Source of the DNA: Lunularia cruciata
Taxonomy: Eukaryota; Streptophyta; Marchantiopsida; Lunulariales; Lunulariaceae
Length of the DNA: 64,000 bases
NCBI GenBank assembly: GCA_948567375.1
Contig: OX419760.1
Coordinates: 17,794,001 to 17,858,000, forward strand
Direction of reading: 5' to 3'
The notes under the pieces were generated by a model, which worked only from the letters and a program-made list of their open reading frames with translations, searched no databases and was not told where the DNA came from. Made by a program: the position numbers and the translations under genes. Shown here in pieces: positions 1 through 64,000 of this stretch (position 1 is the first letter of the stretch; every line of letters starts with the position of its first letter).

Positions 1-246
1 TTAGCCCAAGGATAGCCCATGTGAAGGAATCCTTGACTTAGTGGTTGGGTCAAGATAAGACCACATGCTTAGGGGAATATGCCCATGTGAATGGATATTC
101 CTTTCTACTTTTTGACTTTACTTGACTTTTAGTCTAGTAACTTGAGTTACTACGGTAATTAGTAACTTTGGTACGTAACTATTTCACAAGTATATAAACA
201 AGGGGTGAGGAGGTACTCATCATCCTTTCATTTGCAACTATCTCTC
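1..246 (+). repeat. 5' LTR of element A, left segment
   Basis: Matches 21191-21434 of the A 3' LTR almost base for base. It contains the same TATA box, tatataaa, at 191-198. The LTR is cut after ctctc (242-246) by a solo B LTR and resumes at 2475. Confidence 0.93.
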
Positions 247-1183
247 TGTGACAACCCGGCAAATATCACTTTTGCGGTAATCGGGTAAGTAAAGTTCGTT
301 CCCGCAGAGATACGAGTCAGAAATGTCCAAATACAAAGTAAAGTAACAATTTCAGTTCTTCTTGAGTTCTTCTTTAGTCTCTCAGGTAGAAACCACACCC
401 AGAAGAGAGTAACAAGCACTGACTCGCAGTCTTGTCACAAATTCACACTCCTTAATCACAACTCCATCAAATCTTTCCAAACAATCTTGATTGTGATGAT
501 TCAGGCTCTCCCAAAAACGGCACTTCAGTGCAAAACGACTTTGCCTCAGAATTGTGTTCCACCCTTCCACCGAAGGCACAACTTCCTTGATCAAAATTGC
601 TTCACATCAACTTCGCACTGCACTCACAAATGCAGAATACTACCAACACTACAATTCCTCTCAGATCTATCAAGGCATTGCTTCGATTGCACTACACTCA
701 GGATCAAACACACAGAATGAAGATCAAGGCTGTGGATCCAACATCCAACAAGCACTCTGACTTGCACTTTGAATTTCTCCAAACATTCACAAACACAATT
801 GCAAAGTTGATACTCAGAATCAAGCTCAAGTGACGAGCACTGCTTTACAGCACTTCGCTTTATCTATTCTTAGAAATAATGAGCACTGAACAACATTTCA
901 TGCGAATGCCACTCTTAAATAGTGAAGCAATCGACAGTTCTAACAACTATACCGTTTCTACATCAACTGTTCTAACCTGCAGATCCGAAATGACTATGCA
1001 CCTCTTCATATCTGCCCCTTCAAATCTTGAATCGGTTACTAATCCGATCCGATGTCTACTTCTTCCTCGGCTTTCAAACCCGAACCCGAAGTAATCTTAC
1101 TTCCTACTACTCTGTCCTCGGGTTTCACAACTCCTACATCTTCTACCAGATCCAGCAATTCTCTTTCCTGATCTGAAATTGCA

Positions 1184-1462
1184 CTATCTATCTAACTCTT
1201 CATCTTTCGACCCACTCTTCTCTACTGTCGCTGAGGGCAACTCCGAAGACATTTGGATCCCGATGTTATCTACGTCGGGTTTTGCTTTAACATCCTGCCG
1301 AAGCTTTTCTAACTCTATTCTTACTAAGTCTAATCTAATCGCGATATTGTCTTGTACTTCTAAGATCTTCCTATCTACACGAGTTCTCAATTTAATCAAC
1401 AAGACATTCAAATCTGTATCTTTCGCTTGCCTTCGCCTCATCTCCTGCACCAACAGCTTCAC
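1184..1462 (-). pseudogene. C-terminal remnant of LTR-encoded coiled-coil ORF (ORF-L2) in solo B LTR
   Basis: Ninety-two codons homologous to the last quarter of the coiled-coil ORF in the full B LTRs, sharing QAKDT, LLIKLRT, VDRKILEV and VDNIG. Differences are mostly conservative (E/D, K/R, I/V/L). Upstream in this copy the heptad-rich middle is missing. In its place, 1392-1604 encodes a different open stretch in another frame that includes KNGYKVESYKDPVRRG. This copy therefore represents a B sub-family with a rearranged centre. Confidence 0.6.
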
Positions 1463-1628
1463 ATAGGTAGTTCATCACATAGGTAGTTCTCTCCGGCTTC
1501 AGGAGGGCCATTAGTGCACTCACAATTCCCCTCCTCACTGGGTCCTTATAACTCTCAACTTTATACCCATTCTTCGTCCTCTTCGACAAGAAGGCTTCTC
1601 TCACCTCCTGCGTTTCTTGAGCTATCTC

Positions 1629-2060
1629 TCATTTCCCCAAGAACGTGGCCCCCTGCTCCGAGCCTGCCTCCTTCCCAAGTACGAGTCTCCAATCTGACTC
1701 TGTCCAGCGAGCCGGATTTCCTCTCTTCCCTTCTTCCTCGGGACCATCGAGACATTTACTCTTGATGATTTCTGTCATGAATCCTGGAAAACTTACGTTC
1801 CAATTCCATGCCAGAAAGGTGATCCGAAGTCGGCTCAAGACTTCGATCCTTGCTACTACATCTAATCTCCGAATTGCATGATTTCTCACTGCAAATTTGG
1901 AGTTCTTCTTCCCTCCTCCCATCTCTTCTACTTTCTTTCGGTCTCTCGATTTCTCTCTCTCGACTTCTCCCTTACACACTAACACGAGTCCAACGCTATG
2001 TCCCTTTCCCCAATCACCTGCAAGACGACTCCTCAACGGCAAAGGAAAATTGCTCGACAT
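1629..2060 (-). CDS. LTR-encoded basic ORF (ORF-L1) in solo B LTR
   Basis: An open frame of about 143 codons whose first ATG (2060) lies about 20-25 bp downstream of the LTR TATA box, in the sense orientation of B. It opens MSSNFPLPLRSRLAG and carries a lysine/arginine-rich stretch with GGGKKNSKF, then a conserved W/F-rich segment (FLAWNWNVSFPGFM) and a charged tail. The same ORF is found in both LTRs of the complete B element with scattered substitutions. I recognise no family and assign no function. The 3' end overlaps, in another frame, the start of the coiled-coil ORF. Alternatively it is leader sequence that happens to be open; conservation in three LTR copies argues mildly against that. 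Confidence 0.5.
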   Translation of the reverse strand: MSSNFPLPLRSRLAGDWGKGHSVGLVLVCKGEVEREKSRDRKKVEEMGGGKKNSKFAVRNHAIRRLDVVARIEVLSRLRITFLAWNWNVSFPGFMTEIIKSKCLDGPEEEGKRGNPARWTESDWRLVLGKEAGSEQGATFLGK

Positions 2061-2474
2061 TTCATCATTGCAGTTTTGATTTTTATAGAGTTGCACTTCT
2101 TTGTCTTCCGTCACTTTGAGTTTCTACCGAGAAATCACACCTCCTGCATGCACCTGTCACTGTCGCCCCACCTTCGCGCGTATGAGCCGCCAATTTTGAA
2201 ACGGCCCCTTCTTGAATTTCTCGCCCCGACGAAAGGTTGTTAGACTGTCTTTGCCTCGGGTTGAGCTCCCCCCGAGCCGAAGACAATTTACTTCGTATCG
2301 TATGCTGACACGGCATTTCAGAGTACTTTGCCTTATGACCTGAGGTCACTTTACTTCGGGTTTCACCCCGAAGACAGTTTTCTTCATCTTCTTTGGCCAA
2401 ACAGGCACAATCCGACTTCTCTATACACTTCTTCTGCTTTATTTTGAAAAAAAACAAAAAATGTGGGCACCACA

Positions 2475-2635
2475 CTCTCTCTCATTGAGTTCTCTAGTGA
2501 GCAATGTCTTGAGTCTTGGAGTGTTAGCCTTAGAGGAGTATGATGGAGTTAGGGTTCCTTGCCTTCTTAGTCCATGGTGCGCTAGCATAATAGCCATAAG
2601 AGGTTCATCTTGAGTGAGAGACAGGCCGGCTCACA
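2475..2635 (+). repeat. 5' LTR of element A, right segment
   Basis: Continues the A LTR after the solo B insertion, starting with the second copy of target duplication ctctc. It matches 21435-21591 and ends in ...GGCTCACA at 2635, directly before the primer-binding site. Confidence 0.93.
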
Positions 2636-2639
2636 TTTT

Positions 2640-2657
2640 TGGTTCAGTTGCCGGGAC
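2640..2657 (+). other. Primer-binding site of element A
   Basis: TGGTTCAGTTGCCGGGAC, 4 bp after the LTR end. The A2 copy reads TGGTTTCGTTGCCAGGACC at the same place. The core resembles the plant tRNA-Asp primer site used by Athila-like elements, with several mismatches, so the exact primer tRNA is uncertain. Confidence 0.6.
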
Positions 2658-3493
2658 CTCTCTAGAAGGCAAGATAATGTTCCGCGTTCAATTCTACATT
2701 AGGTAGAAGGAGGCTATGAGAGCTCACTTGGAGAGAACATTAGGAGAGGAGAGGGCTGAACTTATGTTAGAGAAGCAAGATCCATTTGTATACCCAGTAG
2801 TTCATATTATGTCTTTGAGGTGATTTTGTACATCTTGTACACATGAGAGGAATTGGAGAGATTGTGTGAGGTGGATTGCAGATTTTGGGGATTAAGGTGA
2901 TTTTGGGCAAAATCTCAAGTTTGAGATCTGGACTTGAGATTTCTACACATGATAGCTTGGGCTATCTTTCAGTTAGCACATTTGAAATTATTGTTAGAGC
3001 TTCTATGCGCACTGGGCTGGAATTTTTGAAAGTTGATAGGGTAAAGTGCTCCCGCAACTGCATGCTCTCTGGAAACTTGTACAGAGTTAACCATTTCTTC
3101 AATTTTTAGTGAATTGTCCTGAAAATTTCCAAGAAAATTCAGTGCATTGTATCCTACCTGCTGCCACAAAAATTAGAGAGAGATCGTTCTTGCGCAAGGA
3201 TTTATGAGTTTTTGAAGTGAAAGGGGTGGTTTTCAGACCAAATCTGAAATATGGATGCTGAATAGAAAGGTGTCTAGGCCAAATGGCTCAATGAAGAGAT
3301 CTGAAATTTTGAAGGGAGAGACGCCCTAGAGTTGTGATCAAGTGTGAAAAATTTCAGAGGACTGTGACATACTTGTTGGGAGATTTTAGTGACATTGTGA
3401 GGAATGGTCAATTCTGCAGAGTGGAGATCTCATGCATGAGGAGTTTGAGATCAACAAAAAGCATGTTTGAGTGTTTAGATTCATCTTGGGAAC
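2658..3493 (+). other. Untranslated leader of element A
   Basis: Between the primer site and the pre-gag ORF there is no recognisable domain. A short open frame starting at 2678 (MFRVQFYIR) stops at 2702 here but stays open for 56 codons in A2. Another open stretch (3334-3549) is nearly identical in A2 but has no known motif. A2 lacks about 364 bp of this leader (A positions 2849-3212). Confidence 0.6.
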
Positions 3494-3966
3494 ATGGAGG
3501 GTCATCAAGAGTGGAAATTGAGATTATGCAAGGTTCCTCAAGGGTTTGAGGTGATTGTATGGGTGTATTTGAGGAAAAGAGAGTTTACAATAGAATTTGA
3601 AGAGAGTGTTGAGAGGATCCAAAAACCTACACCACTTGGAGGAAAGAGTGAGTCTAAGTGCTTTTTGTGTGGAGAGGAGGGACATAAGGCAAGTTCATGT
3701 CCATTGACCTTTGAGAGCAAGAGATTGAGAGAAAGGAGAGGCTTACTGGACTTGGGTTTACATGTTGGATCTCTTCACCAAGATTGGGAGGAAGAAGATC
3801 TAAGACCAAGGAGTTGTGTGAGGTTTGTGGAGTTGAAGGACTTCCAAAAGGACATGAGTGTAGTGGAGTAAAAGCACTTTTGGAGATTTTGGTGAAGGAT
3901 CTTGGAGAGAGTCTTAGTACAACTACAGAAATACTTCCACCTTCATCAGCTAGTTCTCAAGATTAG
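3494..3966 (+). pseudogene. Pre-gag ORF with two Cys/His motifs (ORF0), frameshifted
   Basis: Homologue of the intact 157-codon ORF at 22923-23396 in copy A2. It contains a retroviral-type zinc knuckle, CFLCGEEGHKASSC (C-X2-C-X4-H-X4-C; C56, C59, H64, C69), and a second motif, CEVCGVEGLPKGHEC. One base is missing near 3771 relative to A2, so the reading frame changes between the two motifs. An extra ORF upstream of gag is a known trait of Ogre/Tat plant gypsy elements, but I cannot show homology to those ORFs. The protein may bind nucleic acid; that is inference from the motif only. Confidence 0.7.
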
Positions 3967-4198
3967 TGATGGAGATAAACTTTCAACTTATGGATAAACT
4001 ATCCATGAGAGTTAGATTAATATGCACTCTAGGATTTGATGTTGCTATAGAAATCTTGGAGCAACCTGAACCTTTTGTGTTCCCTAGAGTGGATTATTCT
4101 CAGATGGTGTTAGTCATGTATATACTTTATTAGTAATAGAGTGAGAGAAAAGAAAAGAGAACAAAAATTGAGAGAAAGAAAGATAGGGAGAGGTTAAG

Positions 4199-5731
4199 AT
4201 GGGGAAACTTCCGGTTTTCTTTGGCAAGGATGGAGAAGATGTGGAGGCCTTTGTGAGAGACTTCAAGAGAGCTTGCATAAGAAACAATGAGAGGAGGAAG
4301 AATGAGTGGGCCTCATTATTACCAGATTTCTTTGAGGATGTAGCACTTACATGGTATGCGTCAGAATACCAAAAGAGAGAGAGGAGAGATGGGGAAGAAG
4401 AGTCTTGGGAGACTTTGACTTCAGCACTCATTGAGAACTTTCTTGCGGATGAGAGTTATGAGAGATTGATGAGTGAGGTTACATTTCTCAAGCAAGGAGA
4501 TGGAGAGAAAATGAGAGTCTATGTGGAAAGAGTAGAAAAGTTAGAGTCCAGATTTTGCATAGTGTTGAGAAAGGGTGGGGATGATGTGGAGACTACAATG
4601 ATTGGCATAGGGGCCATGCTCACCAAGAATTTTGTGGGAGGGTTGAGACCACAAATTAGAAGCAAGGTGAGATATGAGAAACCTTCTTCCAAGGTTGAAG
4701 CTATCAAGATCACAATTCGTATGGAGGAGAGTTTGGAAGGGGATGAGAGTGATTTGGTGGTGAAGGAGGTTGTGCATCCTCCTCAAGGCTACAAGTATGG
4801 TGGAACTTCTGATACTTTGGTGACAAGGGTTGCACCACAAGTAGTAGTAGTTCCAGTTCTTGCACCTCCACCAAAAGATCCACTCCAAACCATCACAGAA
4901 CAACTTGCGGATCTCAAGATCAATGTGGTGCAACTATGGGAGAAGAGAGAGGTGGATCAGAATGTAGGGAGAGGGCCTAGGAGTTATGGAAACTATCCAT
5001 ATAGAGGAGGCCAACCAGCCAACAATTTCAATGATAGAAATTGTTTTGGTTGTGGAGGAAGAGGCCATATCCAAAGGAATTGCCCAAAGTCCACTTACCA
5101 TGGAGGAAGGGGTTATGAGGGAGCCAATAGAGGGAAAGAGGGAGGTAGTGAAACCCAAGTGGCTCCTAATCCCAACAAAGGTAAGGGGATAGCATCCATA
5201 GATGTGGTTGAGAGCAAGTATGAGAAGGGAGAGTGCTCAAACTCCAAGGATCTTAATTTGGAGCTCTTGGCACAAGAGAAGAAGAGAGCTCGTTTTGTAG
5301 TGGATGTTCACTCTTCTCAAGGATTTACTCCAAGCAAGGATACTCCTATGTCTACTAGGAGCACTCACACCTCAACACCATCAACAACAAAGACTCCAAG
5401 GAAGAAGTTGGGGATGGAGGATTTCTTGATTTCAAAGCAACAATGGAACTACAATGTGTTGGAGGATGTTGGTAGTCACAAGGCTAACATCACAGTGGGC
5501 CAATTGATTGCTTTGAACCCTACCTTGAGAAAGGAGCTTAGAGGTGGTTTGAGTTCTACAAGGAGCAAGAAGAAGAAGAAGGAAAAAGCTCCAATATCAA
5601 TGGGGGTGGTGAATGCCAAGCCAGCACCATGGAAGGCTTGTGAATATGCCTCCAAGATTGATGTGAGAGTGAATGGTCACAATATCAAGGATACATTGGT
5701 TGATGGAGGATCAGCAGTGAATGCCATGTAA
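4199..5731 (+). CDS. gag: Element A Gag, running into the protease start
   Basis: 510 codons from an ATG after an A/G-rich leader. Residues about 5-180 form the retrotransposon Gag capsid-like domain (FVRDFKRAC, WASLLPDFFEDVALTWY, LIENFL, FVGGLRPQIR). A low-complexity linker follows, then one zinc knuckle CFGCGGRGHIQRNC (C282, C285, H290, C295) for RNA packaging, then a lysine-rich stretch. The frame ends at the protease active site, LVDGGSAVNAM, with D502. The TAA at 5729-5731 is in frame with the rest of protease and looks like a single-base change, so this was a Gag-protease fusion. The capsid part is otherwise open. Confidence 0.88.
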   Translation: MGKLPVFFGKDGEDVEAFVRDFKRACIRNNERRKNEWASLLPDFFEDVALTWYASEYQKRERRDGEEESWETLTSALIENFLADESYERLMSEVTFLKQGDGEKMRVYVERVEKLESRFCIVLRKGGDDVETTMIGIGAMLTKNFVGGLRPQIRSKVRYEKPSSKVEAIKITIRMEESLEGDESDLVVKEVVHPPQGYKYGGTSDTLVTRVAPQVVVVPVLAPPPKDPLQTITEQLADLKINVVQLWEKREVDQNVGRGPRSYGNYPYRGGQPANNFNDRNCFGCGGRGHIQRNCPKSTYHGGRGYEGANRGKEGGSETQVAPNPNKGKGIASIDVVESKYEKGECSNSKDLNLELLAQEKKRARFVVDVHSSQGFTPSKDTPMSTRSTHTSTPSTTKTPRKKLGMEDFLISKQQWNYNVLEDVGSHKANITVGQLIALNPTLRKELRGGLSSTRSKKKKKEKAPISMGVVNAKPAPWKACEYASKIDVRVNGHNIKDTLVDGGSAVNAM

Positions 5732-5737
5732 GAAAGG

Positions 5738-6187
5738 TTGATGAAGAAGTTGGGTATGATACCCTCAAGACCTTCAACATTTGTGGTGAGCATGGCAAAC
5801 AAGCAACAAGTTCGACCAGTAGGAGTGATGGATAAGGTGGTAGTTTCAGTTATGGGAGTTCAAAATCTCATGACTTTCCAAGTCTTGAAGGATTCAAGCT
5901 ATGACTTACTTCTTGGGAGGCCATGGTTGAGAGCAGCACGCACAACTGATAGATGGCACAAAGGGTACTTGAAGATTGGGCCATCAAACCAAAGAGTCAC
6001 TGTTCCTGTGACTAACACCACCAACACTTCACATTTAGATACACCATCTTCTGATTATTGGGAATCAGATTCTGAAGAAGGAGCTTCAGGTGTGGACACA
6101 AGCATGGAGGAGGAGACTTCCACGGAAGAGGATGAATCTGAATCTGATTCAGATGTATCCCTTGTGTGCTATGGATTTTGCACCTAA
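5738..6187 (+). pseudogene. Element A aspartic protease (C-terminal part)
   Basis: Same reading frame as gag after one in-frame stop. The active-site aspartate lies just upstream in LVDGG (normally D-S/T-G). Here the retropepsin signature YDLLLGRPWLRAA is clear (the ILGRPWL flap-end motif of plant gypsy proteases). An acidic Glu/Ser-rich tail follows to the stop at 6187. The RT continues in another frame, and both frames are open over 6090-6187. That could be an ordinary indel, a programmed shift, or the remains of the intron known between PR and RT in Ogre elements; I cannot decide. Confidence 0.82.
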
Positions 6188-6935
6188 GCCAGAGGTTTTG
6201 AAGAACCCAGACAAATCACCATTGTCACTTGAGGAGGTAGAGAGAAGGTTAGCTACCCTCAAGTATGGCCCAAATGTTACCAAGGAGGAGAAGGTGAGAT
6301 TTGAGGAGATTTTCCGCAAGTTCATCCATGTGTTTGCTTTTAGTTACAAGGATTTGAAGGAAGTCACCTTGGAGGAGCACAAGATAGAGGTGGAGTCACA
6401 TGCAAGACCAATCCGCCAAAAGCAACGTCGCATTAGCCCACCAATATCTTTGGTTGTGAAGGAGGAGATTGATAAGCTCAAGGAGGCTAGATTTATCTTT
6501 GAGGTGGAGAATTCAGAATGGGTGTCTCCAATTGTCATTGTGAACAAAAAGAATGGTAAGCTTCGGGTATGTGTGGATTACAAGAAGCTCAATGCTATTA
6601 CCAAGAAGGACTACTACCCATTGCCGTTCATTGATGAGATCTTGGAGGAGGTTGCATGTCATGAGAGGTACAGTTTTGAAGATGGTTATAGTGGATACAA
6701 CCAAATCAAGATTGCACCAGAGCATCAACAACTCACCACATTCACCACACCTTGGGGAACTTACGCTTTCAAGGTCATGCCTTTTGGGCTTTGCAATGCT
6801 CCAGCCACATTCCAACGGTTCATGAACAAGGTATTTGAACCTTTCATTGGGAAATTTGTGAGAGACTTCATTGATGAATTTTGTGTCTATGGGAGCAAGG
6901 AGGAGCACTTTGAGCACCTAATCAAAGTCTTGCAA
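6090..6935 (+). pseudogene. pol: Element A reverse transcriptase, 5' portion (palm/fingers)
   Basis: Typical gypsy RT blocks in order: IRQKQRRISP, SEWVSPIVIVNKKNGKLRVCVD, YYPLPFIDEIL, YSFEDGYSGYNQI, TTFTTPWGTYAFKVMPFGLCNAPATFQR. The catalytic box reads FIDEFCVYG (6867-6890) where family members, including element B, have FIDDF. The second metal-binding aspartate is glutamate (codon 6876-6878), so this RT is predicted inactive. Coding is cut after LQC at 6935 by element B and resumes with LDEAN at 18765. Confidence 0.93.
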
Positions 6936-7731
6936 TGTGACAACCCGGCAAATATCACTTTTGTAGTAATCGGGTAAGTAAAGTTTGTTCCCGCAGAGAT
7001 ACAAGTCAGAAATGTCCAAATACAAAGTCAAACAGTAACAATGTAGTTCTTCTTGAGTTCTTCTTTAATCTCTCATGTAGAAACAACACCCAAAAGAGAG
7101 TAACAAGCACTGATTCGCAATCTTGTCACAAATTAACACTCCTTAATCACAACTCCATCAAATCTTTCCAAACAATCTTGATTGTGATGATTCAGGCTCT
7201 CCCAAAAATGACACTTCACTGCAAAACAACTTCACCTTAGAATTGTGTTCCACCCTTCCATTGAAGGCACAACTTCCTCAATCAAAATTGCTTCACATCA
7301 ACTTTGCACTACACTCACAAATGCAAAATACTACCAACACTACAATTCCTCTCAGATATGTCAAGGCATTGCTTCAATTGCACTTCACTCAGGATCAAAC
7401 ACACAGAATAAAGATCAAGGTTGTGGAATCCAACATCCAACAAACACTTTGACTTGCACTTTGAATTTCTCCAAACACTCACAAACATAGACACAAAGTT
7501 GATACTCGGAATCAAGCTCAAGCGACGAGCACTGCTTCACAACACTTTGCTTTATCTATTCTCAAAAATCATGAGCACTGAACAACAATTTCCTACGAAT
7601 GCCACTCTTAAATAGTGAACAAATTGACAGTTCTAACAACTATACCGTTCTACAAACAACTGTTGTAACCTGCAAATCCAAAATGACAATGCACCTCTTC
7701 ATATTTGCCTCTTCAAATCTCAAATCGGTTA

Positions 7732-9045
7732 CTAATCCGATCCGATGTCTACTTCTTCCTTGGTTTTCAAACCCGAACCCGAAGTAATCTTACTTCCTAT
7801 CACTTTTTCCTCAGGTTTCACAACTCCTACATCTTCTACCAAATCCAGCAATTCTCTTTCTTGATCTGAAATTTCACTAGTGGGTAATCTATCTAACTTC
7901 TTATCTTCTGACCCACTCTTCTCTAATGTCTCCATCGATAATTCTGAAGACATTTGCACTCCTATGTTATCTACTTTGGGTTTTGCTCTAACATCCCTCC
8001 GAAGCTTTTCTATCTCTATTTTTACTAAGTCTAATCTAATCGAGATGTTATCTTCTACCTCTAAGATCTTTCTATCTACATGAGTTCTCAATTTAATCAA
8101 CAAGGCGTTCCTCTCTGTGTCTTTTGCTTGTCTTCGCCTCGTCTACTGCACCAGCAACTTCAACTCGTGCAGTTGTGCTTCTTCAATTCAAACGCTGGCT
8201 TCTATACTTAACATCACGTTCACCCTGAGGACTATCTCCTTCAATGGCTCCAATCTTGTCTTCCTTTCTTGTTCCCAATCTGCAAGCCATTCCTCTCGGT
8301 ACATCTCCAACTCTACCTCGAACTCAGCTTTCACCGTCTCCTTCTCCTTCTCCTTCTGCACAACCTTCTCTTCCTGATTACAAAGTAACTCTCGTAATCT
8401 TTCTTCTTCTCTATATCGTGCAGCCAACTCTCTTTGCCAGAGTTGCTTCTTCTCCTCCATACTCTCCATCACTCTATTGAACTCTTGATCCTTTGCTGCT
8501 ACCCTCGCCATAGCATGGATAAGTTCTACTCTTGAATCAGCAAACTACTGCTTCAAGATTTCGTGTTCAGCTACCTGTCTCTCTCTTGCTATGTCACTCT
8601 TCCTCGCAAGATCCTCTCGATAGCTCACTTCCCTCTTTAGGTCTTCAATTACCTGACTTCTCTCTACTGCCTCCGCTCGCAGTACTTCTCTCTCCTCCTC
8701 ACCTCGGGTTAAACTCTTCTTCAACTCCAAGTTCTCTTCTTTTAACCTCAATAGGACCTGCAAAACAGTCTTCACCTCTGGACAAGTCGACTGCATCTCC
8801 TTCTTCTTGTGTTCTAACTTCATCAACAATGGACACACAATTTCATGCAGGTACTCCAATCCATTTCTCGCACCTATGTCTTCATGCAGAGAAATCTCCT
8901 TCCTTACCTCTTCTTCACCTGATACTTGCCTTCTTCTCTGGGGTCTTCGTATCAGGATGGACGCCTCGCTTCCCAAGCACAAGTCTCCAATCCGACTCTG
9001 TCCAGCAAGCCGGATTTCTTCTCTTCCCTTCTTCCTTGGGTCCAT
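7732..9045 (-). pseudogene. LTR-encoded coiled-coil protein (ORF-L2), 3' LTR copy
   Basis: One minus-strand frame of about 437 codons from MDPRKKGREEI (9045) to the stop at 7732, broken only by in-frame stops. It is very rich in E, K, R, Q and L with long heptad-like helices (LVQ.TRRRQAK, MEEKKQLWQRELAARYREEERLRELL, LKEENLELKKSL) and few aromatic residues, as in a long coiled coil. The same frame exists in the 5' LTR (16719-18038). Each copy has different stops, so an ancestor was probably open. No catalytic motif is visible. It might be a captured host coiled-coil gene or an element-specific RNA or particle factor; both are guesses. Confidence 0.7.
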
Positions 9046-9334
9046 CGAGACACTTACTCTTGATGATTTTTATCATGAATCCTAGAAAACTCATGTTCCA
9101 GTTCCATACCAAAAATGTGATCCGAAGTCGGCTCAAGACTTTGATCCGCGCTATCATATCTAATCTCCAAATTGCATGATTTCTCACTACAAATTTGGAG
9201 TTCTTCTTCCCTCCTCCCATCTCTTCTACTTTCTCACTTTCTCTTGATTTCACTCTCGCGACTTCTCCTTTGCACACTAACACGAGGCCAACTCTATTTC
9301 CCTTTCCCCGATCACCTGCAAGATGACTCCTCAA
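8915..9334 (-). pseudogene. ORF-L1, 3' LTR copy of B
   Basis: The open part starts at MRSHLAGDRGKGN. The original ATG (9355-9357) is out of frame because one base is lost relative to the 5' LTR. The basic GGGKKNSKF stretch and the WNWNMSF segment are conserved. It overlaps the start of ORF-L2 in a second frame. Confidence 0.55.
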
Positions 9335-9375
9335 CGGCGAAGGAAAATACTTGACATTTCATCGTTGCAATTTCA

Positions 9376-9385
9376 ATTTTTATAG
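9376..9385 (-). promoter_or_regulatory. TATA box of B 3' LTR
   Basis: CTATAAAAAT on the minus strand. The identical 10-mer sits at the matching place in the 5' LTR (18367-18376) and the solo LTR (2079-2088). Everything from ORF-L1 onward lies downstream of it. Confidence 0.65.
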
Positions 9386-9770
9386 AGTTGCGCTTCTTCG
9401 TCTTCCGTCACTTTGAGTTCCTATCAAGAAATCACACCTCCAACATGCATCTGTCACTATCAATCAACCTTTGCGCGTATGAGCCGCAAGGTTTCAAATG
9501 GCCCCTTCTTGAATTTCTCACTCGATGAAAGGTTGTTAGACTGTCTTTGCCTCGGGTTGAGCTCCTCCCGATCCAAAGACAATTTACTTTGGGTTGTATG
9601 TTGACAGGGCATTTCTGAATACTTCACCTTATGACCCAAAGTCACTTTACTTCGGGTTTCATCCCGACGACTCTTTTCTTCGCCTTCTTTGCTATACATG
9701 CACAATCAAACTTCTCTATACACTTCTTCTCCTTTATTCTGAAAAAAAACAAAAAATGTGGGCACAACAT

Positions 9771-9783
9771 ACCCCCTCCCTCA
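9771..9783 (-). other. Polypurine tract of element B
   Basis: TGAGGGAGGGGGT on the minus strand, directly next to the 3' LTR, as needed for plus-strand DNA priming. Confidence 0.85.
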
Positions 9784-11016
9784 AATGTGAGCGTCCCCGC
9801 GAACATAGACCTTGGGTGTCTTAGAAACTTCCGAGTCTATGGTCCAATATCGCCGAACTCTCCACCTGTTTACTTGAGTGGCAAAAGGATTACCTTCCAA
9901 GTGGACGAGCTGCATGGATCCATTTTTGTAAAGATGAAGAACTCGATAGGGACTCATCCATCTCAAATGCAACTTGCTTGGAAAAAATATTTGGCGATTG
10001 TCATATAACAAAACCAAATCCCCTTCTCGTATAGTCACAAGCTTGATTCTCTTATCGTGGCTGACTTTCCTCTATGCTTGTACTTCTTTCGTGGTTTCCA
10101 TTGCATCGTCTCTTTTCTCTTCTAACCACATCAGTTGATGAATCTGAAGATCCTAACTTTCTTCTTCCGACATTCGTTCTTTGCACAGAATTCGATATGT
10201 CGGAACTTCAAATTCAACTGGCAGTATGGGATGCAAGCCATATGTCAAGAAGTATGGAGTTTGTTTGGTTGTAATCTTCTCTGTCATTTGATATGCTCAC
10301 AATGCGGTTGGTAATTTTGTATCCCAGTCATGGGCATAATTGACAGTCACCTTATTCAAAATTTTACAAAGTAACCCATTCGCTTTTTCCGTTAAGCCAT
10401 TTGCTTTTGGGTTGTAAGGAGTCGTCTTCTGATGTTTAATCTGAAAGTACTTGGTTAACGCCTCCATTACCGAGTTCAAAAAATGTGTGCCTCGGTCATT
10501 GACCAATTCCAGCGGACACCCATATCAGGAGATGATGTTTTGAAAGAAAAATTCTGCCACAGTTTCCGCATCATCTCTGCAAGTTGCTTCAGCTTCGACC
10601 ATCTTGGTAGCATAGTCAGTGCAAACCAAAATGTATCGCTTTCTTGTGACTCGGGTCACTGGTTGAATGGGACCCACAAAATCAATCCCCAATTTCTCAA
10701 ATGGAGCCAAGGGCAAAATTGGTCTCAATGGCCATTGAGAAGTAGCCATCGGCTTTCATGTTCTCTGACAAGCATGACAGCTTTGGATATGAGCATGTAC
10801 ATCTTTGTACATTGTAGGCCACCAATACCTTGCCGAAAGAATTTTCTTTACAGTATTCTTTAGAGCATAGTGTCCTCCCGATGCTTTGGAGTGTAAAGAT
10901 TCAATTACTCCTCCTACTTCGTATGACTCCAAGCATCAACGAAGTACTTCGCCTTTATGCATCTTAAATAAAATGTTGTGTTTAAGCTGGTATGGCCCCA
11001 TTTTCCTAAGAAAGAC
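9781..11016 (-). pseudogene. pol: Element B integrase
   Basis: One minus-strand frame with several in-frame stops. In order: zinc-binding region with the CC half CHAC (QSCHACQRT), catalytic core with GIDFVGPI (first Asp), LVNDRGTHF (second Asp) and NGLTEKANGLL (Glu), then the C-terminal module LHLRWMSPYRVLHL. All three D,D,E residues are still present. Stops sit where related integrases have Arg or Trp (IIS-stop-YGCPL, TAL-stop-AYQM), fitting CGA-to-TGA and TGG-to-TGA changes. No chromodomain follows; the frame ends in the polypurine tract. Confidence 0.9.
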
Positions 11017-11019
11017 TGC

Positions 11020-11536
11020 TCACTGTTTCGGGTCCATCCCCTCAGGACAATGGAGAGTATTCAGATAATTATATTCAGCTGCATACCTCGTACTTCGCAT
11101 TGCTGATAAGTGATACAACTCTTCGTCAGGGAACCGATCATCAATTTCCCACTCCTGGTCTTGAGTCTCTAACCTGGACAGGAAGTCCGCATTTGAATGC
11201 GAAGCTCCCTTCCTTACTTGAACAGTATACGTGAAATCTTGTAATAACAAGATCCATCTTGCAATTCGATAAATCTGCCTTCTTGAGCAAATGTTGCAAT
11301 GCATAATGGTCAACATAGAAGACAAACTCATACCCCAACAAATAATGACAAAATTTCTTGCAGGCATACACCATTCCAAGTGCTTCTCTTTCAGTCGTTG
11401 AATAGTTCTTTTTAGCAACTGAAAGTTGTCGGCTGGCATAATACACCGGGTAGTCCTTCTTCCTCTCGTCCTTCTGACTTAAGATGACTCCAATGGCCAT
11501 GGACGAAGTGTCCACATATACATGAAAAAGGACGTC
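11020..11536 (-). pseudogene. pol: Element B RNase H
   Basis: RNase H of gypsy type: VDTSSMAIGVILSQ (first Asp), TEREALGMVYACKKF (Glu), YVDHYALQHLL (Asp) and HSNADFLSRLE (final Asp). It removes genomic RNA during cDNA synthesis. A one-base shift near 11275-11285 separates the HLLKKADL block from the ARWILLLQDF block. After it the frame is that of the integrase. Confidence 0.9.
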
Positions 11537-12480
11537 CTAATTTGGGGCCCTCATGACTGGTGCTTCAACCAGTTTCTTCTTCAACACCTGGAAAGCTTCT
11601 TCTTGATTTGCTTCCCACAGATAGTCTTTGGATTTCTTCAGAAGCTTTGTAAGTGGTGCAGCAAGCATTGCATAGTTTGACACAAAGCATTTGTAATATC
11701 TGACATGTCCCAAGAAGGCTCTCAGCTCCCGAATGTTCTTCAGGGATTCCAAAGCTGCAATGATCTTGACCTTCTCGACATCAACTTCAATACCTCGGCT
11801 TGACACCCGATGCCCCAGAAGAATTCCCTCCTTCATTGCAAAGAAACATTTCTCCGGGTGTAATGACAAGCCGGCAAAACGACACCTTTCAAACGTTTGG
11901 CAAAGGTAATCTAAATGTACATCTCTTTGCCCAAACACACAAAAGTCATCAATAAAAACTTCCACAAATTTGCGCAGGAAATCTTTGAAGATTGAATTCA
12001 TCATCCGGTGGAAAGTAGCGGGAGCATTACACAACCCAAAGGGCATTTGATTGTAAGCAAAAGTGCCCCAATCGGTCGTGAATGTAGTTTTATCCTTGTG
12101 TTCCTCTCAAATGGATACTTGATTGTACCCTGAAAATCCATTGAGAAAACTATAACAAGGATGCCCAACTACCTGGTCTAAAATTGTATCGGTAAAAGGC
12201 AAGGGATGATGATCTTTCCTCTTAACTGCGTTCAACTTTCGGAAGTCTTGGCACACTTGGATCTTCCCTGTTTTCTTCTTCGGGACAATGACAATGGAGG
12301 AAACCCATTCACTGCTTAAGACAGGGAAGATGATTCCGGCCCCTAAGTACTTGTCGATTTCATCTTTCACCAAAAGCGAGTACTTCGGGTTCAGGCAATA
12401 GTGTCGCTGCCGAACCAGAATTGCACCTTCAACCAAGTCAATCCGGTGTTCTCCAAATTCTCGTGGAATACCCGGCATTT
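11537..12480 (-). pseudogene. pol: Element B reverse transcriptase
   Basis: Begins in the long frame after protease with FGEHRIDLVEG, followed by SEWVSSIVIVPKKKTGKIQVCQD, HHPLPFTDTILDQVV and YSFLNGFSGYNQVSI. An in-frame TGA at 12104-12106 interrupts it. It continues with MPFGLCNAPATFHRMM, the catalytic box VFIDDFCVFG (near 11945-11953) and the thumb LGHRVSSRGIEVD...LRAFLGHVRYY. Both catalytic aspartates are intact, unlike element A. Confidence 0.93.
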
Positions 12481-13846
12481 GATCAATCGACCAGGAGAAT
12501 ACATCCTGGAATTCTATAAACAGGGCAGTGTATCTTGCCAACTCCTCCAAAATGACTATCTTCGAGATTTTTAAAATTTTTCCTTTAGTTAATAAGACAT
12601 CTTGACAGACATCGGGGTTGATGACTCCTTCAACGTGGCTTACTCGGCTTAACCCGAGGCGAGTTGCCATCAAACCCCCTTCCTCCAAGTCAGGTTCACC
12701 CAAGGCGAGGTCATTTGGATCTTCGTCTTCAACATCCACCTCGTAGCATTCCAAGTAATTAACTTGGACTTTGTCTTCAGATCTGTCTGAGGAAAAAGAC
12801 GATGAGTCTTTGGATTTGTCCTCCTCTTTTGACGAACTTGTTTCCCCAAGATGGGGAACCTTTGTCCAACTCACAGTCACCAGCTTCTGATCTTCGGACA
12901 AAATGTCCTTGAATCTTAACTTCTGCTGATGCCAATCCACCACGACTTGGGCACTGTACAACCAGGGTCTGCCGATCAACAAAGGGTAACCAGTTTTTGT
13001 CACTGGTCGCAACACAAAGTAATTCAACTTGAAGGGCACCCCTCCAATGATCATAGTAATGTTCGATAGCATGCCCAATGGCCGTCTCCTGGTTTGGTCT
13101 GCAAATTTCAACACTCGGGGTGTTGGTTCAAACATGTGATACCCAAGTCGATTCGCAGTATCCTCAGTCATGACATTCACACCGGACCCAGAATCAATGG
13201 GTATCGATGTGATCATGCACCCGGCAATCTCCGTGTCTACCTCGGGAGATCCCAAATCTTCTTGTTCAATACAATAAATAGCAGGCAAGTCCTTCTTTGA
13301 CATCGATCTCACCTTCTTGAGGGCTGAATTCAGCTGTCTCTTGTACAGCTTGTTATCTTCCCACAATTGCTTGAATGTAACGTTGGCATTTGTGGTGGCC
13401 AGATCTGCTACAATATCATATTGGGGAACTCCTCCCAATTTGACCGTCTTTGCTTTTGGCTTTGGGTCTGAAGTCTCTCCATGTTCCCTTTTGACTTTGG
13501 GACGCTTCAAAATGGTGATGGGCTTGCTGATGGCCTTAACCCGAGGTTCCTCGGGTTGGCCCACCTCGGCTTGGATCAGACCCTTTACTTCGGATCGGAT
13601 GTCCACCGGAAAAATTGGAGACTTTGTCTTTGCCTCCTCTTCCAAACTCAGTTCCCGAGTTCTGAGTAGTGCCTCCTTTAGTTCTTTCTGCAAGGCTTTA
13701 GCTTTGGCTTTTGCAAGGATCTTTTCCTCCTTAGCAGAAAGAATTGCTTTTGGGCGCAGTCTCTTTGCCTTTCTCGAAGACGACAAGGTCGTACTCAATT
13801 CTTCAGGATCACGCTTCTTCTTGCTGGAGCGTGTCTCAACCTTCAA
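12481..13846 (-). pseudogene. Element B protease with basic linker
   Basis: Same frame as RT, opening with a Lys/Arg/Glu-rich linker (about residues 1-130, SSKKKRDPEE). The aspartic protease has active site IPIDSGSGVNVM (codon for D near 13193-13195) and the flap-end motif YPLLIGRPWLYSAQVVVDWH. An acidic Ser/Asp/Glu-rich spacer then leads to RT. The 1.7-kb stretch from 13846 to 12107 has no stop, the longest open segment of this pol. Confidence 0.9.
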
Positions 13847-13897
13847 AATTTCAAGGTCCGGCCATTCTCCTTATGAGGCCGGACTCCCTTCTTGAGG

Positions 13898-14254
13898 TCA
13901 TTCTTCCTCAAGGGTGATGCAATTTACATTTGTATCCACCTTTGGCTGAAGGGCTGCACGCTCAGCGGGGGTCTGTACATACTTTACAGGCGGCTTCGGG
14001 TTTGGTGGGTGAGGGCATTGGTTGCCCGTATGCCCCAATCCCTTACAATTTCTGCACAGGAGAATGTACACAATTTGCCTTCTTGGCTTGGGACAGGTTG
14101 GAGACCAATGTCCCATCAAGCCACAATTATAACAGGCTCCGGGCGCAACACACTGAGGCCGATTTTGGTTGCTCATTGGTGGTCTTCTTGGAGGAGCATT
14201 GGGGTTATACTCCCTGGGTCCAAACCTTGGTTCTTGATACGATGTGCTCGCTTG
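13898..14254 (-). pseudogene. gag: Element B nucleocapsid, zinc knuckles 2 and 3
   Basis: In gag frame after one stop. It carries CYNCGLMGHWSPTC and CRNCKGLGHTGNQC, both C-X2-C-X4-H-X4-C. With the knuckle at the end of the preceding segment (CTACGESGHTNTEC), Gag of B has three, more than the one or two common in plant gypsy elements. Proline-rich sequence surrounds them. Confidence 0.88.
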
Positions 14255-14257
14255 AGG

Positions 14258-15490
14258 CTATACTTCATGAGTTTGGTACACCGCCTCTTCGTCCTCGTCT
14301 TGGTTCCATCCCAAAACCCAATCAATTGGCTGCACCGGGAATGCATTACGAGTATTGCATTCTGTGTTGGTGTGGCCGGATTCGCCACATGCGGTGCACC
14401 ACACGCTAGATCGTCCAAATGTTGGGGCCTTTCTTTGGTCCTTAGCCCCAATCATCTGGATCTTAAAATCCAAAAACTCCTTGATGAGTGCATCCAGCTT
14501 CGTATCCGCCTTATGTACACTCTTGGCTGGAGGAGTCACTGGTTTCTTGCCTCCACATCTTCTGACTCGTCTTGGCTTTGATTCTTCTTCGGATTCCAAA
14601 GAAGAGCTTGAAGACATAGAGGATTCGTCCAAAGAAGGGGAGGTGTTGCGCAAAGCTCTCCTTCTAGGCTTCTTGCCTTTCTTCTCCTGATTTCTCTGGT
14701 TACCGGTAGAATGAGAGTGAGCCGCTTCATAACGAGCGACATGTTTGAGTACTTTGTCCAGGGAAGTTACATTCCTCTCCCTGGCAAAGATTTGTATCTC
14801 TGGTGAAAGGCCCCCGAGGAACCAGGTAACGGCTTGGGCATCGGAGTAACCCACCACCCCCGATTGCTTGGGAACTTGGTTCAGTAATGCCATGAACCGC
14901 TCAGAGTAGTCTCTCAACTTCTCCTTCTTAGCTCGGTCCAAATCGTTGAGTGCCGCAAAGACACTCGTGTCGTAATCAACCTCCCGGAATTGTTCCAAGA
15001 AGTTGTTTCTCAAGTCTGCCCAGTCCGTTGGTACGAACCCCTTCTAGGTCACATGGGTGTACCAGCTCTGAGCTTTCTTGCGGAGCAAACTTGGGAAAAT
15101 TCTCAGTTGATCCGCCGAGTCATGCTCCTTGTTAGCAAAGGAGATGACTTCAAATTCTTTGATGAATTCATTGGGGTCTTTGTCTTGCTTTGTCCCCTTG
15201 TACTTCTGATAGGCGTGTCGGGTGACAAGCAGTGAAGTCATTGTTTGATGCACTTGGATCGGCTGAGGTAATGTGGAACTTGACGGAATTGAAGGATTGG
15301 CTGGAATTGACGCCATGTTGTCAGCCCAAGGATTCCAATTCATCAAATTCAAGGTAGGGTCTTCTTCAACAATTTCTGCTATGAGGGTGTCGACTTCAAC
15401 CCGAGTGGAAGATTCAAGATCAACCCCTTTGATGGGTTCTTCAAAATTCCTTTGGGACAACCAAGGAACGTTCGTAGAAGATGTTGACAC
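14258..15490 (-). pseudogene. gag: Element B Gag capsid region
   Basis: Capsid-like retrotransposon Gag domain: YKGTKQDKDPNEFIKEFE, LLRKKAQSWYTHVT, then an in-frame TAG (15041-15043), then WADLRNNFLEQFREV and FLGGLSPEIQIF. The C-terminal third is basic and Ser/Glu-rich (KKGKKPRRRALR) and ends with the first zinc knuckle CTACGESGHTNTEC. Frame is shared with NC, PR and RT, so a single Gag-Pol reading frame is likely for the ancestor. Confidence 0.9.
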
Positions 15491-15838
15491 TCATCTTCAG
15501 TAAGTGTCCGTGTTGTCTTTTCTCCAACAAAGTTCTTCAAGGAAACAACTTCCTTTACAGCTCTAGGGGAAGTTGGTGTACTAGACCGCAATGCATATGT
15601 TTGCCCACTCGATTCTTTCTTCTTCTTGGAAGAAGAGGGAGATGCGAAGTAGCCTTGCCAACCGCCTTCGCGTTTCTTATGGTCAAGTTCTTGCAGGGCT
15701 TCTTGCACTTCTTTGAAAATCCAACGCCTCTCATTCATTTTCGTCGTCAGTGGATGGAACGTTCAGACGTTTGTCTTCTTCACGCTGAAGTGCTTGTCTT
15801 TGAGCTCTCTCTTCCCGTTGTTCTCTCGATGCAGACAT
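15379..15838 (-). other. Overlapping small ORFs upstream of B gag
   Basis: Two short ORFs chain into gag. A 35-codon ORF starts at 15838 (MSASREQREERAQRQ) and ends at 15731 within ATGAATGA, which also contains the start of a 119-codon ORF (15738-15379, WIFKEVQEALQELDHKKREGG). That ORF in turn overlaps the gag start at 15490. They could be a broken Gag N-terminus or genuine leader ORFs. Confidence 0.5.
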
Positions 15839-15901
15839 TCATATTGTGTTGATACCTAGTTTCCAACTTAGCTTCGTATTATTCCACTTCCAAGATTTGT
15901 A

Positions 15902-15919
15902 TCCCCAGCAGCGGTGCCA
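15902..15919 (-). other. Primer-binding site of element B
   Basis: TGGCACCGCTGCTGGGGA on the minus strand, 7 bp inside the 5' LTR. It differs from the plant tRNA-Asp site (TGGCGCCGTTGCCGGGGA) at three positions, so a tRNA-Asp-like primer is likely. Confidence 0.75.
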
Positions 15920-16718
15920 AAAATCATGTGACAACCCGGCAAAATATCACTTTTGCAGTAATCGGGTAAGTAAAGTTCATTCCCGCAGAGATATGAGTCA
16001 AAAATGTCCAAATACAAAGTCAAACAGTAACAATGTAGTTCTTCTTGAGTTCTTCTTTAATCTCTCAGGTAGAAACAACACCCAAAAGAGAGTAACAAGC
16101 ACTGATTTGCAATCTTGTCACAAATTAACACTCCTTAATCACAACTCCATCAAATCTTTCCAAACAATCTTGATTGTGATGATTCAGGCTCTCCCAAAAA
16201 TGGCACTTCACTGCAAAATGACTTCGCCTCAGAATTGTGTTCCACCTCCCCACTAAAGGCACAACTTCCTCAATCGAAATTGCTGCACATCAACTTTGCA
16301 CTACACTCACAAATGCAGAATACTACCAACACTACAATTCCTCTCAAATTTGTCAAGGCATTACTTTGATTGCACTTCACTCAGGATCAAACACACAGAA
16401 TAAGATCAAGGTTGTGGAATCCAACATCCAACAAACACTTTGACTTGCACTTTGAATTTCTCCAAACACTCACAAACATAGACACAAAGTTGATACTTGG
16501 AATCAAGCTCAAGCAATGAGAACTGCTTCACGGCACTTTGCTTTATCTATTCTCAGAAATCATGAGCACTGAACAACAATTTCTTGCAAATGCGACTCTT
16601 AAATAGTGAACAAATCGCCAATTCTAACAACTATACCGTTCTACAACAACAGTTGTAACCTGTAGATCCGAAATGACAATGCACCTCTTCATATCTGCCT
16701 CTTCAAATCTCAAATCGG

Positions 16719-18038
16719 TTACTTATCCGATCCAATGTCTACTTCTTCCTTGGCTTTCAAACCCAAACCCGAAGTAATCTTACTTCCTATGACTTTTTCC
16801 TCAAGTTTCGCAACTCCTACATCTTCTACCAAATCCAGCAATTCTCTTTCTTGATCTGAAATTTCACTAGTGGGTAATCTATCTAATTTCTTATCTTCTG
16901 ACCCACTCTTCTCTAATGTCTCCATCGGTAATTCTGAAGACATTTGCACTCCTATGTTATCTACTTTGGGTTTTGCTCTAACATCCCTCTGAAGCTTTTC
17001 TATCTCTTTTTTTACTAAGTCTAATCTAATCGAGATGTTATCTTCTACCTCTAAGATCTTTCTATCTACACAAGTTCTCAATTTAATCAACAAGGCGTTC
17101 ATCTCTGTGTCTTTTGCTTGTCTTCGCCTCGTCTCCTGCACCAGCAACTTCAACTCGTGCAGTCGTGCTTCTTCAATTTGAACGCTGGCTTCTCTACTTA
17201 ACATCGCGTTCACCCTGAGGACTATCTCCTTCAATGGCTCCAATCTTGTCTTCCTTTCTTGTTCCCAATCTGCAAGCCATTCCTCTCGGTACATCTCCAA
17301 CTCTGCCTCAAACTCGGCTTTCACCGTCTCCTTCTCCTTCTCCTTCTACACAACCTTCTCTTCTTGATTACGAAGTAACTCTCGTAATCTTTCTTCTTCT
17401 CTATACTGCGCAGCCAACTCTCTTTGCCTTAGTTGCTTCTTCTCCTCCATACTCTCCATCACTCTATTGAACTCTTGATCCTTTACTGCTACCCTCCCCA
17501 TAGCATGGATAAGTTCTACTCTTGAATCAGCAAACTGCTGCTTCAAGATTCCGTGTTCAGCTACTTGTCTCTCTCTTGCTATGTCACTCTTCCTCGCAAG
17601 ATCCTCTCAATAGCTCACTTCCCTCTTCAGGTCTTCAATTACCTGACTTCTCTCTACTGCCTCTGCTCGTAGTACTTCTCTCTCCTCCTCACCTCGGGTT
17701 AGACTCTTCTTCAACTCCGAGTTCTCTTCTTCTAATCTCGATAGGACCTGCAAAACAGTCTTCACCTTTGGACAAGTCGACTGCATCTCCTTCTTCTTGT
17801 GTTCTAACTTCATCAACAATGGACACACAATTTCCTACAGGTACTCCACTCCATTCCTCGCACCTATGTCTTCCTGCATAGAAATCTCCTTCCTTACCTC
17901 TTCTTCACCCAATACTTGCCTTCTTCTCTGGAGGCTTCGTATCGGGATGGATGCCTCGCTTCCCGAGTACAAGTCTCCAATCTGACTCTGTCCAGCAAGC
18001 AGGATTTCCTCTCTTCCTTTCTTCCTCGGGTCCATCAA
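16719..18038 (-). pseudogene. LTR-encoded coiled-coil protein (ORF-L2), 5' LTR copy
   Basis: About 439 codons in one frame from MMDPRKKGREEI (18038) to the stop at 16719. In-frame stops fall after ...GVEYL (near 17832), ...KREVSY (near 17604) and ...NQEEKVV (near 17343), at positions that differ from the stops of the 3' LTR copy. The last 201 codons (17324-16719) are fully open. Composition is strongly helical and charged (LRELLRNQEEKVV, ADWEQERKTRLEPLKEIVLR), with a more acidic C-terminus. The 437-439-codon length is the same in both LTRs. Confidence 0.7.
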
Positions 18039-18348
18039 GACACTTACTCTTGATGATTTTTGTCATGAATCCTGGAAAACTCATGTTCCAGTTCCATTCC
18101 AAAAATGTGATCCAAAGTCGGCTCAAGACTTTGATCCGTGCTATCACATCTAATCTCCAAATCGCATGATTTCTCAATGCAAATTTGGAGTTCTTCTTCC
18201 CTCCTCCCATCTCTTCTACTTTCTCACTTTCTCTCAATTTCACTCTCGCAACTTCTCCTTTGCGCACTAACACGAGGCCAACTCTATTTCCCTTTCCCCG
18301 ATCACTTGCAAGACAACTCCTCAATGGCAAAGGAAAATTACTCGACAT
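17905..18348 (-). CDS. ORF-L1, 5' LTR copy of B (open)
   Basis: 147 codons starting at the first ATG downstream of the TATA box, so it would be the first ORF of a B transcript. It contains MSSNFPLPLRSCLAS, the basic GGGKKNSKF stretch, the WNWNMSFPGF segment and a Pro/Lys tail. It ends inside the beginning of ORF-L2, which runs in a different frame; splicing or reinitiation would be needed to reach it. No homologue is recognised. Confidence 0.5.
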   Translation of the reverse strand: MSSNFPLPLRSCLASDRGKGNRVGLVLVRKGEVARVKLRESEKVEEMGGGKKNSKFALRNHAIWRLDVIARIKVLSRLWITFLEWNWNMSFPGFMTKIIKSKCLDGPEEERKRGNPACWTESDWRLVLGKRGIHPDTKPPEKKASIG

Positions 18349-18366
18349 TTTGTTGTTGCAGTTTTG

Positions 18367-18376
18367 ATTTTTATAG
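18367..18376 (-). promoter_or_regulatory. TATA box of B 5' LTR
   Basis: CTATAAAAAT on the minus strand, about 20 bp before the ORF-L1 ATG at 18348. It is conserved in all three well-preserved B LTRs. Confidence 0.7.
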
Positions 18377-18764
18377 AGTTGCGCTTCTTTGTCTTCCGTC
18401 ACTTCGAGTTCCTATCAAGAAATCACACATCCAACATACACCTATCACTATCAATCAACCTTTGTGCGTATCAGCTGCAAGGTTTCAAACAGCTCCTTCT
18501 TGAATTTCTCACCCCGACAAAAGGTTGTTAGACTGTCTTTGCCTCGGGTTGAGCTCCCCCCGATCTGAAGACAATTTACTTTGGGTTGTATGCTGATAGG
18601 GCATTTCTGAATACTTCACCTTATGACCCAAAGTCACTTTACTTCGGGTTTCATCCCGATGACTCTTTTCTTCACCTTCTTTGCTATACAATTGCAACCG
18701 ACTTCTCTATACACTTCTTCGCCTTTATTCTTAAAAAAACAAAAAATGTGGGCACCACATGCAA

Positions 18765-19682
18765 TGCTTGGATGAGGCAAATGCATCACTCAACCCAGAG
18801 AAGTGCATTTTTGGATGTGAAGAAGGTCTACTTTTGGGGCACATCATCTCCAAGGATGGAATAGCAGTTGATCCTGAGAAGGTGAGGAAAATCTCATACC
18901 TTCCATTCCCTTCAAGCTTGACAAAGTTATGCCAATTCTTGGGGATGGTTGGGTACTATAGGAGGTTCATCTTCTCATTTTCCAACAAGGCTTATGCATT
19001 GACCATCTACATGAAGAAGGGTGTAGATTACATGGTGATTTTGGAAGACAAGGAGGCTCTCAAAGCTTTTGAGGAGCTCAAGCAATCCCTTGTTGTAGCT
19101 CCAATTCTTGCTAAACCTGATTGGAGTAAGCCTTTCATCCTCTACATTGATGCTTCTAATGTAGCTATAGGATGCACTCTTAGTCAATTAGACCAAGATG
19201 GGCATGATCATCCAATAGCTTATGCTAGTAGGCAGATGGTTTCAGCAGAGAAGAACTACTCTGTCACGGAGAGAGAAGGGTTGGCAATGATCTTTGGTCT
19301 CAAGAAGTTTAGACACTACTTGATTGGAGGGAAAGCCACCATTGTCACGGATCACAAGGCTTTGAAGTACATCTTCAACAAGCCTAATGTTGAAGGGAGA
19401 CTAGCAAGGTGGATGATACTCTTGTCTGAGTATGACTACACCATTGAGGATAGGCCAGGAAAGAAACATGCAAATGCTGATTTGTTATCTAGAGCCTATG
19501 ATCATGATGGAGATGAGCCAGTGGATGATTCCTTCCCGGATCAGGAGCTCATGACAATCGCAGTCACTCAAGAGGTTCCAATGGAGTACAAGGAGATTGT
19601 GGATTTTGTGACAAGAGGTAGCTATCCAGAAGGGATGCATGCTAGGGAAAGGAAGGCCCTTGCAGCAAGATCTAGACCTTAG
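18765..19682 (+). pseudogene. pol: Element A RT thumb and RNase H
   Basis: Resumes the A polyprotein after B: LNPEKCIFGCEEGLLLGHII and LCQFLGMVGYYRRFI (RT thumb/connection), then RNase H with LYIDASNVAIGCTLSQ, VTEREGLAMIFGLKKF, IVTDHKALKYIF and HANADLLSRAYD. All four catalytic acidic residues are present. The frame is open to a TAG at 19680-19682, which lies in the spacer before integrase. Confidence 0.93.
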
Positions 19683-19685
19683 ACA

Positions 19686-20852
19686 ATGGTAGAAGATATT
19701 CTTTTTCACCAAGGAGCAGATGGTCTACTTCGAAGAGCAGTGGGTAAGGAAGAGTCTATCCTACTTATAAAGGAGTTTCATGAAGGTTTAGTATGTGGAG
19801 GACACTTTGCAGGAAAGGTGGCTGCTTTCAAGATTCTAGATGCATGTTACCATTGGAGAGGGATTTTCAAGCATTGTCTTGATTATTGCAAAACTTGTCA
19901 TGTTTGTCAAGCTTTTGCTAGAAAGTCTACATCCACTCCACCACTTAGATCAATTCCATTACTAGGACCTTTTGAGAAGTGGGGAATTGATTTCGTAGGT
20001 CATCTCAATAGAACCCCAAGGAACAATCGGTACATTGTGGTAGTTACTGATTACCTTACCAAGTGGGTTGAGGCTAGACCATTGAGGGAAAAGAATGAAG
20101 ATGAAGTGGGTAGATTTCATTATGAACGCATTATCACTAGGTTTGGATGCCCTTTAGAGTTGGTTTCTGATAGAGGAGGAGAGTTTTCAAGAAGCATTAC
20201 TACAGCCATGCTACAATATTTCTCTATCACACATAGAGTAACTACATCCTATAAGCCAAATTCCAATGGCTTGGCAGAGAGAACCAATCAGACCTTGTGC
20301 ATGATGTTGGCCAAAGATGCAGAAATGGAAGGGGCTGAACATCATTGGGACAAGAGGATTCATGCAGTTTCGTAGGAGTATAGGACAACTATGAAAACTT
20401 CCACTGGATATTCTCCATTTCAATTGGTGTATGGTATTGAGTCTACCTTACCTATTCACTTTGATCTTCCTACCTTCCAAAGCATTCATAGGAGATTGAA
20501 GAAAGCACAAGGAGGTGATGCAGAGAAGTCAAGGAAGGATCAACTCATGGAGTTGGAAGAGGCAAGAGCAGTTGCTATGGTTTGAGTGGAGCAAGCCCAA
20601 AGGAAACAAAAGGAGAGCTATGACAAGAGGCAAGGCAAGAAGAAGGTGGAGACGTTCAAAGAAGGTGATTGGGTAATGTTGTTTGATTCCATTTGATTCA
20701 AGAGAGTGCAAAAGAAGTTTTTGCCTAAGTACTTTGGACCTTTCATAGTGGAGAAGGTGTGGGGCAATTACACCTATGATCTCAAGGAGTTGGGAGGAAG
20801 ACTTTTTGAGAGGATTAACCATGATAAGTTGAAGATGTACCATAGAAGGTAG
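19686..20852 (+). pseudogene. pol: Element A integrase
   Basis: Same frame as RNase H. The HHCC zinc domain spans about residues 25-75 (EFHEG, GGHFAG, CKTCHVC). The core has GIDFVGHL, LVSDRGGEF and NGLAERTNQTL, so the D,D,E triad is intact. The C-terminal module has KYFGPFIVEKV. In-frame stops at 20373 (TAG where Trp is expected before EYRT), 20583 and about 20695 break it, each one transition from a sense codon. The natural end is TAG at 20850-20852. No chromodomain is present. Confidence 0.92.
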
Positions 20853-20889
20853 AGAGACCTTCACTTTGAGGACAAAGTGAAAACTTAGT

Positions 20890-20900
20890 CCGGGGGTAAT
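20890..20900 (+). other. Polypurine tract of element A
   Basis: CCGGGGGTAAT directly before the LTR start TGTAACACTC; short but at the right place. Confidence 0.75.
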
Positions 20901-21591
20901 TGTAACACTCATTTGTGCATGTGTATGGTATTGTGATATTTAGCTTGGTATTACAAGTACTTAAGAGATATTATTTATATAGAGATAAAGGATGGTTCTA
21001 TATTAGTCATGGTTAGCTAAAGTTAGTCATATCTAAGATAGAGGGGACCTTGCTTTAGAGGAAGTAGAAAAGATGAGCACCACTATTTTGGATTTTAGTG
21101 TGTTGACTTGGTATTATTCCTAGGTGTTTGGCTTTGAGGAAAGAGTTGAGAACTCTTGGGCCCGCAAGCCTTTTTGTTTTGGATTCTTCTTTAGTCTAAG
21201 GATAGCCCATGTGAAGGAATCCTTGACTTAGTGGTTGGGTCAAGATAAGACCACATGCTTAGGGGAATATGCCCATGTGAATGGATATTCCTTTCTACTT
21301 TTGACTTTACTTGACTTTTAGTCTAGTAACTTGAGTTACTACGGTAATTAGTAACTTTGGTATGTAACTATTTCACAAGTATATAAACAAGGGGTGAGGA
21401 GGTACTCATCATCCTTTCATTTGCAACTATCTCTCTCTCATTGAGTTCTCTAGTGAGCAATGTCTTGAGTCTTGGAGTGTTTGCCTTGGAGGAGTATGAT
21501 GGAGTTAGGGTTCCTTGCCTTCTTAGTCCATGGTGCGCTAGCATAATGGCCATAAGAGGTTCATCTTGAGTGAAAGACAAACCGGCTCACA
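20901..21591 (+). repeat. 3' LTR of element A
   Basis: 691 bp, TGTAACACTC...GGCTCACA. The TATA box tatataaa is at 21380-21387. The segment aagagttgagaactctt (about 21140) forms a short palindrome that is enlarged in copy A2. Confidence 0.95.
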
Positions 21592-21757
21592 GAACATCCT
21601 TTGCAAAACGAGCTCTCTTCTTCTCTTGTGCCAAAAGCTCCAAATTAAGACCCTTGGAGTTTGAGCACTCTCCCTTCTCATACTTGCTCTCAACCACATC
21701 TATGGATGCTATCCCCTTACCTTTGTTGGGATTAGGAGCCACTTGAGTTTCACTACT

Positions 21758-22689
21758 TCACTCTTCTCCTCTATTGGCTCCCTCATAACCCCTTCCTCCA
21801 TGGTAAGTGGAATTTAGGCAATTCCTTTGGATATGGCCTCTTCCTCCACAACCAAAACAATTTCTATCATTGAAATTGTTGGCTGGTTGGCCTCCTTTAT
21901 ATGGATAGTTTCCATAACTCCTAGGCCCTCTCCCTACATTCTGATCCACCTCTCTCTTCTCCCATAGTTGCACCACATTGATCTTGAGATCCGCAAGTTG
22001 TTCTGTGATGGTTTGGAGTGGATCTTTTGGTGGAAGTGCAAGAACTGGAACTACTACTTGTGGTGCAACTCTTGTCACCAAAGTATCATAAGTTCTACTG
22101 TACTTGTAGCCTTGAGGAGGATGCACAATCTCCTTCACCACCAAATCACTCTCATCCCCTTCCAAACTCTCCTCCATACGAATTGCAATCTTGATAACTT
22201 CAACCTTGGAAGAAGGTTTTTCATATCTCACCTTGCTTCTAATTTGTGGTCTCAACCCTCCCACAAAATTCTTGGTGAGCATGGCTCCTATGCCAATCAT
22301 TGTAGTGTCCACATCATCTCCACCCTTCCTCAACACTATGCGAAATCTGGACTCTAACTTTTCCACATAGACTCTCACTTTCTCTCTATCTCCTTGTTTG
22401 AGAAAGGTAACCTCACTCATCAATCTCTCATAACTCCCATCAGGAAGAAAATTCTCAATGAGTGCTGAAGTCAAAGTCTCCCAAGACTCTTCTTCCCCAT
22501 CTCTCCTATCTCTCTTTTGGTATTCTGACTCATACCATGTAAATGCTATATCCTCAAAGAAATCTGGTAATAATGAGGCCCACTCATTCTTCCTCCTCTC
22601 ATTGTTTCCTATGCAAGCTCTCTTGAAGTCTCTCACAAAGGCCTCCACATCTTCTCCATCCTTGCCAAAGAAAACCGGAAGTTTCCCAT
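21758..22689 (-). pseudogene. gag: A2 Gag
   Basis: About 95% identical by eye to A Gag, including capsid blocks WASLLPDFFED and FVGGLRPQIR and zinc knuckle CFGCGGRGHIQRNC. The start ATG (22689) is out of frame because one G is missing in the second codon region; the open part begins at MEAFVRDFKRAC (22648). A stop at 21758 follows the knuckle, in a glycine-rich part that is open in A. The remaining 165 bp to 21592 is gag linker. Confidence 0.9.
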
Positions 22690-22922
22690 CTTAACCCCTC
22701 ACTATCTTTCTTTTCTCTCAATTTTTTTTCTCTTTTCTTTTCTCTCACTCTATTACTAATAGAGTATATACATGACTAATACCATCTGAGAATAATCCAC
22801 TCTAGGGAACACAAAAGGTTCAGGTTGCTCCAAGATTTCTATAGCAACATCAAATCCTAGAGTGCATATTAATCTAACTCTCATGGATAGTTTATCCATA
22901 AGTTGAAAGATTATCTCCATCA

Positions 22923-23396
22923 CTAATCTTGAGAACTAGCTGATGAAGGTGGTAGTATTTCTGTAGTTGTACTAAGACTCTCTCCAAGATCCTTCACCAA
23001 AGTCTCCAAAAGTGCTTTTACTCCACTACACTCATGTCCTTTTGGAAGTCTTTCCACTCCACAAACCTCACACAACTCCTTGGTCTTAGATCTTCTCCCT
23101 CCCAATCTTGGTGAAGAAGGTCCAACATGCAAACCCAAGTCAAGTAAGTCTCTCCTTTCCCTCAATCTCTTGCTCTCAAAGGTCAATGGACATGAACTTG
23201 CCTTATGTCTCTTCTCTCTACATAGAAAGCACTTAGACTCACTCTTTCCTCCAAGTGGTGTAGGTTTTTGGATCCTCTCAACACTCTCTTCAAATTCTAT
23301 TGTAAACTCTCTTTTCCTCAAATACACCCATACAATCACCTCAAACCCTTGAGGAACCTTGCATAATCTCAATTTCCACTCTTGATGACCCTCCAT
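22923..23396 (-). CDS. Pre-gag ORF0 of A2, intact, two Cys/His motifs
   Basis: 157 codons with no disruption. N-terminal beta-rich segment (FEVIVWVYLRKREFTIEFE), zinc knuckle CFLCREKRHKASSC (C56, C59, H64, C69), a basic linker, then CEVCGVERLPKGHEC (C109, C112, H121, C123), and a Ser/Thr-rich tail. Same orientation and place as in A, about 230 bp before gag. It survives whole although gag of the same copy is frameshifted. Function is unknown; nucleic-acid or protein binding through zinc is the reasonable guess. Pre-gag ORFs are known from Ogre elements. Confidence 0.75.
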   Translation of the reverse strand: MEGHQEWKLRLCKVPQGFEVIVWVYLRKREFTIEFEESVERIQKPTPLGGKSESKCFLCREKRHKASSCPLTFESKRLRERRDLLDLGLHVGPSSPRLGGRRSKTKELCEVCGVERLPKGHECSGVKALLETLVKDLGESLSTTTEILPPSSASSQD

Positions 23397-23641
23397 GTTC
23401 CCAAGATGAATCTAAACACTCAAACATGCTTTTTGTTGATCTCAAACTCCTCATGCATGAGATCTCCACTCTGCAGAATTGACCATTCCTCACAATGTCA
23501 CTAAAATCTCCCAACAAGTATGTCACAGTCCTCTGAAAATTTTCACACTTGATCACAACTCTAGGGCGTCTCTCCCTTCAAAATTTCAGATCTCTTCATT
23601 GAGCCATTTGGCCTAGACACCTTTCTATTCAGCATCCATAT

Positions 23642-23695
23642 TTCAGATTTGGTCTGAAAACCACCCCTTTCAGATTTGGTCTGAAAACCACCCCT
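23642..23695 (-). repeat. 27-bp tandem duplication at a leader deletion scar in A2
   Basis: Two perfect adjacent 27-bp units (23642-23668, 23669-23695), of which A has one. They abut the point where A2 lacks A positions 2849-3212. Confidence 0.9.
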
Positions 23696-23883
23696 CATGT
23701 GTACAAGATGTACAAAATCACCTCAAAGACATCATAATGAACTATAGGGTATACAAATGGATCTTGGTTCTCTAACATAAGTTCAGCCCTCTCTTCTCCT
23801 AATGTCCTCACCAAGTGAGCTCTCATAGCCTCCTTCTGCCTAATGTAGAATTGAACGCGAAACATTATCTTGCCTTCTAGAGA

Positions 23884-23902
23884 GGTCCTGGCAACGAAAC
23901 CA
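23884..23902 (-). other. Primer-binding site of A2
   Basis: TGGTTTCGTTGCCAGGACC on the minus strand, 4 bp inside the LTR end. Less decayed than in A. Confidence 0.65.
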
Positions 23903-23906
23903 AAAA

Positions 23907-24614
23907 TGTGAGCTGGCTTGTCTTTCACTCAAGATGAACCTCTTATGGCTATTATGCTAGCGCACCATGGACTAAGAAGGCAAGGAACCCTAACTCCATC
24001 ATACTCCTCCAAGGCTAACACTCCAAGACTCAAGACATTACTCACTAGAGAACTCAATGAGAGAGAGATAGTTGCAAATGAAAGGATGATGAGTACCTCC
24101 TCACCCCTTGTTTATATACTTGTGAAATAGTTACATACCAAAGTTACTCATTACTGTAGCAACTCAAATTACTAGACTAAAAGTCAAGTAAAGTCAAAAA
24201 GTAGAAAGGAATATCCATTCACATGGGCATATTCCCCTAAGCATGTGGTCTTATCTTGACCCAACTACTAAGTCAAGGATTCCTTCACATGGGCTATCCT
24301 TAGACTAAAGAAGAATCCAAAACAAAAAGGCTTGCGGGCCTTTTTATCCTTTGAGGAAAGAGTTCTCAACTCTTTCCTCAAAGCCAAACACCTAGGCATA
24401 ATACCAAGTCAACACACTAAAGTCCAAAATAGTGGTGCTCATCTATTCTACTTCCTCTAAAGCAAGGTCCCCTCTATCTTAGCTATGACTAACTTTAGCT
24501 AACCATGAATAATATAGAACCATCCTTTATCTCTATATAAATAATATCTCTTAAGTACTTGTAATACCAAGCTAAATATCACAATACCACACACATGCAC
24601 AAATGGGTGTTACA
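23907..24614 (-). repeat. 5' LTR of A2
   Basis: 708 bp on the minus strand from TGTAACACCC (24614) to GCTCACA (23907). It is longer than the A LTR because of an extended palindrome at 24349-24383. Confidence 0.93.
24349..24383. repeat. Perfect 16-bp inverted repeat with 3-bp loop in A2 LTR
   Basis: ctttgaggaaagagtt (24349-24364), ctc, then its exact reverse complement (24368-24383). The A LTR has only the inner half, so the outer arm was gained in A2. Confidence 0.9.
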
Positions 24615-25774
24615 GGTCAACTTTGTCAAGGCCTTGGCAATGGCACTAAATCCTCTAATATAGCGGCGATAGAAGTTCACCAACCTAAGGAATGCTCGCA
24701 CTCTGCTCACATCTGTAGGCCAAGAAATATGTGCAATAGCCTCCACCTTGGTCTGTTGAACACCAAGTCCTCTGGGGTAGATAGTGTGACCCAAATACTC
24801 AACCTGCTCGTGGAAGAACCTACACTTCCCAAGATGTAATTTGAGTCCATGAGATCTAAACCTCTCAAACACCTCCAACAACTGTCTCTCATGCTCTTCC
24901 ATAGTAGTGCTATAAACCAAAATGTCATCAATATAACACCGAGCAAAATCCAATCGAGCTAGGATCCTATCCATGACCCTCTAGAACTCAGCAGGAGTGT
25001 TCTTCAACCCAAATGGTAAGAACCTCCACTGATATAACACATCCTTGCCGTGAGGATCAATAGCCCAAAATGTTGTCTTGGACTTATCCTCCTCCCTGAT
25101 CGGCAACTGATGATATCCCGCTTGAAGATCCAAAGTACTGAAGACCTTTGCATGCCCAATTGCATCAAGAATCTCCTCCGATGTATGCATGGTATACCGA
25201 TCAGCCCTGGTCTATTGGTTGATAGGACGGTAATCTCCACACATCTGCCTATCTATATAGTTGCCATGCATATCCTTCTTGGCTGGCATCACTGTCGCTG
25301 ATGCATACTCTCCATGTGAAATCTCCACCAAACCAGCCTCAAAAAGGTCACTACTCCGGCTCTGAATCAATGTCCTCTCCATCTCACTATATCGATAAGG
25401 ATGTCGGAAAACTGTTGTGTTGCTAGTCAGCTCAATCCGTATACTAGGTCCCTTTAGAGCACCCAAATCCTTCATACTGAAGGCAAAACAACTCATGTGA
25501 CTCCTCAAGAACCTCCAAACCCTCCGTCTTTCCTCTCTAGTAAGCTTGGGTCCAAGATCTGGCTCCCAAGTATCCTCTGTAATTGTAGTAGGAGTGGAAG
25601 ACGTACTGGCTGACTGCTACACAGGGCCCTTGGGAGCAATAGTGTCATGCTCCCGACCACTAGAGGTCCCAACCTCTGTGTGAAAAACTCCCTCCACTCT
25701 GGCTGCAAGCTCCACATGTCCTCTGGCTGCATCTCATGTGGACCAAGGGTGTAATCCAAGTAGCCCACGCTCAC
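24615..25774 (-). pseudogene. pol: C1 reverse transcriptase
   Basis: A gypsy RT distinct from A, B and D: RQMCGDYRPINQ, then a stop, TRADRYTMHTSEEILDAIG, FSTLDLQAGYHQLPI, YQWRFLPFGLKNTPAEF, then a stop, RVMDRIL, and the catalytic YIDDILVYS (about 24919-24942), followed by VEYLGHTI and VRAFLRLVNFYRRYI. The YIDD box is intact. The N-terminal 90 codons (25774-25505) lie in a different frame. The frame runs into the A2 LTR after ALTKLT. It follows the methyltransferase without another domain between. Confidence 0.92.
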
Positions 25775-25899
25775 CTAGATGGACTCCAAGTAGACCACTC
25801 TCCCTAGTAGTTACTGGATGTGTCCCAAGAATACCATGTCCACTCAATCCATCACCCCTAACATGGGCCTAAATTGTCTCGATAGGCATAGGGCTCACA

Positions 25900-26920
25900 A
25901 GTGTCCGAGAGGTGATGCTTGTCAAGCGTATCCTACGCTGTTGTGCCAAGCCAAGGCTCACAATCCAAGTCAAATAGTTTACGTCCATAGCTTGACCTAA
26001 CACCTAATGCTTGGATGCCTCTAACACCGCTAGAACAATGGTAATGCCGGTGCAAAAACCCATCACCCACTCTCTCTCATCAGCGTTGGGCTCCACCAAC
26101 TGCTATAACTGTGAGTCCCAAACAAGTCCGAGTCCTCCCTCTTGAAAAGCATGAGAGCCTGGGAAACTCATGAGTGTGGGAAATGCAGCTCTAGGCTGTC
26201 GAACTAGGTTCACCACTGCCAAAGGTGACCTATCAGCCACTACCACTATTTGAGACTGACGCCTAACATCCAAGATATCAACAACAAGAATGTGGTCCAG
26301 TCGCTGAATCTCATCATAAGCACAATGTAAAACCTCTATGGGTAAGAGGTTTGTCCACCAAAGACAAAGATGATGAGCCCGTGATCCCACTCTGGCTGCA
26401 TCTAACAATACCACAGGTCCCATCCAAGAATGGACCTGATGTGTACTCACCACCACTCTAGTGTGAGAATCACCCATCAAAGAAATGTTCTCCAAAAGGT
26501 AAGCTGGAGAATAGACTGATGAACCTAGAGATATTGTAGTATCCATAACATCTCCCAAAACACACCTAAACAAGGATCCTAAAGACCCAATCCTCTACCA
26601 GCACGTGTATGTCCCTGACATGGCCATCCAAAAATCACCAAGTGAATAGGCCCATCTCTCTCTAGGTCATGCGCCCCTAGTAAGGAAATGTCTCCTGGTA
26701 GGGCCTTTTGGTAACCTCTGACTGCTGACATTGGTAATAACTCCGGATACCAATAGGCCAAGTGTGCCACATGATGTAGAGAGACTCGCCTAGCAGTCTC
26801 ATCTCTCTCTACATACAAGTACCTTTGTACTCGTATACCCGCATGTAACACCGTAGCTAGTCCAGTGCTGATCCTACCAAACAACTCCAATAGGCATATC
26901 CCCTCTACTGGATACTGCCA
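25900..26920 (-). pseudogene. C1 cytosine-5 DNA methyltransferase domain
   Basis: Would transfer methyl groups from S-adenosylmethionine to DNA cytosine. Ordered C5-methyltransferase motifs are visible: motif I LLELFGRISTGLA (26893-26855), an acidic SAM-binding block YLYVERDET, motif IV FGWPCQGHTRAGRG with the catalytic Cys codon at 26618-26620, motif VI LLENISLMGD, motif VIII-like GSRAHHLCLWWTN, motif IX-like ERE-stop-VMGF and motif X LGQAMDVNYLTW (about 25984-26001). A stop (26579-26581) follows motif IV and one frameshift lies near 26510-26560; two more stops are near the end. Motif I has Arg where Gly is usual, and C2 shares it. The domain lies between protease and RT in the element's own sense, so it is part of Pol and not a separate insertion. 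Confidence 0.9.
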
Positions 26921-27089
26921 AGCAATGAGTGTGGTATCCAGAGGTGTCAAAGCAATCACCTTTGGAGGCTCATCCTCACACTCATCTCTTGATGGTATGA
27001 AGGCTCCACTCCAAGCCTGCTGCACCAACTGATCTGCATGATGTTGCAATGCCTCCTCTAAACTCCACAATGGAACATCCAAGGTGGAT

Positions 27090-27934
27090 GGAACAATATC
27101 ACTCGTGCTCCAAAGCCGAGTGATCTCCTCTGGTACTCAAGTATCCTCTACATGGGCATTCCCTTCCAACAAGTCACCAGGCCAAGTAACTACACGACTG
27201 AAAGCTAAAACTGATGCTGCCATGGTCCTGAATTGTAGTGAGCCAAGACTGCCACTACTGAAGCGTACTAGTAGGCGACATACTCGTCCCTCACCAGATT
27301 GCCAACCAGGTCTATAAGAGGTTGTCTCCTCCCAATAGTCAATGCTAAAACCCATGGGATGTAACATTGCTCCCCTAACTAGCACATCATATGACTCAGC
27401 TATTGTCACAATAGCCTGAGCTCTCACCACCGAGCTATCAGTCAGATGACCAGGCTGAACATGGACAACAAGCTCTCCACGTGTGATGTACTGTGTCGAA
27501 CCACCACCTAAAGATGTCTAGATCTGAAATAGACACCTCTCCACATCGGTCTTCCATAACTCCAGACCGACAACTACAACCTTCCCCAACATAAGGGGTT
27601 GCGCACCAGAGTCTAACAAGACTCTTTGTGGTGTATAGACCTTCCCTGAAGGTCCCACCAAACAAAAAATCCCCCTCTGGTTATCCAATAAGACAACACC
27701 AGGTGTTAACCGCGCTCTCTCAAAGGCCGGTCTAGCTGGCAACTCCTCCAGTCTAGCTGCTAGTGCCTGCCATAAACCACTTGTCGCTGAACGGATCCCA
27801 TGCTCCTCAACCAAGTCAGCTTCACTACCAACCACCTCTGCTCTAGTAGTAGGAACTGCACCATCCCTACTCTCACACAACATGGCAGCCAACCGGAATA
27901 TGGGTTGGGTCAACTCCCAATGTAAACATATCAT
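27090..27934 (-). pseudogene. C1 aspartic protease and linker to methyltransferase
   Basis: Retropepsin-like: VLLDSGAQPLMLGK (active site D-S-G) after a Val/Leu-rich strand block, then VERCLFQI, stop, SLGGGSTQYI and ESYDVLVRGAMLHPMGFSIDYW. The last of these is the plant protease end motif with MLHPMG in place of ILGxPWL. A linker (RPGWQSGEGRVCRLLVRFS) leads in the same frame towards the methyltransferase. C2 has a diverged copy at 49522-49854 with LLDFGAQPCML. Confidence 0.8.
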
Positions 27935-27959
27935 TGGCCGAAAACAAAGGACGCCGCAT

Positions 27960-29858
27960 AATTAGTTGAGCCGCCCCCAACATCATGCTAGACTCAGTCT
28001 CTATAGTAACAGGTGGCTGACTAGCAGGTAGTCCATCATGTGCTCCATCACCACCTACCATAACTACACTGGGACGTCTAGGAACCATGGATGTTATCTG
28101 TAATGCCTCATATAGTATGAAAGACTGGGGAAGTCTAACCTATCTCCCAACCTCTCCTCTCTGTGGGTCTAACCCCACTGATGCTCCTCTAGGCTCTGGA
28201 GCACTTACTGCACTCCTAGTCACTGCTGCAGATGCATCCACCTGTGCTGCTCCGCACATGAAGTCCAAAGCATCTCTATCACCAACATATGAGGTGGAAG
28301 CCTCAGCACCCGAATCAGATCTCCTTTGAGCAATAGCCATACTAGCCAATCTCTGCTCCAACTGCTCAATCCAAGTAGCCATAGCTGTGTCAGAAGTAAG
28401 GGCAAGTACTGCACCCCTACTAGGTGTAGATACTCTACCACCACCTCTACCACCTCGTCCTCCATGAATTGGAGCTCTTCTACTACCAGCCATAGCAGCC
28501 CTACCACTCCGTAACTCCGAGTGTAGGTCAAAACACTAGTCACTAGTGTGACCAAATCTGTGGCAATGCTCACACTGCTTCTGTGCTGGCTGTGATGCAC
28601 CAGAGGTATCAGGTCCGCTGCCCTAAGTACACTCTCTCCTATGGTGAGGTCCACCACAAGTCCAACAAGCAACACCACCACTCACTGGCTGCTGCTTACC
28701 TAAAAATGAGGGTAAGGGTCTAACTCCACTAGGCCCTCCACTCGCTCCATAGGATTTGGGCTGTCCACCCTGTCCTCAAAAACCAACTGGGTGTGGTGCA
28801 CTCTGCTGCACTCTAGAAGAAGTCACAGCCGTGGATGAGGTCTCCCTACCAAATCTAGATGTCACCACTCTCTCCTCCACCATATTGAGCTTGATACGCT
28901 CAGCCAAACCAAAGACTACTGCCAAAGTGGACAAAGTAGCCTGCAACAACGTAGCATCACAAACTCTACGTCACAACTCCTTGTCCAATATCCCATACCA
29001 AAACTGGACTGCTTGGGCCTTAATAACTCCCTAAGTGAAACAGATCAGCCACCTCATGCGGGTGTATGCCTCACGTAGGCTCTCTCCAGCCTTCCGTTGG
29101 AACTCTTGCAAGCTCCTCAGCTTGTCAATCCGCACTCCCTAGTAGTTCTGCCTCAAATATAGGAAGAACTCCACCATGGGGTTAAACCCCGATACCACAC
29201 CACCTCCTACAACGGTACCTCCACTCGTATTAGCACTATCTCCAGCTAGTGCACCTCCACTAGCTCCACTAACACTACTCGAGCTAGAACTCGTAGGTAC
29301 AGCCGATCTACTCCTGGCCACCAAACCTGAAGTGATAGAGACATAGTTCGGAGACCAATACTATCTCCATAACTCGATCTCCTCCAAATGAGCTCTCCTG
29401 AACTCATGGTAGTCATCTATCGGTGGACCCTCCAAATGCTGAAACAACCCCTTCCATGCCATGAAGGGTGTGAACACAGTCGGGTTCCGTATCTGCTGCA
29501 GATCACACCAACTATCAAACTCCTGGATGAAGTCATCCAACTCAATGGTACCCATTGTACTAGAGTAACGCCTAGGGCCTTTGGAGGCCCCATAAATCTT
29601 GTCCATGTCCCACAACAACAGTGCGGACACACCAAGTGCACTCTCAACTAAATTAGCTCTTGTGTCGAACTCCAACTTAGAGTCAATCTCCTCCCTCATT
29701 AGGACCTGAGATACAAGCTGATACCGAGCACCACTCCAAGTAAACCCACTGCGTACTGTAGGGCTAACTCCTCTAGAATCTCCAAAGAACTCTGTCGTGA
29801 CAAAGTAACCACAACAACAAACCCGAGCCACCAACTGCAACCGCAAGTGCCCCACCAA
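27960..29858 (-). pseudogene. gag: C1 Gag
   Basis: Minus-strand frame with several in-frame stops. Capsid-like part: ELDDFIQEFDSWCD, FTPFMAWKGLFQHLEGPP, then a Ser/Gly-rich spacer, REAYTRMRWLICFT and VQFWYGILDKELRRRVCDA. Two zinc knuckles follow, CWTCGGPHHRREC and CEHCHRFGHTSD-stop-C. After them comes a Gly/Arg-rich patch (GGRGGRGGGRV) of RNA-binding type and a Gln/Glu-rich helix (MATWIEQLEQRLASMAI). The frame changes near 27900 to that of protease. Confidence 0.85.
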
Positions 29859-30194
29859 GTGCCAACACCACCATGTGCCAACACCAACTAAGGACCACCC
29901 ACTAATGTAACTCTAACCGAGATAACTACACTAGGGGAAAGGGCAACCTGTAACCTGCCATCATTACACGCACTCTCACGGTCTGCTAGTCATCACTTCT
30001 TGCCTCACCAAAGAGAAACAAAGGTAGTTTGACTGGTCATCACTCCAACCTCACCACCGAGAGCACACCAGAGCACCAACACTCAAAAGTCAGGGCACCT
30101 CACACAAACGTGGTGCACAAATAGGAAGCAGAGAATGGAGGGGGTCCAATCACAAGAAATCTAAATGAAAATCCTCCATCTCATAACACAACAA

Positions 30195-30213
30195 GGGACT
30201 GACTCTGCCACCA
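30195..30213 (-). other. Possible primer-binding site of C1
   Basis: TGGTGGCAGAGTCAGTCCC on the minus strand, 9 bp inside the LTR. C2 has the same site with C-to-T type changes. I cannot match it to a particular tRNA. About 330 bp of leader with no recognised feature separates it from gag. Confidence 0.45.
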
Positions 30214-30222
30214 TTTGGCATT

Positions 30223-31567
30223 TGACATAAGAGAAGTTCGTATCTAAGTCCTAAGCTACCAGGATCACCAAGAATGGGATCAAACTGCCTCTCCTAGCCA
30301 AAGCTACATGTGTATAGATAACAATGGCACAATCACTATGACAATAAGTGAGGGTGGACCAGTTGGCTAAGGCACCAATCTAGGAACAAGAGATCTAGGG
30401 GTCAAACCCTATTGCGCACAATCTAGCAAGAAAGGCAGATTTTGCCAACCAATGACCAAGATCTACTCTAAACTAGCTAGCCTCACGCTAGCAAGCTGGC
30501 TTGCTGGCCCTTCATAGCCTTTTTCATAGCCCATAGCCCTATGCCTCAAAGCCTCTAAATGCCTAAATGAGGCCTTTCTTGTTGCCACTTTGAACCTCCT
30601 CCAAAATTGGTGAAACTTCTCCAAATCTGCAAAAGTCCTCCAAACTAGCAAAACTCCTCCAAATTTGGCCAAAATCTGATGTAAATCCCAACTAAAATCT
30701 GATATAAAATCTGACATAAACCCTAAAGTTGGTTGTCCGCCAAATCCCCCGCTAACTTCTACTCGAGCCAAATCGACAACACGGGTTTCTCCAAATCACA
30801 AATTCATGAGAAGAGCTTCCCAACTCCACTTCAATTTGACTTTCTGAGCCCAACTCATAGCAAATTGGTCCTGCCTTCACCTCCTGAGCCCAAAATCACA
30901 ACCACTACTCAAAATTTGCTCCTTCTTTGCTCAAAATTTGGCCAGTGCTTCCGCACACCGTCCGCCTAACTGCCAAATCTGCATCAATCGATTGAGCTTT
31001 TACACACTAGGGAAACACTGAACTTGAATCGAGCTACCAACGATCCATCGAGCTTGGAGATACCACCAACACTCAAAGTTCCTGCACCCAATTTCCCCTT
31101 GACTTGACTTCTCTGATGTAATCAGATTGCTTACCACTCTCAACTCAACTCAACTCAGATTAGTACTTGATCTGTCACTCTATAAACTGCCAACAATTGG
31201 GCACTGATTACAGTCAAGCCACACCTACTCAAGCATAGAGAATCCAGGTGACGCTCACCGGCCTCTATCCACCATAGCAAAGAACTCAAAGGCTCAACAT
31301 CAGAGAAGTGAGCTCTCTAGAGCTCACTTCAAAACTATACCCCCTGGACTCGAGCTAGCTCTGAAACCCTAACGGTCCCGCTGACGGCACACTCGTCGGT
31401 GCAAACGGTGCAAAGTGATAGTGGGCCCTACTGTGAAGTCAGTACCTCGAACACAAAATCTAACCGTCGGAAAGTAGTCTTTGAGAAACGGCTGAAATAA
31501 CTCTAACTACTATCACTGGAACTCCAGTGTCCGAGCATCTAGATGCGGCACTACAAATGGCGTGACA
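30223..31567 (-). repeat. 5' LTR of C1
   Basis: 1,345 bp on the minus strand from TGTCACGCC (31567) to ...CTTATGTCA (30223). It aligns with 52399-53667 of C2, including the AATTTGG/TTTGGC-rich middle and the conserved ACTCTCAACTC segment. The C1 copy is less decayed. Confidence 0.85.
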
Positions 31568-31604
31568 AATCTCATTGGAACTAATCATGCTCCTAGTAGG
31601 CGGC

Positions 31605-32480
31605 TCAAAATCTCCTACTGGGATTCCTTATTTCCTTGATCATTTTGTTCCACAAACTCCATCTGGGAAACTTGTCAAGGTCGCCCATTCTTGAGTGTAC
31701 ATTCAACAATGCAATGTCCAACTTGGCAACAATAAAAACAACCTCCATTTTGTTGCAATCTTTCTCTATCTGTTGTATCAAGTGGTTGTCGTTAGATAGT
31801 GGTATTGGTTCCTCCACTTGTGCGTAGTATATTGGTAGGCTTTGTGTAGGTTGAGGTCAAGACCAAGTTGTTGCAACCAAGGAATCAAAACACTCAACCA
31901 ATTGCATGGCTTCTTCTACATTTTGTGGTTCCCGCAAGGTCACCTCCAATTTGGTTTGTGCATTCAATTTGTGTCAATCCAAAACTTCACCTTCTTGTAT
32001 ATCTTGAATTTGCATGATGATGTTCTAAAATTGTGTGATGTAGCTCCTTACAAGCCAATCTGCTTCAACTTCATGAATTTATCTTGTGTAGTTTGGATGG
32101 CATTTATAGTTTGAAATTAACCAAGTATTGCATCCTTGAATTCTACCCATATCCAAATTGGTGCAAAAATCTATTGTTCAACTTGCTCCACTCAGAATTG
32201 CCACCAAAGTTTTGCCTCACCATCTAATTGGCTAGAAGCCAAGAGAATCTCTTTCTGTTCATTTTGAAAATTGGTGGCTTCAAAGTAACATTTGCAATCA
32301 AACACAAAATTCTCCATTGTTCTCAAAAGATTCTTGCCTTCAAAAATTGGATGTGATCTTCTCTATCTTGAACTAGTGTTCTCTCTATATGTTTGTGTCG
32401 TTGTTGCCCTTGTTCATCCAATAATCTAGTAAGGTGCTCAATTTGTTACTGCATTGTAAGGATAATGTCCGGTATTGCCG
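31605..32480 (-). pseudogene. gag: D1 Gag
   Basis: Heavily broken D-family gag, opening near MAAIPDIILTMQ (about 32480) with many stops. Near the end the zinc knuckle CFYCCQVGHCIVEC (C-X2-C-X4-H-X4-C) survives, followed by WSLWNKMIKEIRNPSRRF. D2 has the same order with CFYCRQVRHCIAEC. Confidence 0.75.
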
Positions 32481-32629
32481 CCATAGCAACTACTCTATCC
32501 CACTAATTTATCTAATTGATTAACACATAGATGCAACACGTCTACCGGTCCCTATATCTAGACATGAAAATACAAATGGTTTGGCAGAAGTGGATTTGGT
32601 GGTCCATAAATTCCATCCATCCCATCCCT

Positions 32630-32641
32630 GCTTTGATACTA
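32630..32641 (-). other. Primer-binding site of D1
   Basis: TAGTATCAAAGC on the minus strand, two G-to-A changes from the plant initiator tRNA-Met site TGGTATCAGAGC. Confidence 0.75.
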
Positions 32642-32642
32642 A

Positions 32643-33051
32643 TGTAAAAGACTGTGACCGAGGCGAGAAATAGGAGAATGGAGCTCACATTGGGACACTT
32701 GAATGAAGGAAACTTTGAATGCCTAGCATGAGCTTCAGCTTTGGTATATATAAGTAACATACAAGGCCCTTGAGAAGCTTCTCAAGAAGCTTTCCTTGAG
32801 CCACTTTCTTAGAGTGAAGCCAAGTTAACCAGGAAGCTTCTCAAGAAGCTCCCTTCTAGAAGCCGCCTACTTGGCGTGCAAGCTAAGCTAGTTAGAAGCT
32901 TCTAGAAGCTATTTTCTTGGAGTGCAAGTTAAGGTAGTCGGAAAGCTTCCCATGAAGCTTTCTAGATGCTTTTGGAATATTCTGGGCTAATTTGGTTTAT
33001 TCTCTAATTTGTTAGCCTTATAACTACGTCGCTAAACTCCATATTATTACA
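32643..33051 (-). repeat. 5' LTR of D1
   Basis: 409 bp on the minus strand, TGTAATAATATGG...TTTTACA. It has several ttctagaa and gaagcttc motifs of heat-shock-element type, as in the other D LTRs. Confidence 0.88.
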
Positions 33052-33970
33052 ATATGGGCACTTTGAGTGGAGAGTTCTACCTTTTGGGCTCATTAATGCT
33101 CCAATAGTCTTCATGGATCAGATGCATCAAGTTTGGATGGACTAATGGATTGGTATATGATGATGTTCTTGGATGATATCTTAATCTATAGCAAGACACA
33201 TGTATAACATGTGAATCATATACAAGAAGTTCTAAGATGACTACGATAGTGGAAATTTTATTGCAAGAAGTTGAAATGTCACTTTTGGCAAAGGAAGTTA
33301 TCTTCTTGGATCATAAGATCTTAGCAGAGTGGGTGAAGATGGAAGAGAGGAAAATCAAGGCCATTATTTATTGGCCTATTCTGGGCATTTAATGGATTGG
33401 CCAATTTTTATTGATGGTTTTGCTATTATGCACATGTTGTTGCATCATTGATTGATCTCTTGGAGAAGAACTTGAGCTTTCAGTGGACCACCAAGCACAA
33501 AGAAGCATTCTTAAAGCTGAAATATATGGTGTCTTCAAGACCCATTCTTCAAGCATATGATCCTCAACTACCTTGTGTGGTTGATTTTGATACTTCTAAC
33601 TTTGCAATTGGATAGATTACATCTCATTATCTTTGTATGATTGATTACATCTTGTTGACTAAATATAGCTACAAGGAATTACTTTGCTCAAGATCAGGAA
33701 CAACTAGTGATGGTGTATGCCACCAAAGTATGGCAAATTACTTATGCAAATTGATGGTAATAGCTATATTGAGTCAACGAGATACAAAGACAATGAGATG
33801 CCACTAAATTACTTATGCAAATTGATCACAAACCATTGTTACAGACCTTACATTTAGAGCACATGAGGAGTCAAAATCATCAATGGGAAGAACAACTACT
33901 ATTATTTGACATCAAACTCAAGTACAAACTCTATCAATTCTATGTCATCTCCAATGCCTTATCACACTAA
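33052..33970 (+). pseudogene. pol: D3 RT and RNase H remnants
   Basis: RT starts mid-domain with YGHFEWRVLPFGLINAPIVFMDQM and has the catalytic FLDDILIYSKT about 40 codons later. The thumb and connection are frayed by stops and indels. The RNase H start FQWTTKHKEAF and PILQAYDPQLPCVVDFDTSNFAIG are readable, and the later block KLLMQIDHKPLL is partly duplicated around 33730-33830. It is far more decayed than A or B. Confidence 0.8.
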
Positions 33971-33999
33971 CCTGATTTGAAGTCTCTTCCTCTCATCAC

Positions 34000-35330
34000 A
34001 ATGGCATGTTAATTGTAGTGACTGTCGACTGTCAACTATGGTCTCAGTCAACTCCAAGATCCAAATTGAGTTAAAGATAGCTTTGCAACAACTTCTTTTC
34101 TTTTAGATGGTACAAGGTCATCTTGTAGCATAAAACAAGGAATACAACACCTTCTCCTTCAAGGAAGGCCTTTTATGCTATGAGAATTGGCTTTATATGC
34201 CAGCCAAGGGTGATCTACAACTTGTGTGCCTCCAAGAAGCCCATGACTTACCAATTGTTGGTCACATGGGTGTAAACAAAACCTTAGGTTCACTCCAATG
34301 CCAATGATGGTGGCCCAACATGGCATGAGATGTTTGAGAATTTGTTTGATATTGTAAGAGCTGCCAATGCAACAAAGCCAACAACCAAAAACCAAGTGGA
34401 CTCCTTCAACCACTCTCATTCCATCTGCTTGATGGGATCACATGAGCTTGGATCTCATCACCTCCTTGCCCAAGACAAAGCAAGGTCACACGATGATCAT
34501 GGTGTTTGTGGATAAGCTAGTAAGCAAATCTATTTGGCACCAACCTTTGATACCATGGATGCTCCAACATTAGCATAGATCTACTTTGACAATGTCTTTA
34601 AACATCATGGGATGCCATGCATACTCTACTTATCTCAGATCATGATCCTTAATTCACTAGAAATTTTTGACAAGCACTCTTTCAAATACTTGGCACCAAG
34701 CTTGCTTTGTCCACTGCCTATCTCCCTCAAACTGATGGAAAAATTGAATGTGTAAATTGCATCTTGGAGGATATACTTTGTGCCTTCATCAACATTCACC
34801 ATACCAATTGGGATGAATGTCTTACAACTACAAAGTTTGCATACAATAATTCTAAATATGCAAGCATTGGATTCTCTCCTTTCTTCCTCAATTTTGACCA
34901 AGATCCACTTGTTCCAGATTCCCTTCTTGCTTCTCTTCCATCTCGTGTCCCTCATACTTCAACCTTCTTGACCACCGTATTCCAATCCTTTCAACAAGCT
35001 AAATCTCACTTCCTTGTTACCCAAAATTGTCAAAAACAATATGCAAACTACCATCATCGTGATCTCACCTTTCAAGTTGATGGTAAGATCATGCTCTTTT
35101 CTAGTAACTTGCCCTTCCCATTTGATACCCAAGTCCATAAACTTGCTCCTAATTGGATAGGACCCTTTTTTATCACCCAAATCATCTTTCCTATTGCTTA
35201 CCAACTTGCCTTGCCTTGTCATATGAGAATTCACCATGTCTTTCACGTTCTCAAGTTGAAACCCTTTTTTTCTAACCCACCTCCTTTTTACTCTCATGTC
35301 CAACTTCCTCCTCCTCCCATCCCTATCAAT
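34000..35330 (+). pseudogene. pol: D3 integrase
   Basis: The open part (from 34707) has the end of the core, LSTAYLPQTDGKIECVN (catalytic Glu region, QTDGxxE), and KFAYNNSKYASIGFSPFFLNF. The C-terminal module HKLAPNWIGPFFITQI...AYQLALP and HHVFHVLKLKPF follows. This GPF-type module in front of a chromodomain is the hallmark of plant chromoviruses. Upstream, 34000-34700 holds a broken zinc domain and the first part of the core (LDLITSLPKTKQGHTMIMVFVDKL in pieces). Confidence 0.85.
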
Positions 35331-35520
35331 GATCATGAGGAGTACAAAGTTGATTGTATCCTTGCACATTGCCACATCTAGCAAGGCCTTTAACACCATA
35401 TGGAGTACAAGGTCCTTGGGAAAGGGTATCCCCTTCATGATACCACATGGGAACCTCTTTCTTACCTCTAGAATGCACAAACAGCCATCCATGAATTTGA
35501 AGCTTCATTGACAACAAGAA
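35331..35520 (+). pseudogene. D3 chromodomain
   Basis: Directly after integrase in the same frame: DHEEYKVDCILAHC, stop, QGL, stop, HHMEYKVLGKGYPLHDTTWEP, LSYL, stop, NAQTAIHEF. This matches the chromodomain pattern (Y-x-V-x-x-IL ... Y-V-x-W-x-GYP ... TWEP ... L-NA). The Trp of the W-K-G motif is Gly here; D2 keeps it. It reads methylated histone tails in active chromoviruses. The three stops are single-base changes. Confidence 0.88.
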
Positions 35521-35546
35521 CATCACCAACTACCGGTGGAGGAATA

Positions 35547-35959
35547 TGTAACAATATGGAGTTTAGCAATGAAGTTAGTTAGGATTAGAAAGTAGCAAAT
35601 AGGCCAAATTAGTGTAGAGTATTCTAGAAGTATATAGGAAGCTTCTTGGGAAGCCTTCTTGACTAGCTTAGCTTGCACCCCAAGTAAGTAGCTTTTAGAA
35701 GCTTCCAACTAGCTTAGCTTGCAAGCCAACTAGATGGCTTCTAGAAGGAAGTTTCTTGAGAAGCTTCTTGATTAAGTTGGCTTGCACTCCATGAAAGTGG
35801 CTCAAGGAAGCTTCTTGAGAAACTTCTCAAGAGCCTTGTATGTTCCTTATAAATACAAGAGCTAAAGTTCATGCTAGGCATTTGGAGTTTACCCACATTC
35901 AAGTGTCCCAATGTGAGCTTCCATTCTCCTATTTCTCTCTTTGGTCTTGGTCTTTTACA
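35547..35959 (+). repeat. 3' LTR of D3 with polypurine tract and heat-shock-type motifs
   Basis: 413 bp, TGTAACAATATGG...TCTTTTACA, preceded by the purine tract ggtggaggaatat (35534-35546). nGAAnnTTCn units cluster at 35695-35706 (ttttagaagcttc) and 35739-35746 (ttctagaa), upstream of a TATA box ttataaata (35847-35855). Confidence 0.88.
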
Positions 35960-36245
35960 AATGGTGTGACAATTATTGTGCATATATTTATCACTACACA
36001 ACATACATCGTTGTCAATATTATACACTATAGAAGCACAACTCACACGTAAGTCATACATGAACTCTAAAGTGCCACAATTGCCCCATAGCTAGTGGTTA
36101 GGTCCCTTTAGCTCTAGATAGCCGTCTACTCTAGGTATATGGTATAACCTATGGTGGGCAAAAGATCAAGAGGCCGGGTGCTATCAAGCCCCATTGTTAG
36201 TCACTTGTTTGCACTCTATACTATATAAAGGATGAACTAGCTATA
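35960..36245 (-). other. C2 3' end: LTR stub and 3' untranslated region
   Basis: aatggtgtgaca (35960-35971) is the reverse complement of a C LTR start, cut off by D3. The following 274 bp has no readable domain and no clear polypurine tract. Confidence 0.6.
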
Positions 36246-36545
36246 TCAAGAACATCTAGGACCTAACCAATATCCTTGAGGAACCACCATGAGGGAAGGA
36301 GTCAAATATGCCATATGCCATCTTCTCAAATAACTATCATACACTAATATAGTAGCAACTCTACCATAAGAGCCACATAACATACAACGCAAGCTTGCGC
36401 GTACAAGTGTCAAGCTTGGGTCCATAATACCATCAGTTTTTGGGAGGTGGCATGGCACATAATTGTGTGCATGATCCTTCCAAACAACACCACCATGTCC
36501 TTCCAACACAAATATGCTAGAAGGCAAAACCTCACATACTCTCAA
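36246..36545 (-). pseudogene. C2 Pol C-terminus: decayed PHD-finger-like module
   Basis: Open 99-codon stretch downstream of integrase. Its end reads LRCMLCGSYGRVATILVYDSY then LRRWHMAYLTPSLMVVPQG then YWLGPRC. PHD fingers read C-X2-C...C-X2-C-X4-H-X2-C...(hydrophobic)P-x-G-x-W-x-C-P-x-C. Here the first pair, the His and the last Cys are kept. Three expected Cys are Tyr (TGT-to-TAT type) and one is Gly. Restoring the pattern needs only single-base changes per residue, so I read this as a dead PHD finger. PHD fingers bind histone H3 tails; it occupies the place of a chromodomain. C1 and C3 lack this part in the window, so only one copy supports it. Confidence 0.65.
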
Positions 36546-36929
36546 GATAGTACGGCATGTAGTAATATCAAGTGTTGTTGGTATTGTCTACTATAGATAT
36601 ACATAATGACATGGATGAATCAATGAATTAAGAATCTATAATCTCTTCCTTGAATGGTAGCATTAGCGTAAGGTATCCCTATGTTGAGCAATTGCTAAGT
36701 TCTTAAAGGCCATCAGCATCACTCTCCAAAAGATCTATGCTCATTGAGAACATGCGCTCATCCATACATCTAGATCATCCAAGTCCAAAACTACAATAGC
36801 ATCTCAACAAATGGTTGTAGGTAAATCTGGATCTTGTCCATAGAGTAGAAAGTAACAAGAGAAGGATGGTAAGGAGCAATGTTGGATGAATTGATAACTC
36901 ATGGCAAACCAAGGTAACTAGAGATCTCA

Positions 36930-37560
36930 ATCTCCCAAGTGTCCTATCTGCAAACCATACTTCTGCAATACTCTCTTCATCATTTGAACCATTCTCTTTG
37001 TTAAGCCATTTGCCTTAGGGTGATCTTGGGAGGTAGTATGATGATCAATCAAAGCCTTGCCACACAAGACCTAAAAATCCTCTAAGAACGCTATATCATG
37101 ATCAGTCAAAACCTCAACTAGTGCACCAAAATGACTAAGAACCCAATCCAAGAACAAGTAAGTTGTCCTTTTGCTAGACTTGTCAAGAAGTGCCACCAAA
37201 TCAATCCACTTGGAGAAGTGTTCCACCATCACCAAAACATACCAATGATGTTTCACAATCATCAGTAAAGGCCTAGTAGAGTCCAAAATCCAACTTTAAT
37301 CCAATCCCATAATAGGTTATGGGTGTAATTGTGGCATAGGAGCATTGAATGATGCTCTAACTTGGTCATAAACCCCACATCTGGCAATAAATTATTGTAC
37401 ATTGGTCTGCATACTATACCACCAATAATGAATTTGGAGTAAGCTATATGTACATTTTACTCCAAAATGTTCTAGCTCCTTATGAGCATGATGGACCAAC
37501 TGTGGTCTCTAAGATGTAAATGGTACTACTCACACTCTACCATCCTCTCATATACAAAGA
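36930..37560 (-). pseudogene. pol: C2 integrase
   Basis: Pieces in order from 37500 down: zinc domain HKELEHFGVKCTYS...CGVYDQVR (second Cys of the CC pair changed to Tyr), core WILDSTRPL...WYVLVMVEHFSKWIDLVALLDKS, EVLTDHDIAFLEDF (second Asp) and HPKANGLTKRMVQMMKRVL. In the last block the catalytic Glu of the usual GLxER is Lys (GAG-to-AAG). Inactive. About 380 bp of broken sequence separates it from the PHD-like module. Confidence 0.85.
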
Positions 37561-38176
37561 AGGTATCTACCTTCCAATCTGAACCGTCTAGCTCACTAAA
37601 GAACACAATCTCTCTCTCTCTGCATTGATGTTGTGCCACCCACAACATCAATGTAAAGATAATGTAAAGATAATCCATCATTAAGGCATCATCATGAAAG
37701 TCTCATTGAACTATACCACTATCTCCACTCTCTAGATCTATGACCTCAATAACTACTATATGCACTGAGAGAGATACCACCTAAGCCTCAAAAAATATGC
37801 AAAGAAAGGTAGATGTATTCCAACTTGGCACCGTCTCTTCATCTATCTCACCATGCCAACATGCTCTGATCTAATCTTGCTTGTTGGGATATGGGTTTCT
37901 ACTCAACCTATTTGCATCATGATTCAGCACTCCAAGTCTCTAAATAGACCATGAAATCATACTCCTATAAAATCATAGCCCATCATGCAAGCTTCTCTAA
38001 AAGCTTGCTTGGACTCCATCAACTACTTCAATGGCTGATGATCACTGATGAGAGTAAAGTGGTTACCAAATAGGTAACATAACAAATGTACTTTTGCCCA
38101 TAATGCTACCAAGCACTCTTTCTCATATGAACTATATTTTGCTTTTGTTGAATTGTTGGAGCAACTAGCATAGGTT
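37560..38176 (-). pseudogene. pol: C2 RNase H
   Basis: Near 38023-38176: STKAKYSSYEKECLVALWAKVHLLCYLFGNHFTLISDHQPLK, typical gypsy RNase H (YS..EKECLA ... F.L..DHQPL). The downstream part to 37560 is a stop-ridden tether to integrase with a readable MDYLYINVVGGTT-type fragment. It is cut at 38177 by an A-family solo LTR. Confidence 0.82.
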
Positions 38177-38866
38177 TGTGAGCCGGCATATCTCTCACTC
38201 AAGATGAACCTCTGATGGCTATTATGGTAGCGCATCATGGACTAAGAAGGTAAGGAACTCTAACTCCATCATACTCCTCCAAGGCTAACACTCCAAGACT
38301 CAACACATTGCTCACTAGAGAACTCAATGAGAGAGAGATAGTTGCAAATGAAAGGATGATGAGTACCTCCTCACCCCTTGTTTATATACTTGTGAAATAA
38401 TTACGCATCAAAGTTACTAATTATCGTAGTAACTCAAGTTACTAGACTAAAAGTCAAGTAAAGTCAAAAAGTAGAAAGGAATATCTATTCACATGGGCAT
38501 ATACCACTAGCATGTGATCTTATCTTGACCAAATCACTAAGTCAAGGATTCCTTCACATAGGCTATCCTTGGACTATAGAGGAATCCAAAACAAAAAGGT
38601 TTGCGGGCCCAAGAGTTCTCAACTCTTTCCTCAAAGCCAAACACCTAAGAATAATACCAAGTCAACACACTAGAATCCAAAATAGTGGTGCTCATCTTTT
38701 CTACTTCCTCTAAAGTAAGGTTCCCTCTATCTTAGCTATGACTAACTTTAGCTAATCATGAGTAATGTAGAACCATCCTTTATCTTTATATAAATAATAT
38801 CTCTCAAGTACTTGTAATACCAAGCTAAATATCACAATACCACACACATGCACAAATGGGTGTTAC
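38177..38866 (-). mobile_element. Solo LTR of family A inside C2
   Basis: 690 bp on the minus strand, TGTAACACCC (38866) to GGCTCACA (38177), nearly full length. No clear 5-bp duplication (aggtt left, tgcca right), so a small deletion or inter-element recombination is likely. Confidence 0.9.
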
Positions 38867-39207
38867 ATGCCACTACAAACTCCTTCTCCTCATCATCATG
38901 TTGGTGAGCATTGTTCCAAGCCCTAACATACTCCAATAATGTGAACCTAAAATGGTCATCTTGATTGATCTCCTCAAAATAAGAGTAGATGTCAACCTCT
39001 CCTTGAGCTCTAGAAAATCTCTCTCCTACTCATCTCCCCAATGCCACTCCTATGTAAGCTTGGCCAACATTGTCAAGGCCTTGGCAATGGCACTAAATCC
39101 CCAAACATAATGGCAATAGAAGTTCACAAACCCAAGGAATACTTAAACTTTGCTCACATTTGTAGGTCCAGGAATATGTGCAATACCCTCCACCTTGGCT
39201 GCTTAAC
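38867..39207 (-). pseudogene. pol: C2 RNase H N-terminus and RT connection
   Basis: Joins C-family pol between two LTR insertions. It aligns with 54520-54850 of C3 and 24625-24760 of C1 (conserved gtcaaggccttggcaatggcactaaatc). The frame is destroyed. Confidence 0.75.
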
Positions 39208-41070
39208 TGTGACAACTTGGCAAATATCACTTTTATGGTAATCAGGTAAGTAAAGTTTGCTCCCATAGAGATACTAATCAAAATTGGTCAAATACAAAGT
39301 CAAATGTCACAATGTAGTACTTCTTGGATTCTTCTTTAATCTCTTAGGTAGCAACTACACCCAGAAGAGAGTAACAAGCACTGACTTAAAGTCTTGTCAC
39401 AAATACACATACCAAATCACAACATAACAAATTTTGTCCAAACAAATCTTGATTGTGATGATCCGGATTCTCCTAAAGATGGCACTTCACTGCAAAATGA
39501 CTTCGCTTCAGAATTGTGTTCCACCCCTCCACTGAAGGCACAACTTCCTCAATAAAAATTGCTTCACATCAACTTTGAGTTGCACTCAAAAATGCAAAAT
39601 ACTACCAACACTACAATTCCTCTCAAATCTATCAAGGCATTGCTTTGATTGCAGTTCACTTAGGATCACACACATAGAATGAAGATCAAGGCTACGGAAT
39701 CAAACATCCAACAAGCACACTGACTTGCAATTTGAATTTCACTAAACACTCACAAATATAAACATAGAGTTGATACTTGGAATCAAGCTCAAGCGACAAC
39801 GTTGCTTCACAGCACTTTGCTTTATCTATTCTCAGAAATTATGAGCATTGAACAACATAAGACTGCGAATGCCACCTTTAAATAGTGAAGCAAATGACAA
39901 TTATCTTCCTAATGTACCGCTTCCTAATAGCTCTTCCTACCTACAGATCCGAAATGACAATGCACCTCTTCATATCTACTTCTTCCTATCTCAAAACTAT
40001 TACTACTCCAATCCGATGTCTACTTCTCCCTCTGCTTCCTATCCCAAAATAACTTCACTTACTACTCTGTCCTTGAGTTTCACAACTACTAATTCCTCTA
40101 CTAATTCTACAACTTCTTTGCTCTGATCTACAATCCTTGTCATAGTTAATCCTTCTAAATCTCTATCTCCCGACCCACTCTCTCTTAAGTGTCAAATGTC
40201 AAATCCAAAGACACCTACACTCTTATATCTCTTACTTCGGGTCTAACTACTATCAATTCCTGAACTAATTCTACTATGTCCTCATCAATAATTGTAATTG
40301 AAAGCATGGGTACATTATCTACGCCTTCAATTTGCAACCTATTTTCCCCTAATCACTCATGTAACTGACCCAAAGACACTTACTATCTTATCTTGCACTT
40401 CGGGTTCATTCACTACTACTATTTCTCTTCTAATTCTATCATATCTTCAATCAAAACTAAAATTGAAGTCATGGGTATTCTAAATATCTTCTTTCATTAC
40501 TCTAACTTCCTTTAATACCTCAGGTAAGATTCCAAAAGTTGGACTACCTTGGGTTGAATCATATTTGTCTTGAGGCAAAGTCTTTAGACCCAAAGTCATG
40601 TAAACCCAAAGTCCAAAGTCGTATAGACCCCGAAGACACCAAACTACTTTGTACATTTACTCCCAAATCTTCAAATGCTTGTAATTTCTTCTACAGACCT
40701 TCAAACTCTGTGATTTTGGTGGTAATGGAAATCCCTAAACAAGATGCTTCCAATAATATATAGCACGCATGATTTGGACATGTTTTCATTGAGATAAAGC
40801 CCCCGCAAGAATCTTAACCTACAACTTCCATTCCTCCTTTGGGTCTATCTTCCTTCAGCGTCTGATCCGAGTTTTTCCTCCTCTGACACAAAGTAAGCTT
40901 CTTCGGGTTTGATCCAATCTAATTCCTTCTTCCTCCAACACAAAGCTGACTTCTTTGGGTTGAATCAAAATACAAAATTCTCATCGTTTATTCTCCATTT
41001 GGGTTCAATTCGGTTTCAATAAGCATTTCTTCTTTAAAACTTGTCCAAAATGAAAAATGTGGGTACCACA
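39208..41070 (-). mobile_element. Solo LTR of family B inside C2 (B3)
   Basis: 1,863 bp, TGTGACAACTTGG...GGGTACCACA, with perfect target duplication ttaac (39203-39207, 41071-41075). It is a more diverged sub-family: the first 650 bp match B LTRs well, the coiled-coil region is mostly absent, and the U3 is different. The ORF-L1/L2 frames cannot be followed. Confidence 0.92.
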
Positions 41071-41476
41071 TTAACACCAAGTCCTCCAAGGTAGATAGTG
41101 TGACCCAAATACTCAACCTACTTGTGGAAGAATCTACAATTTCCAAGATGTAATTTGAGTCCATGAGATCTAAATCTCTCAAACACCTCCAATAAATATC
41201 TCTCATGTTCCTCCATAATAGTGTTATAGACCAAAATATCATCAATATAGCACTAAGCAAAATCCAATCCAATTATGATCTTGTCCATGACCCTCTAGAA
41301 CTTGATAGGAGTGTTCTTTAACCTAAATGGTAAGAACCTCCATTGATATAATATATCCTTACCATGAGGATCAATAGTCCAAAATGTTATCTTGGACTTA
41401 TCCTCTTCCTTGATTGGCAATTAATGATATCTTGCTCAAAGATCCAAATTATTAAAGACCTTTGCATGCCTAATTG
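41071..41476 (-). pseudogene. pol: C2 reverse transcriptase fragment
   Basis: Aligns with 24760-25160 of C1, including the region of the IDDI catalytic box (near 41235) and FFWTIDPHGKD-type sequence, with many stops. Ends at microhomology taattgga with an A-family LTR fragment. Confidence 0.85.
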
Positions 41477-41991
41477 GATGATGAGTACCTCCTCACCTTT
41501 TTTTAAATACTTGTGAAATAGTTATGCACTAAAATTACTATTTACCATAGTAACTCCAGTTACTAGACTAAAAGTCAAGTAAAGTCAAAAAATATAAAGG
41601 AATATTCATCCACATGGGCATATTCCACTAAGTATATGATCTTATCTTGACCAAACCACTAAGTCAAGGATTCCTTCACATGGGCAATCCTTGGACTATT
41701 GAAGAATCCAAAACAAAAAAGTTTTGCGGGCCCAAGAGTTCTCAACTCTTTCTTCAAAGCCAAACACCTAGGAATAATACCAAGTCAACACACTAGAATC
41801 CAAAATAGTGGAACTCATCTTTTCCACTTCCTCTAAAGTAAGATCCTCCACTATCTTAACTATGATTAACTTTAGCTAATCAAGACTAATGTAGAACCAT
41901 CCTTTATCTCTATATAAATAATATCTCTCAAGTATTTGTAATACCAAGCTAAATATCACAATATCACACACATACACAAAAGAGTGTTACA
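41477..41991 (-). repeat. Truncated A-family LTR in C2
   Basis: About 515 bp of the A LTR, from its true start TGTAACACTC (41991) to the gatgatgagtacc segment (41477). The last 180 bp of the LTR are deleted. Confidence 0.88.
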
Positions 41992-42238
41992 AATTATCTC
42001 ACCAAGAGCTTTCCAATTGTACCTCACCATGTGATTCTAAGATTCCTACAAGAAGATTCTCTAAAAGATTTCCTTTGGTCAAAGCCTATTTGACCAACCA
42101 GATGGAACCAAGATCAACATGTCACCCATCCAAGCAAGTAATCTAAGGGTGGAGCTCGCTACCTGGTCACCTATCCATGTACCTAATCCTATGGTGGAGC
42201 ATCCTTGGAGGAGATCCTCTTTGGCTATATAATAAAGA
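41992..42238 (+). repeat. E-family LTR, left part (interrupted by D2)
   Basis: Aligns with 57130-57320 of another E LTR, ending in the promoter-like ctatataataaagat. The LTR's first half is missing. It continues after D2 at 48570. Confidence 0.8.
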
Positions 42239-42639
42239 TGGAAAAGACCAAGACCAAAGAGAGAAATAGGAGAATGGAAGCTCACATTGGGACATTTGAA
42301 TGAGTGAAAAATCCAAATGCCTACCATGAGCTTTGGCTCTTGTATTTATAGGGACCATAAAAGGCTCTTGAGAAGCTTCCTTGAGCTGCTTTCTTGGAGT
42401 GCAAGCCAAAGTTAATTGGGAAGCTTCTTAAGAAGCTTCCTTCTAGAAGTCACTTACTTGGCATGCAAGCTAAGCTAGTTGGAATCTTCTAGAAGCTACT
42501 TACTTGAGGTGCAAGCTAAGCTAGTCGGGAACCTTCCCAAGAAGCTTAATAAATACTTCCAAAATATTCTAGGCTAATTTGTCTTATTTGTTACTTCTTT
42601 AGCCCTACTAACTTTGTCACTAAACCCCATATTGTTATA
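42239..42639 (-). repeat. 3' LTR of D2, with polypurine tract next to it
   Basis: 401 bp; terminal dinucleotides are each mutated by one base. The purine tract ggtgggggaat lies at 42642-42653 on the minus strand. Confidence 0.88.
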
Positions 42640-42679
42640 TATTCCCCCACCATTAGGTGTTGACGTCTTTGTCGCCAAT

Positions 42680-42850
42680 GAAGCTTTGAACTCCTGGATG
42701 GCCGTCTGTGCATTCTGGATGTGAGAAAGAAGCTCCCATGTGGCATCATGAAGAGGATAACCTTTCCAAAGGACCTTGTACTCTATATGTTGTCGATGGT
42801 CTTAGTGAACATGGCAATACGCGATGATACAATCAATTTTGTACTCATGA
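42680..42850 (-). pseudogene. D2 chromodomain
   Basis: INDHEYKIDCIIAYCHVH, stop, then IEYKVLWKGYPLHDATWE and LLSHIQNAQTAIQEF. Matches the chromodomain consensus including the W-K-G-Y motif that D3 has lost. Only one stop, 18 residues in. Confidence 0.9.
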
Positions 42851-43990
42851 TCATTGATAGATACAAGAAGAGGAGGAGGTTGGACTCAAGAGGAAAAGGA
42901 AGAGTAGTTAGGAACAAAGGCTTTCAACTTGGAAACATGAAAGATAGGATGGATACGCATATGACAAAGCAAGGCAAGTCGATAAGCAACAAGAGAGACA
43001 GTTTGGATGACATCAATGGGTCCTATCCAATTAGGGGCAAGTTTACTAACTTAGGTATCAAGTGGGAGAGGGAGGTTACTAGAGGATATCATACCTTTAT
43101 CACTGACTTCAAAGGTGAGGTCATGACAATGGTAGTCCGCATATTTTTTAACAATTTTGAGCAACAAGGAGGTGAGATTTGGCTTGTTGGAGAGATTGGG
43201 ATATATTAGTCAAGAATGTTGAAGTATGAGGAACCTAAGATGGAGAGGGAGCAAGAAGAGAATCTAGAACAAGTGGATCTTGGCCAAAATTGAGAAAGAA
43301 AGGAGAAAATCTGGTGCTTGCCTATTTGGAATTGTTGTAGGCAAATTCTACAACTACAAGACATTCATCCAAATTGGTATGGTGGACATTGACAAAGGCA
43401 CGTAGCATATCTTCTAATGTATAATTTTCACATTTTGTTTGTCCATCATTTTGAAGATGATAGGTTGTGGACAAAGCAAGCTTGGTGCCAAGTATCTGGA
43501 AGAGTGCTTGCCAAAACTTCTTGGTAAATCAAGGATTGCAGTTGGAGATGAGTACAAGTGGCATCCCATGATGCTTGAAGAGATTGTCAAAGTAGATTTG
43601 TGCTAAGGTTGGAGCATCTATGGTATCAAAGGTTGGTGCCAAGTGGATTTGATTACTAAGCTTATCCACAAACACCACAATTGTTGTGTGTCCTTGCTTT
43701 GTCTTGGGTAAGGATGTGATGAGATCCAAGCTCACATGTTCCCATCAAGCGGATGGAATGGCGAATGGTTGAAGGAGTCCACTTGGCTTTTGGTTGCTGG
43801 CCTTGTTACGTTGGTACATAATCGGACAAATTTTTGAACATCTTGCGTCATGTTGGGCTACCATTATTGGCGTTGGAGGGTACTCAAGATCTTATCCACA
43901 CCCATGTGACCAACTATAGGTAATTCATGGGCTTCTTGAAGGCACACACGTCAAAGATCACCTTTGGCTAGAACATAGATCTGGTCTTCA
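42851..43990 (-). pseudogene. pol: D2 integrase
   Basis: Core: SLDLITSLPKTKQGHTTIVVFVDKL (first Asp), then HHGMPLVLISNCNP where chromoviruses have ISDRDP, so the second catalytic Asp is Asn and the Arg is Cys, both G-to-A or C-to-T changes. The zinc domain upstream is broken but readable near 43830-43990. The C-terminal GPF module near 43000-43050 aligns with D3. A plus-strand open frame over 42721-43209 is only its shadow. Confidence 0.85.
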
Positions 43991-44229
43991 TGGAATAGGA
44001 GGCCTTCCTTGAAGGAGAAGGTGTTGTACTCCTTGTCGCATGTTGTAAGGCAACCATGTACCATTTGGAAGAAGAGATCTTACTGTAGAGTTGATTGATA
44101 CTCATTTTGGACCTTGGAGTCAAGTGACACCGTTGTAATTGCCGCTATGATGAGAAGAAGATACTTCAAATCAGGTTGTCATGAGAAAGCATTAGGGAGG
44201 ACATGGAACCAACTTGGTTCCAAGTTTGA

Positions 44230-44660
44230 TGTTAAACAAATAGAGCTGTTCATCTTATTGATGATGTCTACACTTCATGTGTTCCAAGTGTAAGGTCTAC
44301 AACAATGGTTTGTGATCAATTTGCATGATCACTTGTTTCTCCAAGAGGTAATGCCTCCATACCTTGGTGGCATATACCATTGCAAGTTTTTCTTGATCTT
44401 GAGTAGAGTAGTTTCTTTCAGCCATATTGAGTTGGTGTGACACAAAGGCAATGGGATGTAATCTATTGTTGCAACATGGATCCAAGTGCAAAGTTAGATG
44501 CATCAAAGTCAACCACATAGGGTAGTTGAGGATCATATGGTTGAAGAATGGGCCTTGAAGACACTATATGTTTCAACTTTTGGAATGCTTCTTTGTGCTT
44601 TGTGGTCCATTGGAAGCTCAAGTCCTTCCCCAAGAGGTCAGTCAGTGGTGCAATCACATG
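44230..44660 (-). pseudogene. pol: D2 RNase H
   Basis: APLTDLLGKDLSFQWTTKHKEAF at the RT-RNase H junction, then PYVVDFDASNFALGSMLQQ (first Asp), NRLHPIAFVSHQLNMAERNYSTQDQEKLAMVYATKVWRHYL (Gln where Glu is usual: DQEKLA), QIDHKPLL (Asp). One frameshift near 44500. Confidence 0.88.
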
Positions 44661-44662
44661 AG

Positions 44663-45460
44663 CATAATAATGGATGAACCACGGTATAAACTTGCTAGTC
44701 CATTAAATGCCCATACTTTTGTAGCATCCTTTGGAGTAGGCCAATCAATAATGATTTTTTCCTCTTCCATCTTGATCCCTTCTAATGAGATCTTGTGCCC
44801 CAAGAGGGTAACTTCCTTTTGCCAAAAGGCACACTTTGATATCTTGCAATAAAATTTCCATTGTCATAGTCATCTTAGGACTTCTTGTACGTGATTCACG
44901 TGTTTTATCTTTGTCTTGCTATAGATTAAGATATCATCCAAGAACACCACCATGTATTGATCCAATAATCCATCCAACACCCAATGCATTTGATCCATGA
45001 AGACTATTGGAGCATTAGTGGGCCTGAAAGGTAGAACTCTCCACTCAAAATGCCCATACCTTGTGCAAAAGGCCATCTTTTGCACATCCTCCCTATCAAT
45101 GGGATTTTCCAATAGTCGCTGCAAAGATCCAGCTTGGAAAAGTATCGTGCTCCATTCAATTGATCAAGCAAGTCATCAATCCAAGCAAGAGATATGCATT
45201 CTTCATTGTTTGCTTATTGAGCCCACAATAATCAATATAGAAACAAAGGCCTCCATCTTTCTTTGGAACAAATAGTACTAGTGTTCCCCAAGGAGAGGTA
45301 CTATGTCATATGAAGTCCTTCTCCAACAACTTTGTAACTATTGTTTGCAACTCCTCCAACTCCTTTGGTGAGAGCCGTCTACTCATTAGAGTACTCCTTG
45401 GCAATAACTCAATCTAGAAGGGTATACCACGATTGGAAGGTAATCCCTTTGGCAGATCAT
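44663..45460 (-). pseudogene. pol: D2 reverse transcriptase
   Basis: The best part (45124-44870) has MAFCTRYGHFEWRVLPFRPTNAPIVFMDQM and VVFLDDILIYSKT with both catalytic aspartates. The upstream fingers region to 45460 is present in pieces ([14 protein letters not shown]-type sequence near 45240-45290). Chromovirus-like sequence, clearly different from C and A/B RT. Confidence 0.88.
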
Positions 45461-45579
45461 CTGGAAACACATTTGCAAACTCTTGAACTATCTGATCAAC
45501 CATTGCTTGATGAGGCTCTTGGCTCTCCTCAGATTGTTCTTGTGTAATTGGCTTGATCTACACCACAAAAACAAACTTA

Positions 45580-45770
45580 TCTTCTTCCAAAGCTTGCTCT
45601 ATGGCTACTTCACTAACAAACTTCCCATTTAAGGACTCATCTCTCTTCAAAGCTTGCTCCATGGTTGCCTTCCTAGAAAACTTCCCATCTTGGTGCTCCT
45701 CTCTCTTCAAAGCATGCTCTATGGCTACCTTCTCGACAAACTTCCCATCTTGGGACTGACTATTCTTAGG
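45580..45770 (-). repeat. Triplicated 20-residue repeat in D2 PR-RT linker
   Basis: Three tandem 60-bp units on the minus strand: DGKFVEKVAIEHALKREEHQ, DGKFSRKATMEQALKRDESL, NGKFVSEVAIEQALEEDKFV. The frame is kept through all three, so they were translated when they arose. Confidence 0.9.
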
Positions 45771-45800
45771 TGTCTTACTTGGAGGTGCCAAACAACCTAA

Positions 45801-46193
45801 TCAGAAATTCCTACCTTGGTGTTGTACTTGAATTTGTTGTCGGGTCCAATTAGATTGAACCTTATGATATTCAAGCCAAGGTAGTCCTAGAATGACATTA
45901 TAGTGTAAAGGTGCCACTACAAACCTCATACACTCCAAATATTCTTTCCCAATCTTAAAAGTAATAGGATGTGAGGTATGGAATACAAAACCCTTTCTAC
46001 CATCCACTATCATCAATCTACTTCCAATCATTGGCTTGATAGGAATACCCAATTCCTTTGCTACTTGCATAGACATGCAATTCTTTGAACTTCCAAAATC
46101 AACCAAAATACTATAACCTCGATTAGATATTGTACCTTGCAAGTGAAGCAAACTTGCAAAGGTTGAGCCTTCAATCCCATTGGAATTAATCAA
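45801..46193 (-). pseudogene. D2 aspartic protease
   Basis: An open stretch of 130 codons: LLHLQGTISNRGYSILVDFGSSKNCMS (active site D-F-G where D-S/T-G is usual), then VILGLPWLEYHKVQSNW, the chromovirus protease end motif. The D-S-G to D-F-G change makes activity unlikely. The frame stays open otherwise. Confidence 0.88.
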
Positions 46194-46199
46194 GCTTTT

Positions 46200-47127
46200 A
46201 GTAGGCGGCTCAAAATCTCCTATTGGGATTTCTTGTTTCCTTGATCATTTTGTTCCACAAACTCCATCTGGGCAACTTGTTGAGGTCACTCATTCCTAAG
46301 TGGACATTCAGCAATGCAATGTCTAACTTGGCGACAATAAAAATAACCTCCATTTTGTTGCAATCATTCTCTATCCGCTGTACCAAGTGGTCTCCATTGG
46401 ATAGCATCAATCTCCATTGGTGTCGGTTCTTCCACTTGTGCATAGTGTATTGGTAAGCTTTGTGCAGGTCGAGGTTGAGACCAAGTTGTTGCAACCTATG
46501 AATCAAAGCGCTCAGCCAATTTCATGGCTTTTTCTACGTTTTGTGGGTCCCGCATAGTCACCTCCAATTTGGTTTGTGACTTCAATCCCCACACAAATCT
46601 ATCAAGAACTTCATCTTCTTGTATATTTGGAATTTGCATGATGATGTTCTAAAATTGTGTGATGTAGCTCCTTATTGAACCAATCTACTTCAACTCTACC
46701 AATTTATCTCGTGCAGCTTGGGTGACATGTATAGTTTGAAATCTCCCTAGTATTGTATCCTTGAATTCTACCCATGTCAAAATTGGTGCAACAATCTGTC
46801 ATTTAGCTTACTCCACTTGGAATTGCCGCCAAAGTTTTTCCACACCATCCAATTGGCTAGAAGCCAAGAGAATTTATTTCTGTTTATCTTGAAGATTGGT
46901 GGCTTCAAAGTAACGTTTGCAGTCAAACACAAAATTCTCCACTATGCTCAAAAGATTCTTGCCTTCAAACACCTTGGGTTTTGGAAATCAAATGCGATCT
47001 TCTCCATCTCAAACTGGTGCTCTCTCTATGTGTTCTTGTCGTTACTGGTCTCGTTCATCCAACAATCAAGTAAGGTGCTCAATTTGTTGCTACATTGCAA
47101 GGATAATGTCCAATATTGCCACCATAG
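46200..47127 (-). pseudogene. gag: D2 Gag
   Basis: Starts near MVAILDIILAM (about 47127) and is broken by stops. The capsid region near 46560-46900 aligns with D1. The zinc knuckle CFYCRQVRHCIAEC is near 46300-46360. The solo E LTR at 47133 lies just upstream in the leader, so it split the transcript leader from gag. Confidence 0.78.
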
Positions 47128-47132
47128 CTACT

Positions 47133-47868
47133 TGTAATACTCCAAGGACAAGAGAAGAGAGAAAACACAATTTCACACTCAATCATTTGATGCCCCAAAG
47201 GAGCACCTTCTCTTTATTATATAGACAAAGAAGATCTCTTCCAAGGAAGCTCCACCATAGGATTAGGCACACAGATAGGTGATATGTCAAAAAGCTCCAC
47301 CCTTGGATTACCTACTTGGATGGGTGACATGTTGGTCTAGGTCCTATCTGGTTGGTCAAACAAACTTTGACCGGAGGAAATCTTTTAGGGAATCTTCCTG
47401 TAGGAATCTCAAAATCACATGGGTAAGGTACCATTGGAAAGCTCTTGACAAGAAAAACTAGGGAGGAGGGAAGGCCAACCTTTTTTCCATTGGGAAAGAG
47501 TTAATATATTTACGAGGCCTAATTCATCTGTTTAGGCCTCTGAAATTGCCTTCAAAGATTTCAGGCATATTTTGGTTCATACTCTATCAATAGAAATCCC
47601 TTTTTGGTGATACTTATTTCTAATCTGTTTAGTCTATCATGTGTAACATCATTCCAGATGTTACCAAACCAATTCTCACCTTTAAATCATATGTTAAGCT
47701 ATTGGTTTTAAGATTTTCAAGTCTATTTTGGTTTCTAATCTATTAGTAAAAGTACTCTTTTAGTGATACTTCTATCTGATCTATTTTGACCATCATGTAT
47801 AACATCATTCTAGATGTTACCAAACCAAATTTTATATCTAGATCATATGGCTAGCTCTTGGTATTACA
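47133..47868 (-). mobile_element. Solo LTR of family E in D2 leader
   Basis: 736 bp with perfect 8-bp terminal inverted repeats TGTAATAC/GTATTACA and target duplication ctact (47128-47132, 47869-47873). D1 has the uninterrupted target (gcaactactct). It contains a 156-bp tandem duplication (47568-47723 and 47724-47861), which explains its greater length than the other E LTRs. The promoter-like tatataataaag lies on the minus strand near 47210-47222. Confidence 0.94.
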
Positions 47869-48121
47869 CTACTACTCTATCCCATTATTCCTAATTTATC
47901 TAATTGATTAACACATAGATGCATCACGTCCATCATTCTCCATAAGTTACAACAAGAAATATCAAGGTTCCTCAAACAACATGATCATATGCAGAATATC
48001 CTACCCAAAGCGCAAGGTGATGAATTGTATGAAACAATGCTTGGGTAATATCTAGACATGAAAATCCCAATGGCTTGGCGGAAGTGGATTCGATGGTCCA
48101 TAAATTCCATCCATCTCATTC

Positions 48122-48135
48122 ATGCTCTAATACCA
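48122..48135 (-). other. Primer-binding site of D2
   Basis: TGGTATTAGAGCAT on the minus strand, one mismatch to the plant initiator tRNA-Met site, 1 bp from the LTR. Confidence 0.88.
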
Positions 48136-48136
48136 A

Positions 48137-48569
48137 TGTAAAAGACCAAGACCAAGACCAAGGAGAGAAATAGGAGAATGGAAGCTCACATTGGGACACT
48201 TGAATAAGTGAAAAATCCAAATGCCTACCATGAGCTTCGGCTCTTGTATTTATAAGGATCATACAAGGCTCTTGAGAAGCTTCTTAAGAAGCTTCCTTTA
48301 GCCACTTTCTTGGAGTCCAAGCCAAAGTTAAATGGGAAGCTTCTCAAGAAGCTTCCTTCTAGAAGTCGCTTACTTGGCATGCAAGCTAAGCTAGTTGGAA
48401 CCTTCTAGAAGCTTCCTTCTAGAAGCTACTTACTTGAGATGCAAGCTAAGCTAGTCAAGAAGCTTCCCAAGAAGCTTCCTAGATACTTCCAAAATATTCT
48501 AGGCTAATTTGTCTTATTTTTTACTTTGTTAGCCATATTAACTTTATTGCTAAACTCCATATTGTTACA
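48137..48569 (-). repeat. 5' LTR of D2 with heat-shock-type motif array
   Basis: 433 bp. U3 holds a perfect three-unit motif TTCtaGAAgcTTC (48403-48415), another TTCtaGAA (48417-48424) and several gaagcttc units. A TATA box CTTATAAATA (48247-48256, minus strand) lies downstream in the sense direction. Confidence 0.9.
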
Positions 48570-48660
48570 AAAGAGAAGGTGCTCCCTTAGGACACCAAAG
48601 TTTAAGTGTGAAACAAGTTTTTTTTCTTATGTGTTTCTCTACTATCCTTAGAACATTATA
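48570..48660 (+). repeat. E-family LTR, right part
   Basis: Starts with the second aaaga of the D2 target duplication and continues aaggtgctccc...acattata, matching the end of the E LTR at 57421 (acattaca). C2 methyltransferase sequence resumes at 48661. Confidence 0.85.
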
Positions 48661-49300
48661 GAGAATCACCCATCAAAGGGACATTATCCAAAATGTAATC
48701 CAAAATGGATTGATGAACTTGGAGATGTTGTAATATACATAATATTTCCCAAAACACACCAAAATGTGGATCCTAAAGACCCAAACCTTGGCCAACATAT
48801 ATATGTCCATAACATGGCCATCCAAAAATCACCAAATGAATGGGACCGTGTCTCTCTAAATTGTGTGCTCATAACAAGGAAATATTTGATGGTATGATCT
48901 TCTGGTAATCCTTGACTGCTAACATTAGTAATAACTCAAGATATCAATAGGCCAAGTGTGTCACATGATGTAGAGAGACTTGCCTAGCAATCTCATCTCT
49001 GTCCACATACAAGTACCTATGTACATATATACCCACATGTATTACCACAATTATTCTAGTGCTAATCCTACCAAATAACTCCAATAAACATAGTCTCTCT
49101 ATTGGATACTCCAAGCAATGAGTGTGGTGTCCTAAGAGTTTAAGGTAATCAACTCTGAAGGCTCATCCTCACACTAGTCTTTGGTGGCACAAAGGCTCAC
49201 TCCAAGCCTGTTGTATTAGTTGATCCACATGTTGTTACAATGTCTCTTATGAACTCCACAATGGAACATCCAAGTTGGATAGAACAATCCCACTCATACT
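48661..49300 (-). pseudogene. C2 methyltransferase, N-terminal half
   Basis: Readable motifs: I, LLELFGRISTR (near 49060-49090), with the same Arg as C1; IV, FGWPCYGH (near 48815-48835), with catalytic Cys kept but the following Gln changed to Tyr; VI, LDNVPLMGDS (at 48661-48700), Glu changed to Asp. Motifs VIII-X are lost to the deletion. Confirms that the domain belongs to the C family and is not private to C1. Confidence 0.85.
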
Positions 49301-49499
49301 CCAAATCAAAGAGATATCCTTTGGTACAAGAGTATCCTTTGCATAGATGTTCCGCTCCAATAAGTCACCAAGCCAAGTAACAAACCATTGAAAGCTAAAA
49401 TTGATGTTGCCATGGTCTTGGATTGTAGTGATCCAAGAATGCCACTACTGAAGCATTTTGGTAGGCAACATACCAGTCCCTCACCTAATTGCTAACCTA

Positions 49500-50080
49500 A
49501 TCTATAGGATGTTATCTCCTCCTAATAGTCAATACTAAAACCCATGGTGTATAATATTGTTTTCCCAACTAACACATCATATGACTCAACTATTGTCATA
49601 GTGGCTTGAGCTCTCACCATATAGCTATTAGTTGGATGACTAGGTTGAATTTGGACATTGAGCTCTCCACATGTGATATCTTGTGTAGAACCACCTCTTA
49701 GAGATGTATAGATATGAAATGGACACCTCTCCACATTGGTCAACCGTAACTCTAGACCAACAATTATAGCCTTTCTTAACATACAAGGTTGTGCACCAAA
49801 GTCTAGTAAGACCGTTGTGGTGTATAGACCTTCCCTAAAGGTCCCACTAAACAAAAACTCCCCCTTTGGTTATCCAATAAGACAAATCTATGTGTAAATT
49901 GTGCTTGCTCAAAGGCTGGTCTAGTTAGTAACTCCTCCAATCTAGCCATTGTTGCTTGCTATAAACCACTAGTCATTGAGTGGATCCCATGCTCCTCAAC
50001 CAAGTCAGCTCCACATCAACCACCTCTACTTTAGAAGTAAGAACCACATCATCCTTACTTTCACAAAATGTGGCAGCCAC
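49500..50080 (-). pseudogene. C2 protease
   Basis: Open over 49522-49854: TFREGLYTTTVLLDFGAQPCMLRK (D-F-G for D-S-G), then ESYDVLVGKTILYTMGFSIDY. Aligns with C1 protease with about two-thirds identity by eye. Confidence 0.8.
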
Positions 50081-50099
50081 TTGAAACACTAGAGCCGGG

Positions 50100-51960
50100 T
50101 CAACTCCCAATATAAACATGTCACCGGTTGAGAACAAAGGACAATGCATAATCAATTGAGCAGGCCCCAACATTGAGCTAGACTCAAATAGTGTAGTAGC
50201 AAGTGGCTGACAAACATGTAGTCAATCATGATTCCCATCACCACCTACCACACTTGCACTAGGATTTCTAGGAGCCATGGATGTCATATGTTGTGCCTCA
50301 AAGAGTGTAAAAGATTGGGAAAGTCTAACCTGTCTACCAACCTTTCCTCTCTATAGGTCCAACTCCATTGATGCTCCTCTAGGCTTTGGAGCATGTACTG
50401 CACTCCTTGTCACTATGGAAAATGCATCTACTTTTATTGCTCTACACATGAAGTCCAAGATGTCTCTATCACCAATACATGAGGTGGAAGCCTCAACACC
50501 TCAACACAATTTGATCTCCACTGAGTGATGGCCATGCTAGCCAATAATCTCTACTCCAACTACTCAATTCAAGTAGCAAATGGCAGTTTGGAATTAAGAG
50601 TAGGTATGGCACCCCTACCAAGTGTAGATCCACCACCTCTACTACCTCATCCTCCATGACCTAGAGCTCCTCTACCACTTGTCATAGTAGCCCTACTGAC
50701 TAGGTGTAGGTCAAAGCATAGGTCACTAGTGTGACCAAATTTGTGGTAATGCTCACATTGTCTTTATGTTAGCTATGATGAACCAAAGGTATGAAGTCCA
50801 CTACCTTGAGTGCACTCTCTCATGTGGTGAAGTCCACCATAAGTCCAACAAGCAACACCACCACTCATTGGCTACTCTTAACCCAAAAATTAAAGTAAGG
50901 GTCTAGCTACACTAGGCCCTCCACTTGCTCCATAGGATTTGGGCTATCCACCTTGTCCTTGGAAATCAACATGGCATGTTGCACTCTTGCACTTTGGAAG
51001 AAGTAACATTTGTGGATGAGGTCTCCCTACCAAATCCAAATGTCACCACTCTCTCCTCCACTAAGAGAGTTGAGGTCATGTTGAGGTCAATATGCTTAGC
51101 TAAACCAAAGACCATTGCCAAAGTAGGCAAAGTAGCCTATAACAACATAGCATCACAGACTCTACATTGCAACTCTTTGTCTAGTATCCCATACCAAAAC
51201 TAGACTATTTGGGCCTTAACAACTCCTTGAGTAAAATTGATCAGCCATATCATGCAAGTGTATGCCTTGCATAGGCTCTCTCTAGCCTTCCATTGGAACT
51301 CCTACAAGCTTGTTAGTCCGCACTCCTTGGTAGTTCTGCCTCAAACACTAGAAGAACCCACCATGGAGTTAAACCCAAGTACTACACCACCTCTTGTAGT
51401 GGTACTTCCACTCATAGTAGCACCATCTCTAAGAGATCCACCAATGCTACTAGAGCTAGAACTCATGAGTATTGCCGATCTACCCTTAGAAATCAAGCTT
51501 GAAGTGATGGAGACATATTTTGGAGACCAATACTATCTCCATAGCTCAATCTCCTCCAAGTAAGCTCTCCTAAACTCATGATATTCATCCATCAACAAAT
51601 CCTTCAAGTGCTAAAACAACTCTTCTATGCCATGAAGGGTGTAAACAAAGTCCAGTTCTGCATTTGCTACAAATCACATCAACTATCAAAATCGTAGATA
51701 AATTCATCCAACTCAATGATACCCATCATAATAGAGTAATGCTTAGGGCATTTGGAGGCTCCACAAATCTTGTCAATGTCTCACAACAATTGTGTAGACA
51801 CCCCAAGTGCACTCTCAACTAAATCAACTCTTGTGTCAAACTCAAACTGAGAGTCAATCTCCTCCCTCATTGGGACATGAGAAATAGGTTAATATTGAAC
51901 ACCACTCCAAGTCAACCCATTATGTATTATAGTGCTATCTCTTTTGGAATCCCCAAAGAA
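50100..51960 (-). pseudogene. gag: C2 Gag
   Basis: Follows C1 Gag along its length (Ser-rich spacer near 51380-51490, zinc-knuckle region near 50700-50850, capsid region near 51560-51900) but with many more stops; no long frame is left. Codon-level changes are mostly C-to-T and G-to-A relative to C1. Confidence 0.75.
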
Positions 51961-52398
51961 CTTTATTGTGACAAAGTAACCATAATTGCAAACCGCAATG
52001 GTAACCACCATATGTACCCACCAAGATTCACCACCAAGTGCCACCACCAAGTGCCGACACCAACCAAATGCCACCCACTAATATAGCTCTAACTACAACA
52101 AACATACTAGGAGAAAGAGTGACTTGTAACTTGCTATCACAACACTCATTCTCACGGTCTATAGGTCATCACTTCTTGCCTCATCAATGAGAAACATAGG
52201 TAGTCTGACTAGTCATCACTCTAGCCTCACTACCAAGACCACACCAGAGCACCAATGCTCTAAAGTCAGAGCACCTTACTCAAACATGGTACACAAACAA
52301 GAAGTAGAGAATGGATGGGATCCAATCACAAGAAATCAAAATGAAAACACTCCATCTCATAAATCAACATTGGATTGATTCTATCACCATTTAGCAAT
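51961..52398 (-). other. C2 leader
   Basis: Leader between gag and LTR, aligned with 29900-30222 of C1. A decayed primer site (TGGTGATAGAATCAATCC) is next to the LTR. Nothing else seen. Confidence 0.6.
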
Positions 52399-53667
52399 TG
52401 ATATAATAAGAGTTATCTACTTCCTAAGCTACCAAGATCACCAAGAATGAGATCAAACTATCTCCCATACCCAAAGATACATGTGTATAGATATTAGTGG
52501 AACATTCACTAGGACAACAAGTGAAGGTGGACCAGTTTGCTAGGATACTAGTCTAACAACTAGAGGTTTGGGGTTCAAACCCTATTGCACACAATCTAGT
52601 AGGGTGGGTAAATTTTTCCAAATAATGAAAAAAAATTACTCTAAACTAGCTAGCCTCATGCTAGCAAGTTGGCTTGGTGGCCCTTCTAGGCCTTTGTAGC
52701 CCTATGCCTTGAAATGCAAAATGTGGCCTTTCTTCTTGCCACTTCAAACCCTCTCTAAATTTGGCCAAGCTTCTCCAACTCAAGCCAAAATTTGATATTA
52801 ATCTAACATAAAATCTAACATAAATCCCTAGAGTTGGTTGAAAACCAAATCCTTTGCTAAATCTCTACTCAAGCCAATTTGAAAAGATATGGATCTTCAA
52901 ACTCTAATTCATGGGAATGTGTTCACAACTCCACTTTCAATTTTACCTTTTGAGCTCAATTGCATCAAATTGGTCTTGCTTTCATAACTTGAGCTCAAAA
53001 TGAACACCACTACTTGAAATTGATTCTATTCTCAAGCAAATTTGGCTAGCACTTCCGCACACCATTTGCATCATTACCAAATCTGCATCAATTCAAAAGA
53101 GCTTTTGCACACAATCACTCTCAAGGAAAATTTGACCCATGATCAAGCTACCAACAATCAATAAGGCTTGGAAATACCACCAACACCCTCAATTCTTGCA
53201 CCCAATTTCCCCTTGACCTCATTTATTTGATGTAATCAATTTGTTCTCAACTCAAATCACACTCAATTAGATCAGTACTTGATTTGTCATTCAACAATCT
53301 ACCAACAACTAGGCAAGCTACACCCACGCTAGCTAAGAGACTCTAGGCGACACTCACCGGTCTTTGTACACCATAGCCAAGAACTTGAAGGCTAAACATC
53401 AGAGAAGTGAGCTCTTTGGAGTTGCACTATGAAAGTATACCCTTTGATCTTGACCTAGGTCTCTAACCCTAACAGTCTCTTTGACGGCACATCTCATGGT
53501 ACAAATAGTGAAAGTGATGGTGAGTATTTCCATATAGTAAATACCGGAAACATGACTTTTGACTATCAACAAGTAGTATATGTGTAACTGCTAAAATACC
53601 TCTAACTACCTTCATTACTACTTCAACGTCCAAGCAATCTAAGTGCAATGCTACAAATGGTGTGACA
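52399..53667 (-). repeat. 5' LTR of C2
   Basis: 1,269 bp on the minus strand from TGTCACACC (53667). Aligns throughout with the C1 LTR. Its outer edge abuts C3 integrase sequence, which matches C2's own integrase at 37303 onward. Confidence 0.85.
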
Positions 53668-54520
53668 ACCATGATAGGTAATGTGTGTAATTGTGGTATA
53701 TGAGCATTAATTGATGCTCTAATTCAATCATAAACCGCACATATGGCTACAAACTACTATACATTGGTCTTCATACCATGCCACCAATAATGACTATGGA
53801 ATAAGTTATATATTTTCTCTACTCCAAAATGTCCTAGCTTCTTATGGCATGATGTACTTATTGTGGTGTTTGAGATGAAAGTGAAACTACTTGCACTCTA
53901 TCATCCTTCCATGCACAAAGAAGATGTCTACCTTTGAATCTAAATTTCTTGGCTTGTTGAAGGATACAATCTATCTTCTTAACACCAATTGTGCAATGCA
54001 CAACACTAGTGCAAAGATAGTCAATCACTAGAAAATCATCATGAATGTCTTGTTGACTAGTATTAATATCTCCACCGTTTGGATTTGAGAATTCAACAAG
54101 TCCTAATGTTTGTATTGAGAAACATATTACCAATGCCTTAGAAAATATACATAAGAAGGCAAGTGCATGCCAACTTGGCCCTATCTCCTCAATTGTCTCA
54201 CCATGCCAATGTGCTCTAGTGTGATCTTATTGACTGGTGCATGGGTTTTTACTCAACCCATCTACATCATGGTTCACCACTCCAAGTTTATGAATAATTG
54301 TGAAATCATACTCTTGTAAAATCAAAACCCATCATACAAGTTTCCCTAAAAGCTTGTTTGACTCCATCAACCATTTCAATGGTTATTAATCAATGATGAG
54401 AGTGAAGGGGTTACCAAATAGGTAACATAAAAAATGTAATACTATCCACACTACTACCAAGCACTCTCCCTTTTATGGACTATATTTCATCTATTTTGAA
54501 TTGTTGAATGACTTCCATAA
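53668..54520 (-). pseudogene. pol: C3 integrase zinc domain and RNase H
   Basis: Aligns with 37303-38176 of C2 plus the start of 38867: LEQAKKFRFKGRHLLCAWKDDRVQV (53858-54000) and CFSIQTLGL are readable islands. No full motif remains. Confidence 0.65.
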
Positions 54521-54699
54521 TCCACCACAAACTCCTTCCCCTCATTATCCTATAGGTTATTGCTCCAAGCCCCAATGTACTCCAATAAGTATGAACTTGG
54601 AATACGCATCCTTTGATTGGTCTCTTAAGAATAGGAGTGTCAATCTCTCCTTGTGTTCTTTAAAGCTCTCTCTTGCTCATCTAACCCAATATCACTCTT

Positions 54700-55620
54700 G
54701 TGTAAGTTTGGTTGACTTTGTCAAGGCCTTGGCATTTGCACTAAATCCTCTAACATATTGGTGATAAAATTTTGCCAACCTAAGGAATTCTTGCACTCTA
54801 CTTACATCTTAAAGCCAAGGAATAGGTGCAATAGACTCTACCTTGGTTTGCTAAACACCAAGTCCACCATAGTAGATAGTGTGGCCCAAATACTCAACTT
54901 GCTCTTGGAAAACTCTACACTTCCCAAGATGAGTCCATGAGATTTCAATCTCTCAAAACACCTCTAATAAATATCTTACATGCTCCTTCACAATAGCATT
55001 ATAGACCAAAATGTCATCAATATAGCAATGAGTAAAGTCTAATCTAGCTAAGATCTTGTTCATGACTCTTTGGAACTAGGTAGGAGCATTTTTTAACCCA
55101 ATTGTAAGAAAATCCACTAATCTAATCCATCCTCACCATGAGGATCAATAGCCCAAAATGTTATCTTGGACTATTCCTTGTCCTTGATTGGCAATTGATT
55201 ATATCTTGCTTGAAAATCCAAAGTATTGAAGAACTTTTTTGTTGCATGCTCAATTGTATCAAAGATCTCCTATGTATGTAGGCATAACATACCAATCAAA
55301 TCTAATTTGTTGGTTGATTAGATTGTAATCTCCACATATCCATCTATATGTGTAGTTGCCATGTATATCCTTCTTGGTTGACATCATTGTGGTTGAAATG
55401 TATTCTCCATGTGAGATCTCCATCAACCAACCTCACAAAGGTCTCTACTCCAACTCTAAATCAAGGTGCTCTCCATATCACTATATTTATAGGGATATCA
55501 AAAAAACTAGTGTATCATAATCAGCTCAATCCAATACCAAGTCCTTTTAGAGCACCCAAATCTTTCATATTGAAGGCATCACAACTCATATAGATCCTTA
55601 AGAACCTCCAAACTCTCCAT
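54700..55620 (-). pseudogene. pol: C3 reverse transcriptase
   Basis: Aligns with 24640-25520 of C1, including the catalytic-box region (atgtcatcaatatag near 55010-55025, reading YIDDI) and the IDPHGED-like block near 55140. Stops and indels throughout. Confidence 0.8.
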
Positions 55621-55639
55621 CTTTCTCCTCTTGTAAGCT

Positions 55640-55970
55640 TGGGTCCAATGTTTGGATCACAAGTATCCTCTATAATTGATATAGGAGTAGAAGATGCACT
55701 AACTAGCTACTACATTGAGGCCTTGGGAGCAATAATTTTTATGCTTCAAATTGCTAGAGTCCACAACTTTAGAGCAAAAGCCTCTCTCAACTTTGGCTAC
55801 AAAGCTCCACATGTCCTCTAACTACATCCCAAGTAGACCTTGCTCACTTTCATGTACCTCAAGTAGACCACTCTCACTAATAGTCATTGGTTATCTCCTA
55901 AGAATACCATGCCCACTCAGTTCATTGCTGTAAGCATGTGCTTGAATTGTCACGATAGGCTTAACGCTCA
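55640..55970 (-). pseudogene. C3 methyltransferase-RT linker
   Basis: Aligns with 25540-25895 of C1, the low-complexity linker with repeated GLLGVHL-like units between methyltransferase and RT. Confidence 0.7.
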
Positions 55971-55975
55971 CAAGT

Positions 55976-56589
55976 TGTAATGCCATTAGCTGGACAAATT
56001 AGTTAGAGGTAGAAATTAGCTTTGTAATATCTTTGGGGATATTATATACAATATCTAAGTAGGTCAGATATAATTATTACCAAAAATGATATCCACTAAT
56101 AAAGTAGAGGTCAAAAATACCTTGAAAACTTCAAAGGCAATTTTGGAGGTCCAAAAAAAAGAATTGGGCCTTAAAAATAGAAACCCCTCCTTGAACAAAG
56201 AAGGAATTTCCTTCTTCTTCATGTTTGTTTTGTAAAGATCTTTCTAAAAAAAGCCTCATCTTTGTTGTTTTGAGCTTTCTATAAAAGATTTCTCAAAGAT
56301 TTCCTTTGGTTGAACTTGTTTGGCCAACCAGATAAGACAAGGATCCAAATTCACAAAGATTCCCTTTGGTTGAACTTGTTTGACCAACCAAATAGGACAA
56401 GGGTCCAAATGTCACCAATCCATGCAACTAATCTAAGGTTGTAACTCCCTTTTAGAGGATCTTCTTGGTTATATCATAAAGACAAGGTGCTCCTCTGGAG
56501 CATCAAAGTATTGAGGAATTAAACTTTTTGTGTCTTCTCTTATATTTCTCTTGGGATTTCTCTTGTCCTCAAAAATTTACTCAATTGTA
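55976..56589 (+). mobile_element. Solo LTR of family E in C3
   Basis: 614 bp starting TGTAATGCC, with target duplication caagt (55971-55975, 56590-56594). The end is eroded (ttgta). Contains a 59-bp imperfect repeat of the cctttggttgaacttgtttg block (56301-56360 and 56361-56410). Confidence 0.85.
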
Positions 56590-56594
56590 CAAGT

Positions 56595-56869
56595 GGTGAT
56601 ACCTAACAATATGCATCATACATTGCTCAACTAATCAAAGGCTCACAATCCATGTCAAATAGTTCAAGTCCATAGCTTGACCTTACACTTGACGCTAGGA
56701 TGCATCTAACACTACTAAAATGGTGACAATACCAATATAGAAACCCATCACCCACTCTCTCTTGTTGGAATTAGGCTCCACAAATTTTTGTAACTATGGA
56801 TTTCAAACAAGTCCAAGATCTCTCTCTCAAAAAGCATGGGAGCTTGGGAAACTCATAAATGTGGATACA
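56595..56869 (-). pseudogene. C3 methyltransferase C-terminus
   Basis: Aligns with 25950-26180 of C1. Motif X reads GQAMDLNYLTW (near 56655-56690) and is the best-kept part. Cut at 56869 by another E LTR. Confidence 0.8.
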
Positions 56870-57421
56870 TGTAATACCAATAGCTAGACATATTATCTAA
56901 AGGTGAAAATTGGCTTGGTAACATCTTGAAGGATATTATATATGATGGATTAAGTAGATAAGATAGAGGTATCACCAAAAGAGTACTTCTACTAATAGTG
57001 TAAGAGCCAAAAATAGCCAAAAAACTTTAGTCAATTTTGGAGGCCTAAACAAATGAATTAGGCGTAAAAAATGAATGATCTCTTTCCCAAGGGCCAAAAA
57101 TTCTGGCCTTCCCTCCCCATTGTTTGTCTTGTTGAGAGCTTTCTAATGGTACCTCACCCATGCAATTCTAATATTCCTACAAGAAGATTCACTAAATATT
57201 CCTCTTGGTCAAAGCTTGTTTGACCAACTAGATAAGACAAGAACCAACATGTCACCAATTCATGTATCTGATCCAAGGGTGGAACTTACTTTGAGGGAAT
57301 CCTCTTTGCTATGTAATAAAGACAAGGTGCTCCTTTGGGGCATTTGAGTTTTGATTGTGAAGCTTTGTGTTCTTTCTTTTGGATTTTCTCTTGGGAGTTC
57401 TCTTGTCCTCAAAACATTACA
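56870..57421 (+). repeat. E-family LTR at the C3 edge
   Basis: 552 bp, TGTAATACC...AACATTACA. Left flank ataca and right flank ctaag do not match, so one side was rearranged after insertion, or this is one LTR of a longer, lost element. Confidence 0.85.
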
Positions 57422-60310
57422 CTAAGACTAACAATCTAACATCCAAGCAAACTAGCTTTGGTCTTGCAAATGTCATAAAAAAATCTATTTTTTTTTAATA
57501 ATGTGTTTTTTTTTATCATCTTATCATTGGTAGAGTTGCAATTTTATTATTTATTTTATAATAATAATCACTCAGGAAGCATATTCATGTTGAATAGCTA
57601 TGGAATATATGTATAAGTGAAGGAGAGGGAATGCTTATGAAGTCATACATCTGATAGCTTACTTGGATTATTTTAGACTTCTAAACATTCTAAAGAAGGT
57701 AAAGACTTGACAAATAGTGTAAAAAGCATAAATAGAAGATATATGATACTTTAAGAAAATAATAATTTTAATTGTGTTTGGGTTAGGACATAGTATATAG
57801 TTTTGGTAGTATCCCTTCCTAGCAATTTTTATAAGTTGAATGCATGATCCATAAAGCTCATCTCCACTGACCAAGTGTAAGTAGGAGTACAAACCTAAGA
57901 CTCTAGTATCATGTGCATGTCAAACATATGAAGTTGAGAAATAGATTAATCCATACTATAAGTAAATGAGATACTTAAGAAACCTAAAATCAAATAGAGT
58001 TAATAAATTAATTCTCTAGAAGTTTTTAGCAGAGTTAGTTTACTTAATTTCTTATCTTCCAAGTAGGTTTTAGTGTTAGAAAGTTATTAGTTTTCTCAAT
58101 AAACATACATCTATTATAAGAGATTATATCTAGAAAGTAAATGAACTGTTGCAAAGTCCATTATATTTTAATCTTCTATATGTAATACTCTTAAAATTTT
58201 CATTGAGGTTAGTTCAAAATGAACTATTTCTTTACTTGTAATATCATTGATGAAATTCTACTTATTTATTAGACTTTGTAATCCATTTATCTCCTTTCTA
58301 ACTCTTCCTTGATACTTATTCCTCTTATTGTGCAATTATTTCCAATAGGAAAAAACTTGTTATCCCTTTTATGATTTTCTTAAAATATTATTTTTTTACC
58401 TTCCTTTCAAACTTTGGATAGGTAAACCTTTCAACCTATAAAGTGGAATGTTTTATCCTAATAGAGTAGTAATAATTCTAAAGGTAAATTAATAAAAAAA
58501 ATTGTAAAGTCTTAAGAAGTTTCATAAAGGAATGTTTAAAAGTTATATATGGATAATTGTTTAATAAGTTCTTGGTAACTTTTCTATAAACTTATGTTGT
58601 AAGCTGTTTAAGAATTTGTAGCAAAGTCTCATAAGGTACTTGATTAACGTTCTCATATGGTTGGACTTGGGCTCCAATGCATCAAAGAACCTTCTTTAAA
58701 ATGGAATAACTTGTTGATAGCTCATTCTTATATATTTCAAGTACAAATTCTTAAGTGAAATGTAATAGAATTGGGTGCAATATTTTACATTTCCTGATAC
58801 TTCCCATTTTGTTCCTAATTAATATCTTTTGCTTAATTTTGTCTTCTTGCTTTTTATATTTAATGTTTTAGATCTGTATCAAAGTAAGAATAGGATAGAT
58901 AAATCATGGTCCTTTAAAACAGCCACTTCAAATCACTCAGATTTTGCATCCACATCATCCATAAGTACCACTTAAATCACTTCAAAGTATCATATTTTGC
59001 TTATATCTTTTCAAGTACTATCTTGTTGTCAAAATGAACCTTTAGTGCTTTAGGTTATCACTTATGGTTGAAAATTAATGAAAGCTATATTTACATTTTG
59101 ATTTAAACTTGATTAAATTGGAGATATTTTTGGACTTGAAAACTTGGATATTGGATTGTGGATTGTATAACTTATACAAGACAAGTCAACTAGTTATAGA
59201 AGCTATAATATATGAAAGAGAAAATTGATAATTCATGATAATTACAAGGCCTAATAAAACAATTTAAGTAACTTATTAGGTGCATCCTCAATTTTAAGAA
59301 GGTTGATAGCTTGACATATAAAATTTTATTTCATCTTTATGATATTTTCTTGCAATATCCTTGTAGAATTTTGATAGATTATGCTAGTTTAGAAAATTTC
59401 ATGTCAATATAATTTATAAAGGAGATTAAGGCTTTTGTTGCATTAAAATTATATATGGAAGATAGATAGAAGAAAATACTTATATTTTGGACTCTTGGTC
59501 CAATATTTCTCAAGATTGCATGAGAGTCTATCAAGTTAATGAAAATCTTAATTGAACCTTTGCAATATCATATCCTTCTAGGATAACCTTAGTTTGATGG
59601 TCATCATGCTGAAGTTGATTGTGCAAAATGAGGAAATTCAAGATATACATTAACCAAAGTACTATATTTTGTACATTTATCATATGTGGTGAAGAAATCC
59701 TAAATTATTATTTGTAGCATGGAAGATAAGTACATTAGTGTGTTATTGAGAAGTCTATTAGAAAATAAAAAAATTTGATAGAACAAGTAGTGAAGATAGG
59801 AAGAGAATAGATGTACCAAGGATTGAACATAGTAAATAACAAATGTAAAAGATGACATAAGGCACTATTATAAAGACTTGCATGCAGTTTTACTTCCTAC
59901 CAAGGTTCACGGTTCACTTTCTAGCCAAGTTACTCAGTCCTTACGAAGGTTCTTCAAAACCTTATATTCCAAGAAGTTCTTAGGTACCCTCTAAATATTC
60001 CTTTATTGAAGTCACATACTATTTTTAAAATTTTGTTGGAAATTTCTAGGAATTAATCGACCAAAATGCTACTATATTATTTTATAAACTACCCTAGATT
60101 GTTTTTCTTTTTGCTAGTTAATAATATCCTCATCATGTGTTTCATTTTGAAACTATTGGAAGAAATATTAAGCAATATAAGGATGATGAAAGAGCATCCT
60201 ATGTAGAATCATGAAGTGGATAACTATTCTAAAGAAATTTTTATCAAGTTTATTGATGTCCACAATTATCTATATGCTTGACAAATTTTTGATCAATTTC
60301 ATACTATCAA
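57422..60310. other. AT-rich DNA without recognisable features
   Basis: About 2.9 kb of very AT-rich sequence with poly-T runs near 57480-57510. No ORF above chance, no RNA gene and no alignment to families A-E noticed. It may be the worn 3' end and LTR of the D-like element to its right, or old intergenic DNA. Confidence 0.5.
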
Positions 60311-60590
60311 TGATCCTCAAACATGACAACAAACATGGAAGTTGAACTTGGTTAAGAAAAGAAAATGAGTGTGAGATGACACATTTCAATATGGAAGTTT
60401 GATAGACAACATGAATTTATAGGGGAAGATCAAGTTGCTACACAGTAATAAGTATGATTATTGTCCTCAATCATGACAAAAAACATGGAAGTTGAAATTG
60501 GTTAAGAAAAGAAATTGAGTGTGAAATGACACATTTCAATATGGAAGTTTGATAGACAACATAAATACGTAGGGGAAGATCAAATTGATA
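60311..60590. repeat. Direct duplication, 150-bp period
   Basis: catgacaacaaacatggaag starts at 60322 and recurs as catgacaaaaaacatggaag at 60472; about 115 bp per copy align with few differences. It lies in the integrase C-terminal region of the D-like relic. Confidence 0.88.
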
Positions 60591-63500
60591 TGCAATAAGA
60601 GAGACAATTTCAAGATAAAGAACAGTCCAATGAGAGCAAGTTTACAAATCTTATTATCAAGGGGTGAAAGAAGGTTATGAACAAAGAGGTTAAATTTACC
60701 ACAAAGAAAGATCACAATGGTGTATATCAATATTTTTTGTTGAAAATTTAAAGCAATAAGCAAACAAGCTTTGGCTTCTAGCAAGGAAGAAGATAAGGTA
60801 AATAAGAAGGTAGAAGATTGAAAAATAAGAAGATGGAAGCTTAAAAAAACTACTAAGAATTCAAATTTAATTATTATAATTGAGATAGAAAAGAGAAAAT
60901 CTATTACTTGTGTAATTTGATTTGTCATAGAAAATATTCCTAATGAGAAGGAGAGTATACTAATCAGTGGGTTGTTGTGGGAAATTTTCATGGTTAGAAG
61001 ATAATTAACTAATTTCTATGGTGTCTATTAAAAAATGAATAAATCATAACTTCTAAGATATAATTGGCATATTTCATTTGACAATCTATTTAGAAAGAAA
61101 AGTAGCAGACTTTGCTAATTTGGTACCTAAAACCTTGGAAAATTCTTGTGAAAACATGATGGTAGAGTATAGACCGCAATCAGACATGACTACACTTGGA
61201 AGTCCATGATGAAAAAATATAATATCAAACTAGAGCTTGACTAATTGAGGCATACCTTTTATATCATATTATAGGAGCTAAGTGAATTACTTACTCTGAT
61301 TACCCACAAACTAAGTATCATGTAACCTTGAGCAATGATAAAGAGAGGAAATTTAAACTCATTTGCAACGTGAGGAGATTTAAACTTGAGCAATGTGAGG
61401 AGATTTAAACTCATATGCTCTTAATATGAAGCATGAATTAGCAAAGATTAGAGTAGACTATGAATTTTAACTTTGAAGACTTCTTCATTTGGAAATTTTC
61501 ACATAAGTAAAAAATCCATAATTATCAAGATATGTTTGACTATCATCCATAGCATTGAAGACAATGAATAGACTTATATACTCAAAGGTGGACTACCATA
61601 GAGATATCACATGTTTCTTTGTATTGAGCCAAATAAGGAGTACGATGATATGGAATACATATTTGATTACACTTGTATAACAATCCATTCTTCATAAAAA
61701 TGAACTATAAATACATTCTTAGTTGTAATCACATTAAACAAGGTAGAAGAAAATATCAACTTGCAATTTATTTTGGTACTATGGTGGGTAGTGTATTAGT
61801 AGATCACATTAATATCAAGCTCAATTGGAAAATCAAGGAGTTGCTTTTAATATTTAGAAAGTGCTTATAAGAGTAATTTGAAAAATTCTAAATTCAAAAA
61901 TTTAAATCATATAAATGCAGTTTTTTCTTCTCATTAATGATATCAACCATTCTTGTATTCAAAGTGAATTTTATACAAAAATAGCTTGTGGTTGGTTTGC
62001 ATAACCAAAAGCTTGCACAATATATAATACTACCAAATATTGGTAGCATATAGAATAAATAGTTATTCACACTCATAAGCAAATTTTTTTTTATAAAAAA
62101 TAATTACCTTCAAGATCTTGAAGGCAAAGGCAATTGGGTATTAAACCATATATTAATTCCTTTTATAGTAATTCTTTGATAATAGTGATAAAAGCATCCA
62201 AATCAACTATACAAGGTTATTTGGATAATACCATTGTAAAATTAGACTGATACCCATTTTATTGAGCTTTTGGAAAGAAACCTTTAATATTACACTGAAA
62301 TTTGTACTTAAGTGATTGGTGAGTAGTGCTACAAAATATACATAGTCATATATAAACTATAAATAAAACTTTCCAACTTACTAAATCCTCATATATCACA
62401 AATTGCAAAATGATCCTTGTAAGATGGTAGTGAATTATGATAATCTTTAAATTTTTTATCATATAATGAAAGAGAACAAACTTATACATGTTAAGTTCTT
62501 AAGCACACAAAAACTTATGGTCCTCCAAGTAAGTTGCTCAATTGATTCTAGTGAGCTTTGTGTTTCCTCATCAAATGCCTCCTTCATATATCTAACTCAT
62601 GTAATTGTTCAAGTGATCTCATGCTATTTGGACAACCTAAAATGTAATGTTTAAGATGGTTATATATGGACTTGTCTTCTATTTTGATATAGTTTTTCAT
62701 TATCAATATAAATAAGTAGTTTGTTGTTGGATAATATTAAACTTCATCGGAGTGCGTTCATTCCATTGTGTATGATATGTCTTCAATTTGTCTTGCATTA
62801 TATCAATCTCTAAAGAAATTCCTTTCTTCCTTAGATAATGTGTGTTTGTATGACTTGGGTATATTATGAATATGCAAAATTTGAAGAGAAAAGACAATCA
62901 AATCTCATTGAAATCTTTCTTTTGCCTAAATTTCCTCATGATTATCTCGATCTTTATGCAAAACAATCATATGATTTTACTCCATACATATTTGGTATCT
63001 ATATGAAAATATTCCAAAATTGAACTACATAATCCTTTCTCAAACCAAAGCTTTGTAAGTTGATATAGTGTTGTTTATGCTACAATAGTAACTTGAAATC
63101 TAGATATAATGGTTCCCTTAAACTAATAAACTAATTGGGATCCCAAATTTGTACTGTTTTTACTCTACTTGCAACTGCAACTTGGATTTTGCAATGCTTT
63201 CCAATTGGCTAGCAGGAAATAGAACTTTGCTATCATGATCAAGTATATTAGAGCTCGAAAGCATTACTCATAATCAAGGCAAAATTCTCCAATACGTTAG
63301 CCTTGCATCAAATAATTGTAGCTTCAGAAAATGTACATAAGTTATTTTTCACTAAAATAATGCTCCTTCCAATTATTGTGGTTGATCATAACACTCCAAT
63401 GCTTTAGTGAGATGCTTGATTTATTGTTGCATTCCTTGAATCATACGGTTGTCCATTATATTTGTCACTATCAAATTAAAGAAAACATAAAATTTCAATT

Positions 63501-64000
63501 GGATTATAAGTAGCACACATCCATCTTTAAATATAAGTGATAAAAAAAGACAAATGGTTCATCAAACATAAGGATAGTATCTAAGAAAGTTTCACAAAAA
63601 GAAGATATTTGAAATGACACAAAATAAAAGGGCTATTTTGACATCACACAAAAGTGAAAATCACTATGACTTGGAAGTGATTTTAAAAGGAATATAGACT
63701 CCATCCATCTCATCTTTGCTCCTAATATGTGACCTTGTGCAAAGTTTCCTTATTGTTCATGATTTTTGTGTAAAATGCATCACAATGGATATCTTTCAAA
63801 TTTTCCAAGTCCAAATATATTTTCTATAAAGAAGTTAACATGGATACTCTAGGTTGAGACAAACATTCCTTTCCATGGTTATGATAATATTACTTGAGAT
63901 TCCTTAGCAAAATATTTTCTTCCACGATCATTTTTTTTCTTTGGATATAGTTGTTTAGGATCTACTATATAGAAACTTGATTAATGATCATTAATCATAC
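60311..64000 (-). mobile_element. Element D4: ancient D-like chromovirus relic
   Basis: Minus-strand relic recognised by collinear weak matches to D2: integrase C-terminus (60991-60536: EAKACLLIALNFQQK, NKICKLALIGLFFIL against HKLAPNWIGPFFI), integrase core (about 61150-61230), RT/RNase H traces (about 61950-62200), gag (63180-63450, ccaattggctag...aaaattctccaat...gagatgcttgatttattg) and a primer-site region (63695-63725, catccatctcatctttgctcctaata). The LTR should start near 63725 and continue past the window. Every frame is closed. Confidence 0.65.

What the first reader, a model, noticed from the sequence alone, without database searches (positions are those of the whole stretch)
25900..26920. 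Gypsy retrotransposon family with a built-in cytosine-5 DNA methyltransferase
Seen: in C1 the motifs I, IV (PCQ with catalytic Cys), VI, VIII, IX and X of C5-methyltransferases occur in order, in element sense, between protease and RT. C2 holds the N-terminal half and C3 the C-terminal part at the same place, so three independent copies show it is a family trait. Known: as I recall, methyltransferase-bearing retrotransposons have been described in a few eukaryotes, including a charophyte alga and dinoflagellates. Inferred: the element may have methylated its own DNA or that of relatives, for example to limit host damage or hide from other defences.
Basis: partly seen in the sequence, partly recalled or inferred. 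Interest (0 to 1): 0.92.

Follow-up and report, generated by a model that had tools for sequence, protein, structure and literature searches.

The report
Plant retrotransposons carrying a DNA methyltransferase
A family of jumping genes in this plant genome carries its own DNA-marking enzyme, relatives of which turn up in liverworts, peat mosses and a charophyte alga, so genomic parasites of land plants can carry the tool that hosts use to silence them.

Summary
Confirmed. Window 25926-26950 (minus strand) encodes a C5-cytosine methyltransferase (MTase) between protease and reverse transcriptase of a decayed Ty3/gypsy element; C2 and C3 hold parts at the same place. The C1 pieces fail Pfam, but genome copies pass PF00145. 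In the window's own assembly 123 of 123 scored places pass (2161 candidates; 117 family-like by profile range, 4 of 8 read confirmed). L006 runs from protease end through MTase in one 623-aa frame. Relatives lie in Calypogeia, Marchantia and Sphagnum; Klebsormidium has the same MTase-RT order. Of 82 relatives, 43 carry another retroelement domain: 33 fit a slot upstream of RT, 10, without organism names, a slot between RNase H and integrase. A decayed copy in the window and a Marchantia gene model have a PHD finger after integrase. The enzyme is DNMT3-like by profile and fold; catalytic Cys stands in 33 of 33 chosen rows with a residue there. Sampled element enzymes form one clade; its source, host DNMT3 or bacterial type, is open. 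The kind was known from Klebsormidium and dinoflagellates; ten searches found no land-plant report. Self-methylation is inferred.

The parts
28281..29606 (-). C1 gag-like region with two zinc-knuckle-like motifs near 28600-28750 (one broken by a stop)
   Evidence: tblastn with Marchantia P0168 N-terminal part: 49.9% over 451 aa, E 2e-111; motifs read
26966..27901 (-). C1 protease region (DSGAQPL motif near 27610) and linker
   Evidence: tblastn with P0146: 50.5% over 319 aa, E 3e-82
25926..26950 (-). C1 C5-methyltransferase domain, DNMT3-like, broken by stops and a frame change
   Evidence: tblastn with Calypogeia P0145: 71.6% and 60.3% over two pieces; profile E 3e-56 and 3e-59 for the two main pieces
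24618..25307 (-). C1 reverse transcriptase, cut off by a repeat at 23907-24614
   Evidence: tblastn with Marchantia P0153: 68.7% over 230 aa, E 6e-104; PF00078 in one of two pieces scanned
50987..51777 (-). C2 gag-like region
   Evidence: tblastn with P0168: 43.6% and 54.5% in two pieces
49202..50152 (-). C2 protease region
   Evidence: tblastn with P0146 in four pieces, 30-51%
48662..49327 (-). C2 linker and N-terminal half of the methyltransferase; similarity to C1 ends near 48661
   Evidence: 58.9% over 185 aa to the C1 piece; 53.6% to P0145
56623..56868 (-). C3 C-terminal part of the methyltransferase
   Evidence: 47.6% over 82 aa to P0145, E 4e-18
54149..55402 (-). C3 reverse transcriptase and RNase H
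   Evidence: 42.2% over 429 aa to P0153, E 1e-85
38900..41474 (-). C4, a further copy: reverse transcriptase in two pieces (41474-41064 and 39199-38900) with other repeats between
   Evidence: 59% and 53% to P0153; the first piece is 86% identical to C1 DNA 24759-25178
37790..38175 (-). C4 RNase H pieces
   Evidence: tblastn with P0153: 61%, 70% and 40% in three pieces
36249..37562 (-). C4 integrase with a decayed C-terminal PHD finger (about 36400-36249)
   Evidence: 57.3% over 274 aa to the integrase-PHD end of Marchantia P0175, E 4e-89; read; no Pfam scan of this stretch was made

Best explanation
C1-C4 are decayed copies of one Ty3/gypsy family whose polyprotein ran gag - protease - DNMT3-like cytosine methyltransferase - reverse transcriptase - RNase H - integrase - PHD finger. 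Shown: the order in pieces of several copies, presence in more than one genome copy and species, conserved catalytic residues, and many genome places in long open frames. Inferred: the methyltransferase acts within or after release from pol, stays with the reverse-transcription complex, and adds 5-methylcytosine to the new double-stranded cDNA before or at integration, while the PHD finger, a histone-tail reader by family, steers the integrase. A copy that arrives already methylated would not look like foreign naked DNA and would be quiet from the start, which limits harm to the host. I put the identity and family trait at about 0.95, catalysis on DNA at about 0.75, and cDNA self-methylation as the selected function at about 0.4.
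For: Domain and order in the window. Genome: 123 of 123 scored places pass the PF00145 cut-off (2161 first-look candidates). By profile range I of them family-like; of these 70 have an open frame of 300 aa or more, 38 of 500 or more, 7 of 1000 or more; notes one stop inside the match in 8, 3 and 1 of these. Only 8 of the 123 were read; 4 of those 8 (L005-L008) are family members by tblastn. L006 is one 623-aa open frame from the protease end through the MTase; L007 keeps one frame from gag end to RT with four stops. DNMT3 type: PDB profile search gives DNMT3A 1.6e-8, a DNMT2-type tRNA enzyme 0.003, 4onj 0.011 (tobacco DRM, as I recall), M.HaeIII 0.041; all 50 listed fold matches are DNMT3 entries (model mean pLDDT 54.8, above 70 only at about 41-140 and 161-180). 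Catalysis: Cys in 33 of 33 rows with a residue there, ENV Glu 34 of 34, motif VIII Arg 33 of 34, in 34 rows that I chose of 209 fetched proteins; in a wider look 101 of 103 proteins with the motif frame, of 144, have Cys. Pairwise dN/dS of the MTase 0.34 and 0.42 (L007 against L008 and L006), gag-protease 0.69 and 0.51. Dinoflagellate DIRS-type element enzymes methylate CG in yeast (PMC5890265 section 10).
Against: No expression, methylation or activity data here. The Klebsormidium enzyme gave no activity in yeast, called inconclusive by the authors, and the K. nitens protein found here (P0201) lacks the catalytic motif IV stretch in its gene model and scores 17.3 bits, below the Pfam cut-off. 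Two relatives, P0108 and P0092, have Tyr for the catalytic Cys (my reading; both were left out of the 34 rows). dN/dS rests on few decayed copies: C1 pieces 0.23-0.69, L005 pieces 0.26-1.29, linker 1.45 and 0.70, RT 0.57 and 1.62 on 9 and 3 synonymous changes; one row (L006 against the C1 RT piece) is meaningless because the pieces do not overlap. Methylated cDNA could equally harm the element by silencing it. Model residues 208-306, about where target recognition lies, are below pLDDT 50. LTRs and a primer-binding site were not established. PHD is seen in the window only in C4, where no MTase part was found, so the full order is put together from different copies and from Marchantia.
Confidence: 0.6

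Rival explanations
1. The methyltransferase acts on host chromatin or host genes, or on rival elements, rather than on the element's own cDNA, so that the element reshapes the host methylome.
For: The authors of PMC5890265 speculate that genome-wide CG methylation in Symbiodinium may be a host response to element DNMT activity (section 11). A PHD finger at the end of integrase would bring the polyprotein to histone tails.
Against: K. nitens, which has such elements, has a land-plant-like methylome (section 9). A pol domain is normally packed into particles (general knowledge).
Confidence: 0.2
2. The domain methylates RNA or primer tRNA, or serves as a structural or nucleic-acid-binding part of pol, with little DNA methylation.
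For: PMC5890265 raises RNA methylation for the LINE class (section 11); DNMT2 is a related tRNA enzyme.
Against: Profile and fold are DNMT3-like rather than DNMT2-like, and catalytic residues are kept in the 34 rows examined.
Confidence: 0.15
3. The domain was taken from a bacterial- or phage-type C5-methyltransferase rather than from a host DNMT3.
For: With the broad family profile five phage enzymes score 74.6-82.7 bits, host DNMT3 67.7 and host DRM 34.0; with the narrower profile 55.7-65.1, 43.7 and 22.5.
Against: The five were picked from the 10 listed of 202 phage records, while the host DNMT3 was put together from two reading frames and may be incomplete. In the PDB, DNMT3 beats the bacterial enzyme listed. 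The tree leaves host DNMT3, DRM and phage enzymes together outside the element clade, which settles nothing about the source.
Confidence: 0.4
4. Chance insertion of a host methyltransferase gene fragment into one nested retroelement; not a family trait.
For: C1-C4 lie in nested, decayed retroelement debris.
Against: The same order recurs in genome copies and in other species.
Confidence: 0.01

Closest known systems
KnitGypsy-Dnmt3 of Klebsormidium nitens (de Mendoza et al. 2018, PMC5890265)
   Same: DNMT3-type domain within the pol polyprotein of a gypsy element; K. nitens protein KFL_000540020 (P0201) has the MTase directly before the start of RT, as here, and groups with the element enzymes in both trees that hold it
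   Different: P0201 is only 38% identical to the own-genome copy over 50% of the query, and its gene model lacks motif IV. Its repeats are described as DIRS-like (Fig. 4 legend), not checked here. The host here is a different plant, with named relatives in liverworts and Sphagnum. A PHD finger in K. nitens was not looked for. That P0201 is a published KnitGypsy-Dnmt3 copy is my inference.
SymbioDIRS-Dnmt3 of dinoflagellates (PMC5890265)
   Same: Retroelement with a DNMT3-type domain in pol; activity on CG shown in yeast
   Different: DIRS order, not gypsy; independent acquisition according to the authors; its sequence was not compared here
Host DNMT3 and DRM of the same genome (L001, L002)
   Same: C5-methyltransferases with matching motifs; DNMT3 (L001) is the best-scoring host locus of those read
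   Different: Far apart in sequence; DRM is circularly rearranged; both lie outside the element clade
Chromodomain gypsy elements (chromoviruses), recalled
   Same: A chromatin-reading module at the end of integrase
   Different: Here the module is a PHD finger, together with a DNA methyltransferase

Membership tests
Ty3/gypsy LTR retrotransposon | Order gag - PR - RT - RNase H - INT on one strand | tested here: met
   C1 gag-PR-MTase-RT and C4 RT-RH-INT-PHD; P0153 MTase-RT-RH by Pfam with a protease match before it. No single window copy has the whole order.
Ty3/gypsy LTR retrotransposon | Long terminal repeats and primer-binding site | tested here: inconclusive
   No direct repeats of 40 bases or more in 20000-34000; no match to the four primer-site words tried
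C5-cytosine DNA methyltransferase (PF00145) | Profile match above the curated cut-off | tested here: met
   Met by genome copies, by 6 of 9 relatives and 17 of 20; not met by the four C1 pieces nor by P0201 (17.3 bits)
C5-cytosine DNA methyltransferase (PF00145) | Catalytic Cys and the ENV and RxR motifs | tested here: met
   33 of 33, 34 of 34 and 33 of 34 of the chosen rows with a residue there; 101 of 103 with the motif frame for Cys. P0201 lacks the motif IV stretch.
DNMT3 family | Closer to DNMT3 than to other C5-methyltransferase classes | tested here: inconclusive
   Met against PDB sequences and folds; selected phage enzymes score higher than the host DNMT3
KnitGypsy-Dnmt3 type | DNMT3-type domain inside gypsy pol | tested here: met
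   Groups with P0201 apart from the host and phage enzymes, and same MTase-RT order
KnitGypsy-Dnmt3 type | Purifying selection on the DNMT (Ka/Ks below 0.2 in K. nitens) | tested here: inconclusive
   Pairwise dN/dS 0.34 and 0.42 among decayed copies
KnitGypsy-Dnmt3 type | DNA methylation activity | not testable with these tools
   No assay possible

The most novel reading that the evidence does not exclude
One old clade of gypsy-like elements of green plants and of relatives without a name pairs a DNA-methylation writer (DNMT3-like) with a chromatin reader (PHD finger). The writer was captured once and has sat in two different slots of pol, before RT in land plants and Klebsormidium, and between RNase H and integrase in elements of unknown hosts. 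Tens of places in this plant genome still have long open frames, so land-plant elements may deposit the host's own silencing mark as part of their life cycle.
Probability: 0.5. Interest if true: 0.75.

Novelty: new variant of a known kind. Interest (0 to 1): 0.64.

Why it matters
[quoted passage not shown] The Marchantia, Calypogeia and Sphagnum gene models found here show them in bryophyte genomes already sequenced. This makes a long-standing question testable in organisms with good genetics: does an element gain by methylating itself? The PHD finger and the second pol slot were not met for such elements in the ten searches made. The element enzymes are also a set of natural candidate de novo methyltransferases of unknown sequence preference.

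Tried and rejected
Pfam on the four C1 pieces: no methyltransferase hit, one irrelevant hit. NCBIfam: weak Dcm matches below cut-off in 3 of 5 proteins. PDB search with the single C1 piece: nothing. Viral contigs: no pattern match. Prokaryote genome contigs: 16 pattern matches, none a relative. Both scans used patterns from one relative (P0058) only, so they are weak evidence that the family is not prokaryotic or viral. One relative (P0156) sits under the label of a bacterial MAG on a 2410-base contig, probably a misbinned piece. Rfam (gathering threshold) and tRNA scans of the window: nothing. Primer-site words: nothing. A chance reading of the motifs was rejected by the reversed-window control. 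Host: not identified. The hit of highest identity to the first piece is Calypogeia fissa P0011 (77% over 66% of the query), but the own copy branches outside the Calypogeia, Marchantia and Sphagnum rows (93/91; only 80/50), so I say land plant, probably a bryophyte (inference). The root of the element clade is unstable: one search puts Klebsormidium with the land-plant slot, with the RNase H-integrase slot, so I draw no history from it. The search with alignment A3 scored only the 8000 candidates sharing most words and listed 120 of 612 hits; the third search also scored 8000.

Full report
What is there. The window is full of nested retroelement pieces. It lies in an assembly of 565.8 Mb in 74 contigs, which holds two DNMT3-like genes and a rearranged DRM among the eight places read (L001, L004, L002; names from my reading of motifs). 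C2 is 77% identical to C1 over 48661-53668 and holds gag, protease and the first half of the methyltransferase. C3 holds the last part of the methyltransferase, RT and RNase H. I add C4 (36249-41474): RT, RNase H, integrase and a decayed PHD finger; its RT piece is 86% identical to that of C1.

Is it more than chance? Yes. The N-terminal C1 piece finds 55 proteins at E 0.01 or better, best 7.1e-60. A profile from 27 relatives finds three of four C1 pieces and pieces of C2 and C3, and nothing better than E 1.6 in the reversed window. Genome copies do reach it: L006 34.9, L007 37.6 and L008 36.1 bits against a cut-off of 22.

Is it a family trait? A PF00145 search of the whole assembly scored 123 of 2161 first-look candidates; all 123 pass the cut-off. 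By profile range I of them family-like, but only eight were read (L001-L008). Of these L005-L008 are family members by tblastn, at 68-72% to relative P0058; L001, L002 and L004 look like host genes; L003 was not identified. The open frames reported for the 117 places reach 1428 aa: 70 are 300 or longer, 38 are 500 or longer, 7 are 1000 or longer; in 8, 3 and 1 of these one search counts one stop inside the match. So many copies do not look like debris. L006 carries protease end, linker, methyltransferase and pre-RT linker in one 623-aa frame.

Relatives. The profile search returned 612 proteins, 120 listed, with names from Calypogeia fissa, Marchantia polymorpha, Sphagnum troendelagicum and S. 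tenellum. The third search, with a longer query, returned 82, among them Klebsormidium nitens KFL_000540020 (38% over half of the query, E 3.6e-29) and Sphagnum jensenii. I sorted all 82 by local matches (E 1e-4, 30 columns or more) to natural reference pieces. 39 show the methyltransferase alone. 33 fit the slot upstream of RT: 18 PR-MT, 5 GAG-PR-MT, 6 MT-RT, 2 GAG-MT, 1 PR-MT-RT, and 1 Marchantia gene model PR-MT-INT-PHD, in which RT is missing. Pfam was run on 20 of the 82: 17 of 20 pass PF00145; P0201 and P0176 score below the cut-off and P0175 not at all. Examples: P0153 (Marchantia Mp_2g26090: DNA_methylase, RVT_1, RNase H), P0178 (DNA_methylase, RVT_1, RNase H), P0202 (RVT_1, RNase H, DNA_methylase) and P0186 (DNA_methylase, Integrase_H2C2, rve, PHD). 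The K. nitens gene model lacks the motif IV stretch.

What kind of enzyme. Against solved structures the family profile hits DNMT3A first (1.6e-8), with DNMT3B and DNMT3C close behind, well before DNMT2-type enzymes, 4onj (DRM, as I recall) and M.HaeIII. The predicted model of relative P0058 is of low overall confidence (mean pLDDT 54.8, pTM 0.59; above 70 only at about 41-140 and 161-180), yet all 50 listed fold matches are DNMT3 entries. In 34 rows that I chose from both slots, Cys stands in 33 of 33 with a residue there, the ENV Glu in 34 of 34 and the motif VIII Arg in 33 of 34. Over the first 144 proteins 101 of 103 with the motif frame have Cys; P0108 and P0092 have Tyr. A tree of 16 element enzymes with the host DNMT3, host DRM and five phage enzymes separates the element rows from the rest with full support. 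Against a simple host-DNMT3 origin, the five phage enzymes score 74.6-82.7 bits with the broad profile and the host DNMT3 67.7; that sample was chosen for similarity, and the host gene was put together from two frames. I leave the source open.

Selection and age. Pairwise dN/dS of the methyltransferase is 0.34 (L007-L008, 323 codons) and 0.42 (L007-L006, 326), lower than gag-protease (0.69, 0.51). Pieces of C1 give 0.23 to 0.69 and pieces of L005 0.26 to 1.29. RT values rest on 9 and 3 synonymous changes and give 0.57 and 1.62; the linker gives 1.45 and 0.70. Neutral decay after insertion pushes these toward 1, so this is a hint of constraint, not a proof. Synonymous distances of C1 to L006 and L007 are 0.15-0.31 in the methyltransferase pieces but only 0.035 (L007) in the RT piece, so the age of C1 is unsure.

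How it most likely works. Shown: the domain belongs to the polyprotein, is kept in several checked copies and in other species, and mostly keeps its catalytic residues. Inferred: it methylates the element's own cDNA near integration, and the PHD finger at the integrase end guides or anchors integration. cDNA methylation is the hypothesis of de Mendoza et al. for their DIRS elements (PMC5890265; abstract and sections 9, 10, 11 read). They showed CG methylation by dinoflagellate element enzymes in yeast and an inconclusive negative for the Klebsormidium enzyme.

What is known and what is new. Methyltransferase-bearing retroelements are known from dinoflagellates and Klebsormidium (PMC5890265). 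[quoted passage not shown] A 2019 paper says that they are absent from land plants such as tracheophytes (PMC6338049, passages). Ten searches of the open-access library gave me no report of them in liverworts or mosses; I saw listings and opened only the papers named here, and subscription papers and preprints are not held. Passages of PMC8616336, PMC13182070, PMC9033089 and PMC10508981 were looked at without finding one. So the kind is known. The land-plant members, the PHD finger next to integrase and the second position in pol are, to my reading, new. I call it a new variant of a known kind.

Limits. The genome tools gave one useful answer, so there is no count of copies without the methyltransferase, no LTR dating and no full copy table. 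The trees disagree about where the element clade is rooted.

Noticed in passing
window 23907-24614, 20901-21591, 38177-38867, 41476-41991: A repeat of about 690 bases (one copy shorter), 86-95% identical between copies, interrupts C1 and C4 and recurs in both orientations; probably the terminal repeat of a younger family.
   Followed up: partly
window 33053-35959 and 42239-45058: A 2.9-kb pair in opposite orientation (76%) with RT-like pieces, near shorter inverted repeats (32642-33051 and 35547-35959); possibly another retroelement.
   Followed up: no
L001 and L004 (own genome C7 and C1): Two DNMT3-like host genes, besides a rearranged DRM gene (L002).
   Followed up: partly
proteins P0186, P0189, P0199, P0200: Retroelement proteins without organism name, with methyltransferase, integrase and PHD finger; perhaps from algae (guess).
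   Followed up: partly
protein P0156: A family member is filed under a bacterial MAG (Candidatus Obscuribacterales) on a 2410-base contig; probably a misbinned piece.
   Followed up: no
L003 (own genome C8:50013591-50013866): PF00145 match at 40.5 bits (97-aa open frame) that did not match the element family (E 0.95); perhaps an exon of another host methyltransferase.
   Followed up: no
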